A program made the translations under genes and the position numbers. Shown here piece after piece: positions 1-64,000 of a stretch of DNA of 64,000 nt (within the stretch, counting starts at the first letter, position 1; every line of letters starts with the position of its first letter). Source of the DNA: Microbacterium sp. A20 (GTDB lineage Bacteria; Actinomycetota; Actinomycetes; Actinomycetales; Microbacteriaceae). The notes under the pieces are model-generated. The model was not told where the DNA came from. It did not search any database and worked only from the letters and a program-made list of their open reading frames with translations. The DNA is taken from positions 1 to 64,000 of the forward strand of contig NZ_SSDF01000065.1 in NCBI RefSeq assembly GCF_004794515.1, in the 5' to 3' direction.

Positions 1-1327
1 CCTGCCGCGCCACCCGCAGGGCGCGGTCGGCGTTCGCCCGCGAGGACGGGATGCCCGCGGCGTCGCCGGCGACGGTGCCGACACCGATCCGGATCTCGCT
101 GGTCGCCCCCAGGCGCCCGAGGAAGTCGGTCGCGACGCGTGCGGCGCGGCTGTCCGCATCGCTGTGCTCGGGGTGGGAGTCCGAGTCGTCCTGCTCCGGA
201 CGGATGCCGACGACCGCGTACACGACGTTGCCGATCACGGCCACCGCGGAGCGGAGGTAGACGGCGCCGAGATGTACGGCGAAGGCGTCGGCGATGCGCT
301 GCCGTTCGGCCACCCCGCGGGCGCCGGCGGACGGTTCGTCATCGGTCTCCTCCGCCGCCGACAGCGCGAGCACGACGCAGCGATGGTCGCTGAGGCGCAG
401 CCGGGCGGTGGCATCCGCGGCCCCGGGACCGCCTTCGAGGATCGTGGCGAGCAGATCGGCGCGGAGCCGGCGCTCGACATCGGCACCGGCGCGCAGCCGC
501 AGCATGTGCAGTGCGACGAGCCCGGCGGAGTCTTTCAGCGCGCGCACTCGATCGGGGGACAGCGGCTCCTGCACGGCCGCCCAGATCGAGCCGAGGATCT
601 CGTCGCCGGCGCGTACCGCCAGCGCGACGCGGGGGAACGAGGGCAGCCCCTCGGTGTTGTGCACCGGGCCGACGTCGATCGGGTCCTGGCTGCGGTACAG
701 CTCCTGGAAGACGCCGCGCTCCTCCAGCTGTCGCGCGAACCGCTCCGGCACCTGCCGACCCAGCACCGTCTCGATGCGGGCAGGATCCGCCTCGTGCTGT
801 CGGCCGGAGAACGCGACGACCCGCGAGTTGCGGTCCTCGATCGTGACCGGGGCGTTCAGCAGCGTGGCGATCGCATTCGCGAGGGCGAAGAGGTCGCCCG
901 ACGGCATCCCGCCCAGTGTCGTGGCCGCCTGATCGCCGACATCGCCCTCGGCGATGAGCGAACGCAGCATGGCCGCCAACTGCGCCCACGAGGCTCCGCG
1001 GGTGAGCGCCAGGACCGGGATCCCCGTGGCCTCGGAGGCATCGCGCACCGGCTGCTCCGCTCGCACCGGCGCGCGCAGCACGAGCGCGGAGGCGTGCTGG
1101 GCGGCGAGGGCCTGCAGGAGCTCGGCGATCTCGTCCGGATCGCTCAGGCCGACGCCGAGCACGAGCGCCCCGCGCATGGGCATCGTGTCGTCCAGGACAT
1201 CGTGGATGACGACGGTCTCGATCTCGGCGTCGACGTCGGCCGCGCCGCTCACCACCTCGAGCAGGGTGTTGCCGAGGTCTTCGATGACCCGGCCGAGGCT
1301 GGCGCGGGGCCTTGTCGTCACGGACAT
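1..1327 (-). CDS. PucR-family transcriptional regulator, 3' part cut by window edge
   Basis: Cytosolic regulator reading leftward; 442 residues are present with no stop before the window edge, so the C-terminal helix-turn-helix expected of PucR/CdaR proteins is not seen. I translated it by hand from ATG at 1327 (an in-frame GTG lies two codons upstream). The first ~130 residues resemble the PucR N-terminal domain (start MSVTTRPRASLGRVIEDLG, then a segment rich in LVLGVGLSDPDEIAELLQ). The rest looks like the GGDEF-like middle region of CdaR-type regulators, ending near SSRANADRALRVARQ. It follows the D-amino-acid/peptide genes on the same strand after a 116-nt gap. PucR proteins often regulate nearby nitrogen or amino-acid catabolism, so regulation of that block is a reasonable inference. 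Confidence 0.75.
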   Translation of the reverse strand, partial: MSVTTRPRASLGRVIEDLGNTLLEVVSGAADVDAEIETVVIHDVLDDTMPMRGALVLGVGLSDPDEIAELLQALAAQHASALVLRAPVRAEQPVRDASEATGIPVLALTRGASWAQLAAMLRSLIAEGDVGDQAATTLGGMPSGDLFALANAIATLLNAPVTIEDRNSRVVAFSGRQHEADPARIETVLGRQVPERFARQLEERGVFQELYRSQDPIDVGPVHNTEGLPSFPRVALAVRAGDEILGSIWAAVQEPLSPDRVRALKDSAGLVALHMLRLRAGADVERRLRADLLATILEGGPGAADATARLRLSDHRCVVLALSAAEETDDEPSAGARGVAERQRIADAFAVHLGAVYLRSAVAVIGNVVYAVVGIRPEQDDSDSHPEHSDADSRAARVATDFLGRLGATSEIRIGVGTVAGDAAGIPSSRANADRALRVARQ

Positions 1328-1373
1328 GAGCACAGGGCCCAGGTTAGGCGGCGACCGGCGGGGAGCGATCTGT

Positions 1374-1430
1374 GGGGCACGACGAAATCGTAGCGACAGT
1401 TGGTCGATCTCGACAGGCTCGTCGTGCCCC
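1374..1430. promoter_or_regulatory. 12-bp inverted repeat between racemase and PucR genes
   Basis: GGGGCACGACGA at 1374-1385 is the perfect reverse complement of TCGTCGTGCCCC at 1419-1430, with a 33-nt loop. It sits in the gap after the racemase stop (1444, minus strand) and before the PucR start (1327). No U-run follows, so it could be a weak terminator or attenuator, an operator, or an mRNA-stabilising hairpin. Confidence 0.4.
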
Positions 1431-1443
1431 GCATTGCATCAGC

Positions 1444-2550
1444 TCAGAAGGTGATCCACTCCGTGCGCACCGTCACCGCGTCCAGCGCAGCGGCATCCGG
1501 GGTCACGCCGATCCCCGGCCCGGTGGGCACCGCGAGCGTGCCGTCCTCCACGACGAACGGCTCGGTGATGTCGCGCGAGTAGTAACGGCCGGAGCCCGAC
1601 GTGTCGCCGGGGAGCGTGAAGCCGGGCAGCGCCGCGAGTGCGACGTTCGCCGCCCTGCCGATCCCGGTCTCGAGCATGCCGCCGCACCAGACGGGGATGT
1701 CGTTGGCCACGCACACGTCGTGGATGCGACGGGCTTCCAGGTAGCCGCCGACGCGCCCCGGCTTGATGTTCACGATCGAGCAGGCACCCAGGGCGATGGC
1801 GTCGGCTGCGGCGCGCGCCGACACGATCGACTCGTCGAGGCACACCGGCGTCGTGATCGCCTTCGCGAGCTGGGCGTGGCCGAGCAGATCCTCCTCGTCC
1901 AGCGGCTGCTCGATCAGGAGGAGGTCGAACGGGTCGAGCTTGGCGAGATGCCGGGCATCGCCCCGGTGGTAGGCGGTGTTCGCGTCGACCTGCAGCAGCA
2001 CGTCGTCACCGAAGCGCTCCCGCACCGCACGGACCGGATCGATGTCCCAGCCCGGCTCGATCTTCAACTTGATGCGCACGTAGCCCTCGTCGAGGTAGCC
2101 GTCGACCGCGTCGAGCAGCTCGGGGATCGAGTCCATGATGCCGACCGAGACACCGCAGTCGACCCGGTCGCGCACCGCACCCAGCTCGCGGGAGAGGGGC
2201 ACGCCGGTGGCACGCAGCTCGGCGTCGAGGAGCGCCAGCTCGACGGCGGCCTTCGACATGCGGTGCCCCTTGAACTTCGCGAGAACCGGAGCCACACCGC
2301 CGGCATCCAGGTCCTCCACGTGCGCGAGCGCCGGCAGCAGGAACCGGGTGATGACGTCGACGCTCGCTTCCACGTACTCGGAGGAGTACAGCGGGTCGTT
2401 CATCGCGACGCCCTCGCCCCAGCCCTCCGCCTCGTCGGTGACGGCGCGCACGATCAGCGCCTCGCGCACGGTCTGTACGCCGAACGACGTCCGGAACGGC
2501 GACACCAGCGGCATCTCGATCACACGCAGCTCGAATCCGGTGAGCTTCAT
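1444..2550 (-). CDS. N-acyl(succinyl)amino acid racemase, MenC/NSAR branch of enolase superfamily
   Basis: Predicted to interconvert N-acyl-D- and N-acyl-L-amino acids by 1,1-proton transfer. The 368-residue protein has every expected catalytic residue: K161-x-K163 (IKLKI), metal ligands D189 (VDANTAY), E214 (LIEQPL) and D239 (CLDES), and K263 in NIKPGRVGGY. As I recall, the characterised Amycolatopsis racemase uses K163, D189, E214, D239 and K263, the same numbers. Most such proteins also have o-succinylbenzoate synthase activity, but there are no other menaquinone genes here. Its ATG overlaps the stop of the upstream GNAT gene by 4 nt. Together with that acyltransferase and the M20 deacylase it matches the known pathway converting D- to L-amino acids through N-succinyl intermediates. 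Which acyl group is used is not visible. Confidence 0.88.
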   Translation of the reverse strand: MKLTGFELRVIEMPLVSPFRTSFGVQTVREALIVRAVTDEAEGWGEGVAMNDPLYSSEYVEASVDVITRFLLPALAHVEDLDAGGVAPVLAKFKGHRMSKAAVELALLDAELRATGVPLSRELGAVRDRVDCGVSVGIMDSIPELLDAVDGYLDEGYVRIKLKIEPGWDIDPVRAVRERFGDDVLLQVDANTAYHRGDARHLAKLDPFDLLLIEQPLDEEDLLGHAQLAKAITTPVCLDESIVSARAAADAIALGACSIVNIKPGRVGGYLEARRIHDVCVANDIPVWCGGMLETGIGRAANVALAALPGFTLPGDTSGSGRYYSRDITEPFVVEDGTLAVPTGPGIGVTPDAAALDAVTVRTEWITF

Positions 2551-3422
2551 CCCTGTTCTCCTCTGTCGATGGTGTACGCGCCGGAGCGGTCGAACGAGAG
2601 CACACGCCCTCCGCCCTCCAGCGCAGATCCGAGCGTCTCGCGCAGTGCCAGGCGCCAGGCGGTCGCTCGGGCAGGCTCCGTGAGGCGCAGGGACTCGATG
2701 TCGCGCGGCAGCGCCACCCGCACGAATCGTGCCTCGGTGCGATGCCGCAGCGGTCCGAGGTCCTCGCCGACGCTGAGCAGCGGCTCGGCCTCCGCGGCCT
2801 CATGGCCGACCGCGGCCGACTCCCCGTGGCTGGCCGCGACCACCTGGGGGTCGCGCACGTACCAGGTCACCAGCATCCGATCGGTGTCGTCCGCGCCGTT
2901 GAGCGCGTCGGCCATGTGCCCGTAGAAGTTGCGGTGATACGAAGTGGGTGCGGCAGCGAGCTTCACGAGGTTGAAGTGCGCATTCCGGCTGATGAGCGGA
3001 TCGAACGTCCAGGAGATCTCGTCGAGTCCCTCCTGCAGCGCCCACGCGCGCTGATGCACCTTCAGTGCGAAGCCGACGCTGCGCCCTCGCATGCGCGAGG
3101 AGACCCCGGCGATGTGGCTGTGCAGCGCGCGCTGCTCCGGGGCGGCGAAGAACCCGAAGCAGGCTCCCACCAGCTCATCGCCCTCGAAGGCCCCGCCCAC
3201 GTAACTGCCCGCCTTCGACAGTGCCCGCAGGGTCTCCACGTTCACGGGGGAGTTCTCGCCCTGCTTGGTCCAGATGCTCTGGAACAGTTCTGCGACCCGC
3301 GTGAAATCGTCCACGTTATTCAGCAGCCGGATCTCCACCCCCGCCGTCGCGGCGGCCGCGGTCGCTGCATCGGCGGCCTCCTCCGGTGAGGCGCTCTGCG
3401 CCGCCGCGTCCGTCATGCTCAT
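2547..3422 (-). CDS. GNAT-superfamily acyltransferase, probable D-amino acid N-acyl(succinyl)transferase
   Basis: 291 residues. A low-complexity Ala/Ser-rich N terminus (to about residue 28) precedes a GNAT fold resembling COG3375. Characteristic stretches are HSHIAGVSSRMRGRSVGFAL, which includes the acyl-CoA loop around residues 103-122, and WTFDPLISRNAHFNLVKLAA downstream. Relatives beside N-succinylamino acid racemases use succinyl-CoA to acylate D-amino acids; that specificity is inferred here from context only. ATG at 3422 overlaps the M20 stop by 4 nt; a second ATG (3416) is possible. Coupling to both neighbours by ATGA-type overlaps suggests stoichiometric expression. Confidence 0.8.
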   Translation of the reverse strand: MSMTDAAAQSASPEEAADAATAAAATAGVEIRLLNNVDDFTRVAELFQSIWTKQGENSPVNVETLRALSKAGSYVGGAFEGDELVGACFGFFAAPEQRALHSHIAGVSSRMRGRSVGFALKVHQRAWALQEGLDEISWTFDPLISRNAHFNLVKLAAAPTSYHRNFYGHMADALNGADDTDRMLVTWYVRDPQVVAASHGESAAVGHEAAEAEPLLSVGEDLGPLRHRTEARFVRVALPRDIESLRLTEPARATAWRLALRETLGSALEGGGRVLSFDRSGAYTIDRGEQG

Positions 3423-4537
3423 GCCCTCTCACCGGCCAGCGCTGCGGAGATCAGTCCCCGCAGGAGCCGGATGCGCTCCGGGATCATCGCGACGATCACG
3501 TGCTCGTCGTCGGCGTGCGCGCCACCTCCCACGGCGCCGAGGCCGTCGAGCGTCGGGACTCCGAGCCCCGCGGTGAAGTTGCCGTCGGAAGCGCCGCCGA
3601 CGGCGACTCCCTCGAACGGTGTCAGCTCCGACCGCTCGGCGATGGCGACCGCCTGAGCGAACAGGCCGGCTGAGGATTCCCGCTCCATCGGACGGCGGTT
3701 GGGTCCGCCTTCCACGCGCACGGACGATCCGGGGAGTCTCGTCGGGATCGCCCGGATCGCCGCGTCCACGCGCTCCTGCTCCGCGACGGTCCGCACCCGC
3801 ACGTCGACCGCGAACTCCGCGTCGGCGGGCACGGTGTTCGTGGTGCTGCCCGCACGCACCAGCGTGGGGGTCACGGTGGTGCCGGCCACCGGGTCGCCGA
3901 GTTCCTCGACCGCGAGCAGCAGATGCGCGGCCTCGACCGCGGCGTTGATACCGCGTTCCGGCTCCAGGCCCGCATGGGCCGCGCGACCCGAGGCGTGCAC
4001 ACGGTACAGCGACACGCCCTTGCGCGCGATCTTCACCGCCCCGCCGTCGGCAGCGGCCTCGAGGACGAGAGCCGCTGTGCAGCCGATCGCCTCCTGCTCG
4101 ATCAGCGCACGCGAGCTGGGGGAGCCGAGCTCCTCGTCGCCCGTGATGAGGATGCTGACGCCCATGCGGTCGGGCAGCGCCGCCACGGCGTGCAGCGCCA
4201 TCACGACGCCGGTCTTCATGTCGAAGCATCCGGGGCCGCGGAGCACACCGTCCTCGATCCGGAAGGGATGCCGCCGCAGCGATCCGAGCGGCCAGACCGT
4301 GTCGTGGTGTCCGAGGAGCAGCACCCGAGGCTCCCCGAACCGCCACCGCAGATGCGTGCGACCGTCGAGGACGATCCGCTCGGAAGCCGCGCCGAGCAGT
4401 CGCTCGCCGAGCTCGGCGAGAACATCGGCGCTGCGGGCGACGGCATCGAGGTCGTCGGACGGCGACTCGCAGGAGACGAGGGTCCCGATGTCGGCGAGGA
4501 CCAGGTCGAGGTCCACGTCCGCCTGCACCGTCATCAC
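3419..4537 (-). CDS. M20-family metallohydrolase, probable N-acyl-L-amino acid deacylase
   Basis: About 372-residue dinuclear zinc hydrolase of the M20/carboxypeptidase G2/ArgE type. Visible motifs are LLGHHDTVWPLG (zinc His and Asp), GPGCFDMKTGVV (bridging Asp region) and ITGDEELGSPSSR (general-base Glu and zinc ligand); the lid domain follows from about residue 175. No signal peptide, so cytosolic. In this cassette it would irreversibly hydrolyse the N-acyl-L-amino acid made by the racemase, pulling D-to-L conversion forward. The start is GTG at 4537, whose last bases overlap the upstream peptidase stop, or ATG at 4534. A plain dipeptidase role is the alternative. Confidence 0.82.
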   Translation of the reverse strand: MMTVQADVDLDLVLADIGTLVSCESPSDDLDAVARSADVLAELGERLLGAASERIVLDGRTHLRWRFGEPRVLLLGHHDTVWPLGSLRRHPFRIEDGVLRGPGCFDMKTGVVMALHAVAALPDRMGVSILITGDEELGSPSSRALIEQEAIGCTAALVLEAAADGGAVKIARKGVSLYRVHASGRAAHAGLEPERGINAAVEAAHLLLAVEELGDPVAGTTVTPTLVRAGSTTNTVPADAEFAVDVRVRTVAEQERVDAAIRAIPTRLPGSSVRVEGGPNRRPMERESSAGLFAQAVAIAERSELTPFEGVAVGGASDGNFTAGLGVPTLDGLGAVGGGAHADDEHVIVAMIPERIRLLRGLISAALAGERA

Positions 4538-7500
4538 GACACCTTCGGCGCCGCGCGGACGCCGTGGTGCAGATAGCGCTCGCCGCTGGGCAGGGAGTAG
4601 AACACCACGGCGTGCCAGGCCTGTTCGCCCTCCGGTCGCATGACGAACTCGCCGCGGCGGACGGGCACCAGCGGATGCTCCTGGACGGGGTCGGGGAGCA
4701 TCGCGGCGAGCGGCCCGTTGAGGGTCGTGCGCATGCGCAGGCCGTCCTCGTCGCGGAAGATCTCGGTGCGCACGCCCGAACGGTCGTAGACGCCCTCGAA
4801 CTCGGAGAAGTCATCCGTGAAGGGCTGCTCGGGCGGCACGAGCCCCGCGGGGATGGTGAGGTCGGCGAGCTCGGCGTAGATCTCGCCGAACAGCGCGTCG
4901 TAGAGATCCCGGGTGTTGCCGCCGTTGCTCAGCAGCGTCACCGCCACGCCTTCATCCAGGAGGATGCGCAGGAACGACGACTGCCCGATGGTGTTGCCGT
5001 CGTGGCCGATGAGCTTGCGGCCGTCCCAGTCGAAGAGGATCCACCCGATGCCCCAGCTGTCGCCGAGGGAGTACGGGTCGGGCACATCGACCTCGTGCTG
5101 CTGCATGCGGCTCACGCTCGCCTCCGAGAGCACCCGGGTGCCGTCGGCCGCGAGACCGCCGGTGAGGTGCATACGGGCGAACGCGAGGATGTCGGCGGTC
5201 GTGGAGTTGATCAGCCCCGCGGGGCCCATCGAGCGGGGCAGCATCCACGCCGGGGCGAGCTCGGGTCCGTCCTCGCCGACCACGGTGTGGCCGCTCGCGG
5301 CCCGGAACATGATCGCCTCCTCCGGAAGAGTCGAGGAGTGGGTGAGACCGAGCGGGGTGAACAGCTGATCGCGCATGGCCTGGTCCCAGGTCGTGCCGGT
5401 GATCTTCTCGATCACCCGCCCGGCGAGCACGAAGCCCGAGTTGCAGTACGACATGGTCGCCCCGAGCGGGTGGTTCTGGGCGACGCCGTCGAGCAGCGCC
5501 ACGTACTTCTCGAGCGTGTCGTCGCCGCGTCCGGTGTCGGTGAACACGTCGCCGTCGATGCCGCTCGTGTGGCTGAGCAGGTGGCGCATGGTCACGGTGC
5601 GCGTGACCTCGGGGTCGGACGAGGCGAACTCCGGCACATAGTCGACGATCGGGGCGTCGAGGTCGACCTTTCCCTCGTCGACCAACCGCATGACCACCGA
5701 CGCGGTCCACACCTTGCCCATCGAGCCGATCTGGAACACGGAGTCGTCGGTGGTCTCGATGCCCGTGCGGACGTTGAGTATGCCGTGATGCGCATACACC
5801 GGCTCCTCGCCGAGGCGCAGGATGCCGAGCGTCGCACCGGGGACCTTGTGCGCCTCGGCCAGCGCACTCAGTCGCTGCTGCCAGTGCCGGGCGTCGAGGC
5901 GGGCGCGCACGGGCTTTCCGGCAGGCGGGGCGTACTGCTCGACCCAGTCGATCACGCGCTGCGAGAAGTCGGCCCGGTGCGAGGGCTTGCCGGAGAGCGG
6001 GAACAGATGCGACCCGCCGGGGTAGAGCACCAGTCGGGTGGGCACACCGCGCTCGCGCAGCGCCGAGAACCACTGCTCGGCCTGACCCACGGGGCAGCGG
6101 TCGTCGGCCGCGCCGTGCAGGATCAGGGTGGGAGTGGTGACCCGGTCGACCTGCGTGTACGGGGACTGCGCCGCGATGCGCTCTGCGTCGCGCCAGGGCA
6201 GGCCGCCGTTCTCCTTCGCGGAGAGGTAGTGACCGAAGTCCGAGGTGCCGCCCATCGACAGGAGATCGGTGACGACCCCGCCGGCGACCGCCGCCGCGAA
6301 GCGGTCGTCGCGCGAGGTGAGGAAGCAGGTCATGTAGCCGCCGTAGCTGTAGCCGGTGACGGCGAGCCGGGTCGGGTCCACGATGCCCTCGGCGACGAGC
6401 TGGTCGATCGGCTCGAGGAAGTCGTTCGCGTCGTTCACACCCCAGCCGCCGGAGACCGCGGAGAAGAACTCGTCGCCGTAGCCGTCGCTCCCGCGCGGGT
6501 TGAGGGTGAGGATCGTCCAGCCGCGGCGCGCGAGCACCTGGTGGTACGGGTGAGTGAGGTCGGCAGCGCCGTTGGAGGCGTTGTGCGGACCGCCGTGGAT
6601 GTCGAGCAGCAGCGGCTGCGGACCGGCGGTATCGGGGTCGCGGCGCAGCCATCCGGTCACGACCGTGCCGTCCGAGATCGTGAAGCGGCGCTCCTCGGCG
6701 ACGACGAGGTCGAGGTCGGGCGTGCCGTAGTCGGTGAGCACCCGCGTCGTGCCGTCGGCGAGGTCGAGGAGCGCGACGTCGCCGAACGACTCCGGCGTCG
6801 CGAGCACGATGGCGGCGGAGGATGCTGCCACCGACAGCCCCGACACGTTCGCCGTGCCGTCCACGAGGGCCGTGGCGCCCGTGCCGTCCGGCGCCACGCG
6901 GTACACATGCGTGTAGCCGTTGTCACGCAGACAGAACACGATCTCCCCGCCGTCCGCGAACTGCGGCATGCCACCGGGGTAGCCGGGACCACCCGGCATG
7001 ACGTTGCGGTCGAGGCTTCCCGTGATGCTCCGCGGTTCGCCGCCGCCGACCGGGAACAGCAGCAGGTCCGCGTTGCCGACCTCCGTGTCGGTGCGCCCGG
7101 CCGCGACGACGAACTGACCGTCCGGCGTCCAGCCCACGGCCGTCGCCTGCACGTCGGCGGCGCTCACCTGCACTGCCTCCCGGTTCGGGTCGGTGGAGGA
7201 GCGCACGAACACGGGGACCCGCATCGTGAGGTCCGCGTCGTCCTCGACGCTCGTGGAGTAGGCGATCCGCGCGCCGTCCGGCGACCAGAACGGGTCGGAC
7301 GCGTGGGAGCGCCCGTGGGTCAGCACGGTGACCTTCTCCGAGGCGACGTCCAGAACGTGCAGCTGCTGCACGAGGGTGCCGAGGTTGCCCGCGCCGTCGG
7401 CCTTGTAGCCCAGGCGGTCGGCGGCGGCCGGTGCCGAGCGCCGGGCGAGGATCGTCTCCGCGGTCTCGCCGGGGAGTGCGGCGCTGTCGACGGGGGCGGT

Positions 7501-7866
7501 GAAGGCGATGCGCGACCCGTCGGGGCTCCAGATCGGCGTGCCGGCGCCGAGCGGAAGGGTCGTGAGGCCGCGGGCCTCGCCGCCGCCGGCCGGGAGGAGC
7601 CAGATCTGCGCCGGACCGTCCTGCGCGCGCAGGAACGCCAGCTGCGACCCGTCGGGGCTCCATACCGGGGTCGAGTCGGCCGTGCCTTGCGTGAGCTGTG
7701 CCGCCTCACCGCCTGTGGCGGGCACCTGCCACAGGGCGCGCGTGTCCCGGTCGCCGTCGCGGTCGGTGGTGCGCAGGGTGAAGACGACACGGGCGCCGTC
7801 GGGTGACAGTGCCGGTTGCTCGGGGGTGCGGACGGAGAGCAGGTCGTCGACGGTGACACGGTTCAT
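4534..7866 (-). CDS. Fusion of S9 (prolyl-oligopeptidase-like) peptidase and class C beta-lactamase-fold hydrolase
   Basis: 1110-residue cytosolic protein with two complete serine-hydrolase modules. Residues 1-380 form WD40/PD40-like propeller blades (repeated xWSPDG motifs near 69, 113, 194). Residues ~390-650 are an alpha/beta-hydrolase S9 domain with nucleophile S507 (TGYSYGGY), acid D588 (HGAADDRCP) and H620 (YPGGSH). Residues ~655-1110 are a beta-lactamase/D-aminopeptidase-like domain with S715-x-x-K718 (IGSMGK), Y807-x-N809 and H955-D-G. Each half has the length of a free-standing enzyme. No signal peptide or membrane segment. The second module is related to the separate hydrolase at 14457-15845 (both carry QIGS, LLSH.SG, EAIMFRA and HDG.TIGQ motifs). 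The fusion probably combines peptide cleavage with hydrolysis of D-residue peptides or amides; substrates are unknown. Confidence 0.88.
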   Translation of the reverse strand: MNRVTVDDLLSVRTPEQPALSPDGARVVFTLRTTDRDGDRDTRALWQVPATGGEAAQLTQGTADSTPVWSPDGSQLAFLRAQDGPAQIWLLPAGGGEARGLTTLPLGAGTPIWSPDGSRIAFTAPVDSAALPGETAETILARRSAPAAADRLGYKADGAGNLGTLVQQLHVLDVASEKVTVLTHGRSHASDPFWSPDGARIAYSTSVEDDADLTMRVPVFVRSSTDPNREAVQVSAADVQATAVGWTPDGQFVVAAGRTDTEVGNADLLLFPVGGGEPRSITGSLDRNVMPGGPGYPGGMPQFADGGEIVFCLRDNGYTHVYRVAPDGTGATALVDGTANVSGLSVAASSAAIVLATPESFGDVALLDLADGTTRVLTDYGTPDLDLVVAEERRFTISDGTVVTGWLRRDPDTAGPQPLLLDIHGGPHNASNGAADLTHPYHQVLARRGWTILTLNPRGSDGYGDEFFSAVSGGWGVNDANDFLEPIDQLVAEGIVDPTRLAVTGYSYGGYMTCFLTSRDDRFAAAVAGGVVTDLLSMGGTSDFGHYLSAKENGGLPWRDAERIAAQSPYTQVDRVTTPTLILHGAADDRCPVGQAEQWFSALRERGVPTRLVLYPGGSHLFPLSGKPSHRADFSQRVIDWVEQYAPPAGKPVRARLDARHWQQRLSALAEAHKVPGATLGILRLGEEPVYAHHGILNVRTGIETTDDSVFQIGSMGKVWTASVVMRLVDEGKVDLDAPIVDYVPEFASSDPEVTRTVTMRHLLSHTSGIDGDVFTDTGRGDDTLEKYVALLDGVAQNHPLGATMSYCNSGFVLAGRVIEKITGTTWDQAMRDQLFTPLGLTHSSTLPEEAIMFRAASGHTVVGEDGPELAPAWMLPRSMGPAGLINSTTADILAFARMHLTGGLAADGTRVLSEASVSRMQQHEVDVPDPYSLGDSWGIGWILFDWDGRKLIGHDGNTIGQSSFLRILLDEGVAVTLLSNGGNTRDLYDALFGEIYAELADLTIPAGLVPPEQPFTDDFSEFEGVYDRSGVRTEIFRDEDGLRMRTTLNGPLAAMLPDPVQEHPLVPVRRGEFVMRPEGEQAWHAVVFYSLPSGERYLHHGVRAAPKVS

Positions 7867-7885
7867 GGGAGCTCCAATCGGATGG

Positions 7886-8929
7886 TCAGTTCACTGTGTC
7901 CGCTGTGAGCGCGGCTGGTGTTGTCTGCGCGGCCGAAACCGTGGCGGTGCTTTGGGAGATGGGCACAGTTCCGAGCGGCGCATCCGCGGGCAGCCCCGCG
8001 AAATGACAGGCCGCGCCCGCGGCGCCCGTGGGCAGGGGAGGTTCCGCGATCACGCAGATCTGGCGATCGGGGCGCGCCGCGGGGCCGATCGGGCATCGCG
8101 GGTGGAAGCGGCATCCGCTGGGCGGCGCATGCGGGTCGGCGGGCTCCACGTCGACGGGGGCCAGCGGATCGACGGCCAGCAGATCGCCGTGCCGGGTCGG
8201 CGCCGCCTGCAGCAGATCCCGCGTGTACGGATGCTGCGGGTCGGCGAGGACCTGCTCCGTCGGTCCGAACTCGACGATGCGGCCGAGGTACATCACCGCG
8301 ATGTGATCGCTCAGGTAGCGCACGACCGACAGGTTGTGCGAGATGAACAGCATCGTCAGGTCGAGCTCGCTGCGGAGCTCCCGCACGAGGTTCAGGACGG
8401 AACCCTGCACCGACACGTCGAGCGCCGAGGTGATCTCGTCGGCGATCACGACCTCGGGCCGGGCGGCGAGAGCACGGGCCAGGGCGATGCGCTGACGCTG
8501 CCCGCCGGAGAGCGCCGCCGGGAGCGACTGCGCGCGGTCGGCGTCGAGGCTCACCAGGTCGAGCAGGCGGGCGACCTCGGCGCGACGGGCGGTCGCTCCG
8601 CGGACGCCACGGGGGAGGGCCTCGGCGATGGATTCGCCGATCGTCATGCGCGGGTCGAGCGAGGAGAACGGGTCTTGGAACACCATCTGGATCGGGCGAC
8701 GTCGGCGGAAGCTGCGCACGTCCACGCCGTCGAGGGTGATCGAGCCCTCACTGATGGGCGCGAGGCCGATCGCGGCGCGAGCGAGCGTGGACTTCCCGGA
8801 ACCCGACTCGCCCACGAGCCCGACGACGGAACCCGACGGGACCGTGAGGCTCACGTCGTCGACGGCCGTGAGGCCGGATCGATGCGTGCCGTACCGGACG
8901 CTGACCTGATCGAAACGCAGCTCGCTCAT
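7886..8929 (-). CDS. Oligopeptide/dipeptide ABC transporter ATP-binding protein (OppF/DppF type)
   Basis: 347-residue ATPase of a peptide importer. Walker A GESGSGKST at 40-48, signature LSGGQRQRIALARAL, Walker B VVIADE, and a C-terminal oligo_HPY region (QHPYTRDLLQAAPTR, then a Cys-containing CRFHPRCPIG segment that in some relatives binds an Fe-S cluster). It is the second ATPase of the system; the first is fused to the permease encoded just upstream, whose stop overlaps this ATG by 4 nt. It supplies energy for import of peptides later cut by the downstream hydrolases. Confidence 0.9.
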   Translation of the reverse strand: MSELRFDQVSVRYGTHRSGLTAVDDVSLTVPSGSVVGLVGESGSGKSTLARAAIGLAPISEGSITLDGVDVRSFRRRRPIQMVFQDPFSSLDPRMTIGESIAEALPRGVRGATARRAEVARLLDLVSLDADRAQSLPAALSGGQRQRIALARALAARPEVVIADEITSALDVSVQGSVLNLVRELRSELDLTMLFISHNLSVVRYLSDHIAVMYLGRIVEFGPTEQVLADPQHPYTRDLLQAAPTRHGDLLAVDPLAPVDVEPADPHAPPSGCRFHPRCPIGPAARPDRQICVIAEPPLPTGAAGAACHFAGLPADAPLGTVPISQSTATVSAAQTTPAALTADTVN

Positions 8930-10872
8930 CGCAGGACCGTCTCTTCCTCTTCCGCGGCCGTCTCATCAGCAACTGTGGCGATGGCCACCGGGACCGGCAC
9001 GTCGCCGCTGACCGGATGCCAGCAGGCGACCCGATGCCCCTCGGCATCCGCCACGAGTTCGGGATCGGTCTCCCGGCAGAGGTCGGTGGCGAGCGGGCAG
9101 CGGGCGGCGAACGCGCATCCCGCGGGGAAGGCACCCGGTGCCGGCGGTCGGCCGGGGATCACCTTGAGCGGTTCCCGGCGGTCGGCGTCGAGCTCGGGCA
9201 CGACCTCGAGCAGCGCCCGCGTGTACGGGTGCCGGGCGTCGGTGTGGAGGTTCGCCGCCGGCAGGTCCTCCACGATGCGACCGGCGTACATCACCAGCAC
9301 CCGATCACACGTCTGCGCGACGACCGCGATGTCGTGGCTGATGAGCAGGATCGCGGCATCGGTGTCGCGCCGTACTCCCGCCAGCAGCTGCAGCACCTGT
9401 CGCTGCACGGTGACGTCGAGCGCCGTGGTGGGCTCGTCCGCGATGATCAGGCGCGGGTGGTTCATGAGGCCCATGGCGATCATCGCCCGCTGCCGCATAC
9501 CGCCGGAGAACTCGTGCGGGTACTGGCGGGCGCGTCGTGCGGCCGCGGGCACGCGCACCGACTGCAGGCGTTCGACCGCCCGGTCCATCGCCTGCTTCCG
9601 GGTGATGTCCTGGTGTTCGGAGGCGGCCTCGGCGAGCTGCGATCCGATCCTCCTGGTCGGGTTGAACGAGGTCATCGGATCCTGGAACACCATCGCCAGC
9701 GAGGTGCCGAGCAGGCTCCGCACGGCGCGGTCGGATGTCGTCAGCAGCGGAGTGCCGCAGAAGTCCAGGTGCGCGGCGGTGACATCGCCCGGGCGCTCGA
9801 TCAGGCGGGCGGCGGCGAGGGCGGTGAGGCTCTTGCCCGACCCGGATTCGCCGACCACGCCGATGGCTTCTCCCCGAGCCACCGTGAACGAGACGCCGCG
9901 CACCGGGGTGACCCAGCCGGCCGGCGTCGGGAAGGAGACGCGGAGGTCGTCGACGACGAGCACCGCCTCGCCGCCGTCGACCGGCGCGGGCTGAGCGCCG
10001 CCGGGACGCACGATCGTGGGGAGGGGCCGACGGCGTCGAGCGGAACGACCCCCGAGCGCCGCCGCCGCGGTCTCGCCGAGGAGGTTGAAGGCGAGGCCGG
10101 CGATCACCACGGCCACCGCGGGTCCGAGCGCTGCCGCCGGGTTGAGGTAGATGCGGTTCAGACCCTCGCCGAGCAGGCGACCCCAGTCGTACTCGGGCAC
10201 CTGGACGCCCAGCCCGAGGAATGACAGACCCGCGAAGGCGAGCAGTGCCGAACCGGCCGCCACGGTCGCGTTCACGATGAGCGGTTCGCCGATGTTCGGC
10301 AGGATGTGCCGGATCAGGATGCGCATGCGCGAGACGCCGGCCACCTGCGCGGCGGAGATGAAGTCGCGGCCGGCGATCGCGGCCGACAGGGTCTGTGTCA
10401 GCCGGGCGAATTGCGGGGCCATGGCGAAACCGATCGCGAGCACGGCGCCCGTGGAGCCGACACCGAAGATGACCGCGAAGAACAGGGCGAGCAGGAGACC
10501 GGGGAAAGCGACCGCGATGTTCACGAAGCCGACGATCGGCCGGCCGAGCCACCGCGGGAGCACGGATGGCGCGGTGCCCAGCAGCGTGCCGGCGACGACG
10601 CCGATGATCACGGCGATCACGGCGAGCACCACGGAGAGCCGGGTGGCGACCAGCACGCGGGCGAGCACGTCGCGTCCGAGCGTGTCGGTGCCCAGCAGGT
10701 GTGCGGCGCTCGGTCCCTGCGTGATCTCGGTGGGGTTCACCTGCTCGGCCTGCGCGCCCCAGATCATCGGGGCGAAGATCGCGCCCAGGGCGACGAGCAG
10801 CATCAGGCTGAGAGCGGTGATGCCCAGTGGTGACCGGACGATGCCCGACCAGGCCGTACGTGCCGACATCAT
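8926..10872 (-). CDS. Fused peptide ABC transporter permease (OppC-like) and ATPase (OppD-like)
   Basis: 648-residue fusion. Residues 1-275 are a DppC/OppC permease with an N-terminal membrane segment (14-36), LLGTDTLGRDVLARVL, and an EAA-type coupling loop (SAAQVAGVSRMRILIRHILP, 173-192). A linker near 276-302 (Arg/Pro-rich) leads to an OppD ATPase with Walker A GESGSGKS (341-348), signature FSGGMRQR (455-462), Walker B LIIADE and a C-terminal oligo_HPY segment (AGCAFAARCPLA). Start chosen at the first of two tandem ATG codons (10872, 10869) because it overlaps the stop of the OppB-like gene; the open frame continues upstream but only antisense to OppB. Such permease-ATPase fusions are known in Actinobacteria. 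Confidence 0.88.
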   Translation of the reverse strand: MMSARTAWSGIVRSPLGITALSLMLLVALGAIFAPMIWGAQAEQVNPTEITQGPSAAHLLGTDTLGRDVLARVLVATRLSVVLAVIAVIIGVVAGTLLGTAPSVLPRWLGRPIVGFVNIAVAFPGLLLALFFAVIFGVGSTGAVLAIGFAMAPQFARLTQTLSAAIAGRDFISAAQVAGVSRMRILIRHILPNIGEPLIVNATVAAGSALLAFAGLSFLGLGVQVPEYDWGRLLGEGLNRIYLNPAAALGPAVAVVIAGLAFNLLGETAAAALGGRSARRRRPLPTIVRPGGAQPAPVDGGEAVLVVDDLRVSFPTPAGWVTPVRGVSFTVARGEAIGVVGESGSGKSLTALAAARLIERPGDVTAAHLDFCGTPLLTTSDRAVRSLLGTSLAMVFQDPMTSFNPTRRIGSQLAEAASEHQDITRKQAMDRAVERLQSVRVPAAARRARQYPHEFSGGMRQRAMIAMGLMNHPRLIIADEPTTALDVTVQRQVLQLLAGVRRDTDAAILLISHDIAVVAQTCDRVLVMYAGRIVEDLPAANLHTDARHPYTRALLEVVPELDADRREPLKVIPGRPPAPGAFPAGCAFAARCPLATDLCRETDPELVADAEGHRVACWHPVSGDVPVPVAIATVADETAAEEEETVLR

Positions 10873-11867
10873 GCCTCCCGGATGGTGGATCGAGGGTCGA
10901 GGAGGGCGAGGATCACGTCGATCACGAGGTTCACGACGAGGACGCCGACGCCGTAGACGAGCACGATCCCCTGGACCACGGAGTAGTCCTTCGTGAGGAT
11001 CGACTGCACGATCATGGTGCCCAGGCCCGGCCAGGCGAAGACGTTCTCGACCAGCACGGTCCCGGCGACCATGCCCGTCAGGAGCAGGCCGGTGAGCGTG
11101 AGGGTCGCCGTCATGGCGTTCGGCAGCGCGTGGCGCGAGTAGATGCGGTGCGGGGCGAGCCGCTTGGCGCGCGCGGTGCGGATGAAGTCCTGGCCGAGCA
11201 CCGAGAGCACCTCGACGCGGATGATGCGCGAGAAGACCGCGATGGGTCCGACCGCGAGCGCCACCACGGGGAGGACGAGTGCGAACGGCGCGGTGTTGCC
11301 GGCGACCGGGAACCAGCCGAGGGAGACCGCGAACACATAAACGAGTCCGACCGCGAGGAGGAACTCGGGAATCGCGGCCAGGATCACCGACCCGGTCGCG
11401 AACGCCAGCTCGAGGCCGCGCCGCCGCCCGCCTCGGGTGAGGACGGCCATCGTCACCCCGAGCGGGACCGAGACCAGCAGCACGAGGAGCACCGCGAGGA
11501 GGGCGAGCTGGAGGGTGGCCGGAAGTCGGGTGGCGATGATCTCCGACACCGGTTGGCTGGTGATCATCGATGTGCCCATGTCGCCGGTGAACAGACCGCC
11601 GATGTAGCGGAAGTACTGCACGATCAGCGGCTGGTCGAGCCCGAGCGCGGCGCGTCTGGCCTCGACCAGCTCGGTCGGGGCGTTCAGCCCGAGCGCGGCT
11701 CGCACCGGGTCGCCCGGCACGAGGTGGATCATGAGGAAGGCAGCCGTGACCAGCACCCACACCGAGAGCAGGAACTGCCCTCCGCGACGGACCAGGAAGG
11801 ACACCCAGGGGTTGTCCGACCGTGCGGATCTGATCAGTATCGCCTGCGTGGCGGTGGTGCTGGCCAT
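10869..11867 (-). CDS. Peptide ABC transporter permease (OppB/DppB type)
   Basis: 332-residue inner-membrane permease. First membrane segment near 32-50, the typical MIHLVPGDPVRAALG stretch following it, several further hydrophobic segments, and the coupling-loop-like sequence QDFIRTARAKRLAPHRIYSR. Ends NLVIDVILALLDPRSTIREA, a standard OppB C terminus. It would pair with the OppC half of the next protein to form the translocation pore. It follows the binding-protein gene after 21 nt and overlaps the next start. Confidence 0.9.
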   Translation of the reverse strand: MASTTATQAILIRSARSDNPWVSFLVRRGGQFLLSVWVLVTAAFLMIHLVPGDPVRAALGLNAPTELVEARRAALGLDQPLIVQYFRYIGGLFTGDMGTSMITSQPVSEIIATRLPATLQLALLAVLLVLLVSVPLGVTMAVLTRGGRRRGLELAFATGSVILAAIPEFLLAVGLVYVFAVSLGWFPVAGNTAPFALVLPVVALAVGPIAVFSRIIRVEVLSVLGQDFIRTARAKRLAPHRIYSRHALPNAMTATLTLTGLLLTGMVAGTVLVENVFAWPGLGTMIVQSILTKDYSVVQGIVLVYGVGVLVVNLVIDVILALLDPRSTIREA

Positions 11868-11888
11868 CGGCTGCCTCCGGTCCCAGAT

Positions 11889-13484
11889 CTACTCGTACAT
11901 GCGGATCGACGTGGGGTCGATGCCGTCGCCCTCGGTGAAGGTCGCCTTGGTCGCGAAGGTCGACCGCGTGATGTTCGCGTACGGCACGACGCTGGTCGTC
12001 TCGAACAGTGCCTCCTCCGCGGCGGCCCAGTCGTCGCAGCCCTCGTTCCCGGCTTCGGCGGATGCCGCGGTGACGGCGGCGGTGTAGTCGGGGTTGTCGA
12101 TCGAGGCGTAGTTGGTGCCGTTCGGGGGCGTCGGTCCGGAGTAGAACGGCACGAGCATGCTCGGCAGCGAGACCGTCAGCGGCGCCGCCGAGATGTCCCA
12201 GTCGCCGGTGGAGAACAGCACCTCGCTAAGGGTCGGCGAGTCGACGGCGGTCACGCTGATGTCGACGCCGAGGTCCTTCCAGGCCGCCTGTGCGAGTTCG
12301 GCGGCGGCGTTGCCGGCATCTCCGAGCTGCGAGGAGTAGATCATCCGCAGGGTGAGCGTCTCGCCGTCCTTGGCACGCACCCCGTCGGAGCCGGCTTCCC
12401 ACCCGGCGTCGTCGAGTGCCGCGGCGGCTGCCTTCACATCCAGCTCGGGGAGGTGCCCCGAGACGGTGTCCGCCCGGCACGGGTTCGGCGACACCGTGAC
12501 GAGTCCGGTCGGCACCGTCGCCTTGCCGCTGCCGATGACCTGGCGCATCTGCTCGAGGTCGACCGCCTGCATCAGCGCCTCGCGCACCGCCTGGTCGGCC
12601 GTGGGTCGCCCTTCCGCCTGGTTGAAGGTGAAGGACCCGCCGGGGGTCTCGATCGAGGTGTGGAAGAGTCCGGCGTCCTCCACTCGTGCGGTGTCCGGGC
12701 CGATCACCAGGGCCGCGTTGACCTCACCAGACAGCAGCAGGTTGGTCGCGGTGGTCTCGTTGGGCACGACGCGGAACACGACGGTGTCCGGCAGGCCCTT
12801 CTGCTCCGGGTCCCAGTCGCCAGGGCCCCAGGCGAAGTCGTCCCGGCGGGTGAGGGTGTACTGGCTGTTGGGTGCGATCTCGGTCATGGTGAACATCCCC
12901 GTCGAGCCCTCACCCTTCGCGAGCGCATCCGGGTCATCGATCACGGTGCCGCAGACGATCGAGATGCTGCCGATGTTCTCGATGAGGAACGAGTCGGGGC
13001 GTCCGCTGGTGACGGTGACAGTGCCGGCGTCGTCGTCGCCGACCGCGGCTGTTCCGGGCTGCACCTGCAGGCCCATGAGCGGCGAGCCGTTCGCGGGGTC
13101 CCCGATGTGGGTGATGTTCGCTGCGACGTCGGTCGCCGTCAGGGGCGTGCCGTCCTCGCACGAGAGGTCGTCTCGGAGCGTGAAGGTCGCGGTCGTCGTG
13201 TCCGCCTCCCACTTCTCGGCCAGGCCGGAGGCGATGCTGCCGTCTTCCGAGACCTCCACGAGGCGGGCGTAAAGGAAGCGGTCGATCGAGCGGGCGACGG
13301 ACATCACGGTCACGAACGGATCCAGGCTGCCCGGGTCGGTCGAGATCACCGAGGTGAAGGTCTTGCCGTCGGCGAGGACGCCCTCGGGAGCGTCTCCGCC
13401 GCCGGGGGAAGCGCCTGCGGCACAGGACGTCAGGGCGAGCGCCGCAGCGCCGAGCAGCGCGATCAGCGGGGTACGAGAACGCAT
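11889..13484 (-). CDS. Peptide-binding lipoprotein, extracellular solute-binding family 5
   Basis: 531-residue lipoprotein with a short signal ending at lipobox ALTSC (C21), followed by a Gly/Ser/Pro-rich linker. The mature protein resembles DppA/OppA-type binding proteins (family 5), with TSVISTDPGSLDPFVTVMS near the N terminus and a long two-lobed body. ATG at 13484 is chosen because GGAGG stands about 9 nt upstream and the signal peptide begins there; the longer reading frame upstream overlaps the preceding gene. It delivers peptides to the permease encoded immediately downstream. Ligand class (D-residue or wall peptides) is only inferred from neighbours. Confidence 0.9.
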   Translation of the reverse strand: MRSRTPLIALLGAAALALTSCAAGASPGGGDAPEGVLADGKTFTSVISTDPGSLDPFVTVMSVARSIDRFLYARLVEVSEDGSIASGLAEKWEADTTTATFTLRDDLSCEDGTPLTATDVAANITHIGDPANGSPLMGLQVQPGTAAVGDDDAGTVTVTSGRPDSFLIENIGSISIVCGTVIDDPDALAKGEGSTGMFTMTEIAPNSQYTLTRRDDFAWGPGDWDPEQKGLPDTVVFRVVPNETTATNLLLSGEVNAALVIGPDTARVEDAGLFHTSIETPGGSFTFNQAEGRPTADQAVREALMQAVDLEQMRQVIGSGKATVPTGLVTVSPNPCRADTVSGHLPELDVKAAAAALDDAGWEAGSDGVRAKDGETLTLRMIYSSQLGDAGNAAAELAQAAWKDLGVDISVTAVDSPTLSEVLFSTGDWDISAAPLTVSLPSMLVPFYSGPTPPNGTNYASIDNPDYTAAVTAASAEAGNEGCDDWAAAEEALFETTSVVPYANITRSTFATKATFTEGDGIDPTSIRMYE

Positions 13485-13548
13485 CAGAAGCCTCCAGCAG
13501 TGTTCGGGATGGTGCAGGTGGTGGTGCAGGGGGTGGGGCGGGTGCAGA

Positions 13549-14460
13549 TCAGAGTGCGCGCAGGTGCTCGACGGCGGAGAAGGCCGCGCGACCGATCGAG
13601 GCGTCCACGAGGGGCTGCCTGTCGGCGAGCGATGCAGCGCGGGTGAAGACGGCCACGGCGTACTGCCGGCCGTCGGGATAGGTGACGACACCGGCCTCGT
13701 TGCGCCAGGTGGGGAGGGTGCCGGTCTTCGCCGCGATGCGGACCCCGGGCGGGAAGCCGGAGGTCAGCCGGTGCGGCCAGACCTGCAGCGCCATGATCTC
13801 GCGCGCCTGGCGGCAGGCCTTGGCCGACGCCGCCGTGTCCGTCCACAGTGCGTTCAGTAGCGTGGTGACGTCACGCGGCGTGGAGTGCGAGGTCTTGACG
13901 GGATGCACCGCGTCGAGCGCGAGGATCTGCTCGGCCGTCGCGCCCTCGAAGAGCTCATCCAGATCGCTGTCGGCCGCACCGCCCAGATCGGCGATGACCG
14001 AGGCGAAGAGGTCTTCGCAGCATCCGATGAGTCGCGTCTGCCTGAGCCCCAGATCGCTGATCACCCGGTTCACGGCCTCCGTGCCGAGGCGGTGGTAGAG
14101 GACGTCGGTCGCGGCGTTGTCGCTCATCGTCATCATGTTCAGCGCGAGGTCGCGCCAGCTGGCCACGACGTCGTCCGCGAAGCCGGCCGTGCCCACGCCG
14201 CCGATGCGGTAGCGCGCCGTCACGGTGGTCCGCTCGGTCGGGTCGAGTTCACCGGCGGCGACCGCGCGGACGTAGGCGGTGAGGACGAGGATCTTGAACA
14301 CCGAGGCGAGCACCACGGGCTCGTCGGCGCCGACGCTCACCTCCGCGCCGCCCTCGACGCCGATCTCCCGTGCGTGCAGGAAACCGGTGGCGCCGGCATC
14401 CGTGAAGATCTCCTGGATGTCGGACGAGATCGCCGACTGCGGCGCCGTGACCGTGCTCAC
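13549..14460 (-). CDS. Class A beta-lactamase-fold serine hydrolase without signal peptide
   Basis: 303 residues with the penicillin-recognising triad: S53-VF-K56 (S-x-x-K), S113-D-N115 (SDN) and K245-T-G247 (KTG). I see no clear omega-loop ExxLN motif, which true class A beta-lactamases use for deacylation, and no export signal, so the enzyme should be cytosolic. That argues against simple penicillin resistance and for hydrolysis of an imported D-amino-acid-containing peptide or amide. Its ATG overlaps the stop of the preceding class C-like hydrolase by 4 nt, and the peptide transporter follows. A beta-lactamase that detoxifies internalised drug remains possible. Confidence 0.8.
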   Translation of the reverse strand: MSTVTAPQSAISSDIQEIFTDAGATGFLHAREIGVEGGAEVSVGADEPVVLASVFKILVLTAYVRAVAAGELDPTERTTVTARYRIGGVGTAGFADDVVASWRDLALNMMTMSDNAATDVLYHRLGTEAVNRVISDLGLRQTRLIGCCEDLFASVIADLGGAADSDLDELFEGATAEQILALDAVHPVKTSHSTPRDVTTLLNALWTDTAASAKACRQAREIMALQVWPHRLTSGFPPGVRIAAKTGTLPTWRNEAGVVTYPDGRQYAVAVFTRAASLADRQPLVDASIGRAAFSAVEHLRAL

Positions 14461-15845
14461 GCGTCGACCCGGCGGTCGGCGCGTCCCGTGTGCAGGTACA
14501 GGGCGCGTCCGGTGCCGTCGTCGCCGACGAAGGCGTGCGGCATGCGCATCCCGTGCTCCTGCTTGCGGGGGAGCAGCGTGTCCCTCGTCCAGCCGACCAG
14601 CTCGACCGGCTCCGGTGCCGGGCCGAGCTCGGCGAAGATCCCCTTCATGGTGCGCTCCAGCCAGATGCGGCCGTCGTCGTCGAGTCGCACCGTCGAGTCG
14701 GAGACCGACGACGAATACGTGCCGAGGATGCGGTCCACGTCGATCTCGACCGGCGTCTCGGGGATCGTGGGCAGGGCGGGCATCGTGACCCCGGCCAGCG
14801 CCTCGAGCACCCGGGAGGTGATGGCGTGGTAGGCGTCGACCGTCTGCCCGCCGTTGGTGAGGACCGCCACGGCGACCCCTGCGGAGGGGACCATCCGCAG
14901 GAACGCGTTCTGCCCGATCGTGCCGCCGTCGTGGCCGATCACCGGGCCGCCTTCCCAGTCGAAGATCTCCCAGCCCAGGCCCCAGGCGTCGCCCATCAGA
15001 CCGAGCTCGGGAAGGTCGACCTGCCGCTCCTGCATCGCCCGCACGCTCTGCTCCGAGAGCACGCGGGTCCCGTCAGAGGCGACGCCGCCGTCGAGGTGCA
15101 TCCGGGCATAGCTCACCAGGTCGTGCGCCGTCATGGCGAGCATCGATCCGGCCGGAGCGTTGGAGCGCACGAGGCTCCACACCGGAGCGGGCACCGGCTC
15201 GTCGCTGCCCTCTGCGGGGATGTGCCCGAGCGCGGCGCGGAACATGATCGCCTCGGACGCCGTGGTGGCCACGTGGGTCAACCCCAGCGGACCGGCGAGG
15301 TGGGTGCGGAGCGCCTGATCGTAGGACGTGCCGCGCAGCACCTCGACGATGCGGCCGAGCACCACGAACGCGGCGTTGTTGTACGAGAAGCGCTCGCCGG
15401 GGGCGAAGAGCTGCGGGGCATCGGCGATCGTGGCGAGGTACTTCTCCACGGCGTCGTCGCCCACTCCGGTGTCGTTGAACAGATCGCCCTCGAAACCGCT
15501 CACGTGGCTCAGCAGCTGCCGAGCGGTGATCGCGCTCGCCGCCGCGTCGTCGCCGATCGCGAACGCGGGCACGGTGTCGCGCACCGGGGCGTCGATGTCG
15601 AGCAGACCCTCGTCGACGAGCTGCATGATGAGCGTCGCCGTCCAGGTCTTCGTGATCGAGCCGATCTGGAAGACCGAGTCGACGTCGGCCTCGACACCGG
15701 TGTTGCGGTTCAGGATGCCGGCGGCGGTGGTGAAGATCTCGCCTCCGGACAGGATCGCGACGGATGCCGCGGGGATGTGCGCGTCGGCCAGCATCGTGGG
15801 AAGGTTCTCCCGCACCCAGCTGCCGATTTCGTTCAGGTCGGACAC
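14457..15845 (-). CDS. Class C beta-lactamase / D-aminopeptidase-like serine hydrolase
   Basis: 462-residue cytosolic hydrolase. S63-IT-K66 is the nucleophile motif, Y155-x-N157 the second motif and HDGGTIGQN carries the third. A smaller C-terminal domain (from about residue 350) resembles the accessory domains of D-aminopeptidases and EstB-type esterases. GTG at 15845 is preferred because GAGGAG lies just upstream; an ATG 33 nt earlier would add residues with no similarity. It is clearly related to the second half of the 1110-residue fusion encoded downstream. It begins after a 143-nt gap and is translationally coupled to the class A-like gene. Confidence 0.82.
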   Translation of the reverse strand: MSDLNEIGSWVRENLPTMLADAHIPAASVAILSGGEIFTTAAGILNRNTGVEADVDSVFQIGSITKTWTATLIMQLVDEGLLDIDAPVRDTVPAFAIGDDAAASAITARQLLSHVSGFEGDLFNDTGVGDDAVEKYLATIADAPQLFAPGERFSYNNAAFVVLGRIVEVLRGTSYDQALRTHLAGPLGLTHVATTASEAIMFRAALGHIPAEGSDEPVPAPVWSLVRSNAPAGSMLAMTAHDLVSYARMHLDGGVASDGTRVLSEQSVRAMQERQVDLPELGLMGDAWGLGWEIFDWEGGPVIGHDGGTIGQNAFLRMVPSAGVAVAVLTNGGQTVDAYHAITSRVLEALAGVTMPALPTIPETPVEIDVDRILGTYSSSVSDSTVRLDDDGRIWLERTMKGIFAELGPAPEPVELVGWTRDTLLPRKQEHGMRMPHAFVGDDGTGRALYLHTGRADRRVDA

Positions 15846-15988
15846 GTGCGCTCCTCTACATCGAGTGGGTCGTCGCATTCGGGGCGACGGCGATGGGGCC
15901 GAGACTATTCGCGTGCTCCGCCGGGCCGTTGGTGCCCGGCGACGAGACTTGCGCGCACCTTGGTTCGCCAGGACGAAGGATCAGCGCT

Positions 15989-17473
15989 TCATGCGTCTCC
16001 TCGGACGGCACGCCCCGGGAGGGCGTCGGGCACGATCTCCCCGGCGTGCACGACGGGGACGCCGTGTACGTAGAGCTGGCGGATGCCCCGGGAGGGTCTG
16101 GTCGGGTCGGAGTAGGTCGCCCGGTCGGTGAGCGTCGCCGGGTCCAGTACAACGATGTCGGCGTCGGCACCGACCGACAGGTGTCCCTTGCCCCGCATCC
16201 CGGAGGAGACCTCATCGAGCACGCGCGCCGGCAGGTAGGCGCAGCGCCGGAATGCCTCGCCCCAGCTCCAGGTCCCGCTCTCGACGACCATCAGACGCAG
16301 CGACTTCGTGAACGTCCCCGCCGTGCGCGGGTGCGTGTGCCCGCCCGAGGGGAGGGGCCATTCTCGCTGCTCGTACACGGTGCGTCCGTCGGCCTCCACC
16401 CACGAGACGGGCATCGCGTCGCTCGCGACGATCGAGTCGGGGTAGGCGAGCGCGCGGTGCAGGTGCGCGCGGTCGAAGGGGTCGGCCTCGTCGAGGAAGG
16501 TCACGATGCACGTGGCCCCGGGGTCGGTCGCCCGTACCTCGCGCAGCCGCGCCTCGTCGGCGATGCGCTCGCCCGTGTCCACGAGGACGAGCGAGGTCGG
16601 GGTGATGCCGAGACCCTTGAGCTTCTCCGGAGCGAGGAAGAACGCGCCGATCGCCGTGCTGCCCGCACCGTAGGGATAGGCCTCGACCGTCACGCGCGAG
16701 CCGGCGGCGCGGCTGCGGTCGAGCAGGGCGAGCACGCGGTCGATGTGGCGCAGCGATGTGCTGTTCACGTGGCAGTGGTGCATCGCGGCACCCGTCTCGG
16801 CGGCGGCGCGGACCAGCTCCTCCGAGCCGTCGATCGGGGTGCGGGGATCGGCCTCGATCAGCTCCCGCACGTGCGTGAAGGTGGGAGCGTGCGCGGCGGC
16901 GGCGAGCCGGGAGAGGTCGAGGTACTCGTCCGGATCGGAGCGGGGCGCGTAGCCCATGAGTACACCGATCCCGAGGGCGCCGGCTCCGATCTCGTCCTCG
17001 AGCAGGCCCAGCCAGCGTCGACGCTCGGCGGGGGAGGACGCCCGCTGCCACTCCGGCTTCCCGAGCAGGTCCATCGACGCGGTGAAGTCGGCGACGGGCA
17101 CCCGGTCGAGGTGGGCGTACGCCCGCGCCTGCGACCAGGATGCGGAGAACCCGTAGTTCAGGGGGCGTCCGTCGGCGGCGGCGCGGGCGAGGGCTTCGGC
17201 GATCGGCATGAGGCCGGCTTCGAGGTCGAGTGCGGTGGTGACACCGTCCATCGCCTGCAGCCGCTGTCCGGCGATGGAGTGGACGTGACTGTGCAGGTCG
17301 ACGAATCCCGGGCCGACGATGAGACCCGTGGCGTCGACGATGTCGGCACCGGCCGGTGCGGCGAGGTCGTCGCCCACGGCGGCCACCCGTCCGTCCGCGA
17401 TCAGGAGGTCGGCGATCCGATCGGATCCGGTCTTCGGGTCGATGACGCGCCCGCCGCGCAGCAGAGTGTCCAC
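15989..17473 (-). CDS. N-acyl-D-amino acid deacylase (D-aminoacylase) family amidohydrolase
   Basis: About 494-residue metal-dependent amidohydrolase. Numbering from GTG at 17473: metal motif H61-S-H63 in GPGFVDLHSHVHS, further candidate ligands H201 (FTHVRE) and H235 (HHCHVN), EAYPYGAGST near 264, catalytic Asp D352 (VASDAMP) and the family signature HPRTAGTFTKSLR near 381. N- and C-terminal strands form the small beta domain. It would release D-amino acids from N-acyl-D-amino acids. The start is not certain: the frame is open further upstream and no strong ribosome-binding site is seen. First gene of the minus-strand block, divergent from the LacI gene. Confidence 0.85.
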   Translation of the reverse strand: MDTLLRGGRVIDPKTGSDRIADLLIADGRVAAVGDDLAAPAGADIVDATGLIVGPGFVDLHSHVHSIAGQRLQAMDGVTTALDLEAGLMPIAEALARAAADGRPLNYGFSASWSQARAYAHLDRVPVADFTASMDLLGKPEWQRASSPAERRRWLGLLEDEIGAGALGIGVLMGYAPRSDPDEYLDLSRLAAAAHAPTFTHVRELIEADPRTPIDGSEELVRAAAETGAAMHHCHVNSTSLRHIDRVLALLDRSRAAGSRVTVEAYPYGAGSTAIGAFFLAPEKLKGLGITPTSLVLVDTGERIADEARLREVRATDPGATCIVTFLDEADPFDRAHLHRALAYPDSIVASDAMPVSWVEADGRTVYEQREWPLPSGGHTHPRTAGTFTKSLRLMVVESGTWSWGEAFRRCAYLPARVLDEVSSGMRGKGHLSVGADADIVVLDPATLTDRATYSDPTRPSRGIRQLYVHGVPVVHAGEIVPDALPGRAVRGDA

Positions 17474-17607
17474 GCTGTCACGATGCCACGCGGCGGGAGG
17501 CGGTTCCGGTGCAGTTCGACGAAACCCCGCGCACCTTCCCGTGCCCCCGCACAACCGGAGACGCGCTCGACGGGGCGCGGAGAGGTGCGTCCGCGCGTCC
17601 CAGCAGA

Positions 17608-17640
17608 CATAATGAATGTGACGATGTGACCGTGCACACG
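17608..17640 (+). promoter_or_regulatory. Candidate promoter and auto-operator of the LacI gene
   Basis: CATAAT at 17608-17613 is a plausible -10 box. It is followed by CGATGTGACCGTGCACACG (17622-17640), whose left half CGATGTGA is identical to the left arm of the palindrome upstream of the sugar transporter. The second half is degenerate. This suggests autoregulation by the LacI protein. Confidence 0.4.
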
Positions 17641-17655
17641 CGAGGAGGCGAAGTG

Positions 17656-18669
17656 ATGTCCACCGCCTCCGAGCGCGCGCGCCTGCCCAGCATCCGCGAT
17701 GTCGCGCGGCTCGCCGGGGTCTCCCATCAGACCGTGTCCCGGGTGCTGAACGATCATCCGAGCATCCGTCCCGAGACGAAGGCCAAGGTCCTCGACGCGA
17801 TCGCCGTGCTCGACTACCGGCCGAATCTCGCGGCGAGGGCACTCGTCACCAGCAAGTCGAACATGCTGGGCATTCTCTCGGCGACGATCGGCGAGTTCGG
17901 TCCGACGTCGTCCATCGCCGGCATCGAGGATGCCGCGCGCGAGGAGGGCTACTCGGTCTCGACCCTGAACCTCCCCGCGACGACTCCGGAGGCGATCGGC
18001 AACGCGGTGCGGCAGCTCTCGCGTGAGCAGGTGGACGGGATCGTGGTGCTCGCGCCGCAGGTACGGGTGTTCCATGTCCTGCGCGGCATGTCCGTCGACA
18101 TGCCGTTCGTCACGCTGCAGACGGCTTCCGGTTCGGATGGGGTGAGCCTCTCCGCCGACCAGGTCGCCGGCGCCAGGGCGGCCACGGAGCACCTGATCTC
18201 GCTCGGCCACAGCGACATCCTGCACCTCGCGGGGCCGCAGGACTGGATCGAGGCCGAGTCGCGTATGCGCGGCTATCTCGACGGGCTGCGCGAGGCGGAT
18301 CTGCCGACGTTCCCCCCGATCCGCGGCGACTGGACCGCGGATTTCGGGTACTTCGCGGGCAAGGAGCTCGCTCTCCGCCGCGACTTCACCGCCGTGTTCG
18401 CGGCGAACGACCTCATGGCGATCGGGCTGATGCACGGGTTCCGCGACTCCGGAATGCGTGTCCCGCACGACGTGAGCGTGATCGGTTTCGATGATATTCC
18501 CGTCGCGGCACATGTGGCTCCATCGCTCAGCACCGTGCACCAGGACTTCCCCGAGCTCGGACGTCGGGCCGTGCGGATCCTGCTCGCCCAGATCAGGGGT
18601 GAGCAGGTGCCGGAGTTCGGCCCGCTGCAGACGATCCTGCGTGCGCGCGAATCCGCCGCATCACGGTAG
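17656..18669 (+). CDS. LacI-family transcriptional regulator
   Basis: 337-residue repressor-type regulator. The N-terminal helix-turn-helix is RDVARLAGVSHQTVSRVLND (residues 15-34), followed by a hinge helix (NLAARALVTSKSNMLGIL) and a periplasmic-binding-protein-like sugar sensor ending in VIGFDDIPVAAHVAPSLSTV. ATG at 17656 is placed 6-8 nt after GAGGAGG. It precedes, on the same strand, an ABC monosaccharide importer with an 8-bp-arm palindrome in its promoter, so local control by sugar-induced release is likely. Confidence 0.92.
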   Translation: MSTASERARLPSIRDVARLAGVSHQTVSRVLNDHPSIRPETKAKVLDAIAVLDYRPNLAARALVTSKSNMLGILSATIGEFGPTSSIAGIEDAAREEGYSVSTLNLPATTPEAIGNAVRQLSREQVDGIVVLAPQVRVFHVLRGMSVDMPFVTLQTASGSDGVSLSADQVAGARAATEHLISLGHSDILHLAGPQDWIEAESRMRGYLDGLREADLPTFPPIRGDWTADFGYFAGKELALRRDFTAVFAANDLMAIGLMHGFRDSGMRVPHDVSVIGFDDIPVAAHVAPSLSTVHQDFPELGRRAVRILLAQIRGEQVPEFGPLQTILRARESAASR

Positions 18670-18692
18670 CGACACGAAATCGCCGCGCGGAC

Positions 18693-18724
18693 TTGACATG
18701 GGTCCGACGGAAGACGACGATATA
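18693..18724 (+). promoter_or_regulatory. Candidate promoter of the monosaccharide transporter operon
   Basis: Consensus TTGACA at 18693-18698 and A/T-rich GATATA at 18719-18724. The 20-nt spacing is long, so the exact -10 is uncertain. The LacI-type palindrome begins two bases after it. Confidence 0.4.
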
Positions 18725-18725
18725 C

Positions 18726-18745
18726 CGATGTGAACGGTCACATCG
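18726..18745. promoter_or_regulatory. LacI-type operator palindrome
   Basis: CGATGTGA (18726-18733), spacer ACGG, TCACATCG (18738-18745): a perfect 8-bp inverted repeat. It overlaps the probable transcription start of the transporter operon, placed for steric repression. Confidence 0.65.
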
Positions 18746-18774
18746 AAGGTGACCGCACGTCGCGAGGAAGATCC

Positions 18775-20343
18775 GTGAGCACTACTGCAACGTTGCCGAC
18801 CGTGTCAGGCCCGATCCTGGAGATGCGCAGCATCACCAAGGAGTTCCCGGGCGTCAAGGCGCTGGCCGATGTCTCGATCACCGTCCGCGCAGGAGAGATC
18901 CACGCGATCTGCGGTGAGAACGGCGCCGGCAAGTCCACCCTGATGAAGGTCCTCTCCGGCGTGTACCCGTACGGCACCTACGAGGGCGAGATCCTGCTGT
19001 ACGGCGAGGAGCAGCGCTTCAAGGACATCGTCGCCAGCGAGCAGGCCGGCATCGCGATCATCCACCAGGAGCTCGCGCTCATCCCCGAGCTCTCGGTCAC
19101 CGAGAACATCTTCCTCGGCAACGAGATCGCCCGCGGCGGCCGCATCGACTGGCAGGCGCAGAAGGAGCGCACGATCGAGCTCCTCGCCCGCGTCGGACTG
19201 AGCGAGGACCCGGATGCGCAGATCAAGACCCTCGGCGTCGGCAAGCAGCAGCTGATCGAGATCGCGAAGGCGCTGAACAAGGAGGTCAAGCTCCTGATCC
19301 TCGACGAGCCGACCGCCGCGCTCAACGAGAACGACTCCCAGCACCTGCTCGACCTGATCCTCGGACTCAAGGCCAAGGGCATCGCGTCGATCATGATCAG
19401 CCACAAGCTCAACGAGATCGAGCAGATCGCCGACGAGATCACGATCATCCGCGACGGCCGCACGGTCGAGACGCTCGACATCTCGCGCGGCGAGATCAAC
19501 GAGGACCGGATCATCCGCGGGATGGTCGGCCGCTCGCTGGAGAGCCGGTACCCCGACCGCACGCCCGAGATCGGCGAGGTGTTCTTCGAGGTCAAGGACT
19601 GGTGGGTGCAGCATCCGACCGTCCCGGAGCGCATGGTCGTCAAGGGGTCGAGCATCAACGTCCGCCGCGGCGAGGTCGTCGGCATCGCGGGGCTCATGGG
19701 TGCTGGGCGCACCGAGTTCGCGATGAGCATCTTCGGCCGCTCCTACGGCACCTTCCTCTCCGGCACCCTGATCAAGGACGGCCAGGAGGTCGCACTCCAC
19801 GACGTGTCGTCGGCGATCAAGCACGGCCTGGCGTATGTCAGCGAGGACCGCAAGGTGCTCGGGCTCAACCTGCTCGACACCATCAAGCGGTCGGTCGTGG
19901 CCGCCAAGCTCTCCAAGATCGCCAAGCGCGGCGTGGTCGATGCGCGTGCCGAGTTCGCCGTGGCGGAGGACTACCGCAAGGCCCTGCGCATCAAGACGCC
20001 CTCGGTCGAGGAGGGGGTCGGCAAACTCTCCGGCGGCAACCAGCAGAAGGTGGTGCTGGCGAAGTGGATGTTCACCGACCCCGACCTGCTGATCCTCGAC
20101 GAGCCGACCCGCGGCATCGACGTCGGAGCGAAGTACGAGATCTACGCGATCATCAACCAGCTCGCAGCTCAAGGCAAGGGCGTCATCGTCATCTCCAGCG
20201 AGCTGCCCGAACTGCTCGGCATCTCCGACCGCATCTACACCGTCTTCGAAGGTCGGGTCACCGACTGCATCCCGGCCGACCAGGCGACACCCGAGGACCT
20301 CATGCGCAGCATGACCTCCACGAACCAGAAAGCATCCGCATGA
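18775..20343 (+). CDS. mmsA: Monosaccharide ABC transporter ATP-binding protein (MmsA/GguA type)
   Basis: 522-residue protein with two tandem ATPase domains, as in the carbohydrate-uptake CUT2 family. Domain 1 has Walker [10 protein letters not shown] and [21 protein letters not shown]. Domain 2 has the usual degenerate Walker A (GLMGAGRTE) and signature [14 protein letters not shown]. The subfamily closest in my judgement is the multiple-monosaccharide importer (MmsA/GguA with ChvE). GTG at 18775 follows GAGGAAG; an earlier ATG in frame would run through the operator. It overlaps the permease start by 4 nt. Confidence 0.88.
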
Positions 20344-21707
20344 CCACCGACACCACCGCAACGAAGCGCGGCTTCCACTTCAAGGACATCACGAAGATGT
20401 TCGGGGGCGGCCAGTCGACCCTCCGCCAGTTCGGTATCTTGGGCAGCCTCGTCGTGATCCTGGTCGTCTTCCAGGTGCTCACCTGGATCTTCAAGGGCAC
20501 CGGTCTGACGCTCTCGTCGGGCAACCTGATCAACGTCGTCAACCAGTACTCGTACATCCTGATCCTCGCGATCGGCATGGTGATGGTCATCATCATGGGT
20601 CACATCGACCTCTCGGTGGGCTCGGTGGCCGCGTTCACCGGCATCGTGGTCGCGAAGGCCATGGCCGACTGGAACCTCCCCTGGCCGCTCGGCGTGCTCC
20701 TCGGCCTCGGCGTCGGCGTGCTCGTGGGTGCCTGGCAAGGGTTCTGGGTGGCGTATGTGGGGGTGCCGGCGTTCATCGTGACGCTGGCGGGCATGCTGTT
20801 CTTCCGCGGCGCGAACCAGTGGGTCGGCGACTCGCAGTCGGTTCCGGTGCCGCAGGGCTTCAAGGTCATCGGCGCCGGCTACCTGCCGGAGCTGCCGTTC
20901 ATCCCGGTGCCTTTCAACGTCTTCACCATGCTGCTCGCGCTGCTGGGCGTCGCGTGGATCGTGTTCTGGGAGATCCGCACCCGCCGCATCCAGCACAAGA
21001 TGGGTGCCGACATGGCGCCGCTCTGGGTGAGCGTCACCAAGGTCGTGCTGATCTCGGCCGTGATCCTCGTCGCGGGATGGCTGTTCGCCACCGGCCGTGA
21101 GGGAACCAGCTTCCCGATCTCGGGCATCATCCTGCTCGCGCTCGTCATCCTCTACTCGTTCATCACGAACAACACCGTGTTCGGCCGTCACATCTACGCG
21201 GTCGGCGGCAACCGCCAGGCCGCGCGTCTGTCGGGTGTGAAGGACCGCTGGGTCGACTTCTTCGTGATGATGAACATGTCGGTGCTCGCCTCGCTGGCCG
21301 GCATGATCTACGTCGCCAGGGCGACGGCGTCCGGGCCGCAGGACGGCAACGGCTGGGAGCTGGATGCGATCGCCTCGGTGTTCATCGGTGGCGCGGCCGT
21401 CTCGGGCGGTATCGGAACCGTGATCGGGTCGATCATCGGTGGTCTCGTGATGGCGTTCCTGAACAACGGCCTGGCCCTGCTGGGCGCCGGTGCCGACGTG
21501 GTCTCGATGATCAAGGGCCTCGTGCTCCTGTTCGCCGTCGGTGTCGACGTCTGGAACAAGCAGCAGGGCCGCCCGTCGATCATCGGCTTCCTCACGCGTC
21601 GCTTCGGCCGCAAGGAAGACCCGATGACCGACACCTTCGACCCGAAGGCGAACTACCCCACCAACCAGAAGTACGAAGCCCCCGCCGTCGACGAGACGCG
21701 CGGATAG
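20340..21707 (+). CDS. mmsB: Monosaccharide ABC transporter permease (MmsB/GguB type)
   Basis: 455-residue membrane protein with about ten hydrophobic segments. Residues ~85-105 carry the CUT2 permease motif ([17 protein letters not shown]), and the C-terminal half has [20 protein letters not shown]. Length above 400 fits the MmsB/GguB branch rather than the ~330-residue ribose type. ATG at 20340 overlaps the ATPase stop (ATGA). It forms the channel for sugar delivered by the lipoprotein encoded next. Confidence 0.9.
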
Positions 21708-21769
21708 TAGGGGTCGAGTCGCGCACCGCACACGCGTCGAGACCCACACACACCAGAGAAAGAGATCAC

Positions 21770-22888
21770 ATGAAGAAGATGCTTCTTACGGCGACAGCGA
21801 TCGTCGCCGTGGGCGCTTTCGCCCTCACCGGCTGCTCCTCGGAGCGTGGCGGAGACACCGGAGCCGATGGTGGCGACGAGGCGGCAGCAGGCTTCGCCGC
21901 AGACGCCACGATCGGTGTCGCGCTCCCCGACAAGACCTCGGAGAACTGGGTCCTCGCCGGTCAGCTGTTCACCGACGGACTCGAAAAGGCCGGGTTCAAG
22001 GCCGACGTGCAGTACGCGCCGGCCAGCAACACGGTCGCCGAGCAGCAGAACCAGATCCAGGCGATGGTCACCGGTGGTGCCAAGGTCATCATCATCGGTG
22101 CCAAGGACGGCAAGCAGCTCGCGACGCAGGTCGAGGCCGCCCGCGACGCCGGTGTCGCCGTCATCGCGTACGACCGTCTGATCGAGAACACGGAGGCCGT
22201 CGACTACTACGTCGCGTTCGACAACTTCGAGGTCGGCAAGCTCCAGGGTCAGGCTCTGCTCGACGGTCTCGCCGAGCGTGCGGGCCACGAGGCTCCGTAC
22301 AACATCGAGCTGTTCTCGGGCTCGCCGGATGACGCGAACTCCGCGGTGTTCTTCAACGGCGCCATGGAGGTCCTCCAGCCGAAGATCGACGACGGCACGC
22401 TGAAGGTCGTGTCCGGACAGACCGAGATCGCCCAGACGGCGACCGAGGGCTGGAAGGCCGAGAACGCACAGCGCCGCATGGACTCGATCCTCACGTCGAC
22501 GTACAGCTCTGAGGCGCTCGACGGCGTCCTGTCCCCGAACGACACGCTCGCTCGCGCCATCATCACCTCGGTGCAGGGTGCGGGCAAGGACGTCCCGGTC
22601 GTCACCGGCCAGGACTCCGAGGTCGAGTCGGTGAAGTCGATCATGGAGGGCATCCAGTACTCCACGATCAACAAGGACACCACGCTCCTCGTCGAGCAGT
22701 CGATCAAGATGGTCGGCCAGCTCCAGAAGGGCGAAGAGGTCGACGTGAACGACGAAGAGCAGTACGACAACGGCGTGAAGGTCGTTCCCGCCTTCCTGCT
22801 GCCGCCGGTCATCGTCACGAAGGAGAACGCGGCCGAGGCATACGCCAACGTCCCGAGCCTCCTCGAGATCGTGAAGTCGTACGAGTAA
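21770..22888 (+). CDS. chvE: Monosaccharide-binding lipoprotein (ChvE type)
   Basis: 372-residue lipoprotein with signal MKKMLLTATAIVAVG and lipobox LTGC (C22). The mature part is a type I periplasmic-binding fold: IGVALPDKTSENWVLAGQLF, KVIIIGAKDG and VVTGQDSEVESVKSI are typical of ChvE-like multiple-sugar binders. The ligand is probably a pentose or hexose, not determined. GAGAAAGAG precedes the ATG. Last gene of the operon, followed by a strong hairpin terminator. Confidence 0.88.
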   Translation: MKKMLLTATAIVAVGAFALTGCSSERGGDTGADGGDEAAAGFAADATIGVALPDKTSENWVLAGQLFTDGLEKAGFKADVQYAPASNTVAEQQNQIQAMVTGGAKVIIIGAKDGKQLATQVEAARDAGVAVIAYDRLIENTEAVDYYVAFDNFEVGKLQGQALLDGLAERAGHEAPYNIELFSGSPDDANSAVFFNGAMEVLQPKIDDGTLKVVSGQTEIAQTATEGWKAENAQRRMDSILTSTYSSEALDGVLSPNDTLARAIITSVQGAGKDVPVVTGQDSEVESVKSIMEGIQYSTINKDTTLLVEQSIKMVGQLQKGEEVDVNDEEQYDNGVKVVPAFLLPPVIVTKENAAEAYANVPSLLEIVKSYE

Positions 22889-22922
22889 TCCCGCAGTGAC
22901 CTAACAGTCCTCACGGACACGC

Positions 22923-22954
22923 GAACCGTCCGGGCCTTCGGGTCCGGACGGTTC
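22923..22954 (+). terminator. Hairpin terminator after the ChvE gene
   Basis: GAACCGTCCGGGCC (22923-22936), loop TTCG, GGTCCGGACGGTTC (22941-22954): a 14-bp stem with one G-T pair, then GTCGTTGTC. It stands between two convergent genes and may serve both. Confidence 0.8.
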
Positions 22955-22961
22955 GTCGTTG

Positions 22962-23558
22962 TCATCCGCGTTTAGCGCGCGCGAGCGCCGCGAGTTCTTC
23001 GTGCGTCGTCGCCGAGGTGAGAGCAACGGGCGGATCGGCGAGGTCCGACCAGGCGGACAGCTGCTCCTCGATCCGCTCCAGCTCGGTCGCTCCGCCGGCT
23101 TCGATGAGCAGCTGGAGGATGCGGCTTTCGACGGATTCGGTGGGAACGTGCTGAGCCCGTTTCTCTACCCGACGCCAGCATTCGCCGACTTCTTCACGGA
23201 GCACTGTGCGCAGAACAGTTCCGCCAGCGTCCACGACGACCGCTTCGAACTCAGAGGCTTCTTCGGGCGCGTAGAAGAGCTGGGGGAAGATGACGTTCCC
23301 GCCGGACGCGATGTGTGCTCGGAGGACCGCCAACGCGAGCGGCTGGACTTCGGCGCCGGCCCGCACGAAATCCACAGAAGCCGTTCCCAGAAGGCCACGC
23401 AGAATGTCAACGTCCAGATTGAGCCAGCCGCGTCGGCCTTTCACGAAGCTCCGGGCGTAGGTCGACTTGCCGGATCCGGGGAGACCGTTCACGAACACGC
23501 AGCATCCTCGCTCCGTCTGGTCGCGAACACCCACGAATGCTGTGTGATCGTGATCCAT
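22962..23558 (-). CDS. P-loop kinase-like protein (AAA/zeta-toxin-like fold)
   Basis: 198 residues from ATG at 23558. Walker A GLPGSGKS at 25-32, then LNLDVDILRGLLG, which resembles the nucleotide/substrate region of small kinases such as gluconate kinase, adenylylsulfate kinase or zeta toxin. A second acidic motif lies in VVVDAGGTVLRTVLREEV. AAGGA precedes this ATG; a GTG 18 nt upstream (23576) is less well placed. No antitoxin gene is adjacent, so a toxin role is not supported. Substrate unknown. Confidence 0.7.
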   Translation of the reverse strand: MDHDHTAFVGVRDQTERGCCVFVNGLPGSGKSTYARSFVKGRRGWLNLDVDILRGLLGTASVDFVRAGAEVQPLALAVLRAHIASGGNVIFPQLFYAPEEASEFEAVVVDAGGTVLRTVLREEVGECWRRVEKRAQHVPTESVESRILQLLIEAGGATELERIEEQLSAWSDLADPPVALTSATTHEELAALARAKRG

Positions 23559-23623
23559 CGATTCCTTCACGACCACACCCTATTCGTGATCGGACGATGA
23601 AACCGGGTTGCTGGAAGCGCGCC

Positions 23624-25039
23624 TCAGAACGGAACGGGCACCGTGTCTGCGTCTGCTGCATCGGACTCTCGCCCCGACTCCGTGAACACCACCGTGTTCT
23701 GCGGCGGCGGGCGGTCGACGTACGTGCGTCCGGTCGGACTCGTCCACTCCAGCACGCCACCCGCTCGCTGCTCCACATGCCAGGGGGAGTGGTGCTTGAG
23801 CATGTGATGTCGTCGGCAGAACGCCGCGAGATTCACATCCGTGGTCGCGCCCCCGGTCGAGGCCGCGTGATTGTGGTCGAGGTCGCACTTCCGCGCCGCG
23901 ATCCCACACCCGGGGAATCGGCACCGTTGATCCCGCGCGCGAAGATGCCGCCGCAACTGCTCGCTCGGCCGGTAGCGGTCGACCGCGAGCATGGCGCCGG
24001 AGATCGGATGCGTCAGCACGCGATCCCAGCCCACGGCAGAGCCTGCCAACGTGCGGGCGGTGGTGATGTCGATCGGCGTGGTGCCGTCGAGCAGGGCGGG
24101 TGGCAGGGAATCGCGCGAGATTCCGCATGCTGCATCACCGGGCGCATGCACGAAAGCCGCAGCATCCGCCGTCTTCCGATCGTCGTCCATCAGCGACATC
24201 ACCGGCACCGAAACTTCGACGCGGGCCTGGATCTCGCCGAGCAACCCGTCGGTCGTGTCGTGTCCCGCGGGCGTTCCCGTGAGCAGGAGGTCGGCGAGGA
24301 GGTCGGCCCGCAACTGGTCGATCGTGCGGTCGTCTGCCGGATGGCTGTCGGAACCGGCTTCTTCAGCCGCTCGGGCCTTCTCGTGTTGGACGTTGTCTTT
24401 CTTCACCGCATGCGCCATCTGCGAGAGCCGGTCGAACATGCCGTGGATGAGTGCGGCCGGCCCACGGGCGCCGAGCTCGGCCATCCCGTCGTCGAGATCT
24501 CTCGTCCAGACGCGCCGCCCCTTGCGGGCCTCGCGGTGCCGTTCGGTGACCGTCCGCGCCTGAAAGCCCTCGGCCAGTCGCCGCACGAGACGCCGCAGCC
24601 GATTCGGAGACTCGGTCTCGGCGATCGCCACCGCCTCGGCGGCGTAGGCGGCGCGGTCGGCGGCCTCGTCGAGGTGGGCGCCCGCTTCGACGATCACTCG
24701 CGCATGCGCGCCACTGATGCGCCCGGCGCCCTGCGCCTCCCACACCGTTGGGAAGCGCTCGACGATCCAGGAGGCCTCCGCCATCCGCCGCTCGATCGTG
24801 CGGTCGCTGAGATGCTGCGCGGCGCCGATCTCGGCCGCCACCGTGCGGATCGCCATGTCGCCATGATCGGGATGCGCGGCCTCGCGGGCGATGTCGATCG
24901 CCAGGCGGCCGGCCATCGCGAGCATGCCGTCGCGCGCCGCCTGCATGCTGCTCAGCGTCGCCTCCGCCGCCTCGAGCGAGGCCACCAGATCGGCGAGCAT
25001 CGCCATCTGGGAATCTGTCGCGTCGAGTAGTGCGGTCAT
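23624..25039 (-). CDS. DUF222 domain HNH endonuclease
   Basis: 471-residue protein of the DUF222-HNH family, abundant and multicopy in Microbacteriaceae and other Actinobacteria. The N-terminal two-thirds is the helical DUF222 region (from MADLVASLEAAEATLSSMQA near 14). The C-terminal HNH motif carries the zinc-binding and catalytic residues in CRFPGCGIAARKCDLDHNHA and NLAAFCRRHHMLKHH. Biological role is unproven; proposals include mobile-element or mycobacteriophage-like homing functions. It stands alone. Confidence 0.88.
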   Translation of the reverse strand: MTALLDATDSQMAMLADLVASLEAAEATLSSMQAARDGMLAMAGRLAIDIAREAAHPDHGDMAIRTVAAEIGAAQHLSDRTIERRMAEASWIVERFPTVWEAQGAGRISGAHARVIVEAGAHLDEAADRAAYAAEAVAIAETESPNRLRRLVRRLAEGFQARTVTERHREARKGRRVWTRDLDDGMAELGARGPAALIHGMFDRLSQMAHAVKKDNVQHEKARAAEEAGSDSHPADDRTIDQLRADLLADLLLTGTPAGHDTTDGLLGEIQARVEVSVPVMSLMDDDRKTADAAAFVHAPGDAACGISRDSLPPALLDGTTPIDITTARTLAGSAVGWDRVLTHPISGAMLAVDRYRPSEQLRRHLRARDQRCRFPGCGIAARKCDLDHNHAASTGGATTDVNLAAFCRRHHMLKHHSPWHVEQRAGGVLEWTSPTGRTYVDRPPPQNTVVFTESGRESDAADADTVPVPF

Positions 25040-25117
25040 GACTTCAGTCCATCACGGACCACCGACATTCGAAACTATGTTCACCGGGATTCCGGCATCC
25101 GCTCGTCGCTGCGTGCG

Positions 25118-25966
25118 CTAGTCCCAGATGGGGTCGTCGGGGTCGGGGGAGTCCGTGCCGTCGGCGTCGGTCATGATGCGCGCGTCGGCGATCCACGACG
25201 TCAGCTCGCCGTCGTGGAGCATGTGAGGTCGCGGCGTGCCGAGAAGAGCGGGGCTCGTCACCACGGCCAACGGCTCATCGCTCGCGAAGACGACGACGTT
25301 GCCGAGCGGTCCTTCGTCATCGTGCGGTTCGGCGTCGAGCACGACGGCGACGTGAGCGAAGACCGAGCGCAACGTGGCCGCCTGTCGCCGCGAATACTCG
25401 AACGGATGCCCGTCGAGCAGGTTCACCGCCACCACACCGTCTGCGGCGGAGCGTGCGGCGACCCGGCGGTAGAACTCCTGACTCGCCACGTGATGTCGGA
25501 TGACGGCGGCATCCCAGAGGTCGACGACGGTGAAGCGCGCATCCGCCCAATCGTCCGAGATCTCCGCGTCGGTGACCGCTCGTGCATCACCGAAGACGAC
25601 GCGCACATCCGCGCTGGCAGGCAGTGGGAGCGCGGCGATCACCGCCTCATAGAGAGCCGGCTCGAACTCGACCACAAGCTGGGGCGACCCGGGACGCGTG
25701 GCCTCGACGTAGCGTGCCAGCGTGAGCGCCCCGGCTCCCAGGTGCGCGGTGAACAGCGGTGCACCGGGCTCGACTGCGGCATCCATGGCCCGGGCGATGT
25801 GCTGGGTATAGGCGTATTCGAGTTCGGTGGGGTCCGTCATCGAGACGACGGACTGCGGGATCCCATCGACGCTGAGCTCGTAGCGACCGGGTCGCCTTCT
25901 CGATTGCACCAGTTTCGCCTTGCGGTCGTCGAGCATGAGCGAGAACACCCGGCGTTTACTTGGCAC
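25118..25966 (-). CDS. Spermidine-synthase-like SAM-fold protein
   Basis: 282 residues from GTG at 25966. An N-terminal beta segment (RKAKLVQSRRRPGRYELSVD) precedes a Rossmann core with glycine loop HLGAGALTLARYVEATRPG, an acidic tip VVEFEPALYEAV and ADVRVVFGDARAV. This is the architecture of spermidine synthase and related aminopropyl/methyltransferases. The active-site DxxD-type motif is altered to VVDLWDAAV, so the true substrate is unclear. Actinobacterial paralogues are often annotated as fused-MFS/spermidine synthase. Divergent from the ABC-F gene. Confidence 0.72.
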   Translation of the reverse strand: MPSKRRVFSLMLDDRKAKLVQSRRRPGRYELSVDGIPQSVVSMTDPTELEYAYTQHIARAMDAAVEPGAPLFTAHLGAGALTLARYVEATRPGSPQLVVEFEPALYEAVIAALPLPASADVRVVFGDARAVTDAEISDDWADARFTVVDLWDAAVIRHHVASQEFYRRVAARSAADGVVAVNLLDGHPFEYSRRQAATLRSVFAHVAVVLDAEPHDDEGPLGNVVVFASDEPLAVVTSPALLGTPRPHMLHDGELTSWIADARIMTDADGTDSPDPDDPIWD

Positions 25967-26022
25967 CCGTCGATTTTAGGCTGGCCGCCGTACCCATCGC
26001 GCGCGGCTACCCTTGAGGGAAC

Positions 26023-27840
<1,818 letters not shown>

Positions 27841-27880
27841 GCGAGGAATATCCTTCTTCCAACGCTGTTGGGAGGTAGAG

Positions 27881-29650
27881 ATGGAAGGCCTCGAAGTAAC
27901 CGTCCTGCTCGGACTCACGATTCTCGTCGGAACCCTGATCGCCCCGCGCGTGCGTCTCGCGCTCCCGCTCGTCCTGGTCATCTTCGGACTGCTGCTCGGC
28001 TTCGTGCCGCAGCTGCGCGAGGTGCAGCTGCCGCCCGAGACGGTGCTGCTGCTGTTCCTCCCGGTGATGCTGTTCTGGGAGAGCCTCACGACCTCACTGC
28101 GCTCGATCCGCCGCGACTTCCGCTACATCCTCCCCATGAGCACGGTCCTCGTGGTCGCGTCGGCCTTCGCGGTCGCCGGCATCGGCGTGCTGTTCGGGAT
28201 GCCGTGGGAGATCGCCCTCATCCTCGGCGCCGCGGTCGCTCCGCCGGATGCCACGGCTGTGGCGGCGCTCGGGCGGCTGCTGCCGCGCCGCATGTTCATG
28301 AAGCTGAAGGCCGAGAGCCTCACGAACGACGGCACGGCCCTCGTGCTGTACGCGATCGCGGTGTCGCTCGCGCTCGGCGGCCAGATCACTCCGCTCTCGG
28401 TCACGCTCGACGTGCTGATCTCGTACGTCGGCGGGATCGCCGCCGGGGTCGTCATCGCCGGCCTGGGCTACCTGCTGCTGCGCCGCACCTCCTCGACGAT
28501 CGTGATCAACGTGGCGCTGTTGCTGATCCCGTTCACGGCGTTCCTCGCGGCCGAGATGATCCACGCCTCCGGAGTCCTCGCGGTCGTCGTCGCGGGGCTC
28601 ATCGTCGCCTACGTGTCGCCGCGGGTCACCACGGCATCCTCCCGCCGGCAGGCCGATGCGGCGTGGCCGTTCGGTGTCTTCCTGCTCAACGGCGCCCTGT
28701 TCGTGCTGATCGGGCTCGAGGTGCAGTACGTCGCGCACGAGATCTCGGCGGCCGCGATCGGCCGCCTCGTGCTCATCACGCTCGCCGTGTGGGCGACTCT
28801 CCTGGTCGTGCGCTACGTGTTCCAGGTGCTGAACGTGCTGTTCCAGCGCCAGAGCGGCGGACGCCCCGCGCGGGGAGCACGCTCGCGGGCTCGGGTCGTG
28901 TCCACGATGGCCGGCATGCGCGGAGCGGTCTCGCTCGCGATCGCGCTGTCGGTCCCCGCCACCATCGCCGAGGGCGGTGCGGTCTCCGGACGCGATGAGA
29001 TCGTGTTCGTCACCGCGGGGGTGATCCTGCTGAGCCTGCTCGTGCAGGGGCCGATGCTCCCCGCACTCGTGCGCTGGGCGCGGTTCCCCGTCGATCACGT
29101 CGAAGACGAGGAGTACGAGCTCGCCGAGCGGGCGATCTCCGGCGCAGCCCTCGCGGCTCTCGACGACCTCGCCGCCGAGCACGGCATCGGTCAGGAGGTC
29201 CGCGACCGGGTGCGCACCGAGGGCTACGCGATGCTCGAGTTCGCCAACGCCCGCACGCTGGCGCGCGAGCAGGCCCTGGTGGATGCCGAGGCCGAGGCGC
29301 TCGACGAGATGCTCGACGAACCGGATCCGCTGAGCGCCGGTACCGCGGATGCTGCCGGAGAGGATCCGGCGCCGAGCGGGGGAGTGGATCGGGTTACGGT
29401 GCCCGATGCCACGGACGGAACGGTCCTGCAGATGATCGCGACTTCGGCCGACGTCGACCTCGCGCAGCGCTCGCCGCTGATCCGGCACGAGGAGCACACG
29501 CGTCTGAAGCTCGCGCTCATCGACCGCAAGCGCGAAGTGCTCCTGGGACTCCGGGGCGCCGGCACCGTCGATGACATCGTCGTGCGCCGCATCTCGGCCC
29601 GCCTCGACCTCGAGCAGGTGCGTCTGCAGGGCATCGAGGAATACGACTGA
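27881..29650 (+). CDS. CPA1-type Na+(K+)/H+ antiporter (NhaP-like)
   Basis: 589-residue integral membrane protein with about twelve hydrophobic segments over residues 1-410, beginning MEGLEVTVLLGLTILVGTLI. The ion-binding region is recognisable as GAAVAPPDATAVAALGRLLP, with Asp in the half-broken helix, and ESLTNDGTALVLYA downstream. A hydrophilic C-terminal domain of about 170 residues (EDEEYELAERAISGAALAAL onward) is probably cytosolic and regulatory. GGGAGG lies 8 nt upstream of the ATG. Likely functions in pH or salt homeostasis. Confidence 0.88.
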   Translation: MEGLEVTVLLGLTILVGTLIAPRVRLALPLVLVIFGLLLGFVPQLREVQLPPETVLLLFLPVMLFWESLTTSLRSIRRDFRYILPMSTVLVVASAFAVAGIGVLFGMPWEIALILGAAVAPPDATAVAALGRLLPRRMFMKLKAESLTNDGTALVLYAIAVSLALGGQITPLSVTLDVLISYVGGIAAGVVIAGLGYLLLRRTSSTIVINVALLLIPFTAFLAAEMIHASGVLAVVVAGLIVAYVSPRVTTASSRRQADAAWPFGVFLLNGALFVLIGLEVQYVAHEISAAAIGRLVLITLAVWATLLVVRYVFQVLNVLFQRQSGGRPARGARSRARVVSTMAGMRGAVSLAIALSVPATIAEGGAVSGRDEIVFVTAGVILLSLLVQGPMLPALVRWARFPVDHVEDEEYELAERAISGAALAALDDLAAEHGIGQEVRDRVRTEGYAMLEFANARTLAREQALVDAEAEALDEMLDEPDPLSAGTADAAGEDPAPSGGVDRVTVPDATDGTVLQMIATSADVDLAQRSPLIRHEEHTRLKLALIDRKREVLLGLRGAGTVDDIVVRRISARLDLEQVRLQGIEEYD

Positions 29651-29754
29651 CCTGCGCACCTTCCCGGGCTGTGACGCCGTGTGACGACGCGATTCCGCAG
29701 GTTCGCGGGTGCCTGCCTAACGTATTCGAGTCCCCCAAGAGAGGAACCCCTTCC

Positions 29755-30666
29755 ATGTCACGCCGCACCACTTCCGTCATCGCCGCGCTCGCCGCGGTCC
29801 CGCTCTTCGTCGCGCTCGCAGGATGCGCGACGGCATCGTCCGAATCCGGCTCCGGCAGCGAGGGATCGACCGAGAACGAGGTCGTGAAGATCGGCGTCGT
29901 CGGCAAGGCCGACGAGCAGTGGCCGGCGTTCGTCGAGGCCGCGGCCGACGAGGGCATCACCGTCGAGCTGGTCGACTTCGGTTCCTACGAGCAGCCCAAC
30001 CCGGCGCTCACAGAGGGCGAGATCGACCTCAACCAGTTCCAGCACATCGTGTATCTCGCCGAGTACAACAACGCCTCCGGCGAGGATCTGACCCCGATCG
30101 GGTCGACCGCGATCTACCCGCTCGGCCTGTACTCGACCAAGTACGACGATGTGAAGGACATCCCGAAGGGCGAGACCGTCGCCGTGCCGGATGACGCCTC
30201 CAACCAGGCCCGCGCGCTGAACGTGCTGCAGCAGGCCGGACTCGTCGAGCTGAAGAGCGGCGGCACCCCGTACTCCGACCTCGCCGACGTGGACACCGAG
30301 AAGTCCGATGTCAAGGTCAAGGCGCTGGAGGCCGCGATCATCCCGACGTCGCTGCCCGACGTCGCCGCAGCGATCATCAACAACGACTTCGTGCAGGATG
30401 CCGGTCTCACGTTCGACGACGCGATCGCCCAGGACGACCCGGAGGATGCCAGCGCCCTCCCGTACGTGAACATCTTCGCCGCGCGCGCCGAGGATGCCGA
30501 CAACGAGACCTACCTCAAGCTGGTCGAGATCTTCCAGACGAACGAGGACGTCCAGAAGGGCCTGCTGAAGTCGTCGGGCGACACCGCCGTGGCTCTGCAG
30601 ACGCCGGTCGAGGATCTCGTCGCCTCGCTCGAGAAGGTCCAGAAGGACGCGGAGTCGAAGAAGTAG
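29755..30666 (+). CDS. metQ: Methionine-binding lipoprotein MetQ
   Basis: 303-residue lipoprotein; signal ends at LAGC (C24). The mature protein has the NlpA/MetQ hallmarks VKIGVVGKADEQWPAF, LVDFGSYEQPNPALTEGEID and LNQFQHIVYL. It binds D/L-methionine or related amino acids and hands them to MetNI encoded downstream. ATG at 29755 is chosen over an earlier in-frame ATG because the signal peptide and AGAGAGGAACC ribosome-binding site fit there. A strong hairpin between it and metN suggests more binding protein is made than transporter. Confidence 0.9.
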   Translation: MSRRTTSVIAALAAVPLFVALAGCATASSESGSGSEGSTENEVVKIGVVGKADEQWPAFVEAAADEGITVELVDFGSYEQPNPALTEGEIDLNQFQHIVYLAEYNNASGEDLTPIGSTAIYPLGLYSTKYDDVKDIPKGETVAVPDDASNQARALNVLQQAGLVELKSGGTPYSDLADVDTEKSDVKVKALEAAIIPTSLPDVAAAIINNDFVQDAGLTFDDAIAQDDPEDASALPYVNIFAARAEDADNETYLKLVEIFQTNEDVQKGLLKSSGDTAVALQTPVEDLVASLEKVQKDAESKK

Positions 30667-30701
30667 GACGTCGGGGGAATCCCACCTTCGTCCGATGAGG
30701 G

Positions 30702-30736
30702 AGAATCGGGTGGCGCGAAAAGCGTCACCCGATTCT
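30702..30736 (+). terminator. Intra-operon hairpin between metQ and metN
   Basis: AGAATCGGGTGGCGC (30702-30716), loop GAAAA, GCGTCACCCGATTCT (30722-30736): 15 paired positions with one G-T pair, then TCGTTCC. Probably a partial terminator or mRNA-stabilising hairpin. Confidence 0.65.
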
Positions 30737-30764
30737 TCGTTCCCGAAGCAGACCGGAGCAGCAC

Positions 30765-31808
30765 ATGCCGATCGTCACCCTGACGAACGTCTCCAAGACC
30801 TACCCGTCCCGCACCCGTGACGGGTCCGAGGTCGTCGCGGTCGACGACGTCACCCTCGAGATCGAGAAGGGCGACGTCTTCGGCATCATCGGATACTCGG
30901 GCGCCGGCAAATCCACGCTCGTGCGGCTGATCAACGCCCTCGAGCCGGCGACGAGCGGCACCATCACGGTGGACGGCGTCGACATCACCGCGCTCAAGGA
31001 GAGCGAGCTGCGCCGGGTCCGCGGCGGCATCGGCATGATCTTCCAGCAGTTCAACCTGTTCTCCTCGCGGAGCGTCAAGGCCAACATCGCCTACCCGCTC
31101 AAGCTCGCCGGCTGGTCCAAGGACGACATCGAGAAGCGGGTCGCGGAACTGCTCTCCTTCGTCGGTCTCGCCGACAAGGCCAAGGCCTACCCGGAACAAC
31201 TCTCGGGCGGCCAGAAGCAGCGCGTCGGCATCGCCCGCGCACTCGCGACGGGTCCCGCGATCCTGCTCGCCGACGAGGCCACCAGCGCCCTCGACCCGCA
31301 GACCACGCATGAGGTGCTCGATCTGCTCAAGCGGGTCAACCAGGAGCAGGGCGTCACGATCGTGATCATCACGCACGAGATGGACGTCATCCAGACCATC
31401 GCCACCAAGGTCGCGGTCATGGAGAACGGCCGCGTGATCGAGCACGGCGACGTGTTCGACGTCTTCTCCGCCCCGCAGAATCCGGCATCCCAGCGCTTCG
31501 TCGGCACGGTCGTGAAGGGCGTGCCGTCGCCGTCCGAGCTGGCGGTGCTGCGCGAGCGCCACCGCGGACGCCTGGTGACGTTCTCGTTCCGCGACGGCGA
31601 CTCGTCGCAGGCGCAGGTGTTCCTCGACCTCGCCGGTGCGGGCCTCGACTTCGAGCTCGTGTTCGGCGGCATCAACGACATCCGCGGGCGGGCCTTCGGG
31701 CATCTGACGCTCGCGATCCGCGGCGACGCGGCGGCGATCGACGGTGTCCTGGCCCGCATCGCCGAACGCGTCGAAGTGACGGAGATCGCCGCAGAGGAGG
31801 CCCGCTGA
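30765..31808 (+). CDS. metN: Methionine ABC transporter ATP-binding protein MetN
   Basis: 347-residue ATPase. Walker A GYSGAGKST, Q-loop FQQFNLF, signature LSGGQKQRVGIARAL and Walker B ILLADEATS. The C-terminal ~90 residues (from about 255) form the NIL/ACT-like domain that binds methionine and trans-inhibits uptake, here beginning RGRLVTFSFRDGDSSQAQVF. The last base of its stop is the first base of the metI ATG, so the two are translationally coupled. Confidence 0.92.
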   Translation: MPIVTLTNVSKTYPSRTRDGSEVVAVDDVTLEIEKGDVFGIIGYSGAGKSTLVRLINALEPATSGTITVDGVDITALKESELRRVRGGIGMIFQQFNLFSSRSVKANIAYPLKLAGWSKDDIEKRVAELLSFVGLADKAKAYPEQLSGGQKQRVGIARALATGPAILLADEATSALDPQTTHEVLDLLKRVNQEQGVTIVIITHEMDVIQTIATKVAVMENGRVIEHGDVFDVFSAPQNPASQRFVGTVVKGVPSPSELAVLRERHRGRLVTFSFRDGDSSQAQVFLDLAGAGLDFELVFGGINDIRGRAFGHLTLAIRGDAAAIDGVLARIAERVEVTEIAAEEAR

Positions 31809-32467
31809 TGGATCGTCTGAACGAACTGTGGCCCGAGTTCTGGGCGGCCGCGCTCGAGACCCTCTACATGACGTCGTTCGCACTCGTGCTCGGCGGCATC
31901 CTCGGGCTCGCGATCGGCATCATCCTGTACGTCACGCGTCCCGGCGGACTCGCGCAGAACCGGGTGATCTCGGTGATCGTGAACCTCGTGGTGAACTTCT
32001 TCCGTCCGATCCCGTTCATCATCTTCCTCGTGGTCGCCCAGCCGCTTGCGCGCGCGGTCGTGGGCGTGGGGATCGGGACGACTGCCGGGGCCTTCATCAT
32101 CGGTCTCGCGGCCGCGTTCGCGATCGGGCGCATCGTGGAGCAGCACCTCGTCTCGGTGTCTCCCGGAGTCATCGAGGCGGCGCGGGCGATGGGTGCAGGT
32201 CCCTGGCGCATCCTCTTCACCGTGGCCATCCCGGAGTCGCTCGGTCCGCTCATCCTCGGCTACACGTTCATCCTCGTGGCGCTGATCGACATGACGGCCA
32301 TGGCGGGACTCGTCGGCGGTGGCGGACTCGGTGCCTTCGCGCAGATCTACGGCTTCCGGCAGTTCGAGCCGCTCGTGATGTGGGCGGCGATCGTCCTGAT
32401 CGTCGTGTTCGTGCACTTCGTGCAGATGCTCGGCACACGCCTGGCCCGCAAGGTCATGCGTCGCTGA
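31808..32467 (+). CDS. metI: Methionine ABC transporter permease MetI
   Basis: 219-residue inner-membrane permease with about five hydrophobic segments. The coupling loop is EAARAMGAGPWRILFTVAIP near residues 119-138, and GLVGGGGLGAFAQIYGF is the conserved C-terminal stretch. It forms the homodimeric channel for methionine with MetN. Its 3' end overlaps the convergent pseudouridine synthase gene by 14 nt. Confidence 0.92.
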   Translation: MDRLNELWPEFWAAALETLYMTSFALVLGGILGLAIGIILYVTRPGGLAQNRVISVIVNLVVNFFRPIPFIIFLVVAQPLARAVVGVGIGTTAGAFIIGLAAAFAIGRIVEQHLVSVSPGVIEAARAMGAGPWRILFTVAIPESLGPLILGYTFILVALIDMTAMAGLVGGGGLGAFAQIYGFRQFEPLVMWAAIVLIVVFVHFVQMLGTRLARKVMRR

Positions 32468-33383
32468 CGGGCGCTTCCTGTAGCGTGCGCCGGGTGGTGA
32501 ACACCCGGTCCTTCCCGCTGATCGGGTCGACGAAGCGCAGCTCGCGCGCCAGCAGCTGCAGCGGGCGGTCGTAGTCGTCCGGCAGGTCGTCCTGCAGCTC
32601 GGGGTAGAAGCGGTCGTTGAGGATGCCGATGCCGAGGGCGGCGAGATGCACCCGCAGCTGGTGCATCTTGCCGCTGTGCGGGCGCAGCAGCGTGTGCACC
32701 ACGCGGTCGTCGGCGCGGATCAGCTCGACGGCCGTCTCGGAGTTCGGCTCCTTGGCGTCGTCGACCTGCACGCGCACCTGGCCGCGGAGCTTCTCGATGT
32801 TGTTGCGGTACACGAGGGGGAACGCGGGGAGAGGCCGGTCCTCGGGAAGCGCGGAGACGGCCTCGTAGACCTTCTGCACCTGCCGCTTCTCGAAGAGCAG
32901 CTGGTAGGCGCCCCGGGTCGCGGGCCGCGTCGAGAACATCAGCAGCCCGGCCGTGGCGCGATCCAGGCGATGGATCGGCGCGAGGTCGGCGTTGTCGAGC
33001 AGGTTGCGCAGCCGCACCAGCGCGGAGTTCTGCAGGAACTTCCCGCCGGGCGTGGTGGGCAGGAAGTGTGGCTTGTCGACGACCACGAGGTGCTCGTCCT
33101 GGTGCAGGATCTCGATCTCGAACGGCATTCGGGTCTCGACCGCGGGCTCGCGGTAGTACCAGACGAACTCGACGCTGCCGAGCGGGGCGTCGCGGGGGAC
33201 GGGCGAGCCGTCGGCACGGACGATGTCACCGCGGTCGAACCGTTCGCGCAGACGCTCGGGGTCGAGGTGGAAGAAGCGCTCGACCATGTACGCGGCGACG
33301 GTGGGCCAGGAGCCGCTGAGTGGCACGTGCAGCCGGGTCGCCCCGACGCCGTCGCGCACCGGGAGGGGAGAGGGCATGCCCAT
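32454..33383 (-). CDS. RluA-family RNA pseudouridine synthase
   Basis: 309 residues from ATG at 33383, with GGAGG about 8 nt upstream. The catalytic motif IHRLDRATAGLLMF contains the nucleophilic Asp, and VVDKPHFLPTTPGGKFLQN and the C-terminal LLRPHSGKMHQLRVHLAALG are standard for the family. No S4 domain is obvious. It modifies rRNA or tRNA uridines; which site cannot be told. Convergent and overlapping with metI. Confidence 0.88.
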   Translation of the reverse strand: MGMPSPLPVRDGVGATRLHVPLSGSWPTVAAYMVERFFHLDPERLRERFDRGDIVRADGSPVPRDAPLGSVEFVWYYREPAVETRMPFEIEILHQDEHLVVVDKPHFLPTTPGGKFLQNSALVRLRNLLDNADLAPIHRLDRATAGLLMFSTRPATRGAYQLLFEKRQVQKVYEAVSALPEDRPLPAFPLVYRNNIEKLRGQVRVQVDDAKEPNSETAVELIRADDRVVHTLLRPHSGKMHQLRVHLAALGIGILNDRFYPELQDDLPDDYDRPLQLLARELRFVDPISGKDRVFTTRRTLQEAPVSDA

Positions 33384-33465
33384 CAGTCGGCCTCCGGAGA
33401 ACAGTGTCGCGGGTCGCGAACGGGATGCTCCCACCCTAAGCGACCCGCGCCGCCGCCTCCGTCGG

Positions 33466-34215
33466 TCAGTCGGCTCCCGCGGCGAGCCAGTCCTCGAACG
33501 ATGTCGGCGCCACGCGGGCGTCGGGCGCGGGGAGGAGCACCTCGCCGGCGAACTCGACGCCCAGAGCGGCATCCCGCCAGGCGGCCCGCAGCGCAAGATC
33601 CTGGCCGCGCGCAGCGAGGGTGCGTCGAGCCATGTCGACCGCGTCCTCCGTGCGGGGTCCCGCGATGTCGAAGGATGCCGAGAGCGGTGCCGTCGCGGCG
33701 GTCGCGACCAGCGCGGCGGCGACGTCGGTCGGGGCGATCGGCTGCAGGAGCAGCGGCGGCACGATCGCCTCGCCGTCGACGACGGTCCACTCGGCGATCA
33801 TCGCCGGGAAGTCGTGGAACTGTGTCGCTCGCAAGATCGTGAACGGCACCGCGCCCGCGATGACCTCGCGCTCCTGGGCGCGCTTGCCGTAGTAGTGCGG
33901 ATTTCCGGCGACGGCGTCGAGCGCGGCGATCGACAGGGCGACGTGGTGACCGACGCCTGCCTCAGCCTCGGCGGTGAGAAGGTTGCGGGTGATCGTGGCG
34001 AACGCGTGCTCGGCCTCCGCGATGTCGGCGACCGGGGGATTGGTCGCGTCGATCACGGCATCCACGCCCTCCAGTCGCTGGCGCAGGCCGACGCCCGTGA
34101 GCAGGTCGATCCCCTCGCTGCGGCTCAGGGAGACGGCCTCGTGGCCTTCCCTTGCCAGCTCCGCCACGACCAGCCGTCCGATCCGACCCGTTCCACCTGC
34201 CACTGCGATGCGCAT
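33466..34215 (-). CDS. NmrA-like NAD(P)-binding atypical SDR
   Basis: 249 residues. The N-terminal dinucleotide-binding loop is MRIAVAGGTGRIGRLVVAEL, followed by VDAVIDATNPPVADI and a substrate domain. No classical Y-x-x-x-K dyad is seen, as in NmrA-type redox-sensing or quinone-reducing members. It is divergently transcribed from an RsrR-like Rrf2 regulator, with 62 nt between starts. In Streptomyces venezuelae, RsrR is also divergent from an NAD(P)-binding NmrA-like gene that it controls, so the pair is probably a conserved redox unit. Confidence 0.82.
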   Translation of the reverse strand: MRIAVAGGTGRIGRLVVAELAREGHEAVSLSRSEGIDLLTGVGLRQRLEGVDAVIDATNPPVADIAEAEHAFATITRNLLTAEAEAGVGHHVALSIAALDAVAGNPHYYGKRAQEREVIAGAVPFTILRATQFHDFPAMIAEWTVVDGEAIVPPLLLQPIAPTDVAAALVATAATAPLSASFDIAGPRTEDAVDMARRTLAARGQDLALRAAWRDAALGVEFAGEVLLPAPDARVAPTSFEDWLAAGAD

Positions 34216-34277
34216 GTCCGCTCCTTAATCATGGATATTACGTGTCCACAATAGGCTGATGCGGATACACTGGGCAA
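34216..34277. promoter_or_regulatory. Divergent promoter region of NmrA-like and Rrf2 genes
   Basis: Short A/T-rich interval containing AATCATGGATATTACGTGTC and TACACTG. An RsrR-type protein would be expected to bind here; no clear palindrome could be assigned by eye. Confidence 0.35.
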
Positions 34278-34754
34278 GTGAAACTTCCGGAGACGTCCGA
34301 GTGGGTGCTGCACACGGTCGCCGTGATCGCGCAGCTTCCCGCGGGGTCGACCGTCTCTGGAGCGCAGCTGGCCGAGCACTTCGGCGTCCCCGGCCCGTAC
34401 CTGTCGAAGCAGCTCGCCAAGCTCGTGCGCTCCGGCATCCTCACCGGCAGCACCGGTCCGCGCGGCGGGTTCCGTCTTGCCAGGGAGCCCGAGCGGATCA
34501 GCATCCTCGACCTCGTCACCGCCGTCGACGGCGCCGCGGACCCGTACGTCTGCCGAGAGCTGCGGCAGCAGGGGCGCGGGGCGGCACGTCCCGAGGACTG
34601 CACGCGGCCCTGCGCGCTCGCGGCGGTCATGCGTCGGGCGCACGAGGCGTGGCGCGAGTCGCTGGCCGGTGTCACGGTCGCCGAGATCGTCGCCGGCCTC
34701 CCCGCCGGGGTCCCGGAGAAGAACCGCAGGCTGCTTCTCGACGCCGCAGGCTGA
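34278..34754 (+). CDS. Rrf2-family redox regulator, RsrR-like
   Basis: 158-residue winged-helix regulator. Helix-turn-helix lies around residues 27-48 (VSGAQLAEHFGVPGPYLSKQ). RsrR of Streptomyces coordinates a [2Fe-2S] cluster through Glu8 and His12 of one subunit and Cys residues of the other; here E8 and H12 are at exactly those positions (PETSEWVLH) and C92, C108 and C112 lie in the cluster-loop region. This supports a redox-sensing [2Fe-2S] cluster with mixed ligands rather than the three-Cys NsrR or IscR type. Divergent from the NmrA-like oxidoreductase gene. Confidence 0.85.
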   Translation: MKLPETSEWVLHTVAVIAQLPAGSTVSGAQLAEHFGVPGPYLSKQLAKLVRSGILTGSTGPRGGFRLAREPERISILDLVTAVDGAADPYVCRELRQQGRGAARPEDCTRPCALAAVMRRAHEAWRESLAGVTVAEIVAGLPAGVPEKNRRLLLDAAG

Positions 34755-34794
34755 GAAGCGCGATGCCCGGGCGTCGATGCTCAGGCGTCGATAC

Positions 34795-35289
34795 TCACGT
34801 GTCGAAGCTCAGACTCAGCTTGCGCAGCAGCGCGGCGAGGCGATCCCGGTCCGAGCGCGAGAGCGCCTGCAGCAGATCGGCCTCGACGTCGACGAGACGG
34901 GTGATGGCGGCGTCCACACGGATGCGCCCGTCGTCGGTGAGCGTCACGAGCACGCTGCGTCCGTCGCCCGGGTCGGCCTCGCGGCGCACGAAACGGCGGC
35001 CGACGAGCCGGTCGATGCGGTTGGTCATGGTGCCGCTCGACACCAGGGTCTGCTGCAGCAGCTGCTTGGGCGAGAGCTGGAACGGCGTGCCCGCACGGCG
35101 CAGCGCCGACAGCACATCCCACTCCCAGTGCTCCAGGTCGCTGCGGCGGAACACGTCGCGGCGGGCGCGGTCCAGGTGGCGCGAGAGGCGGTCCATCCGG
35201 GAGAGCACCTCGAGGGGTGAGAAATCGAGGTCGGGTCGCTGCGTGTTCCACGCGCCGACGATCCGGTCGACCTCATCCGCCTCGCTCAT
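34795..35289 (-). CDS. MarR-family transcriptional regulator
   Basis: 164 residues. Winged helix: FQLSPKQLLQQTLVSSGTMT (recognition region near 73-92), then NRIDRLVGRRFVRREADPGD, the typical MarR wing with an acidic turn. Dimerisation helices flank it. It resembles multidrug/phenolic sensors, but the ligand is unknown. Its stop converges on the Rrf2 gene; it starts 5 nt after the stop of the GNAT gene on the same strand, so the two may be co-transcribed. Confidence 0.85.
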   Translation of the reverse strand: MSEADEVDRIVGAWNTQRPDLDFSPLEVLSRMDRLSRHLDRARRDVFRRSDLEHWEWDVLSALRRAGTPFQLSPKQLLQQTLVSSGTMTNRIDRLVGRRFVRREADPGDGRSVLVTLTDDGRIRVDAAITRLVDVEADLLQALSRSDRDRLAALLRKLSLSFDT

Positions 35290-35296
35290 CCGCCCA

Positions 35297-35794
35297 TTAT
35301 CGCGTGTGCGGCTCGTGCGCGACGGACGCCACGGGCAGCTCGAGGGTCATGAAGAAGCTGTACGGGTCGGGGAGGTACCGACCGAACGGGCCGGATTCCC
35401 GGAAGCCGGCCGCCGCGTACATCGCGCGCGCGGGGATGAAGAAGTCGTCGCTGCCGGTCTCGAGCGAGAGACGGCGGATGCCGCGCGACTGCGCATCGGC
35501 GAGGAGGAAGTTCAGCATCGACTTCCCGAGCCCGCGGCCGCGCAGCGCCGGATCGGTGCGCATCGACTTGAGCTCCTCATAGTCGTCCTCGACCGTGACC
35601 AGCGCACCGGTGGCGACCGGGCGACCGTCGACGGAGCCCGCGAACAGCCGCACGCCGGGGGCGAGCAGGCGCTCGAAGACGAGCGCGTGACGGCTCTCGG
35701 CGGGCGCGGTGTGCTCCAACTCCGCGTGGTGGGCGACCAGGAATTCTGCGAGGGCGGGGGTCGCCGACTCGACCTTTTCGATCACGATGCTCAT
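35297..35794 (-). CDS. GNAT-family N-acetyltransferase
   Basis: 165 residues from ATG at 35794; the open frame upstream runs through the tRNA and glmU antisense and is not coding. The acetyl-CoA loop is ALRGRGLGKSMLNFLLADAQ, followed by LSLETGSDDFFIPARAMYAA and AGFRESGPFGRY, the common small-molecule or protein acetyltransferase pattern. Substrate unknown. Upstream member of a pair with the MarR gene. Confidence 0.85.
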   Translation of the reverse strand: MSIVIEKVESATPALAEFLVAHHAELEHTAPAESRHALVFERLLAPGVRLFAGSVDGRPVATGALVTVEDDYEELKSMRTDPALRGRGLGKSMLNFLLADAQSRGIRRLSLETGSDDFFIPARAMYAAAGFRESGPFGRYLPDPYSFFMTLELPVASVAHEPHTR

Positions 35795-35919
35795 GGGGTC
35801 AGCATTCCAGAGTCGTGTTTCGGAACCGTGACGGGGCGGGAGGGCCGACGTCCGCGCACATCGGAACACAGGCTGGGGCATGGCAGACTTGATCCGCGGC
35901 GCCCTCGTGGGCGGCGCGG

Positions 35920-35990
35920 TCCGCCGTGGTGTAATGGCAGCACGACAGCCTTTGGAGCTGTTAGGTCTAGGTTCGAGTCCTGGCGGCGGA
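35920..35990 (+). tRNA. tRNA-Gln (anticodon UUG)
   Basis: 71-nt cloverleaf: acceptor TCCGCCG/CGGCGGA, D arm with GTAATGGCAGC, anticodon stem ACAGC/GCTGT with loop CTTTGGA giving TTG, and T arm CTAGG-TTCGAGT-CCTGG. CCA is not encoded. The glmU start codon is only 2 nt downstream. Confidence 0.95.
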
Positions 35991-35992
35991 GC

Positions 35993-37423
35993 ATGACTGG
36001 GAACAATCTCGCCATCATCGTCCTCGCTGCAGGTCAGGGCACGCGCATGAAGTCGCGTCTGCCCAAGGTGCTGCACCCGATCGGCGGGCGTCCGCTGGTG
36101 GGGCATGTGCTCACCACGGCCGGGCGGCTGCAGGCCGCGCACATCGAGGTGGTCGTGCGGCACGAGCGCGACCAGGTGGTCGCCGCCCTCGCGAAGGACT
36201 ACCCCGACGCGGTGTTCATCGACCAAGATGACGTGCCGGGAACAGGACGGGCCGTTCAGGTGGCGGTCGACGCGCTCCCCGAGGACTTCGACGGCGACGT
36301 GCTCGTGCTCTCCGGCGACTGCCCGCTCGCCGACGCAGACACCCTCTCCGCGTTCGTGGCGGAGCACCGCGCGTCGGGCGCTCCGGCGACGCTGATGACG
36401 GCACTGCTCGACGACCCGACGGGATACGGCCGCGTCGTCCGTGACGCCGACGGAGGTGTCGACCGCATCGTCGAGCAGAAGGACGCGAGTGCAGAAGAGG
36501 CCGCCGTCCGCGAGATCAACGCCGGGATGTACGTGTTCCGCGCCGAGACCCTGCGCACGTACCTGCCGCGGGTCGGCGTCGACAACGCGCAGGGCGAGAT
36601 GTACCTGACCGACGTCCCCGGGCTGCTCCGTCGCGACGGCGACCGGGTGGCGGCATCCGTGGTCTCCGACATCGCGGTGACGTTCGGGGTGAACGACCGC
36701 GCGCAGCTGGCCGAGGTCGGTCGCCTGCTCAACCAGCGCATCGTGCGCCGCTGGCAGCTCGAGGGCGTCACCGTCATCGACCCGACCACCACCTGGATCG
36801 ACGACGACGCGCAGCTCTCGCCCGACGTCACCCTCCTCCCGAACACGCACATCCTCGGTGCCACGGTCATCGCGTCCGGGGCCGTGATCGGACCCGACAC
36901 GACCCTCGTCGACTGCGAGGTCGGCGAAGACGCGACCGTCCGTCGTACGGATGCCACCCTCGCCGTGATCGGGGCGGAGGCCACGGTCGGCCCGTTCTCG
37001 TTCCTCCGCGCGGGTACGGTCCTCGGCGCCAAGGGCAAGATCGGCGCCTACGTCGAGACGAAGAACGCCGAGATCGGCGAGGGCAGCAAGGTCCCGCACC
37101 TGTCCTACGTGGGTGACGCCACGATCGGCCGCGGTGTCAACCTCGGCGCGAGCACCATCACGGCGAACTACGACGACGTGAACAAGCACCGCACCGAGAT
37201 CGGCGACGAGGTTCACACCGGCTCGCACACGGTGCTCGTCGCGCCCGTTAGGCTGGGAGCTGGCGCGAAGACCGGCGCCGGCGCGGTCGTCCGCAAGGAT
37301 GTCCCGGCCGGCGCACTGGCCATGACCGTCGCACCCCAGCGCAACATCGAAGGCTGGGTCGCGAAGAACAGAGCAGGCACGGGCGCGGCGGATGCTGCGT
37401 CCCGCGAGAATTCGGCGGAATAG
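35993..37423 (+). CDS. glmU: Bifunctional UDP-GlcNAc pyrophosphorylase / glucosamine-1-phosphate acetyltransferase GlmU
   Basis: 476-residue cytosolic enzyme making UDP-N-acetylglucosamine for peptidoglycan. The N-terminal uridylyltransferase domain has LAAGQGTRMKSRLPKVLHPI and later GDCPL. The C-terminal left-handed beta-helix (from about residue 255) has hexapeptide repeats and the acetyltransferase region PFSFLRAGTVLGAKGKIGAY, ending NLGASTITANYDDVNKHRTE. The ATG is 2 nt after the tRNA-Gln gene, leaving no room for a leader if the tRNA is cut out, so translation may be leaderless or rely on the unprocessed transcript. Followed 7 nt later by prs. Confidence 0.96.
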   Translation: MTGNNLAIIVLAAGQGTRMKSRLPKVLHPIGGRPLVGHVLTTAGRLQAAHIEVVVRHERDQVVAALAKDYPDAVFIDQDDVPGTGRAVQVAVDALPEDFDGDVLVLSGDCPLADADTLSAFVAEHRASGAPATLMTALLDDPTGYGRVVRDADGGVDRIVEQKDASAEEAAVREINAGMYVFRAETLRTYLPRVGVDNAQGEMYLTDVPGLLRRDGDRVAASVVSDIAVTFGVNDRAQLAEVGRLLNQRIVRRWQLEGVTVIDPTTTWIDDDAQLSPDVTLLPNTHILGATVIASGAVIGPDTTLVDCEVGEDATVRRTDATLAVIGAEATVGPFSFLRAGTVLGAKGKIGAYVETKNAEIGEGSKVPHLSYVGDATIGRGVNLGASTITANYDDVNKHRTEIGDEVHTGSHTVLVAPVRLGAGAKTGAGAVVRKDVPAGALAMTVAPQRNIEGWVAKNRAGTGAADAASRENSAE

Positions 37424-37430
37424 GCGGAGC

Positions 37431-38465
37431 ATGGCGCGCAAGAAGAAGACGGTCGATCTGGATCGCGACAACGGCGTGGCTCCCGGCATCATCGCCAAGA
37501 CGAAGAAGCGACTCGTCGTCGCCGGCGGGCGTTCGCACCCGGCACTCACGGCAGCGGTCGCCGAAGCGCTCGGCACGGAGATCGCCCCGGTCGAGCACCG
37601 CACGTTCGCGTCCGGTGAGATCTACGCCCGCTTCGAGGTTTCGATCCGCGGCGTCGATCTCTTCCTGATCCAGACGTTCGGCGAGCCGGTCAACGAGTGG
37701 CTCATGGAGACGCTCATCATGATCGATGCCGCCAAGCGCGCATCCGCCAAGCGCATCACCGTCGTCGCGCCGTACTATCCGTATTCGCGTCAGGACAAGA
37801 AGGGTCGCGGTCGCGAGCCGATCAGCGCCCGTCTCGTCGCCGACCTGCTGAAGACCGCCGGCGCCGACCGCGTCATGAGCGTCGACCTGCACGCCGCGCA
37901 GATCCAGGGCTTCTTCGACGGACCCGTCGATCACCTCTTCGCCAAGCCCGTGCTGCTGGACTACTTCGAGCGCACGCTCTCGCCGGCCGACCGCGAGATC
38001 CTCACCGTCGTCTCGCCTGACATGGGGCGTGTCCGCGTCGCAGACACCTGGTCCGACAGCCTCGGTGCTCCGCTCGCGATCATCCACAAGCGCCGTGACC
38101 CGAAGGTGGCCAACCAAGTCTCGGTGCACGAGATCGTCGGAACCGTCGAGGGGCGCACCTGCCTCCTCGTCGACGACATGATCGACACCGGTGGCACGAT
38201 CGTCAAGGCCGCCCAGGCTCTCAAGGCGGCCGGAGCGCACCGTGTGATCGTCGCGGCGACCCACGCGATCTTCAGCGACCCGGCATCCGATCGCCTGCAG
38301 GACTCGTCGATCGACGAGGTCGTCATCACCGACACGATCCCGCTCACGGAGTCGCGTCGGTGGGACAGCCTCACGATCCTCCCGATCGCGCCGCTGCTCG
38401 CCCGTGCCATCCACGAGGTCTTCGAAGACGGCTCCGTGACGAGCATGTTCGGCGGCGACGCGTAA
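37431..38465 (+). CDS. prs: Ribose-phosphate pyrophosphokinase (PRPP synthetase)
   Basis: 344 residues, slightly longer than the usual ~315 because of a basic N-terminal extension (MARKKKTVDLDRDNGVAP). It makes PRPP for nucleotide, histidine and tryptophan synthesis. Visible motifs are PYYPYSRQDKKGRGREPISA (ATP/flexible region), SVDLHAAQIQGFF (metal/ATP) and the PRPP loop CLLVDDMIDTGGT. ATG at 37431 has GGCGGAG just upstream. Part of the common tRNA-Gln/glmU/prs arrangement. Confidence 0.95.
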   Translation: MARKKKTVDLDRDNGVAPGIIAKTKKRLVVAGGRSHPALTAAVAEALGTEIAPVEHRTFASGEIYARFEVSIRGVDLFLIQTFGEPVNEWLMETLIMIDAAKRASAKRITVVAPYYPYSRQDKKGRGREPISARLVADLLKTAGADRVMSVDLHAAQIQGFFDGPVDHLFAKPVLLDYFERTLSPADREILTVVSPDMGRVRVADTWSDSLGAPLAIIHKRRDPKVANQVSVHEIVGTVEGRTCLLVDDMIDTGGTIVKAAQALKAAGAHRVIVAATHAIFSDPASDRLQDSSIDEVVITDTIPLTESRRWDSLTILPIAPLLARAIHEVFEDGSVTSMFGGDA

Positions 38466-38515
38466 CGCATCGTCACGGCACAGCCCGCGCATAGACACGG
38501 TGCTTACGGTCGAAA

Positions 38516-38535
38516 GGTCGACGATCCCGTCGACC
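38516..38535. promoter_or_regulatory. 8-bp-arm palindrome in the leader of the flavin module
   Basis: GGTCGACG, loop ATCC, CGTCGACC: a perfect inverted repeat 24 nt before the FMN-binding lipoprotein ATG and 50 nt after the prs stop. It could be an operator or a hairpin in the leader. Confidence 0.4.
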
Positions 38536-38558
38536 GACACCGCGCCGGGAGGACCAGC

Positions 38559-39032
38559 ATGATCCGCACGACCGTACCGACCTCTGTCCGCAAGGGATCC
38601 GCCATCCTCGGGATCGCGGGCCTGTTCGTCCTCGCCGGGTGCTCCGGCGCCACCGACGCGGATGATTCATCGAACGACGCCGGCAGCACGCCGGATGCCG
38701 GTTCGTCGGAGTCGTCGGGTGGCGACTCCACCGCCACCTACGAAGACGGCACCTACACGGCCGACGGCTCGTACCAGACCCCCGAGACGGTCGAGCAGAT
38801 CTCCGTCACGCTGACCCTCGCCGACGGCGTGGTGACCGATGTCGAGGTCACGGGCGACCCGCAGGCACCCGAGACCGAGCAGTACCAGGGCCAGTTCATC
38901 GACGGCATCGCCGACGAGGTCGAGGGCAAGTCGATCGACGAGCTGAACGTCAGCCGGGTCGCCGGCTCGTCGCTCACCAGCGGCGGGTTCAACGACGCCG
39001 TCGAGTCGATCAAGGAGCAGGCCGCCGCCTAG
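38559..39032 (+). CDS. FMN-binding-domain lipoprotein
   Basis: 157-residue small lipoprotein. Signal with lipobox LAGC (C28), a Ser/Asp/Gly-rich linker to about residue 58, then an FMN_bind domain (residues 60-157). The covalent FMN site is probably T140 in RVAGSSLTSGGFNDAV, the position where ApbE-type transferases attach FMN by phosphoester in RnfG/NqrC-like domains. Located outside the membrane as an electron carrier. The gene for the likely transferase (ApbE) follows after 14 nt and a membrane flavin reductase after that. GGGAGG precedes the ATG. Confidence 0.85.
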   Translation: MIRTTVPTSVRKGSAILGIAGLFVLAGCSGATDADDSSNDAGSTPDAGSSESSGGDSTATYEDGTYTADGSYQTPETVEQISVTLTLADGVVTDVEVTGDPQAPETEQYQGQFIDGIADEVEGKSIDELNVSRVAGSSLTSGGFNDAVESIKEQAAA

Positions 39033-39046
39033 GCGCCTGAGGCCGC

Positions 39047-39928
39047 ATGGCGAGCTGGCGCTTCGAGGCGATCGGAACGCACTGGGAGATCGAGACGACC
39101 GATCCGCTCGCGGACTCCGTGCGTGCGGCGGTCGACGCCGAGATCGAGCGCTTCGACCGGGAGTGGTCCCGGTTCCGCGGCGACTCCGCGGTGACGCGGC
39201 TCGGACGCGAGGGCGGCTCCTTCGCATCACCGGACGCCGCTCCGATGCTCGACGCGTACCGCGAGCTCTCGGCGGCGACGGGCGGCGCCGTGAACCCGCT
39301 CGTCGCGGTCAGTCTCGAAGCCCTCGGGTACGACGCGGGCTATTCGCTCGTCGGCGGTGATCCGGTGCGCGCTCCGGACGCCTGGCAGGAGCAGGTGTCG
39401 TGGACGACCGCCGAGGTCACGGCATCCGTCCCGGCGCTCCTCGACGTCGGCGCGCTCGGCAAGGGGCGACTCGTCGATCTCGTGATGAGAGCGCTCGCGG
39501 ACGTGCCGGGCGATGTGGTGGTCGATGCGGGCGGCGACATCCGGGTGCGTGGTGCGGCCGTGCGCATCGGGCTCGAGCATCCGTACGACGCCACGAAGGC
39601 GATCGGGGTCGTCGAGGTGCGCGACCAGGCACTGTGTGCCTCCGCCGTGAACCGGCGGGCGTGGGGGAACGGACTGCACCACGTACTCGACGCCCGCACG
39701 GGGCTTCCGGTGCGCGCGTGGGCGGCGACGTGGGCGCTCGCCCCCGACGCGATGACGGCGGATGCCGTCTCGACCGCGCTATTCTTCGACGGCGGACCGG
39801 AGCTCGCCGACGCCTGGGGCGTGGAATGGGTGCGGATGAGCACCGACGGCCGGGTGCAGCACTCGCCGGGATGCCCTGCGGAACTGTTCCTCACGGAGAC
39901 GAAGACGCGCCCCACAGCAACGAATTAG
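39047..39928 (+). CDS. apbE: FAD:protein FMN transferase (ApbE family)
   Basis: 293 residues. It transfers FMN from FAD to Thr/Ser of target domains. The typical beginning (FEAIGTHWEIETTD; W-SRF-G-S in EWSRFRGDSAVTRLG), Mg/FAD region VDVGALGKGRLVDLVMRAL as LLDVGALGKGRLVDLV, GDVVVDAGGDIRV and HHVLDARTGLPV, and AMTADAVSTALFF are all present. It has no visible signal peptide, although its presumed lipoprotein target is exported, which is odd. It lies between the target and the membrane flavin reductase in one operon. Confidence 0.9.
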   Translation: MASWRFEAIGTHWEIETTDPLADSVRAAVDAEIERFDREWSRFRGDSAVTRLGREGGSFASPDAAPMLDAYRELSAATGGAVNPLVAVSLEALGYDAGYSLVGGDPVRAPDAWQEQVSWTTAEVTASVPALLDVGALGKGRLVDLVMRALADVPGDVVVDAGGDIRVRGAAVRIGLEHPYDATKAIGVVEVRDQALCASAVNRRAWGNGLHHVLDARTGLPVRAWAATWALAPDAMTADAVSTALFFDGGPELADAWGVEWVRMSTDGRVQHSPGCPAELFLTETKTRPTATN

Positions 39929-39934
39929 GGAAGA

Positions 39935-41518
39935 GTGGAGAACGTGATCACCTCATTCGCCGCCGCACGTCAGCGGGTCCTCGCGGTTCTGGGCTCGCTC
40001 TCGATGTATCGCCTCGTGCTGTTCGCGCTGATCGCCCTCGCCGTCATCGCGTTCGTGCTCTCGCTGTTCGGCGTGATCGTCTCGCCCACGCCGCTCGAGA
40101 TGGTGGCGTCGTTCCTGGTGCTCGCGATCGTGATCTCGCTCGTCGACGCCGCAGCCCAGCGCATCCTGCGGCTGCCGTGGCGCATCGAATCCTCCCTCGT
40201 CACGGCGCTGATCCTGCTGTTCGTGCTCCGCCCCGGTCTCGAGCTCGGCGCGCTCCTCGGACTCGCCCTCGCCGGAGCCGTGGCGAGCGTGTCGAAGTAC
40301 CTCATCGCGTGGCGCGGTCGACACATCTTCAACCCGGCGGCGTTCGGTGCGGCGGTCGTCTCGATCCTCGGCGCATTCGGAGCGTTCGAGTGGCTGGGCA
40401 CGTCGTCGTCCTGGTGGGTCGGGACGCCCGTCCTGACGATCCCCGTGCTCGTCCTCGGTCTCGCCGTGCTGTGGCGCACCGAGAAGGTGCGGGTGGTGCT
40501 GATCTTCGTGCTCGTCGCCGTCGTCACCGCGGTCGTGCGCCAGGGCGTGCAGGCCGCGCAGTTCGACATCGACTTCGATGTGCTCACCGCGCTGCAGTTC
40601 GCGGTGCTGCAGTCGCCGTTCCTGTTCCTCGGGGCGTTCATGCTCTCCGAGCCGCTCACGCTTCCGCCGCGTCGCCGCCAGCAGTTCGCGGTGGCCGTCG
40701 TGGTGGGTCTCCTCGCCGGGTGGCCGATCTCGGTCGCCGGCCTGTTCACGCTCGGCCAGGAGCGGGCTCTCCTCATCGGGAACCTGGTGGCCTTCGCGTT
40801 CGCACTGCGGGGGTCGGTGCGACTCGTGCTCGAGCGGCGGGACTTCATCACCCCGACCGCGCAGGAGCTGACCTTCCGGGCCAAGGGCCGGGTCCGATTC
40901 CTCCCGGGGCAGTACCTCGAGCTCGACGTCCCGCATCACCGCCCCGACGCGCGCGGCACCCGGCGGGAGTTCAGCATCGTGTCGGCGCCGGCCGACCTGC
41001 CGACGCTGCGGATCGCGTACAAGAACGGCGACCAGAAGCATCCGTCGAGCTACAAGCGGGCCCTGGCCGCCGCCGAGCCCGGCGCGACGTTCGCGGTCAC
41101 GGGAACCTGGGGCGATTTCATCCTGCCGCGCGGCGACCATCCGGTGCTGATGGTCGCCGCCGGGATCGGCGTCACGCCGTTCGTCTCCCAGTTGCGTCAG
41201 CTTCAAGCGGCGGGGCAGCAGCGTGACGTGGTGCTCGTGTACGTGGCATCAGAGGCGTCCGAGCTCGCCTTCCGCGATGAGCTCGCCGCGACGGGCGTGC
41301 GCACGGTCGTGTTCACCCGCGACGAGCCGCTCGACCTGCCCGCGCACTGGTCCTGGGCGCGGGGCGCACGACTGGATGCCGAGACCCTCGAGCGCACGGT
41401 GCCCGATCTCGCCGCCCGCCATGCGTTCATCTCCGGGCCGCCGCGCCTGATCGCCGACCTCGCCCCCGCGCTGCAGAAGGCCCGCGCCCTCACGACCGAC
41501 GCCTTCGCCGGCTACTGA
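39935..41518 (+). CDS. Fusion of RnfD/NqrB-like membrane domain and ferredoxin-reductase-like FAD/NAD(P) domain
   Basis: 527 residues. Residues 20-295 contain about nine hydrophobic segments resembling RnfD/NqrB, including SKYLIAWRGRHIFNPAAFGA, the flavin-attachment neighbourhood in that family. Residues ~300-527 form an FNR-like module with FLPGQYLELDVPHHRPD, the FAD motif RREFSIVSAP (R-x-x-S), the NAD(P) glycine loop VAAGIGVTPFVSQLRQL and a C-terminal FISGPPRLI. It should move electrons from NAD(P)H across or into the membrane to the FMN lipoprotein. Start is GTG at 39935; GTG at 39944 is an alternative. Last gene of the operon. Confidence 0.86.
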   Translation: MENVITSFAAARQRVLAVLGSLSMYRLVLFALIALAVIAFVLSLFGVIVSPTPLEMVASFLVLAIVISLVDAAAQRILRLPWRIESSLVTALILLFVLRPGLELGALLGLALAGAVASVSKYLIAWRGRHIFNPAAFGAAVVSILGAFGAFEWLGTSSSWWVGTPVLTIPVLVLGLAVLWRTEKVRVVLIFVLVAVVTAVVRQGVQAAQFDIDFDVLTALQFAVLQSPFLFLGAFMLSEPLTLPPRRRQQFAVAVVVGLLAGWPISVAGLFTLGQERALLIGNLVAFAFALRGSVRLVLERRDFITPTAQELTFRAKGRVRFLPGQYLELDVPHHRPDARGTRREFSIVSAPADLPTLRIAYKNGDQKHPSSYKRALAAAEPGATFAVTGTWGDFILPRGDHPVLMVAAGIGVTPFVSQLRQLQAAGQQRDVVLVYVASEASELAFRDELAATGVRTVVFTRDEPLDLPAHWSWARGARLDAETLERTVPDLAARHAFISGPPRLIADLAPALQKARALTTDAFAGY

Positions 41519-41520
41519 TC

Positions 41521-41625
41521 CATCCCGTCCCACCCCATCCGTCCCACCCCACCCGTACCTCCCGTCCGTCCCGCCCGTCCCGTCCCGTCCGTCCCGTCCC
41601 GTCCCGTCCGTCCGTCCCCGCCCGT
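41521..41625. repeat. Low-complexity CCGTC/CCCGT polypyrimidine tract
   Basis: About 105 nt right after the oxidoreductase stop made of irregular CCCGTC, CCGTC and CCCAC units with almost no A. In the transcript it is C-rich and G-poor with little structure, the composition favoured by Rho at rut sites. It could also be plain slippage-generated microsatellite. Confidence 0.75.
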
Positions 41626-41630
41626 AGGTA

Positions 41631-41712
41631 CACCTGTCGGGAGTACGCACGGATGTCGGACGAATCGCCGCGAGATGCCCCGACATCTGTGCATCCTCCC
41701 GACGAGTGTGCG
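41631..41712. repeat. 82-bp flanking repeat, left copy, with nested dyad symmetry
   Basis: Gapless counterpart of 42667-42748 (64 of 82 bases identical by my count). Outer arms GTCGGGAG / CTCCCGAC and inner arms CGGATGTCGG / CCGACATCTG can form a nested hairpin. Ends about 97 nt before the start of the nuclease gene. Confidence 0.8.
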
Positions 41713-41808
41713 GCGCATCCCCTTCTGCACATCCCGGATTCGCCTCGGATCGCCCCACAACGGCGGCATCCAGCTCGCTCAGTCCGTTGGGAGCATCAGG
41801 ATCGGTGG

Positions 41809-42642
41809 ATGCTCAGCGCTCAATCCGCGACCGACCGGCACGGCGGTGTCGTGCGGGGAACCCTGCTCGAGAAGTACGGAATCACTCGTCGGATGCGGGC
41901 GGATGCTGTTCGCGCCGACACCTTGATCCGCGTGAGAGCGGGCGTGTTCGCCGACCCGAATGCGGATACGAGCCTCGTGGAGGCAGCGGCGCACGGCGGG
42001 GCCCTCACCTGCGCCCACGCGTTGCGCCTGCACGGCGTCTGGGTGCTCAACCCCGGCGGCCCCGTTCACGTCTGGCTCGGCGCGAAGGGCCGCGTTCATC
42101 ACGAGAAGTGTGAGTGCGTCGCGCACTATGACGCGGGTCACGCCGGTGTCGGACTCGCCCCGTTGGAGGAGGTGCTGATCCACGTCTACCGCTGTGCCGG
42201 AGACGAGGCGTTCTTCGCCGCTCTGGAGTCCGCACTGGTGCAGCAGAAGATCAGCGGTGCGGCACTGCGCCGGATTCGCCGTCGACTACCGGCCCGCGCG
42301 CACTGGCTCGTGGACCTCGCGCGATCGGATGCCGACAGCGGTCTCGAATCGCTCCTGCGGTTGCGTCTGCACCTGCACGGCATCAGCTTGGACTGCCAGG
42401 TGACCATCCCGACCGTCGGGCGAGTGGATTTCGTGCTCGATGGGCGCCTGATCCTCGAGGCCGACGGGAAAGGCAACCATGATGTCCCCGCGCATCGCCA
42501 CCGTGATCTCGTGAGGGATGCCGCGGCGTCGGCTCTCGGCTACGAGACGCTGAGGTTCGACTACGCGCAGATCGTCCACGCCTGGCCTACGGTCGAGGCC
42601 GCCGTGCTCGCCGCCATCACCCGCCTGCGTGCGCGCAGCTGA
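41809..42642 (+). CDS. DUF559-type (Vsr-like) nuclease-domain protein with AbiEi-like N terminus
   Basis: 277 residues from ATG at 41809, with AGGA about 9 nt upstream; the frame is open further upstream but runs through the left repeat. The N-terminal ~60 residues (GGVVRGTLLEKYGITRRMRA) look like the winged-helix start of AbiEi-type proteins. The C-terminal ~90 residues resemble DUF559, a PD-(D/E)xK/Vsr-like nuclease: E180, D207 in VGRVDFVLDG, and E217-x-D219-x-K221 in LILEADGKG. It lies alone between two convergent genes and is bracketed by 82-bp direct repeats. Function (defence, repair, mobility) is unknown; no partner toxin is adjacent. Confidence 0.75.
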   Translation: MLSAQSATDRHGGVVRGTLLEKYGITRRMRADAVRADTLIRVRAGVFADPNADTSLVEAAAHGGALTCAHALRLHGVWVLNPGGPVHVWLGAKGRVHHEKCECVAHYDAGHAGVGLAPLEEVLIHVYRCAGDEAFFAALESALVQQKISGAALRRIRRRLPARAHWLVDLARSDADSGLESLLRLRLHLHGISLDCQVTIPTVGRVDFVLDGRLILEADGKGNHDVPAHRHRDLVRDAAASALGYETLRFDYAQIVHAWPTVEAAVLAAITRLRARS

Positions 42643-42666
42643 CGCCTTCGGTAACCCCTGCCTGTA

Positions 42667-42748
42667 CGGATGTCGGGAGATCGGACGGATATCGGACGAC
42701 TCGCCGCGGTATCTTCCGACATCCGTGCTTTCTCCCGACATGTGTGCG
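42667..42748. repeat. 82-bp flanking repeat, right copy, with nested dyad symmetry
   Basis: Second copy in the same orientation. Outer arms ATGTCGGGAGA / TCTCCCGACAT are a perfect 11-bp inverted repeat; inner arms GGATATCGGA / TCCGACATCC pair with one mismatch. It lies between the nuclease stop (42642) and the histidine kinase stop (42806). Confidence 0.82.
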
Positions 42749-42805
42749 ACCAGGAGCGCGGGGATCGCAGGACGCCGCGGGTTACGCGAGTGGAGGGGAT
42801 CCGGC

Positions 42806-44338
42806 TCACGCCTCGGGCGCGACATCTCCGGCGGCCGCGGGGGTGACCGGGATGCGTACCGTGAAGGTGGTGTCGCCGGGCTCGCTGGCCACCGAGATGA
42901 CGCCGTGGTGGCCCTCGACGATGGCCTTGACGATCGCGAGGCCCAGTCCGGTTCCCCCGGTCTGACGGGCCCGGGAGCTGTCGCCGCGGGCGAAGCGTGC
43001 GAAGAGCTCGTCTCGGATGGCGGGGTCGATGCCGGGGCCGTCGTCGTGTACGCGCAGCACGGCATCGTCGCCCTCCCTCGCGACGCTCAGCGTGATCGTG
43101 GTGCCGGCCGGCGTGTGCGTGCGGGCGTTCGCGAGGAGGTTCGCGACGACCTGGTGCATCCGCCCGGCATCGCCGACGACCGTCACCGGCTCGTCTGGCA
43201 CCTCGATGCTCCAGTGGTGGTCGGCCGCCGTCGGGCGGGCATCCGAGAGACCTTCCAGCGCGAGCTGGGCGAGGTCCACCGTGCCGTAGACCAGCTCCTG
43301 ACCCTCGTCGAGCCGCGCGAGCAGCAGCAGGTCCTCGACGAGGCGGGTCATCCGCAGGGACTGCGCCTGGATGCGCTCGAGCGACGAGGTCGTGCTCTCG
43401 ATGACCTCGGGGCCCTGCTCCGCGGCCGGATGCCGATGCAGTGCGCGCAGCGACAGCTCCGAGTAGCCGCGGATGGAGGCGAGCGGCGTGCGCAGTTCAT
43501 GACTGGCGTCGGCGACGAACCGTCGCATCCGCTCCTCGTTCTTCTGCCGCGAGGCGAGCGACGTGTTCACGTGATCGAGCAGCTTGTTCAGCGACGCACC
43601 GACGAGACCGGTCTCGGTGCGCGGATCGGCTTCGGATGCCGGCACGCGCTCGGTGATGGTCACCTCGCCCCGATCCAGCTGCTGGTTCGCGACCCTGGTC
43701 GCCGTGAGCGCGACGGCCCGCAGCGGGCGCAGGCTCACCCGGATGGTGATCGCGGTGGTCAGCGCCAACAGGATCAGACCGCCGATGGTGGCGAGGGCGA
43801 TCACGGTGAGCAGCTGCGTGAGCTGGCTCTGGATCTCGTCGCGGGGGAGCCCGGTGATCACGACGACGCCGTTGGTCGCGGGCAGGGCCATGATCCGGTA
43901 GGAGCCGAGGTCGGTGAGGGACACGGTGGCGACCGACGTGCCCTTCAGGGACAGTGCGATCTCCGCCAGCTGCGTGCTGCTGAGTGGCTCCAGGGATCCG
44001 GTGAGTTCCTCTCCCGACGAGTTCTTCGCGACCACCCCGCTGAAGCCGGTGACAGGGCTCGAGACCACGAACACGAGTCCGGCCGGCGGTGACGCCGTGG
44101 GGCCGGAGAGGACGTTCTGCGCCGTGGCAGAAGATGGTGCGAAGGCTCCGGTCCGATCCGCCAACTGGTGCGCGTAGGTGCTCAGCTTCTGGTCGAGCTG
44201 GTCCTCCATGGTCTTGCCCAGCGTGGCGCTGGTGATGACGGCGACGATGATGAGGATCAGCGACACGAACCCGATCACGGCGGTCATCAGCCGTGTCTGC
44301 AGGCTCATCGGCCGCCTCATCATCGTCGCTGAGCTCAC
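42806..44338 (-). CDS. Membrane sensor histidine kinase
   Basis: 510 residues from GTG at 44338. Membrane segments at ~19-40 and ~175-198 enclose an extracytoplasmic sensor of about 130 residues. HAMP follows (RPLRAVALTATRVANQQL), then HisKA with phospho-acceptor H280 in FVADASHELRTPLASIRGYS, and a HATPase with N box VANLLANARTHTPAGTT and G boxes DDGPGID and GGTGLGLAIVKAIV. The start overlaps the response-regulator stop (GTGA). Signal unknown. Confidence 0.92.
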   Translation of the reverse strand: MSSATMMRRPMSLQTRLMTAVIGFVSLILIIVAVITSATLGKTMEDQLDQKLSTYAHQLADRTGAFAPSSATAQNVLSGPTASPPAGLVFVVSSPVTGFSGVVAKNSSGEELTGSLEPLSSTQLAEIALSLKGTSVATVSLTDLGSYRIMALPATNGVVVITGLPRDEIQSQLTQLLTVIALATIGGLILLALTTAITIRVSLRPLRAVALTATRVANQQLDRGEVTITERVPASEADPRTETGLVGASLNKLLDHVNTSLASRQKNEERMRRFVADASHELRTPLASIRGYSELSLRALHRHPAAEQGPEVIESTTSSLERIQAQSLRMTRLVEDLLLLARLDEGQELVYGTVDLAQLALEGLSDARPTAADHHWSIEVPDEPVTVVGDAGRMHQVVANLLANARTHTPAGTTITLSVAREGDDAVLRVHDDGPGIDPAIRDELFARFARGDSSRARQTGGTGLGLAIVKAIVEGHHGVISVASEPGDTTFTVRIPVTPAAAGDVAPEA

Positions 44339-45063
44339 TGCGGAGCCTTGATCATGTAGCCGACGCCGCGGACGGTGTGCAGCAGCGGCGTGCGGCCGGC
44401 GTCGATCTTCTTGCGCAGGTACGAGATGTACAGCTCGACCACCGACGACTTGCCGCCGAAGTCGTAGCTCCAGACCCGGTCGAGGATCTGCGCCTTCGAC
44501 AGCACGCGCCGTTCGTTGCGCATGAGGTAGCGGAGCAACTCGAACTCGGTCGCGGTGAGCTCGATCTCGGTGCCGTCGCGCACGACCTCGTGGCTGTCCT
44601 CGTTGAGCGTGAGGTCCGCGACACGCAGGATCGACTGTCCGTCGTCGGTGGTCGCGTGGCCGGTGCGGCGGATGATCGCGCGCAGCCGTGCGATGACCTC
44701 CTCCAGGCTGAACGGCTTGGTGACGTAGTCGTCGCCGCCCGCGGTGAGGCCGGCCACGCGGTCGCCCACGGCATCCTTGGCGGTCAGGAACAGCACCGGA
44801 ACGAGGTTCCCCGACTCGCGCAGCCGCTTCAACACGGACATGCCGTCCAGGTCGGGCATCATGATGTCGAGCACGAGCGCGTCGGGTTCGAAATCGCGCG
44901 CGACCTGGAGCGCTTCCAGACCGGAGGATGCCGTGCGCACCTCCCAGCCCTCCATGCGCAGGGCCATCGCGAGCAGGTCGGTCAGCATCTGCTCGTCGTC
45001 GACGGCGAGGATGCGCAGGGGGGTGCCGTCGGGGCGGCGCAGTTCGGGCAGGTCGCTGGTCAT
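44335..45063 (-). CDS. OmpR-family response regulator
   Basis: 242 residues. Receiver with acidic pair D22-D23 (AVDDEQ), phospho-acceptor D66 (LVLDIMMPDLDG), switch Thr and K in FLTAKDAVGD and VTKPFSLEEV. A C-terminal winged helix with ELTATEFELLRYLMRNERRV and the recognition region ending VVELYISYLRKKIDAGRTPL. Upstream of the gene three phased CTATG(T/G) repeats suggest autoregulation. Co-transcribed with the kinase gene. Confidence 0.93.
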   Translation of the reverse strand: MTSDLPELRRPDGTPLRILAVDDEQMLTDLLAMALRMEGWEVRTASSGLEALQVARDFEPDALVLDIMMPDLDGMSVLKRLRESGNLVPVLFLTAKDAVGDRVAGLTAGGDDYVTKPFSLEEVIARLRAIIRRTGHATTDDGQSILRVADLTLNEDSHEVVRDGTEIELTATEFELLRYLMRNERRVLSKAQILDRVWSYDFGGKSSVVELYISYLRKKIDAGRTPLLHTVRGVGYMIKAPQ

Positions 45064-45069
45064 GTCCCT

Positions 45070-45113
45070 ATTCTGCGGAATCTCCTATGTGATTTCTATG
45101 GAGATCGCTATGT
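45070..45113 (-). promoter_or_regulatory. Phased direct repeats and -10 upstream of the two-component operon
   Basis: On the plus strand CTATGT 45085-45090, CTATGG 45096-45101 and CTATGT 45108-45113 are spaced 11 and 12 bp, i.e. on one helix face, as for OmpR/PhoB-type tandem binding. Reading leftward, CAGAAT (45075-45070) could be the -10, placing the transcript start very close to the ATG at 45063. Confidence 0.5.
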
Positions 45114-45138
45114 GTTGTCTGGGAGGGCCCGGGCGCGG

Positions 45139-46104
45139 TCACACCAGCCGTTCGTCGGGGAGGGCGAGGAAGTCGATGCCGGCTTGCAGGGCGAGCCGGT
45201 CCGACAGCTCGCCGATCTCGCCGGGAAGGTGCCCCGCGGCGCGGACGCTCAGGCGACGCGGCCCTGTCAGCGCGTGATAGACGGCGAACTGGCCCCGGGG
45301 ATCGACGGCCGGATCCTGCACCGCCGCGGTCACGTGCACGGGAATCCGGAGCCTCCGTGCCGCGATCGCCGCGTCGAAGTAGTCGAGCACCGGCCGCACC
45401 TCGGGGTGCCGCTGCAGATGCTGACGCACGGCCTCCCCGCTTCCCGTGCACCGGCGCGTGAGCCGCACCTCGTGGTCGCCGAAGCTCGGTACGTCCAGCA
45501 CGGCGCGGCGGAAGCGTGCATCCCAGGGGAGTGCGAGCGCGCCGATGCCGCCGCCGAAGCTCCCGCCGCTGAAGTCGAGGGCACCCGCCACCGCGGGCGC
45601 CACCTCGCGCAGGACGGTGGCTGCGCGCCAGATGTCGGCCGCGCTGAAGCGGTGCGAGTAGGTGTCGCGGTGGCCGATCCCGGCGAGGACGTGCTCGTCC
45701 GGGAGGGCGGGGAAGCGGCTCGGAGTACCGACGTGCGTGCCGGGTGCGACCGGGAAGATCGCGGCGGTGTCGCCGGGCACCCGGTCGAGGTCGGGCGCGG
45801 TGCGGCCGCCGTAGCCGTGTCCGACGACCAGCCCACGAGGCGCATTCCCGAGCGTGTGCGGCAGCATGACGTATGCCGCGGCGGCCTCGTCGGCCGAGGA
45901 GCGGAAGCGGATCTCCGAGATCCGGTGCGTCTCGGTGGGAGCGAGCTCGCGGGTGAGCTCCCACGCCACGGGACCCGTGCCGAACTCCTGGAAGGTCGCG
46001 CGCCAGAAGTCGTCGAAGTCGTCCGGCTCGTGGGGTGGCGTGGGCCGGTTCAGCAGCGCGCTCAGCGAGTACTCGGTCAGCTCGACGGGAGGATCCTGGG
46101 GCAC
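45139..46104 (-). CDS. Acetyl xylan esterase / cephalosporin-C deacetylase family (AXE1)
   Basis: 321-residue alpha/beta hydrolase from GTG at 46104 (AAGGA 8 nt upstream). Nucleophile S182 in GGSFGGG, oxyanion region VVGHGYGGR near 94-101 and a C-terminal His in RAAGHLPGEIGEL fit the AXE1/Cah family, which removes acetyl groups from sugars. No signal peptide, so it probably acts on imported acetylated oligosaccharides, as Bacillus Cah does. Divergent from the large exported protein gene. Confidence 0.85.
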   Translation of the reverse strand: MPQDPPVELTEYSLSALLNRPTPPHEPDDFDDFWRATFQEFGTGPVAWELTRELAPTETHRISEIRFRSSADEAAAAYVMLPHTLGNAPRGLVVGHGYGGRTAPDLDRVPGDTAAIFPVAPGTHVGTPSRFPALPDEHVLAGIGHRDTYSHRFSAADIWRAATVLREVAPAVAGALDFSGGSFGGGIGALALPWDARFRRAVLDVPSFGDHEVRLTRRCTGSGEAVRQHLQRHPEVRPVLDYFDAAIAARRLRIPVHVTAAVQDPAVDPRGQFAVYHALTGPRRLSVRAAGHLPGEIGELSDRLALQAGIDFLALPDERLV

Positions 46105-46191
46105 CGCATGTGTCCTTTCGGGTGGTTCTGCCTGCTCGACGTTACCGGCGTGGCGCGACGAGGCGGCGCCGCGGCCCGTGAAGCCGACGCA

Positions 46192-46220
46192 TTGACATGA
46201 TCGCATACGGATTGCAGTAT
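46192..46220 (+). promoter_or_regulatory. Promoter of the large exported protein gene, with shared cluster motif
   Basis: TTGACA (46192-46197), 17 nt, CAGTAT (46215-46220); ATG at 46228 lies 7 nt further, suggesting a leaderless transcript. TCGCATACGGATTG (46201-46214) in the spacer matches TCGCATCCGCATTG at 52485-52498 in the ABC-transporter promoter region at the same register. Confidence 0.55.
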
Positions 46221-46227
46221 GTGCATC

Positions 46228-49200
46228 ATGGATTCAATGCCTGGCGATGGAGCCGATGACAATCCTCTGCTGTGGAGCCGACGCTCCATGTTGCGAGCAC
46301 TCATGATCGCGGGAGTGCTTCCCCCGGTGCTCGGCTCGTCGTTCGGAGCCGCCCCCGCAGCGGCGACGGAGCTCACGACGACGACCGGCGCGTACGCCGA
46401 TGCCCTCCGGCGGCTCGACAAGCCGAACCTGGCGTTCACGCAGGTCGCGCAACTGGTCGGGCAGAACCACCGGATGACCTTCCACCAGGCCACCTGGGAC
46501 GGCGGGGCCACGATCGTCCGCGACCTCGAGGTCGCGCACAACGGCGGATGGCTGCAGGTCACAGATCCGGCGCACCGCTTCGACGAGCAGTGGCTCGTGC
46601 TGGAGGGGACGTTGCCGTCGGGCAGCGCGCCCGAGCTCTACGGACCGCTGGCGCCGAGCTGGCTCGGTTTCACCTCGTACCAGGTGCTCGGCTCGCAGGC
46701 CATCGAGCTGACCACGAGCACCGACGACGTCGATCTGGTCGTCCGCTGGCGTCTGGAGGGCGCCCATCCCGAGGCGCACTATGTGCTGACCGCCAAGACC
46801 GCCGGCGACTACATCGTCGGATATCAGAGCCAGGACGCGAAGTCGCTCGACGATCTCGACGAGGTGCTGTGCGGGTCGTATCAGCATGCGCTCTCGGTGC
46901 TCGACGGGTCCGCGCCCCTGGGCGCGTGGGAACTCTTCGCGCCGATGGCGCTGACGCAGTACGCGGTGGGTGACGTGGCCGTCACCTCGGGGGTGTACCT
47001 GCCCGCCGAGGTCGCCGAGTTCGTGCACGAGCGGCAACTGATGGCCGACCGGCAGCCCTACGGGATGAGTCTGCGCAACGACAGCCTCGACATCGTGCCC
47101 AGCATGTACGCACCGCAGCCGGGCCTGCGCACGGCTATGGCCGTCGGCGAGCAGCGCGGCTTCGCCTTCGGCCTCGCGGCCCGCCCGGACACGCTGTACG
47201 GCACGTACTCGCAGCTGTGCCGCAACGAGTACGGCCTGACGGCCTACCGTCGCAACGTCTACGACCGGTCGCTCACCGACGCCGTGCACGCGATGGCGGC
47301 GCTGATCGCGGTGGAGCCCGACGGTGACGACTCCGTCGACTACATCCCCTCGTACTCCGGATGGTGGAACCGCGCCAAGGGGTTCGTCGACGTGGAGAAC
47401 GAGGATGCCGTGCGCGCCGCGGCCAGCGGCGTCGTGCTCGCGGCGCACTATCTCACCGGCACGGCCGACGGCATGCTCTACGACCGCCGCGCCCGGCCGC
47501 TCGTCGAGTACCAGCTCTCCCGGAAGGGCATCGGGCACACGCCGATGATCGGGAGCCCGGTCTACAACGACACGAGCCAGTACCGCATCGGCAGGATCCC
47601 CACGGATGCCGTGAATCTGGCGTCGCTCTACCAGCTGACGCACGGCCGCAACGCCGGCATCCAGCGGCTCGCGGTGAAGGCGACCAAGGCCGGCGTCGTC
47701 GGGCAGAGCAGGGCGCCGTTCTCGAACGCGCTCGCGACCTACCGGATCACCGGGGATCCGGCATACCTCGCGGAGGCGACGTTGATCGCCCGCCGCTACT
47801 CGCAGGAGCAGATCCTGGAGCCGTACCGCAGCAACGGTCAGCCGCCCGGCGGGTTCGCGTACAGCTTCTCGAAGTACTGGGTCGACCTCCTGGAGATGTT
47901 CGAGGCGACGGGCGAGAACGAGTTCCTCGACGGCGCGTATCGGGAGGTCCAGCGCTTCATCACGCAGACGGCGGTCCGTCCGGTCCCAGGTGGCACGGTC
48001 ACGGTGCCGGCCGGCCACGTGATCAAACAGCAGTACGACTGGGAGTCGCGTTCGTCGCTGCCGTCGTACCCGACCACGAACGTGCCGACCGAGACCGTCC
48101 CGGCCTGGTACGTGTCTCCCTCGGGCCTCACGTTCGAGGCGCTCTCGTCGTTCAAGCTCGGCGTCAGCACGCTGACCGACCCGGGCGGGGGCTACGTGTT
48201 CAACCCGTGCTGGGCGGGAGCCCTGCTGCGGCTGGCGCATCACACCGGCGACGAACTGCTGGCCGACATCGCCCACAACATGGTGATCGGCCGGTTCACG
48301 ACATACCCCGGCTACTACGGCCGACAGTTCCAGGTCGCGCACATGAAGCCAGACTTCGCGACGAGCGGCCCGGTGGGCATCACCGGCTACTACTTCCATC
48401 ACGCGCCAGCCCAGCTCGGTCTCGCGATGGACTACCTGCTCAGCGAGAGCTTCTACCGCAGCGGCGGCGCGATCGAGTTCCCGCACGTGTTCGAGGCCGA
48501 CTTCGCCTACTTCAAGTTCTTCGCCTACGGTCATGCGCCCGGGACGTTCTTCGGCGAGGACGGCGTCTGGCCGTATCTCCCTGCGAGGCTGATCTCCGTC
48601 TCGAACCCGCTCGTCAACTGGATCGGCGGCGTCGGCAACGATGCTCTCTACGTCAGTCTCACGAACTCCGCCGGTGAGGCGCAGCAGGTGATCGTCGACC
48701 TCTCGACCGAGCTCACGGGCATCCCGCGGAGCTTCTCGGGCGCGGTCGAGCTGGTGACCGCGAACGGCAGCCGGTCCACCGGCGCGGCCGTCAGCGGCCG
48801 GGTCACCGTCAGCGTGCCGGCGCGCGGGCTCGTCGCCCTCGTCATCCGGAACGTGGACGTGCAGCGCCCGGGTCTGCCGTTCGACGACGTGGCCGACCAC
48901 GGACGCGACAGCTTCCACGAGGTCGACACCGACCCCGCCACCGACTACGGCGTCGCCCGCGGGATGCTCCTGGTGCGGCCCGACGGTCAGGGATACGACG
49001 CCTACGTGCAGATCGACACCGAGCAGCAGGCGACGCTGTCGTATCGCATCGGCGGCGGGCCGGTGAAGCAGGCTCCCGCGAAGGCCTATCCCTACGAGTG
49101 GACGATCCCGGTCGATGACCTCACCGACAAGTTCCGCTACACGATCACCACGGGCGGGACGACCACCGACGAGGTGACCCTGCGGCTGCCGGCCAGGATC

Positions 49201-50238
49201 AGCGGAGCCAACCCCGGAATCGTCGGCGACGTGATCGCGCAGGCGACGGGCACGGCCGGGGACCGCGTCCCGTTGACCTTCGAGGTGCGCAACGCCACCG
49301 CGGATCCGATCACCGGCGCCATCGCGGTGACCCTGCCGACGGGGTGGCAGCTCGACGGGACGGTGCCGGCGATCACGGTTCCCGCAGAGGGCTCCGCACG
49401 GGTGGAATCGGCGGCGGTCATCGCGACCGCGGCACCGCTCGGCGAGGTCGACGTCGCGGCGACCCTGACGGTCGCGGGGGAGGACCCCGTGAAGCTGCGC
49501 GCGGCGGCGATCGAGGTGATCGACCGGCGACGACTGGTCTCCCTCACCTCGGATGTCGAGATCGTCAGCGGGCCCGGCGCGGTCGCCAAACTCACTGCCC
49601 TCGTCATCAACACCGGGGTGACACCGCTGCAGGGCACCCTGGCTCTGTACGGGGTCAGCGGATGGAGCGTGGGGCAGCAGAGCACGAGCATCACGGTGCC
49701 GCCGCGATCCGACCTCACCCACACCTGGACGGTGACCGCGGGTTCCGGCGTCGCGCCCGGATCATCGACGCGGTTCGAGGCGCGGCTCGATCAGACCCTG
49801 CGCCGGGGCGTGCTCGTGCGCGTGGCCGACGAGGGCGTCATCGCACACACCCAGTCCCCGTGGCCGGGCTACCTGGAGTCCGGCAACTGGTACCCCAGCG
49901 GACTCTCGGGATGGAACGGCACGCGCACGCGGTACAGCGACTCCGACTCGGTCGGCAGCACGGTGACGTGGAACGTGGAGCTGCCGGAGGCCGGTCTCTA
50001 CCGGGTCTCGGTCTGGTACCCCACGAACTCGACGACCACGACCTCGGCGGCATACGTCGTGGAGCACAAGGACGGCAGCTCCGAGGTCATCGTGGACCAG
50101 ACGCAGGGCGCGGCGGCCTGGCGTTCGCTGGGCTCGTTCCGCTACGCCGCGGCAGCGACCGGCACGGTGCGGCTCGAGGTGCGCAACGCCAGCATCCACC
50201 GGGTCAGCGCCGCGCAGTTCGTGCGCATCGGGAACTGA
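46228..50238 (+). CDS. Large Tat-exported protein with golvesin-like C-terminal domain, probable polysaccharide-active
   Basis: About 1336 residues. The Tat signal has RR in SRRSMLRALMIAGVLPPVLG and a cleavage-like AAPAAA. Residues ~40-850 show no family I can name with confidence: alternating beta-rich and Trp/Tyr-rich helical stretches (YIPSYSGWWNRAKGFVDVEN; QQYDWESRSSLPSYPTTNVP) that suggest a secreted glycan-degrading enzyme with a helical toroid. Then come beta-sandwich modules, including an NEW3-like one (VPLTFEVRNATADPITGAIA), and a C-terminal golvesin-like domain (TWNVELPEAGLYRVSVWYPT). Start at ATG 46228 because an ATG at 46219 lies inside the -10 box. It is next to sugar-acid catabolic genes, so it probably processes their polymer source. 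Confidence 0.78.
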   Translation: MDSMPGDGADDNPLLWSRRSMLRALMIAGVLPPVLGSSFGAAPAAATELTTTTGAYADALRRLDKPNLAFTQVAQLVGQNHRMTFHQATWDGGATIVRDLEVAHNGGWLQVTDPAHRFDEQWLVLEGTLPSGSAPELYGPLAPSWLGFTSYQVLGSQAIELTTSTDDVDLVVRWRLEGAHPEAHYVLTAKTAGDYIVGYQSQDAKSLDDLDEVLCGSYQHALSVLDGSAPLGAWELFAPMALTQYAVGDVAVTSGVYLPAEVAEFVHERQLMADRQPYGMSLRNDSLDIVPSMYAPQPGLRTAMAVGEQRGFAFGLAARPDTLYGTYSQLCRNEYGLTAYRRNVYDRSLTDAVHAMAALIAVEPDGDDSVDYIPSYSGWWNRAKGFVDVENEDAVRAAASGVVLAAHYLTGTADGMLYDRRARPLVEYQLSRKGIGHTPMIGSPVYNDTSQYRIGRIPTDAVNLASLYQLTHGRNAGIQRLAVKATKAGVVGQSRAPFSNALATYRITGDPAYLAEATLIARRYSQEQILEPYRSNGQPPGGFAYSFSKYWVDLLEMFEATGENEFLDGAYREVQRFITQTAVRPVPGGTVTVPAGHVIKQQYDWESRSSLPSYPTTNVPTETVPAWYVSPSGLTFEALSSFKLGVSTLTDPGGGYVFNPCWAGALLRLAHHTGDELLADIAHNMVIGRFTTYPGYYGRQFQVAHMKPDFATSGPVGITGYYFHHAPAQLGLAMDYLLSESFYRSGGAIEFPHVFEADFAYFKFFAYGHAPGTFFGEDGVWPYLPARLISVSNPLVNWIGGVGNDALYVSLTNSAGEAQQVIVDLSTELTGIPRSFSGAVELVTANGSRSTGAAVSGRVTVSVPARGLVALVIRNVDVQRPGLPFDDVADHGRDSFHEVDTDPATDYGVARGMLLVRPDGQGYDAYVQIDTEQQATLSYRIGGGPVKQAPAKAYPYEWTIPVDDLTDKFRYTITTGGTTTDEVTLRLPARISGANPGIVGDVIAQATGTAGDRVPLTFEVRNATADPITGAIAVTLPTGWQLDGTVPAITVPAEGSARVESAAVIATAAPLGEVDVAATLTVAGEDPVKLRAAAIEVIDRRRLVSLTSDVEIVSGPGAVAKLTALVINTGVTPLQGTLALYGVSGWSVGQQSTSITVPPRSDLTHTWTVTAGSGVAPGSSTRFEARLDQTLRRGVLVRVADEGVIAHTQSPWPGYLESGNWYPSGLSGWNGTRTRYSDSDSVGSTVTWNVELPEAGLYRVSVWYPTNSTTTTSAAYVVEHKDGSSEVIVDQTQGAAAWRSLGSFRYAAAATGTVRLEVRNASIHRVSAAQFVRIGN

Positions 50239-50246
50239 CGCGAAAG

Positions 50247-50288
50247 AACGGGTGGGCGGGCCGGAGAGATCCGGCCCGCCCACCCGTT
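50247..50288. terminator. Bidirectional hairpin terminator
   Basis: AACGGGTGGGCGGGCCGGA (50247-50265), loop GAGA, TCCGGCCCGCCCACCCGTT (50270-50288): a perfect 19-bp stem, then ATACATC. It separates the convergent exported-protein and dehydratase genes. Confidence 0.88.
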
Positions 50289-50310
50289 ATACATCGGATG
50301 TCGATGCGGG

Positions 50311-51471
50311 TCAGTGCCGCACGTACTCCTGGATCGCGTCCTCGTCGACGGTCACGCCGAGGCCGGGGCCGGTCGGCACCACGAACCCGCTGTCCGCGCG
50401 GACCTCGAGCGGGGTCGTCAGCAGACGGTTGGCGACGGGGAGGGTGAACGGCTGGTACTCGAACGCGAGGAGCGACGCGGCGCTCGCGGCGACATGCACA
50501 CCGGCGGCCATCGCGATGCCGAACGCGGCCGAGTGGTGCGGGGCGACCGGCACGTGGAAGGCGTCGGAGACGGCCGCGATCGCGAGGCCCTCGGTGATGC
50601 CGGTGCGGCCGATGTCGGGCTGCGTGAGGCCCACCGCGCGGCGGGTGAGCCAGTCCGTGAACTCGAAGCGGCTGCGCATCGCCTCGCCGATCGCGATCGG
50701 GGTGGCGAGGGCGGTGGCGAGGTCGTGATGCCCCTCCACGTCCTCCGGGGCGAGCGGCGCCTCGAAGAACCAGGCTCGCCGGTCGTCCAGCTCGCGACCG
50801 AGCGCACGCGCCTCGCCGAGGCGATACGTCCAGTGCGCGTCGAGCGCGACGTCGAGGTCGGGGTGCACGCCGCGGACCGCGTCGTAGGTGGCCAGGTCGG
50901 TGCGGATGTCGACGCCGAGATGCAGCTTGATACGGCGAACGCCGCCCTCCACGAGCTCTGCGGCCTTCTCGGCGCGCTCGACATCGTCGACGCCGCGTAT
51001 GCCGGAGACGTAGGTCGGCAGCACCTCGTGGAAGCGTCCGCCGGCGAGCTCGGACACCGAGAGGCCGGTGGCGTGGCCCCAGAGGTCCCAGAGCGCGATG
51101 TCGACCGCGGCCATCGCGTCGGCCTGGTGCCCGGTGAGGTGCCCGCGCTCGCGCATGGACTCCGTCATGCGGTGCCAGAGCGTGCGCACCGAGCGCGGGT
51201 CCTCGCCGAGGATCAGCGGGGTGAGCAGGTTGTCGACGATCGCCGCGGCCACGACCGGGGCGACGGGCGCGAGGGCCTCGCCCCAGCCGATCAGACCGTC
51301 ATCGGTCTCGATCTTGACGAGCAGCGTCTCGTAGCCGGGGGAGTACAGGCTCCGCCACGGCGGGCGGATCACGTAGCCACGATGATCGACTGCGGTGTCG
51401 CCGGCATACGAGTTGTTGGCATCCTCCTTCGACAAGTAGAGGGGGAAGGTCTGGACGCGCGTGATCTTCAC
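50311..51471 (-). CDS. Mandelate-racemase-family sugar-acid dehydratase (galactonate/gluconate-type)
   Basis: 386 residues from GTG at 51471, which has GGAG 6 nt upstream; a TTG 12 nt earlier is poorly placed. Enolase-superfamily residues by this numbering: K182 and H184 (RRIKLHLG), metal ligands D211 (LDAHWTY, with H213), E237 (FFEAPL) and E263 (IGEAMRS), D286 and H312 (VAPHHSAAFG). The D-x-H motif recalls D-galactonate dehydratase. It should convert an aldonate or uronate to a 2-keto-3-deoxy acid. Substrate unknown. It lies just downstream of the IclR gene on the same strand. Confidence 0.85.
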   Translation of the reverse strand: MKITRVQTFPLYLSKEDANNSYAGDTAVDHRGYVIRPPWRSLYSPGYETLLVKIETDDGLIGWGEALAPVAPVVAAAIVDNLLTPLILGEDPRSVRTLWHRMTESMRERGHLTGHQADAMAAVDIALWDLWGHATGLSVSELAGGRFHEVLPTYVSGIRGVDDVERAEKAAELVEGGVRRIKLHLGVDIRTDLATYDAVRGVHPDLDVALDAHWTYRLGEARALGRELDDRRAWFFEAPLAPEDVEGHHDLATALATPIAIGEAMRSRFEFTDWLTRRAVGLTQPDIGRTGITEGLAIAAVSDAFHVPVAPHHSAAFGIAMAAGVHVAASAASLLAFEYQPFTLPVANRLLTTPLEVRADSGFVVPTGPGLGVTVDEDAIQEYVRH

Positions 51472-51554
51472 AGGGGTCTCCAATAGACGGGGTGGTCGAA
51501 CGGCCGGCGGCAGGTGCCGTCGTCAGAGGTGGGGAAGCCGCATCGCGGCCGAGG

Positions 51555-52358
51555 TCAGAGTGCCGCGAACGCCGATGCGGTCCGGGAGGGGCTGTACCCG
51601 AGGGCCACCGAGATCTCGTCGGCTGCTTCGATGAGCTGCAGGGCGAGTTCCTGATGCGGTGCGTGCAGGTCGAGCACGGAGAGGGGGCCGCTGGCCGAGA
51701 TGCCCGCGACGATCTCACCGGCCCGGTTGCGGATCGGCGCGGCGATGCAGGCACGGCCGAAGGCCAGCTCCTCGATCTCGGTCGCGTAGCCGCGGCTGCG
51801 TGTCTCGTCGAGAGCGGTCTGCATGGCGGCGCGGTCCACGATCGTGTGCGGCGTGAAGCGCTGCGGCGTCTGCGCGAAGTACTCGTCGACCTGCGCGTCG
51901 GACATGCCCGACAGCAGGGCCTTGCCGATGCCGGTGGCGTGCAGCGGCCCGGTGCGACCCGCCATGGCGAACGACTTCGGTGCAAGCGCGCCTTCGAAGT
52001 TGCAGAGGTAGGTGAAGGTGAAGCCGCTGAGCTCGGCCACGTTCACGCCGATCTCGATCCGGCGCGCGAGGTTCTGCGCGATCTGCCGCGAGGCGCGGAA
52101 GATGGGAGAGCCGTTGATCGCGACCGTGCCCAGCGACACTGCTGCGGGGCCGAGGCGGTACAGGCCCGTGCGGGCGTCCTGCACCACGAACTTCATGCGA
52201 TCGAGTGCCGACATCATGCGCGAGACGGTGGACTGGCCTAGGCCGGTCAGCGTGCACAGCTCGGAGACCCTCAGCTCGCCGGATTCCTCCGTGAAGCAGG
52301 CGAGCAACGACATCGCCCGTTCGACGGTCTGCGTGCCGCCTACCGATTCCGATGCCAT
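51555..52358 (-). CDS. IclR-family transcriptional regulator
   Basis: 267 residues from ATG at 52358, preceded by an excellent AAGGAGGAG. Winged helix VSELCTLTGLGQSTVSRMMS (near 32-51), then an effector-binding GAF-like domain with GNxAxLSGF-type sequence VAELSGFTYL region and the C-terminal ACIAAPIRNRAGEIVAGISA. IclR proteins commonly sense sugar acids or aromatic acids; this one lies between a dehydratase gene and a divergent sugar ABC operon. The shared promoter motif at 52464-52504 and 57499-57539 is a candidate binding site. Confidence 0.88.
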   Translation of the reverse strand: MASESVGGTQTVERAMSLLACFTEESGELRVSELCTLTGLGQSTVSRMMSALDRMKFVVQDARTGLYRLGPAAVSLGTVAINGSPIFRASRQIAQNLARRIEIGVNVAELSGFTFTYLCNFEGALAPKSFAMAGRTGPLHATGIGKALLSGMSDAQVDEYFAQTPQRFTPHTIVDRAAMQTALDETRSRGYATEIEELAFGRACIAAPIRNRAGEIVAGISASGPLSVLDLHAPHQELALQLIEAADEISVALGYSPSRTASAFAAL

Positions 52359-52421
52359 GGTGACTCCTCCTTGGTGATGTGGCCGCATCTGCGACGCTGC
52401 GGCTCGTCGCCGCTGCCAGTC

Positions 52422-52450
52422 ATCCTATTCAGCGAAATGGCTTCGAGCAA
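52422..52450 (-). promoter_or_regulatory. Promoter of the IclR gene
   Basis: Reading leftward: TTGCTC (52450-52445), 17 nt, TAGGAT (52427-52422). Good -35/-10 spacing ahead of the IclR start. Confidence 0.5.
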
Positions 52451-52463
52451 CACAAATGTGGGT

Positions 52464-52504
52464 GTCTTATGCATTTTGTGGATTTCGCATCCGCATTGTG
52501 GTTA
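52464..52504 (+). promoter_or_regulatory. Cluster promoter/operator element, copy upstream of the sugar ABC operon
   Basis: TTATGCATTTTGTG (52467-52480) and GGTTA (52500-52504) recur as TTATGCATATTGTG and GGTTA at 57502-57515 and 57535-57539 with identical spacing. The inner TCGCATCCGCATTG (52485-52498) matches 46201-46214. Candidate IclR site. Confidence 0.55.
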
Positions 52505-52585
52505 ACTGGCCGCACGTCGACGTTGACGACTGTGACGACGACGCGCAGGGCCCTCCGGGGTCGTCTCTACTGGAAAGTGACTGCA

Positions 52586-53524
52586 ATGCAACAAGCCATA
52601 CTCGAGCGGCCCGCGGAGAGCGAGCAGAAGGCTGTCGAGCCCCGCTCCGGGCGACGCTCCACGCTGGGCGCGAAGGATCGCACCTTCGGTTTCATGATCG
52701 CACTTCCCGCGGTCCTCCTGTTCCTCGTGATCGCGATCTTCCCCCTCGTGTCGAGCATCTTCACGAGTCTGTTCGACCAATCGCTCCTGCGCCCCGAGCG
52801 CACGTTCGTGGGCCTCGACAACTATGCGGCGGTCTGGGACGAGTTCTTCGCCCGTCTCGGCACCACCCTCGTGTTCGCCTCGCTCGCGACGGTCTTCCCG
52901 CTCATCCTCGGTGTCGCCCTGGCGCTGCTGCTGAACGCCCGCATGCGCGGACGGAACATCCTCCGCGGCGCCCTCATGCTGCCGTGGCTGCTGCCCGGTG
53001 TCGTCGTGTCCTTCCTCTGGGCGTGGATCTTCAACGACAGCTACGGCGTGGTCAACCACGTCCTCGCGACTTTCGGACTGCCCGAGATCAGCATGCTCGG
53101 CACCCCGACCGGCGCCATGGCCGCCGTGGTCATCGCCAAGACCTGGCACTCGTTCCCGTGGATCATGGTCGTCGCCCTCGCCGTCCTCCAGACGCTGCCG
53201 AGCGAGCAGATCGAGGCCGCCACCATCGACGGCGCCACGCGCGCCCAGCGGTTCCGCCATATCTCGCTGCCGCACATCGCCGGCCCCGTCACCCTCGTCG
53301 CAGTGCTCGAGTTCATCTACAACTTCGGCAACTTCGACACCATCTTCGTGATGACCGGCGGCGGGCCCGGCAACTCGACCACGACGCTCGCGGTCAGCCT
53401 CTACGATCTCGCGTTCGGCAGCTACGAACTCGGCAAGGCCTCCGCGATGGGCGCCCTCTGGCTCGTCCTGCTCGCGATCATCACGAGCGGATACCTGTTC
53501 CTCAACCGTCGGCTGGAGAAGTGA
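52586..53524 (+). CDS. Carbohydrate ABC transporter permease, MalF/UgpA type
   Basis: 312 residues from ATG at 52586 (GGAAAG upstream). Six hydrophobic segments, beginning with the segment FGFMIALPAVLLFLVIAIFP at ~34-53. The coupling loop is EQIEAATIDGATRAQRFRHI, followed by ISLPHIAGP. First of a two-permease CUT1 sugar importer; no ATPase gene is encoded nearby, so a shared MsmK-type ATPase elsewhere is likely. Divergent from IclR. Confidence 0.9.
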   Translation: MQQAILERPAESEQKAVEPRSGRRSTLGAKDRTFGFMIALPAVLLFLVIAIFPLVSSIFTSLFDQSLLRPERTFVGLDNYAAVWDEFFARLGTTLVFASLATVFPLILGVALALLLNARMRGRNILRGALMLPWLLPGVVVSFLWAWIFNDSYGVVNHVLATFGLPEISMLGTPTGAMAAVVIAKTWHSFPWIMVVALAVLQTLPSEQIEAATIDGATRAQRFRHISLPHIAGPVTLVAVLEFIYNFGNFDTIFVMTGGGPGNSTTTLAVSLYDLAFGSYELGKASAMGALWLVLLAIITSGYLFLNRRLEK

Positions 53525-54381
53525 TGCGCCGTAGTCGTGATGTGGGGGAGTCGATCATCCGCCCCCACCTGTCCATCCCGGGACGCGTCCTGCTCCTGCT
53601 GCTGGCCCTGTTCGGCCTGCTGCCGGTCTACTGGCTCACGGCGACCGCGTTCACGAGGAAGGAGGACGTCTTCTCCGCGGATCGTCCGTTCTTCCCGGTC
53701 AATCCGACGATCGAGAACTTCGTCGGGTTCTTCCAGAACGACCTCCTGCTGAAGAACCTCCTGAACAGCATCATCGTCTCCACCGGCACCGCCCTGCTCG
53801 CGGTCCTCGTCGGCGGCCTGATGGCTTACTCGCTCTCGAAGTTCCGTTACCGCGGCCGCAACGCGATCATGTTCATGTTCCTCATCGGTCAGCTCATCCC
53901 GGGCGCGCTGCTGCTCATCTCGCTGTACCTGATGCTGAGCTCGGCCGGACTGCTCTACACCTACACGGCGCTGATCATCTCGTTCACGACGTTCACGCTG
54001 CCGCTCGCGGTGTTCCTGCTGAAGGGCATCATCGACGCCCTCCCCGACGACATCCTCGAGGCGGCCAAGGTCGACGGTCTCTCGCGCACCGGGACGATGT
54101 TCCGCATCGTGTTCCCGCTCGTGGTCCCCGGGCTCATCACCGCGGGCATGTTCGCCTTCATGCGCGGCTGGAGCGACCTGCTCTTCGCCCTCACCCTCGC
54201 CGGACCCGACAAGCAGACGCTGCCGGCGGGTCTGACGCAGGCGTTCATCCGCGAGGGCACCGCCGACTGGCCGGCCCTCATGGCGGCGTCCCTCATCACG
54301 TCGCTCCCGCTCGTCATCATCTTCGTCCTCCTGCAGCGCTACTTCGTCTCCGGTCTCGCCGCCGGGGCGGTCAAGGGGTAG
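53524..54381 (+). CDS. Carbohydrate ABC transporter permease, MalG/UgpE type
   Basis: 285 residues. The start ATG shares one base with the preceding stop (TGATG). N-terminal segment SIPGRVLLLLLALFGLLPVY, coupling loop DILEAAKVDGLSRTGTMFRI, and C-terminal RYFVSGLAAGAVKG, which is the usual MalG-type end. Partner of the preceding permease. Substrate is probably a sugar acid or oligosaccharide related to the neighbouring catabolic genes. Confidence 0.92.
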   Translation: MRRSRDVGESIIRPHLSIPGRVLLLLLALFGLLPVYWLTATAFTRKEDVFSADRPFFPVNPTIENFVGFFQNDLLLKNLLNSIIVSTGTALLAVLVGGLMAYSLSKFRYRGRNAIMFMFLIGQLIPGALLLISLYLMLSSAGLLYTYTALIISFTTFTLPLAVFLLKGIIDALPDDILEAAKVDGLSRTGTMFRIVFPLVVPGLITAGMFAFMRGWSDLLFALTLAGPDKQTLPAGLTQAFIREGTADWPALMAASLITSLPLVIIFVLLQRYFVSGLAAGAVKG

Positions 54382-54433
54382 CCATGCGTCTCCCGAAATG
54401 CTCTACCCCCATCACCTCGAAGGAGCAGTCTCC

Positions 54434-55750
54434 ATGACCATCTCGAACTCACAGCTGAGCCGCCGAGCCTTCCTCGGAGGCGGCACCGTGCTCGCCGCAT
54501 TCGGTGCACTCGCGCTCGCCGGGTGTGCGACGCCCGCCGCACCCGGCGCCGGTGCCGGAGGCGCCTCGGCGGGCGGCGCGACGGAAGCTGCGACGATCAA
54601 CTTCTACGGCAACTCGCTCGGCGAGGAGGCGCTGAAGTCCGCGTGGCAGGGGATCCTCGACGGGTTCTCGAAGAAGGAGGGCGTCAAGGTCGCCCCGGTC
54701 ATCTACCCGTACGACCAGGCGGCCACGCAGCTCGCCCTCACCGGACGCTCCGGCAACCTCATGGGTGTCGGTCAGTCGGGCGGGTGGCAGGTGCTCACCC
54801 CGATGAACATCCTCGCCGACCTCACCGACCTCGCCAAGGGTCTCGGCATCCCGCAGGGCGTGCTCGACTCGTACACGATGGACGGCAAGCTGCTCGTGCT
54901 GCCGCTGACGGCCGCCGGCATCGGCATCATCACCAACGGGGAGATCGCGAAGAGCGTCGGCATCAAGTCGGGCATGACGGTGGAGCAGTTCGCCACCGCC
55001 CTCGAGAAGATCAAGAAGCAGGACAAGTCGCTGATCCCGTACGCCGCGGTCACGAAGAACCCCGACCTGAAGGACTCGGTCCCGTGGATGTGGGGCTTCG
55101 GCAGCGACGTGGTCACCGACGACCTCAAGTGCACGCTGGGCGACGCCGAGAGCGTCGAGGCCGTCACCTGGTACAAGTCCCTGCAAGACCAGGGCCTGAC
55201 GCAGACGAACGTCGCCCGCAGCGATGCCCGCATCCTGTTCGCCAGCGGCCGGGCTGCGATCTACGACGACGCCCCGCTCGCCTCGACCTTCGTCAAGACG
55301 AACGGTGCCGCGCAGAACATCATCGACAACATCGGGGCGATCTCTCGTCCGACCGTCGGTGGCAAGGACTCCTTCAACCGGGCCTGGGGCAGCGGCGTGT
55401 TCGCGACAGCGGGCGAGGGCGAGCTCACCAGCCGTGACTTCATCCTCTACGCGGCGACCAACGTCGAGGCGGCCACCGCGCTCTACGAGAACTCCGCCGT
55501 GGCTCCGGCCGCCAAGAGCGTCGCCGACAAGATCCCGGCGCTCGCGGCCGACAAGTTCCAGGGCGCGTTCCGCACTGAGGTCTCCGAGCACGCTCGTGGC
55601 GCCGCGTGGGACCGCGTCGCCGTGACGGCACAGATCGATGCCGCCATCGGTGCCGGGGTCGCGACGATCCTCGCCGGTCAGGTCGAGGCCCAGGCGGGCC
55701 TCAACGCGCTGAAGAAGGAAGTCCAGGGGCTGCTCGACTCCAACGCCTGA
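54434..55750 (+). CDS. Extracellular sugar-binding lipoprotein (family 1), Tat-type signal
   Basis: 438 residues. Signal SRRAFLGGGTVLAAFGALAL with twin Arg (10-11) and lipobox LAGC (C31). The mature protein is a family-1 solute-binding fold: TINFYGNSLGEEALKSAWQG, VIYPYDQAATQLAL and a GRAAIYDDAPLASTF stretch. GAAGGAG lies upstream of the ATG. Last gene of the transporter operon, closed by a strong hairpin. Confidence 0.9.
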   Translation: MTISNSQLSRRAFLGGGTVLAAFGALALAGCATPAAPGAGAGGASAGGATEAATINFYGNSLGEEALKSAWQGILDGFSKKEGVKVAPVIYPYDQAATQLALTGRSGNLMGVGQSGGWQVLTPMNILADLTDLAKGLGIPQGVLDSYTMDGKLLVLPLTAAGIGIITNGEIAKSVGIKSGMTVEQFATALEKIKKQDKSLIPYAAVTKNPDLKDSVPWMWGFGSDVVTDDLKCTLGDAESVEAVTWYKSLQDQGLTQTNVARSDARILFASGRAAIYDDAPLASTFVKTNGAAQNIIDNIGAISRPTVGGKDSFNRAWGSGVFATAGEGELTSRDFILYAATNVEAATALYENSAVAPAAKSVADKIPALAADKFQGAFRTEVSEHARGAAWDRVAVTAQIDAAIGAGVATILAGQVEAQAGLNALKKEVQGLLDSNA

Positions 55751-55765
55751 GCCCCCTCGCACGAA

Positions 55766-55798
55766 GAAGGCCGCGTCCCGAAACGGGACGCGGCCTTC
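55766..55798. terminator. Hairpin terminator after the sugar-binding protein gene
   Basis: GAAGGCCGCGTCCCG (55766-55780), loop AAA, CGGGACGCGGCCTTC (55784-55798): perfect 15-bp stem, followed by GTCGTGTG. Serves the convergent SDR gene as well. Confidence 0.88.
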
Positions 55799-55819
55799 GT
55801 CGTGTGGCGCAGGGCGGGG

Positions 55820-56539
55820 TTAGAGCCAGCGGTCCCGCAGGACCGGCTTCAGCCAGGCCGCGGGGGACGAGATCGAGAGACCGCCGTCGACCGCGATGGA
55901 TGTTCCCGTGACGAAGGAGGCGGCGTCGGAGGCGAGGAACGCGACCACCGAGGCGACTTCCTCCGGTCGCCCGATGCGTCCGAGGGGGTAGCCCTCGCTC
56001 TCGCCCGTGTCGGCGGCTGAGATGCTCCCCGGCTGCACGGCGTTGACCCGGATGCCCTGGGGGCCGTAGTCGAGCGCCAGCTGCCGCACGAGGCCGTCCA
56101 CGCCCGCCTTGGCGGCCGCGTAGGCGGGCAGGGCGGGGGCGGCGAGCGACGAGTTCACCGAGGTGACCGCGACGATCGACGCCCCGCGGGTGAGGCGGGG
56201 GAGTGCCGCGCGGGCCACGAAGAACGCCGAGTCCAGTGTCGCGCTCAGTGCTCCGCGCCAGTCGTCGTCGCTCGTGGCCTCAGCGCGCGCGATCGGCATG
56301 CGGCCGGCGGCGAGTACCACGACGTCGAGCCGTCCGAGAGCCTGCTCGGCATCGGCGACGGCGCGATCGGCTGCTTCGGGCACGCTGCAGTCCGCGACGA
56401 GGTAGCGCTCGAAGACCGGGTCGGCAGAGTCCTCGAGCCCCACGCCGACGACGGCGTCTCCGCCGTCGACGAAGGCGCGGGCGATCGCGAGTCCGATGTC
56501 GGAGCTGCCGCCGATCAGCAGTACGCCGCGGCGTGTCAC
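55820..56539 (-). CDS. Short-chain dehydrogenase/reductase
   Basis: 239 residues. Glycine loop GGSSDIGLA (10-18), NAG-type strand VVVLAAGRMPIA, catalytic Ser in VTSVNSS and Y140-x3-K144 (YAAAK). The C-terminal cofactor-site segment is RVNAVQPGSI. Probably oxidises a sugar or its acid at one hydroxyl using NAD(P). Its ATG overlaps the stop of the DHDPS-family gene by 4 nt, so the two act together. Confidence 0.88.
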   Translation of the reverse strand: MTRRGVLLIGGSSDIGLAIARAFVDGGDAVVGVGLEDSADPVFERYLVADCSVPEAADRAVADAEQALGRLDVVVLAAGRMPIARAEATSDDDWRGALSATLDSAFFVARAALPRLTRGASIVAVTSVNSSLAAPALPAYAAAKAGVDGLVRQLALDYGPQGIRVNAVQPGSISAADTGESEGYPLGRIGRPEEVASVVAFLASDAASFVTGTSIAVDGGLSISSPAAWLKPVLRDRWL

Positions 56540-57453
56540 ACGCGCACCGTGGCGGGGATCGGCGGGAGTGCCAACTCGTCGATCACGAGCTTGACCGAGG
56601 CGCGGCTGCCCGCGTCCAGGCGGGACGCCGGGTAGCGCACCGTCGCGTGATCGATCACGCCGCGTGCGACGAGAACCTCCTTGTGCACCGCCCAGGCGAT
56701 GCCTCCCTGCAGACCGATGAGCACGAGAGGGAGCATACGACGGAACTCGGCGCGGGCTTCCTCGACGCGCCCCTCGAGGAACAGTGCGAGCACGGGGCCG
56801 AGCAGGTCGGGGAACTCGCAGGCCGGCATCGTGCCGACGGCGCCCCTCGCGTACTCCTCGAGGCAGAACTGGGCGTTCTGGCCGCCGAGCACCGCGAAGT
56901 CGGGATCCTCGATCGCGGCGACCACGGCGCCGACCTTGGGTGCTGTCGGCGGCGCCTCGACCTTGACGGAGTCGACGCCGTCGAGGCGGGCGATCTCGGC
57001 GATCAGGCTCGGAGCCATCGCGACGCCGGTGACACCGGGCGCATCCTGCACCATGACGGAGAGCGAGGTCGCGGCGGCGACATCGCCGTAGAAGTCCACG
57101 AGCGTGCCGGCGGGCGGCTTCACCATGAACGGCGGGAGCACCATGAGGGCGTCCGCACCGCCATCCTCGGCGAGGAGGGACTGCTCGACGGACGTCGCGG
57201 TGGAGGTGCCGTTGACGCCGGCGATCACGGGGATCCTGCCGTCCACGACCCGGACGACGTCGTCCAGGATCGTGCGCCGCTCGTCCGTCGTGAGGGCGAA
57301 ACCCTCGCTCGCCATCCCGAACACGGCGACGCCGTCGACGCCGGACGCGAGCTGGAACTCGACCAGCCGGCGCAGGCTCGCGCGGTCGAGGGCCCCCGTC
57401 TCATCGAACGGGGTCGCCAGAATGGGCATCAAGCCGTGGAGTGTCTGAGCCAT
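56536..57453 (-). CDS. DHDPS/NAL-superfamily aldolase or dehydratase acting on keto-deoxy sugar acids
   Basis: 305 residues from ATG at 57453. TIM-barrel with the Schiff-base lysine K164 (SVKVEAPP) and the pyruvate-binding loop GMASEGFALTTDER near 46-59. The catalytic Tyr of the usual YNxP motif is missing: the position reads MVQDAPGVTG (Q136-D137). The same change appears, as I recall, in some sugar-acid members such as 2-keto-3-deoxyarabinonate dehydratase, so a lysine-biosynthesis role is unlikely. An ATG 45 nt upstream lies in the shared promoter and is less likely. Divergent from the SMP-30 gene. Confidence 0.78.
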   Translation of the reverse strand: MAQTLHGLMPILATPFDETGALDRASLRRLVEFQLASGVDGVAVFGMASEGFALTTDERRTILDDVVRVVDGRIPVIAGVNGTSTATSVEQSLLAEDGGADALMVLPPFMVKPPAGTLVDFYGDVAAATSLSVMVQDAPGVTGVAMAPSLIAEIARLDGVDSVKVEAPPTAPKVGAVVAAIEDPDFAVLGGQNAQFCLEEYARGAVGTMPACEFPDLLGPVLALFLEGRVEEARAEFRRMLPLVLIGLQGGIAWAVHKEVLVARGVIDHATVRYPASRLDAGSRASVKLVIDELALPPIPATVRV

Positions 57454-57498
57454 CAGCTGTTTCCGCGCTTCATCATCGTGGGTCCACATTTCTCGCAA

Positions 57499-57539
57499 GT
57501 GTTATGCATATTGTGAGATAGTCTGCCACATAACGGTTA
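57499..57539. promoter_or_regulatory. Cluster promoter/operator element between DHDPS-like and SMP-30 genes
   Basis: TTATGCATATTGTG (57502-57515) and GGTTA (57535-57539), matching the copy at 52464-52504 in spacing and orientation. Lies between two divergent catabolic genes and may regulate both. Confidence 0.55.
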
Positions 57540-57565
57540 CGAGCTACCAGCGAAGGATGATCCGG

Positions 57566-58483
57566 ATGTCGCACACCCCGCCCTCCCGAACCGTGGAGAT
57601 CCTCTCCGACGCCCGCTACGTGCAGGCCGAGTCTCCGCGCTGGGACGGGCGCGACGGCAGCCTCGCCTGGATCGACATGGCCACCGGGTCACTGCACCGC
57701 GGTCGGATCGAGCAGGGGAGGGTGATCCCCGAGACCGCGGTCGTCGTGGGAGCGCAGATCGGGGCGCCCATCCCGCTCGCGCAGCCGGGAGCCGGGTGGC
57801 TGGTCGGCGTCGATCGCCGCGTCGTGCACGTCGGCGATGACGCGGCCGTGACCCCGCTCACCGACGACGTCGCCGCACCCGGTGACTACATGAACGACGG
57901 CGGCGGCGACCCCGCGGGGCGCTTCTGGGTGGGCAGCCAGTCGATGCCGCGCGATCCGCACTGCACGTTGTGGAGCATCGGCGCCGACGGCATCCCGGTC
58001 GCACGGCTCGGCGGGGTCACCGTGTCGAACGGTCTCGCCTTCGATCGCACGGGCTCCACGCTGTACTACATCGACACCCTTCCGCACCGCAGCATCGAAG
58101 CCTTCGACGTGGCCGCCGACGGCGCGCTCTCGAACCGCCGCACGGTGTGCCGGGTCGACGGCGGCAACCCCGACGGCATGACGATCGACCTCGACGGCAT
58201 GCTGTGGGTTGCGGTCTGGGACGCCGCCGAGGTGCGCCGCTACTCGCCCGAGGGTGAACTCCTGGAGACGATCTCGCTCCCCGCGAAGCGCCCGACCGCG
58301 GTCGCTCTCGTCGGCACGCTGCTCGTGATCACGACGGCGAGCATCGGAATCGCAGAACCGGGAGAAGCAGACGGCGCGCTGCTCGGCGTGCAGGTCGACG
58401 TCGGCGGGACTCCCGCGTGGCCCTGGGCAGGCGAGGCCCCCGTCGTGCGCGGGGCCGTATCGGCCGCGGAGGTAGCCCGGTGA
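57566..58483 (+). CDS. SMP-30/gluconolactonase-family lactonase
   Basis: 305 residues from ATG at 57566 (AAGGA 8-10 nt upstream; an ATG 9 nt earlier abuts it). Six-bladed propeller with metal ligands in the expected places: E22 (QAESPRWD), Asn in YMNDGGGDPAGRFWVGS and VSNGLAFDRTGSTLYYID, and Asp in NPDGMTIDLDGMLWVAV. It hydrolyses sugar lactones to aldonic acids, the step between a sugar dehydrogenase and a dehydratase. Its stop overlaps the start of the aldolase gene. Confidence 0.88.
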   Translation: MSHTPPSRTVEILSDARYVQAESPRWDGRDGSLAWIDMATGSLHRGRIEQGRVIPETAVVVGAQIGAPIPLAQPGAGWLVGVDRRVVHVGDDAAVTPLTDDVAAPGDYMNDGGGDPAGRFWVGSQSMPRDPHCTLWSIGADGIPVARLGGVTVSNGLAFDRTGSTLYYIDTLPHRSIEAFDVAADGALSNRRTVCRVDGGNPDGMTIDLDGMLWVAVWDAAEVRRYSPEGELLETISLPAKRPTAVALVGTLLVITTASIGIAEPGEADGALLGVQVDVGGTPAWPWAGEAPVVRGAVSAAEVAR

Positions 58484-59124
58484 GCACCGTGGACAACGCG
58501 CAGCTCGAAGAGCGGCTTCGCGCCACCCGGCTCGTCGCGATCCTCCGCGGCACGGATGTCGATGCGACGGTGGCCGCGGCGCGCACGCTGATCGACGCCG
58601 GCGTGCTGACACTGGAGATCGCCCTCACCCTCCCGGATGCCGAAGAGGCGATCGCCCAGGTCGTGCAGGATGCTCCCGCATCGGCACTGATCGGCGCCGG
58701 GACCGTACTCAGCGAGGCCGACGTCGAGCGGGCAGCATCCGCCGGGGCGCAGTTCATGGTCACGCCGACCCTCAGCGCCTCGGTGGGATACGCGGTCGCG
58801 CAGGGCATCGGTGTGCTCCCGGGTGTGTACACGCCGACCGAGATTCAGCGAGGTCACGATCTCGGCAGCGCCGCGGTCAAGCTCTTCCCCGCCTCGGCGC
58901 TCGGGCCCGGCTTCATCCGTGCGGTGCGCGACCCGTTCCCCGGCGCGCGGATCATCCCCGTGGGCGGAGTGAGCGTCGACACCGTGGGCGAGTACCTCGC
59001 GGCAGGGGCGTTCGGGATCGGGGTCGGGGGACCGCTCGTCGGCGATGCGGCGACCCCCGGGGGAGATCTCGCGGCGCTCGCGGTTCGCGCACGGTCGTTC
59101 GTGCGGGCCGCCAGCCCCGCCTGA
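58480..59124 (+). CDS. KDPG/KDPGal-type aldolase (bifunctional Eda-like)
   Basis: 214 residues from GTG at 58480, which overlaps the SMP-30 stop. Class I aldolase barrel: E46 (LEIALT) and Schiff-base K134 (AVKLFPAS), with IGAGTVLS, RIIPVGGV and a C-terminal GVGGPLVGD phosphate-loop region. It cleaves 2-keto-3-deoxy sugar acids (phosphorylated or not) to pyruvate and an aldehyde. With the dehydratase and lactonase it completes an Entner-Doudoroff-like route. GGAGG lies upstream. Confidence 0.9.
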   Translation: MSTVDNAQLEERLRATRLVAILRGTDVDATVAAARTLIDAGVLTLEIALTLPDAEEAIAQVVQDAPASALIGAGTVLSEADVERAASAGAQFMVTPTLSASVGYAVAQGIGVLPGVYTPTEIQRGHDLGSAAVKLFPASALGPGFIRAVRDPFPGARIIPVGGVSVDTVGEYLAAGAFGIGVGGPLVGDAATPGGDLAALAVRARSFVRAASPA

Positions 59125-59180
59125 TCGAGGTCCGCCCCGGCGTCGCAGAGAACCCGGTGCGCGATGTCGGCGGCCGTGGC

Positions 59181-59193
59181 TACCATGTCGCCA
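59181..59193 (+). promoter_or_regulatory. -10-like box for a leaderless flavoprotein transcript
   Basis: TACCAT at 59181-59186, then 6 nt to ATG 59193, with no Shine-Dalgarno sequence. This layout is common in Actinobacteria for leaderless mRNAs. Confidence 0.4.
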
Positions 59194-60443
59194 TGGCTGA
59201 TAGCGCTGCTGCTTCCGTTCCCTCCGTCCACCGCCCCTCCACCGTCGATGAGGTCGCCGACGTCGTCAGACTCGCCTCCCGCGAGGCCGTCCCCTTGACC
59301 GTGGTCGCCGGCGGGCACGGGCCGTGGTCGCATGCCCCTGCCGAGGGGATCCGGCTCGAGCTCGGCGGTCTGTCCGGCATCGAGGTGGATGGCACCACCG
59401 TCCGCGTCGGCGGAGGCGCCGTCTGGGGTGATGTCGCTTCGGCGCTCGCCGCGCACGGTCTCGCGCTCAGCTCGGGCGACACCGCCTCGGTCGGTGTCGG
59501 CGGGCTCACGCTCGGCGGCGGAATCGGCTGGATGGTGCGGGCCTGGGGTCTCGCCGTCGATCAGCTGATCGGCGCACAGGTCGTCACCGCCTCCGGTGAT
59601 GTGGTCGAAGCGTCATCCGAGACGAACCCCGAACTCTTCTGGGCGCTGCGCGGCGGCGGTGGCAACTTCGGCGTGGTCACGCGCTTCGACTTCGAGGCGC
59701 ACCCGCTGCCCGGTATCGCCTTCGCCGAGAGCGTGATCGATGGCGATGCGGCCGCCGTGCTCCGTGCCGCGCGTGATCTGCTCCGAGACGCTCCCCGCGA
59801 GCTCACCGTCACGTATATGGACGTGCCGGCGATGGACCCGAGCGCCCCGGCGGGAGCGCGGCTGAGCGCGGTGTGGGCGGCACCGGAGCCCGATCGGCTG
59901 CGCGCCGTGCTGGAGCCGATCTCCGCGCTCCCCGGCGTGCAGACGGAAGTGACGACACCGCCGTATCGCGAGGTACTGATGGAGATGCCCCAGCCCGAAG
60001 GGGACGAGGCTCCCGCCCCTCCCGGCTTCATCGGCGGCAACGGGCTCTACGCCGACCTCGATGATGCGCTGATCGAGCGGCTCGTCGCCTTCCGGCGCGC
60101 GTATCCGGCGTCCGTGGTGTTCCTGCGCTCGCTGGGCGGTGCGTTCCACGACGTCGCCCAGGAGGAGACGGCCTTCCCTGCCCGCACGGCGAACTGGTTC
60201 GTGATGGCCGGGGCGTTCGACATCCCGGGGATGCTCGATGAGCAGACCCGTGCGGCGATCGAGGCCGACGGGGAGAACATCCGGGCCGGACGGCTGGCCG
60301 AGTACGGCAACTTCGCCGACACCGAGCGGCCCGAAGCCGTGCCGGGGATGTTCTCGGCGGAGGCGCTCACCCGGCTGCGGGCGGCCAAGGCGGACTGGGA
60401 CCCGCAGAACGTGTTCCGACGCAACCACAACATCCTCGTGTGA
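59193..60443 (+). CDS. FAD-binding oxidase, berberine-bridge-enzyme/GlcD-like family
   Basis: 416 residues. The PCMH-type FAD domain has VVAGGHGPWSHAP (H42, the probable 8-alpha-histidyl FAD site), GDTASVGVGGLTLGGGIGWM and the NPELFWALRGGGGNFGVVT motif. The second attachment Cys of bicovalent family members is absent. The C-terminal BBE segment is present (TRLRAAKADWDPQNVFRRNH). It oxidises a sugar or alcohol with O2 or another acceptor; the substrate is unknown. Probably transcribed on its own, between the aldolase and gnd. Confidence 0.85.
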   Translation: MADSAAASVPSVHRPSTVDEVADVVRLASREAVPLTVVAGGHGPWSHAPAEGIRLELGGLSGIEVDGTTVRVGGGAVWGDVASALAAHGLALSSGDTASVGVGGLTLGGGIGWMVRAWGLAVDQLIGAQVVTASGDVVEASSETNPELFWALRGGGGNFGVVTRFDFEAHPLPGIAFAESVIDGDAAAVLRAARDLLRDAPRELTVTYMDVPAMDPSAPAGARLSAVWAAPEPDRLRAVLEPISALPGVQTEVTTPPYREVLMEMPQPEGDEAPAPPGFIGGNGLYADLDDALIERLVAFRRAYPASVVFLRSLGGAFHDVAQEETAFPARTANWFVMAGAFDIPGMLDEQTRAAIEADGENIRAGRLAEYGNFADTERPEAVPGMFSAEALTRLRAAKADWDPQNVFRRNHNILV

Positions 60444-60449
60444 TGCACA

Positions 60450-60481
60450 AAAGCCCGGGAACCACGAGGTTCCCGGGCTTT
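60450..60481. terminator. Bidirectional hairpin terminator
   Basis: AAAGCCCGGGAACC (60450-60463), loop ACGA, GGTTCCCGGGCTTT (60468-60481): perfect 14-bp stem with A/T ends giving U-runs on both strands. Lies between the convergent oxidase and gnd genes. Confidence 0.9.
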
Positions 60482-60494
60482 CGATGACGAGAGG

Positions 60495-61943
60495 TCAGTG
60501 CGTGTCTTCCGCCTCGATCTCGGTGCGGTCTCCCGACCACAGCGTGTGGAAGGTGCCTTCCTTGTCGATGCGCTTGTAGGTGTGTGCGCCGAAGAAGTCG
60601 CGCTGTCCCTGCACGAGCGCGGCGGGGAGGCGGTCGGCGCGGATGCCGTCGTAGTACGACAGCGACGACGAGAACGCCGGGGCGGGGATGCCGGCTTCGG
60701 CTGCCGCGATGACCACTCGGCGCCAGGCAGCCTGAGCACGGGTGATCGCCTCGGTGAAGTACGGGGCGGTGAGCAGGACCGGCAGGTCGGGCGTCTCGGC
60801 GTAGGCGTCGGCGATCCGGTTGAGGAACTGGGCGCGGATGATGCACCCGCCGCGCCAGATCTTGCTGATCGCGCCGAGGTCGATGTTCCAGCCGTACTCG
60901 GCGGCGCCCGCGCGGATCTCGTCGAAGCCCTGCGAGTACGCGACGATCTTGGAGGCGTAGAGCGCCAGACGCACATCTTCGATGAACGCCTCGGTGTCTT
61001 CGACCGAGAACTCCTCCTCCGGTCCCGGCAGGTCGCGGGAGACCGCGCGCTGCTCGGGATGCGAGGAGAGGGAGCGGGCGAAGGTCGCTTCGGCGATGCC
61101 CGAGACGGGGACGCCGAGCGACAGCGCGGTCTGCACGGTCCACGCGCCGGTGCCCTTGGCGCCGGCCTGGTCGAGGATCACGTCGACGAGCGGCTTGCCG
61201 GTCTCGGCATCCACCTGGCGGAGCACCTCGGCGGTGATCTCGATCAGGTACGACTCCAGCTCGCCCCGGTTCCACTCGGCGAAGATCTCGGCGATCTCCG
61301 CGGGGGTCTTGCCCGTGCCGCGGCGGATCAGGTCGTACGCTTCGGCGATCAGCTGCATGTCGGCGTACTCGATGCCGTTGTGCACCATCTTCACGAAGTG
61401 TCCGGCACCGTCGTGGCCGACGTGCGTGACGCACGGCTCACCCTCGGCGACCGCGGCGATCGACTTGAGGATCGGTCCGAGCGTGACCCAGGACTCGTCC
61501 GAGCCGCCGGGCATGATCGACGGGCCGAGCAGGGCGCCCTCTTCGCCGCCCGAGATGCCGGCGCCGACGAAGTTGATGCCGGTCTCGCGGACGGCCTTCT
61601 CGCGGCGGATCGTGTCGGGGAAGTAGGCGTTGCCGCCGTCGACGATGATGTCGCCCGGCTCGAAGACCTCGACCAGCGAGTCGATCACGGCGTCGGTCGG
61701 GCCACCGGCCTTGACCATGATGATCGCGGTGCGCGGCTTCTGCAGCGAGTCGGCGAACTCCTGGTAGGTGCGGGCGGGGACGAACCCGGCCTCGGGGTGC
61801 TCGTCGAGGAGCGTCTGGGTCTTCTCGTAGCTGCGGTTGAAGATCGCCACGGTGTTCCCCTCGCGACTGGCGAGGTTGCGGGCGAGGTTCGATCCCATGA
61901 CGGCGAGTCCGACGACTCCGATATTCGCTGATGCTTCGGGCAC
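60495..61943 (-). CDS. gnd: 6-phosphogluconate dehydrogenase, decarboxylating
   Basis: 482 residues, the standard length for the long NADP-dependent form. N-terminal glycine loop VVGLAVMGSNLARNL, NRS motif IFNRSYEKT (NADP preference), GAGISGGEEGALLGPS, and the catalytic region GAGHFVKMVHNGIEYADMQL with Lys and Asn-Gly-Ile-Glu-Tyr. C-terminal helices complete the dimer. Oxidative pentose-phosphate enzyme; its presence here links the sugar-acid cluster to gluconate metabolism. Confidence 0.95.
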   Translation of the reverse strand: MPEASANIGVVGLAVMGSNLARNLASREGNTVAIFNRSYEKTQTLLDEHPEAGFVPARTYQEFADSLQKPRTAIIMVKAGGPTDAVIDSLVEVFEPGDIIVDGGNAYFPDTIRREKAVRETGINFVGAGISGGEEGALLGPSIMPGGSDESWVTLGPILKSIAAVAEGEPCVTHVGHDGAGHFVKMVHNGIEYADMQLIAEAYDLIRRGTGKTPAEIAEIFAEWNRGELESYLIEITAEVLRQVDAETGKPLVDVILDQAGAKGTGAWTVQTALSLGVPVSGIAEATFARSLSSHPEQRAVSRDLPGPEEEFSVEDTEAFIEDVRLALYASKIVAYSQGFDEIRAGAAEYGWNIDLGAISKIWRGGCIIRAQFLNRIADAYAETPDLPVLLTAPYFTEAITRAQAAWRRVVIAAAEAGIPAPAFSSSLSYYDGIRADRLPAALVQGQRDFFGAHTYKRIDKEGTFHTLWSGDRTEIEAEDTH

Positions 61944-61999
61944 AGAAGGCTCCTCGAGGGTGAAGAAGGGGTGGTTTCAGCGTATCGCTGTCCGGGAGG

Positions 62000-62890
62000 T
62001 CAGTGCTCGCCTGTGTCACGCGACGCGATGAAGCGCCGGGACACGGCGATGTCGCGGTCTCCGAGCCCCGCGGCCACCAGCTCGTCGAAGGCGGCCCGCA
62101 GGGTGGGCAGCAGCACCGGTGCGGTACCGGTGGCCTCGGCGATGTCGGCGGCGAAGCCGAGATCCTTCACCATGTACTGCGCGACGCCGCTGGGGGAGTC
62201 GTCGCCGGTGACGAGCTTCTCGCGACGGCTGTCGAGCAGGCGGGAGCCGGCGTATCCGCCGGAGAGCAGCGACCAGAGGGCGTCGAGGTCGAGTCCGGAG
62301 CGGTCGGCGAGCACCGTCGCCTCTCCGAGCGCGAGGATCGTGGCCGAGACGACGAGCTGGTTGCACGCCTTGGCGACCTCGCCGGCGCCGAGCGGCCCGA
62401 GCAGGACGGGGGTGCCGCACGGGGCGAGCACCTCGGCGGCGAGGGCGGCATCCTCCGGGGCGCCGCCGAGCATGATCGAGAGGGTCCCGGCGATCGCGCC
62501 GTCTTCGCCGCCCGAGACGGGGCAGTCGACGACCCGCACCCGTCCGTCGGTCTGGGCGCCGATGCGCTCCGCGAGCGCGCGGACCGCCGGTGCCGACGAG
62601 GTGGAGCCGATCATGATGAGCAGTTCGCCGGCATCCGCGAGAAGTCCGTCCGGGCCGTCGAGCATCGCCTCGAACGGGGGCAGATCGGGGAGCATCATCA
62701 GGAGCACGTCTACTCTGGAGGCGAGTTCGCGTGGCGTCTCCGCCCAGGAGGCTCCGGCCGCCAGCAACTCCGGCTGCGGGCGACGGGCATGGATGACGAG
62801 TCGACCATGGGCGGCGAGCAGGTGGTCGGCCATCGGGCGGCCCATGGCGCCGAGACCGACGGCCCCGACGGTGACGGATGAGATGTCCAT
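62000..62890 (-). CDS. Beta-hydroxyacid dehydrogenase (3-hydroxyisobutyrate / tartronate-semialdehyde reductase family)
   Basis: 296 residues from ATG at 62890. Glycine loop GAVGLGAMGRPMADHL, the substrate motif DCPVSGGEDGAIAGTLSIML and catalytic Lys in GAGEVAKACNQLVVSA. NAD(P)H-dependent. In a sugar-acid setting, tartronate-semialdehyde reductase (glycerate pathway) is as likely as 3-hydroxyisobutyrate dehydrogenase. No Shine-Dalgarno sequence; TACCGT (6 nt upstream) could be a -10 for a leaderless mRNA. Divergent from the next gene. Confidence 0.85.
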   Translation of the reverse strand: MDISSVTVGAVGLGAMGRPMADHLLAAHGRLVIHARRPQPELLAAGASWAETPRELASRVDVLLMMLPDLPPFEAMLDGPDGLLADAGELLIMIGSTSSAPAVRALAERIGAQTDGRVRVVDCPVSGGEDGAIAGTLSIMLGGAPEDAALAAEVLAPCGTPVLLGPLGAGEVAKACNQLVVSATILALGEATVLADRSGLDLDALWSLLSGGYAGSRLLDSRREKLVTGDDSPSGVAQYMVKDLGFAADIAEATGTAPVLLPTLRAAFDELVAAGLGDRDIAVSRRFIASRDTGEH

Positions 62891-62989
62891 GCGCACACGG
62901 TAGCAACAATCCAATGGATAGAACAGTGTCCAACAGGATGGATCTGAGCTAAAGTGAGGGATCCACGACTTCCCGAGGAAGGGATCAGC
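62891..62989. promoter_or_regulatory. Divergent promoter/operator region with ATCCAATGGAT-type repeats
   Basis: Contains ATCCAATGGAT (5-bp-arm palindrome) followed by GTCCAACAGGATGGATC, a related partial repeat. Probably a regulator site controlling both dehydrogenase genes; the regulator is not in the window. Confidence 0.4.
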
Positions 62990-64000
62990 ATGACGGGGAC
63001 CGAGAAGAAGCTGCGCGCCGTCGTGACGGTGCCGCTGCGGGAAGACCTGTGCCGGCTCATCGAAGAGCTCGAGCCTCGCGTCGAGGTGGTCCGCGATCAC
63101 TCGCTCCTCCCGCCGATGCGTGGACCTGCCGACTGGTCCGGCGACCCGGACTTCACGCGCACCGCGAGCGAGCAGCAGGCCTTCGACGAACTGGTCGACT
63201 CCGCCGACGTGCTCTTCGGCATTCCCGATGTGGATGCCGCGGCGCTGGCCCGCACGGTGGCGGCGAATCCCCGCCTGCGCTGGGTCATGACGACGGCAGC
63301 CGGCGGCGGGGCCGCGATCAAGGCCGCAGAGCTGGAGCGTGCGGACCTCGACCGGATCGTGTTCACCACCAGTGCCGGCGTGCACGGGGGTCCTCTGGCC
63401 GAATTCGCGGTCTTCGGGGTGATGGCGGGCGCGAAGAACCTCCCTCGGCTCCTCGCCGATCAGAGCAGCCGCACGTGGCCCGACCGCTGGGAGATGCGTC
63501 AGCTCGACGAGATGACCGTGCTGATCGTCGGTCTCGGCGGCATCGGTTCGGAGTGCGCGCGGCGCTTCCACGCACTCGGTGCCCGAGTCTGGGGCACGAC
63601 CCGGTCGGGGGAGCCGGTCGCCGGCGTCGATCGCCTGGTACGTCTCGACGAGCTGCGCGACGCGGTGTCCCACGTCGATGCGATCGTCGTGACGCTGCCG
63701 GGGACGGCGCAGACCCACCATCTGATCGATGCCGACATCCTCGACGCGGTGAAGCCGGGCGCGATCGTCGCCAACGTCGGCCGCGGCACGGTGATCGACG
63801 AAGCCGCCCTGCTCGCGTCCCTCGACGACGGACGTGTCGCGTTCGCCGCCCTCGATGTCTTCGAGCGTGAGCCGCTCGATGACGCGTCGCCCCTGTGGAC
63901 GCATCCGAACGTGCTCGTGAGCCCGCACACGGCCGCGCTCAGCTCGAAAGAGGAGGAGCGGATCGCGCGTCGCTTCGCCGAGAATGCGGCGCGCCTGCTC
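62990..64000 (+). CDS. D-2-hydroxyacid dehydrogenase, 3' end outside the window
   Basis: 337 codons present from ATG 62990, with no stop before the window edge. I translated it by hand. NAD-binding glycine loop VGLGGIGSECARRF, then VNVGRGTVIDEAALL as NVGRGTVIDE, ALDVFEREPLDD and the C-terminal His region HPNVLVSPHTAAL, typical of the phosphoglycerate/formate dehydrogenase-like family. AGGAAGGG precedes the ATG. Divergent from the beta-hydroxyacid dehydrogenase gene. Probably nearly complete, since relatives are about 310-350 residues. Confidence 0.85.
   Translation, partial: MTGTEKKLRAVVTVPLREDLCRLIEELEPRVEVVRDHSLLPPMRGPADWSGDPDFTRTASEQQAFDELVDSADVLFGIPDVDAAALARTVAANPRLRWVMTTAAGGGAAIKAAELERADLDRIVFTTSAGVHGGPLAEFAVFGVMAGAKNLPRLLADQSSRTWPDRWEMRQLDEMTVLIVGLGGIGSECARRFHALGARVWGTTRSGEPVAGVDRLVRLDELRDAVSHVDAIVVTLPGTAQTHHLIDADILDAVKPGAIVANVGRGTVIDEAALLASLDDGRVAFAALDVFEREPLDDASPLWTHPNVLVSPHTAALSSKEEERIARRFAENAARLL

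What the first reader, a model, noticed from the sequence alone, without database searches (positions are those of the whole stretch)
38559..41518. Three-gene extracytoplasmic flavin electron-transfer module
FMN-binding lipoprotein, ApbE and an RnfD/NqrB-like domain fused to a ferredoxin-reductase module form a minimal path from NAD(P)H through the membrane to a surface flavin. Unlike Rnf or Nqr complexes, only one membrane protein is present. Terminal acceptor is unknown (metal, quinone, methionine sulfoxide or other).
Basis: partly seen in the sequence, partly recalled or inferred. Interest (0 to 1): 0.65.

Follow-up and report, generated by a model that had tools for sequence, protein, structure and literature searches.

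The report
Known-type surface flavin electron exporter
Three adjacent genes encode a small machine that probably passes electrons from NADH or NADPH inside the cell, through one membrane protein, to a flavin-carrying protein on the cell surface; the type was described in 2021, and this copy adds detail on which residues may hold the flavins and on a likely link to metal uptake.

Summary
An FMN_bind lipoprotein, ApbE and a one-chain RnfD/NqrB-like membrane domain fused to an FAD/NAD(P) reductase lie in tandem at 38559-41518. This is the published 'NQR/RNF-like' flavinylation system (Meheust 2021; Huang 2024), so the kind is not new.

Corrections and additions:
- The flavinylated residue is by alignment S138 (AGS-S-LTS), not T140.
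- The membrane half has the NqrB/RnfD fold but lacks the loop with their covalent-FMN threonine.
- The riboflavin site of Vibrio NqrB is largely kept: T90 and N133 retained, N200 now His130, D346 now Glu239, nearly invariant in 56 homologues.
- The trio is a unit, present in 85 of 89 same-genus genomes. Three near-complete genomes without it keep the flanking two-component pair, so that pair is a bystander.
- No fourth gene is general. In 8 of 80 relatives a divalent-metal importer (NRAMP, VIT1 or ZnuABC-type) lies beside the trio, in 6 directly downstream on its strand.
- Pfam's NQR2_RnfD model misses this protein.

Likely route: NAD(P)H, FAD, bound flavin in the membrane, lipoprotein FMN, outside acceptor. 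The acceptor is unproven; ferric iron is the leading guess.

The parts
38559..39032 (+). FMN_bind lipoprotein (157 aa); lipobox LAGC with Cys28; predicted flavinylated Ser138 at 38970-38972
   Evidence: PF04205 over cut-off; position 138 is S in 33 and T in 3 of 36 aligned members; model residues 62-155 match SaFMN3 domain 2, Z 11.3, rmsd 2.1 A, 87 residues
39047..39928 (+). ApbE FAD:protein FMN transferase (293 aa)
   Evidence: PF02424, 130.9 bits
39935..41518 (+). RnfD/NqrB-like membrane domain fused to FAD/NAD(P)H reductase (527 aa, GTG start)
   Evidence: PF00175; hhalign to RsxD; AlphaFold model pLDDT 93.9 matching NqrB, RnfD and NqrF
39992..40804 (+). membrane part, residues 20-290; putative bound-flavin site T90, H130, N133, E239
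   Evidence: aligned to NqrB T162, N200, N203, D346 through E. coli RsxD; T 53, H 55, N 56 and E 56 of 56 members
40814..41515 (+). cytosolic FAD/NAD(P)H reductase part, residues 294-527 (RRx[FL][ST], GIGxTP, C-terminal FxG[YF])
   Evidence: fold match to 4eh1_A (FAD/NAD domain of Vibrio nitric oxide dioxygenase) Z 25.9 and to NqrF FAD domains Z about 24; motif counts
37392..38465 (+). upstream neighbour: prs ORF (ribose-phosphate pyrophosphokinase), preceded by glmU; housekeeping, not part of the system
   Evidence: Pribosyltran_N etc.; same order in 15 of 15 same-genus 20-kb stretches
42806..45063 (-). convergent histidine kinase and response regulator; neighbour by synteny only
   Evidence: kept beside glmU-prs in the 3 near-complete genomes that lack the trio

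Best explanation
The trio is a self-contained NQR/RNF-like flavin electron exporter. NAD(P)H reduces the FAD of the cytosolic domain (inferred from fold and motifs). Electrons then enter a non-covalently held flavin inside the membrane domain, at the place of the NqrB riboflavin (inferred from residue conservation). They pass to the FMN that ApbE has attached to Ser138 of the lipoprotein, which docks on the outer face where NqrB would carry its own covalent FMN (inferred; docking was modelled in print for a homologue, not here). The charged lipoprotein then gives electrons to an acceptor outside. No dedicated acceptor protein is encoded beside it, so a small or low-specificity oxidant is more likely than one partner enzyme; ferric iron is favoured because metal importers recur beside relatives. 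Shown here: gene content, homology, fold predictions, residue conservation, unit inheritance, neighbours. Not shown: flavinylation, cofactors, direction of flow, acceptor.
For: Domains and compact operon. The same genes occur together across phyla: an FMN_bind gene in 73 of 80 fetched loci (up to 5 kb flanks) from Actinomycetota, candidate-phyla MAGs, Chloroflexota and Mesorhizobium. Three of the 7 misses (L121, L122, L133) start at or near a contig end. An ApbE gene was seen in 42 of 80 by one-sequence search and 64 of 80 by clustering. Co-absence: G043 and G057 lack all three genes; G004 lacks two and has only a distant ApbE elsewhere (31.5% identity). Retained flavin-site residues with the covalent Thr loop deleted. 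Only one conserved His in the membrane part. Predicted folds of both halves and of the FMN domain. The published model of the same kind agrees.
Against: No biochemical data for this clade. The riboflavin-site mapping is transitive (window to RsxD to NqrB) and two of its four residues are changed (N to H, D to E). The model has no cofactors and no complex could be modelled here. Four of 80 loci (L118, L123, L130, L134) lack a recognised FMN_bind neighbour for no reason I found. The window's own neighbours give no hint of an acceptor.
Confidence: 0.72

Rival explanations
1. Purpose: metal (iron) assimilation. The surface FMN reduces ferric iron, or another oxidised metal, for uptake. This fills in the acceptor of the best explanation rather than replacing its route.
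For: Beside the trio in 8 of 80 loci lies a divalent-metal importer. Directly downstream on the same strand: NRAMP in L095, L127, L128; VIT1 in L092; a ZnuA-type binding protein, ABC ATPase and ABC-3 permease in L108 and L113, with a FUR regulator gene too in L108. Divergent upstream: ABC-3 in L111, VIT1 in L115. In the 47 of these 80 genomes that I searched, 55 NRAMP matches would put about 0.5 within reach by chance, against 3 seen; each of the three is its genome's only NRAMP match. Metal-type P-ATPase genes lie in 6 of 80 loci by search. Meheust report VIT1 in 6 of 127 clusters. This genome's second flavin system lies beside a VIT1 gene.
Against: 72 of 80 loci show no such importer by these searches within the fetched flanks, and none lies next to the window's trio. 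L127 and L128 are both Uhrbacteria, so 3 NRAMP cases are perhaps 2 events. The families carry Mn or Zn as well as Fe (recalled), so the metal is not fixed.
Confidence: 0.5
2. It feeds a specific extracytoplasmic reductase encoded elsewhere (for example for methionine sulfoxide or a respiratory substrate).
For: FMN_bind modules serve respiratory and other oxidoreductases in other systems (PMC8238504, abstract and passages).
Against: No shared partner enzyme among the larger neighbour clusters of 80 loci; only two FMN_bind genes were found in the genome, neither with a fused reductase in the Pfam scans.
Confidence: 0.2
3. NADPH-oxidase-like enzyme: electrons cross the membrane to reduce oxygen outside.
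For: The membrane-plus-reductase layout resembles SpNOX, the top Foldseek row (8qt6, E 2e-13).
Against: That match is poor as a whole (TM 0.37, rmsd 14.4 A over 526 columns). No paired conserved histidines. The membrane half fits NqrB/RnfD. ApbE and an FMN protein travel with it.
Confidence: 0.05
4. The convergent two-component pair is part of the system and controls it.
For: Adjacent in 15 of 15 same-genus stretches; response regulators lie in 14 and kinases in 13 of 80 loci of the wider set by clustering.
Against: The pair stays beside glmU-prs in 3 of 3 near-complete genomes without the trio and has no hit over 40 residues in 4 of 4 stretches of other families that hold the trio.
Confidence: 0.1

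Closest known systems
NQR/RNF-like flavinylation system (Meheust et al. 2021, PMC8238504; Huang et al. 2024, PMC10979944)
   Same: FMN_bind subunit plus an NqrB/RnfD-like membrane domain fused to a PF00175 NAD-binding domain, with ApbE; covalent Thr of NqrB/RnfD lost; reported mainly from Actinobacteria and the candidate phyla radiation
   Different: This copy falls below detection by PF03116, which the first survey used; its FMN acceptor by alignment is Ser; it sits at a fixed glmU-prs site in the same-genus stretches examined
Na+-NQR and Rnf complexes
   Same: NqrB/RnfD fold, NqrC/RnfG-like FMN protein, NqrF-like FAD domain
   Different: No PF02508 subunits found in the genome, no covalent FMN loop in the membrane domain, no 2Fe-2S domain in the Pfam scan, one fused polypeptide
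MsrQ-like flavinylation system (second system of this genome, contig C82)
   Same: FMN_bind plus ApbE plus one membrane carrier
   Different: Carrier has a ferric-reductase-type membrane domain, PF01794, and the FMN motif is SGAT

Membership tests
[quoted passage not shown]
   hhalign E 2.9e-6 to RsxD; predicted fold matches NqrB and RnfD; PF03116 in 37 of 56 members. Against: PF03116, the survey's own screen, misses this protein itself and hits only 7 of 14 members of actinobacterial set A1
NQR/RNF-like flavinylation system | C-terminal NAD-binding domain PF00175 | tested here: met
   33 bits, cut-off 22
NQR/RNF-like flavinylation system | FMN_bind (and ApbE) encoded in the same cluster | tested here: met
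NQR/RNF-like flavinylation system | covalent-FMN Thr of NqrB/RnfD not conserved in the membrane subunit | tested here: met
   RsxD segment holding T187 (its flavinylation is recalled) aligns to a gap
NQR/RNF-like flavinylation system | one-way electron flow from NAD(P)H to the outside | not testable with these tools
   needs biochemistry
Rnf or Na+-NQR complex | RnfA/RnfE or NqrD/NqrE subunits (PF02508) | tested here: not met
   no match in the genome at E 0.001; 4 of 14 control genomes rang
MsrQ-like or PepSY-like heme carrier | paired conserved heme-binding histidines in the membrane part | tested here: not met
   H130 is the only His conserved in at least half of 56 members within residues 1-299
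FMN_bind (PF04205) | family score and [S/T]GA[S/T]-like motif | tested here: met
   24.2 bits, cut-off 22; S or T at position 138 in 36 of 36; the first and third motif residues are A and S in this protein (AGSS)

The most novel reading that the evidence does not exclude
The membrane domain is half of an NqrB run backwards. It keeps the inner (riboflavin-type) flavin site with a family-specific His in place of Asn200, has given up its own outer covalent FMN, and uses the Ser-linked FMN of the lipoprotein as a detachable replacement that docks, is charged and swings away to reduce metal for uptake. This would be a metal-free, flavin-only transmembrane wire and a test case for how NqrB-type flavins set electron direction.
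Probability: 0.4. Interest if true: 0.5.

Novelty: new member of a known kind. Interest (0 to 1): 0.35.

Why it matters
A published but little-studied electron exporter is nearly universal in one genus (85 of 89 genomes), most likely Microbacterium, and Pfam-based counts can miss such copies. Its probable flavin sites can be named residue by residue (S138; T90, H130, N133, E239), and neighbours in other phyla suggest what it is for, so both the flavin route and the metal idea become directly testable in a two-protein system instead of a six-subunit pump.

Tried and rejected
Two-component pair as dedicated regulator: rejected, because it is kept in 3 of 3 near-complete genomes without the trio. 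Heme carrier: rejected, because there is only one conserved His. One general fourth partner gene: not found; besides the trio the widest neighbour clusters were an ABC-transporter ATPase in 17 of 80 loci, response regulators in 14, kinases in 13 and housekeeping genes in 11; a MacB-type export permease lies in 5 and a HlyD-type fusion protein in 5, not followed up. A MOSC-domain gene lies next to the membrane gene in 5 same-genus genomes; as I recall MOSC proteins are cytosolic, and I did not build on it. PF04205 as a test of absence: insensitive (no match in G021 and G013, which have the gene), so I repeated with profile A5. Foldseek with the lipoprotein model gave nothing at E 0.001 or better; the second look gave SaFMN3 first, but unrelated IscU-type rows score as high as NqrC and RnfG there. 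hhalign of the lipoprotein family to RsxG was not significant (E 0.38). Promoter/terminator scan: 0 and 1 sites, about as in shuffles. An inverted repeat just upstream of the trio looked like an operator but is kept in 3 of 24 upstream regions. Plasmid search: no match. Papers: Meheust 2021 seen as abstract, section 13 and passages; Huang 2024 preprint as abstract, section 8 and passages, journal version not opened; Kishikawa 2022 as passages; all other papers only in search listings. Those listings show no paper that by title or opening abstract tests this system in Microbacterium; I opened only the three named.

Full report
What is there. The window lies in a 3.94 Mb genome of 91 contigs. 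The three genes sit at 38559-39032, 39047-39928 and 39935-41518, all on the + strand. Pfam gives FMN_bind, ApbE and NAD_binding_1, each above its cut-off. The first gene has a lipobox (LAGC, Cys28) read directly from sequence.

The flavin-carrying residue. Across 36 aligned members position 136 is always G, position 138 is S (33) or T (3), and position 140 is T (35) or S (1). The second FMN_bind protein of this genome has SGATYTS, whose T lines up with S138. An hhalign comparison with E. coli RsxG puts its motif Thr on S138, though that comparison as a whole is not significant (E 0.38). Huang 2024 gives the motif as [S/T]GA[S/T]-like (passage); that its last residue takes the FMN is recalled, as the passage's bold type is not shown. 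So S138 is the likely ApbE target. The modelled domain (residues 62-155) matches SaFMN3 domain 2 (Z 11.3, rmsd 2.1 A, 87 residues), CbFMN4 domain 1 (Z 9.1, 2.4 A, 82) and, no better than IscU-type rows, NqrC (4xhf_C, Z 8.7, 2.3 A, 88) and RnfG (7zc6_G, Z 8.3, 2.4 A, 88).

The membrane protein. A 56-member alignment gave a confident model (pLDDT 93.9, pTM 0.91). The membrane half matches Vibrio NqrB (8evu_B, Z 22.5, rmsd 3.4 A, 251 residues, model 20-294) and A. woodii RnfD (9eri_D, Z 22.9, rmsd 4.3 A, 255 residues); the other half matches FAD/NAD domains, among them NqrF (Z about 24). Profile comparison to E. coli RsxD gives E 2.9e-6, 26% identity over 230 columns, and the RsxD stretch with T187 falls in a gap. 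So the covalent-FMN loop is gone, as Huang 2024 reported for the kind.

A retained flavin site. Kishikawa 2022 places riboflavin in NqrB against Thr162, Asn203, Asn200 and Asp346 (passages). Numbering was checked on the printed alignment. Through RsxD T81, N122, N119 and D289 these fall on T90, N133, H130 and E239 of the window protein. In 56 members these are T 53/S 3, N 56, H 55/Q 1 and E 56. The two ring-contact residues are kept and the two ribityl-contact residues are replaced family-wide. In the text of the Huang preprint 'riboflavin' occurs once, in the introduction, so this mapping appears not to be in that text; I did not see its figures or supplement. The mapping is transitive and no cofactor was modelled.

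One unit. In 15 of 15 same-genus 20-kb stretches (of the 20 stretches fetched; the others are 4 from other families and the second flavin locus) the order is glmU, prs, trio, then the convergent kinase-regulator pair. In the 4 stretches from other families the trio is together without those neighbours. Of 89 same-genus genomes 85 have the membrane-reductase protein (84 over nearly its full length, G055 in part). The four without are G004, G043, G057 and the 44%-complete G039. In the three near-complete ones profile A5 finds no FMN_bind gene (controls G000, G021 and G013 rang), and ApbE is absent in two and present only as a distant one elsewhere in G004. There the kinase-regulator pair still sits by glmU-prs. 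The trio is therefore gained or lost as a unit and the pair is a neighbour.

Spread. With profile A1, 35 of 297 genomes of the order and 8 of 396 of the phylum match at E 1e-40 or better, own genome included. FMN_bind lies within the fetched flanks (up to 5 kb) in 73 of 80, ApbE in 42 by one-sequence search and 64 by clustering. A tree of 56 members splits them into a mostly actinobacterial half and a half of candidate phyla in which Chloroflexota, Mesorhizobium and one Actinomycetota group are nested; several inner forks lack support. This suggests transfer between phyla but was not tested.

Metal neighbours. Checking the neighbour clusters again, I found divalent-metal importers beside the trio in 8 of 80 loci: NRAMP in L095, L127, L128 and VIT1 in L092, directly downstream on the same strand; ZnuA-type binding protein, ABC ATPase and ABC-3 permease downstream in L108 and L113, with a FUR-family gene in L108; ABC-3 (L111) and VIT1 (L115) upstream on the other strand. 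Of the 80 genomes I searched 47 for NRAMP (mostly non-actinobacterial; 33 left out): 36 have it, 55 matches, about 0.5 expected by chance near the trio and about 0.003 directly downstream on the same strand, against 3. Two of the three are Uhrbacteria. P-type ATPases lie in 6 loci. None of these neighbours lies by the window's trio, so this is evidence about the family, not about this copy.

What it is. The published description of NQR/RNF-like systems fits in each feature that could be tested. The one mismatch is technical: PF03116, the published screen, does not find this protein and finds 7 of 14 members of set A1. I file it as a new member of that known kind.

How it probably works. NAD(P)H gives electrons to FAD in the cytosolic domain; they move to a bound flavin in the membrane half and on to the FMN on S138 of the docked lipoprotein; the lipoprotein hands them to something outside, most likely an oxidised metal. 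Each step after gene content and homology is inference.

Interest. The residue-level site, the clean unit loss and the metal-importer neighbours are modest additions. Score 0.35.

Noticed in passing
L050 (G000:C82), 9929-15466: Second flavin system in the same genome: ferric-reductase-type carrier (PF01794), FMN_bind with SGATYTS, ApbE, a convergent regulator-kinase pair, and a VIT1 gene just upstream on the same strand; an MsrQ-like layout, possibly for iron.
   Followed up: partly
window 41519-41625: About 100 bases of C/T-rich tandem repeat (units near TCCCG and TCCCGTCCCGCCCG) directly after the stop of the membrane gene.
   Followed up: no
L030 3042-3587 and L031, L032, L056, L060: A MOSC-domain gene lies beside the membrane gene in 5 same-genus genomes; in L030-L032 it lies between apbE and that gene.
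   Followed up: partly
window 41653-42642: DUF559-family protein (PF04480) in the gap between the trio and the kinase gene; present in some but not all relatives.
   Followed up: no
window 38465-38558: The 93-base gap before the trio holds a stretch (near ACAGCCCGCGCATAG, then TACGGTCGA) that recurs in many close relatives; it may be the trio's own promoter.
   Followed up: no
L088, L094, L101, L131 (and L093 in part): MacB-type permease with a HlyD-type fusion protein and ABC ATPase within 5 kb of the trio in several candidate-phyla MAGs.
   Followed up: no
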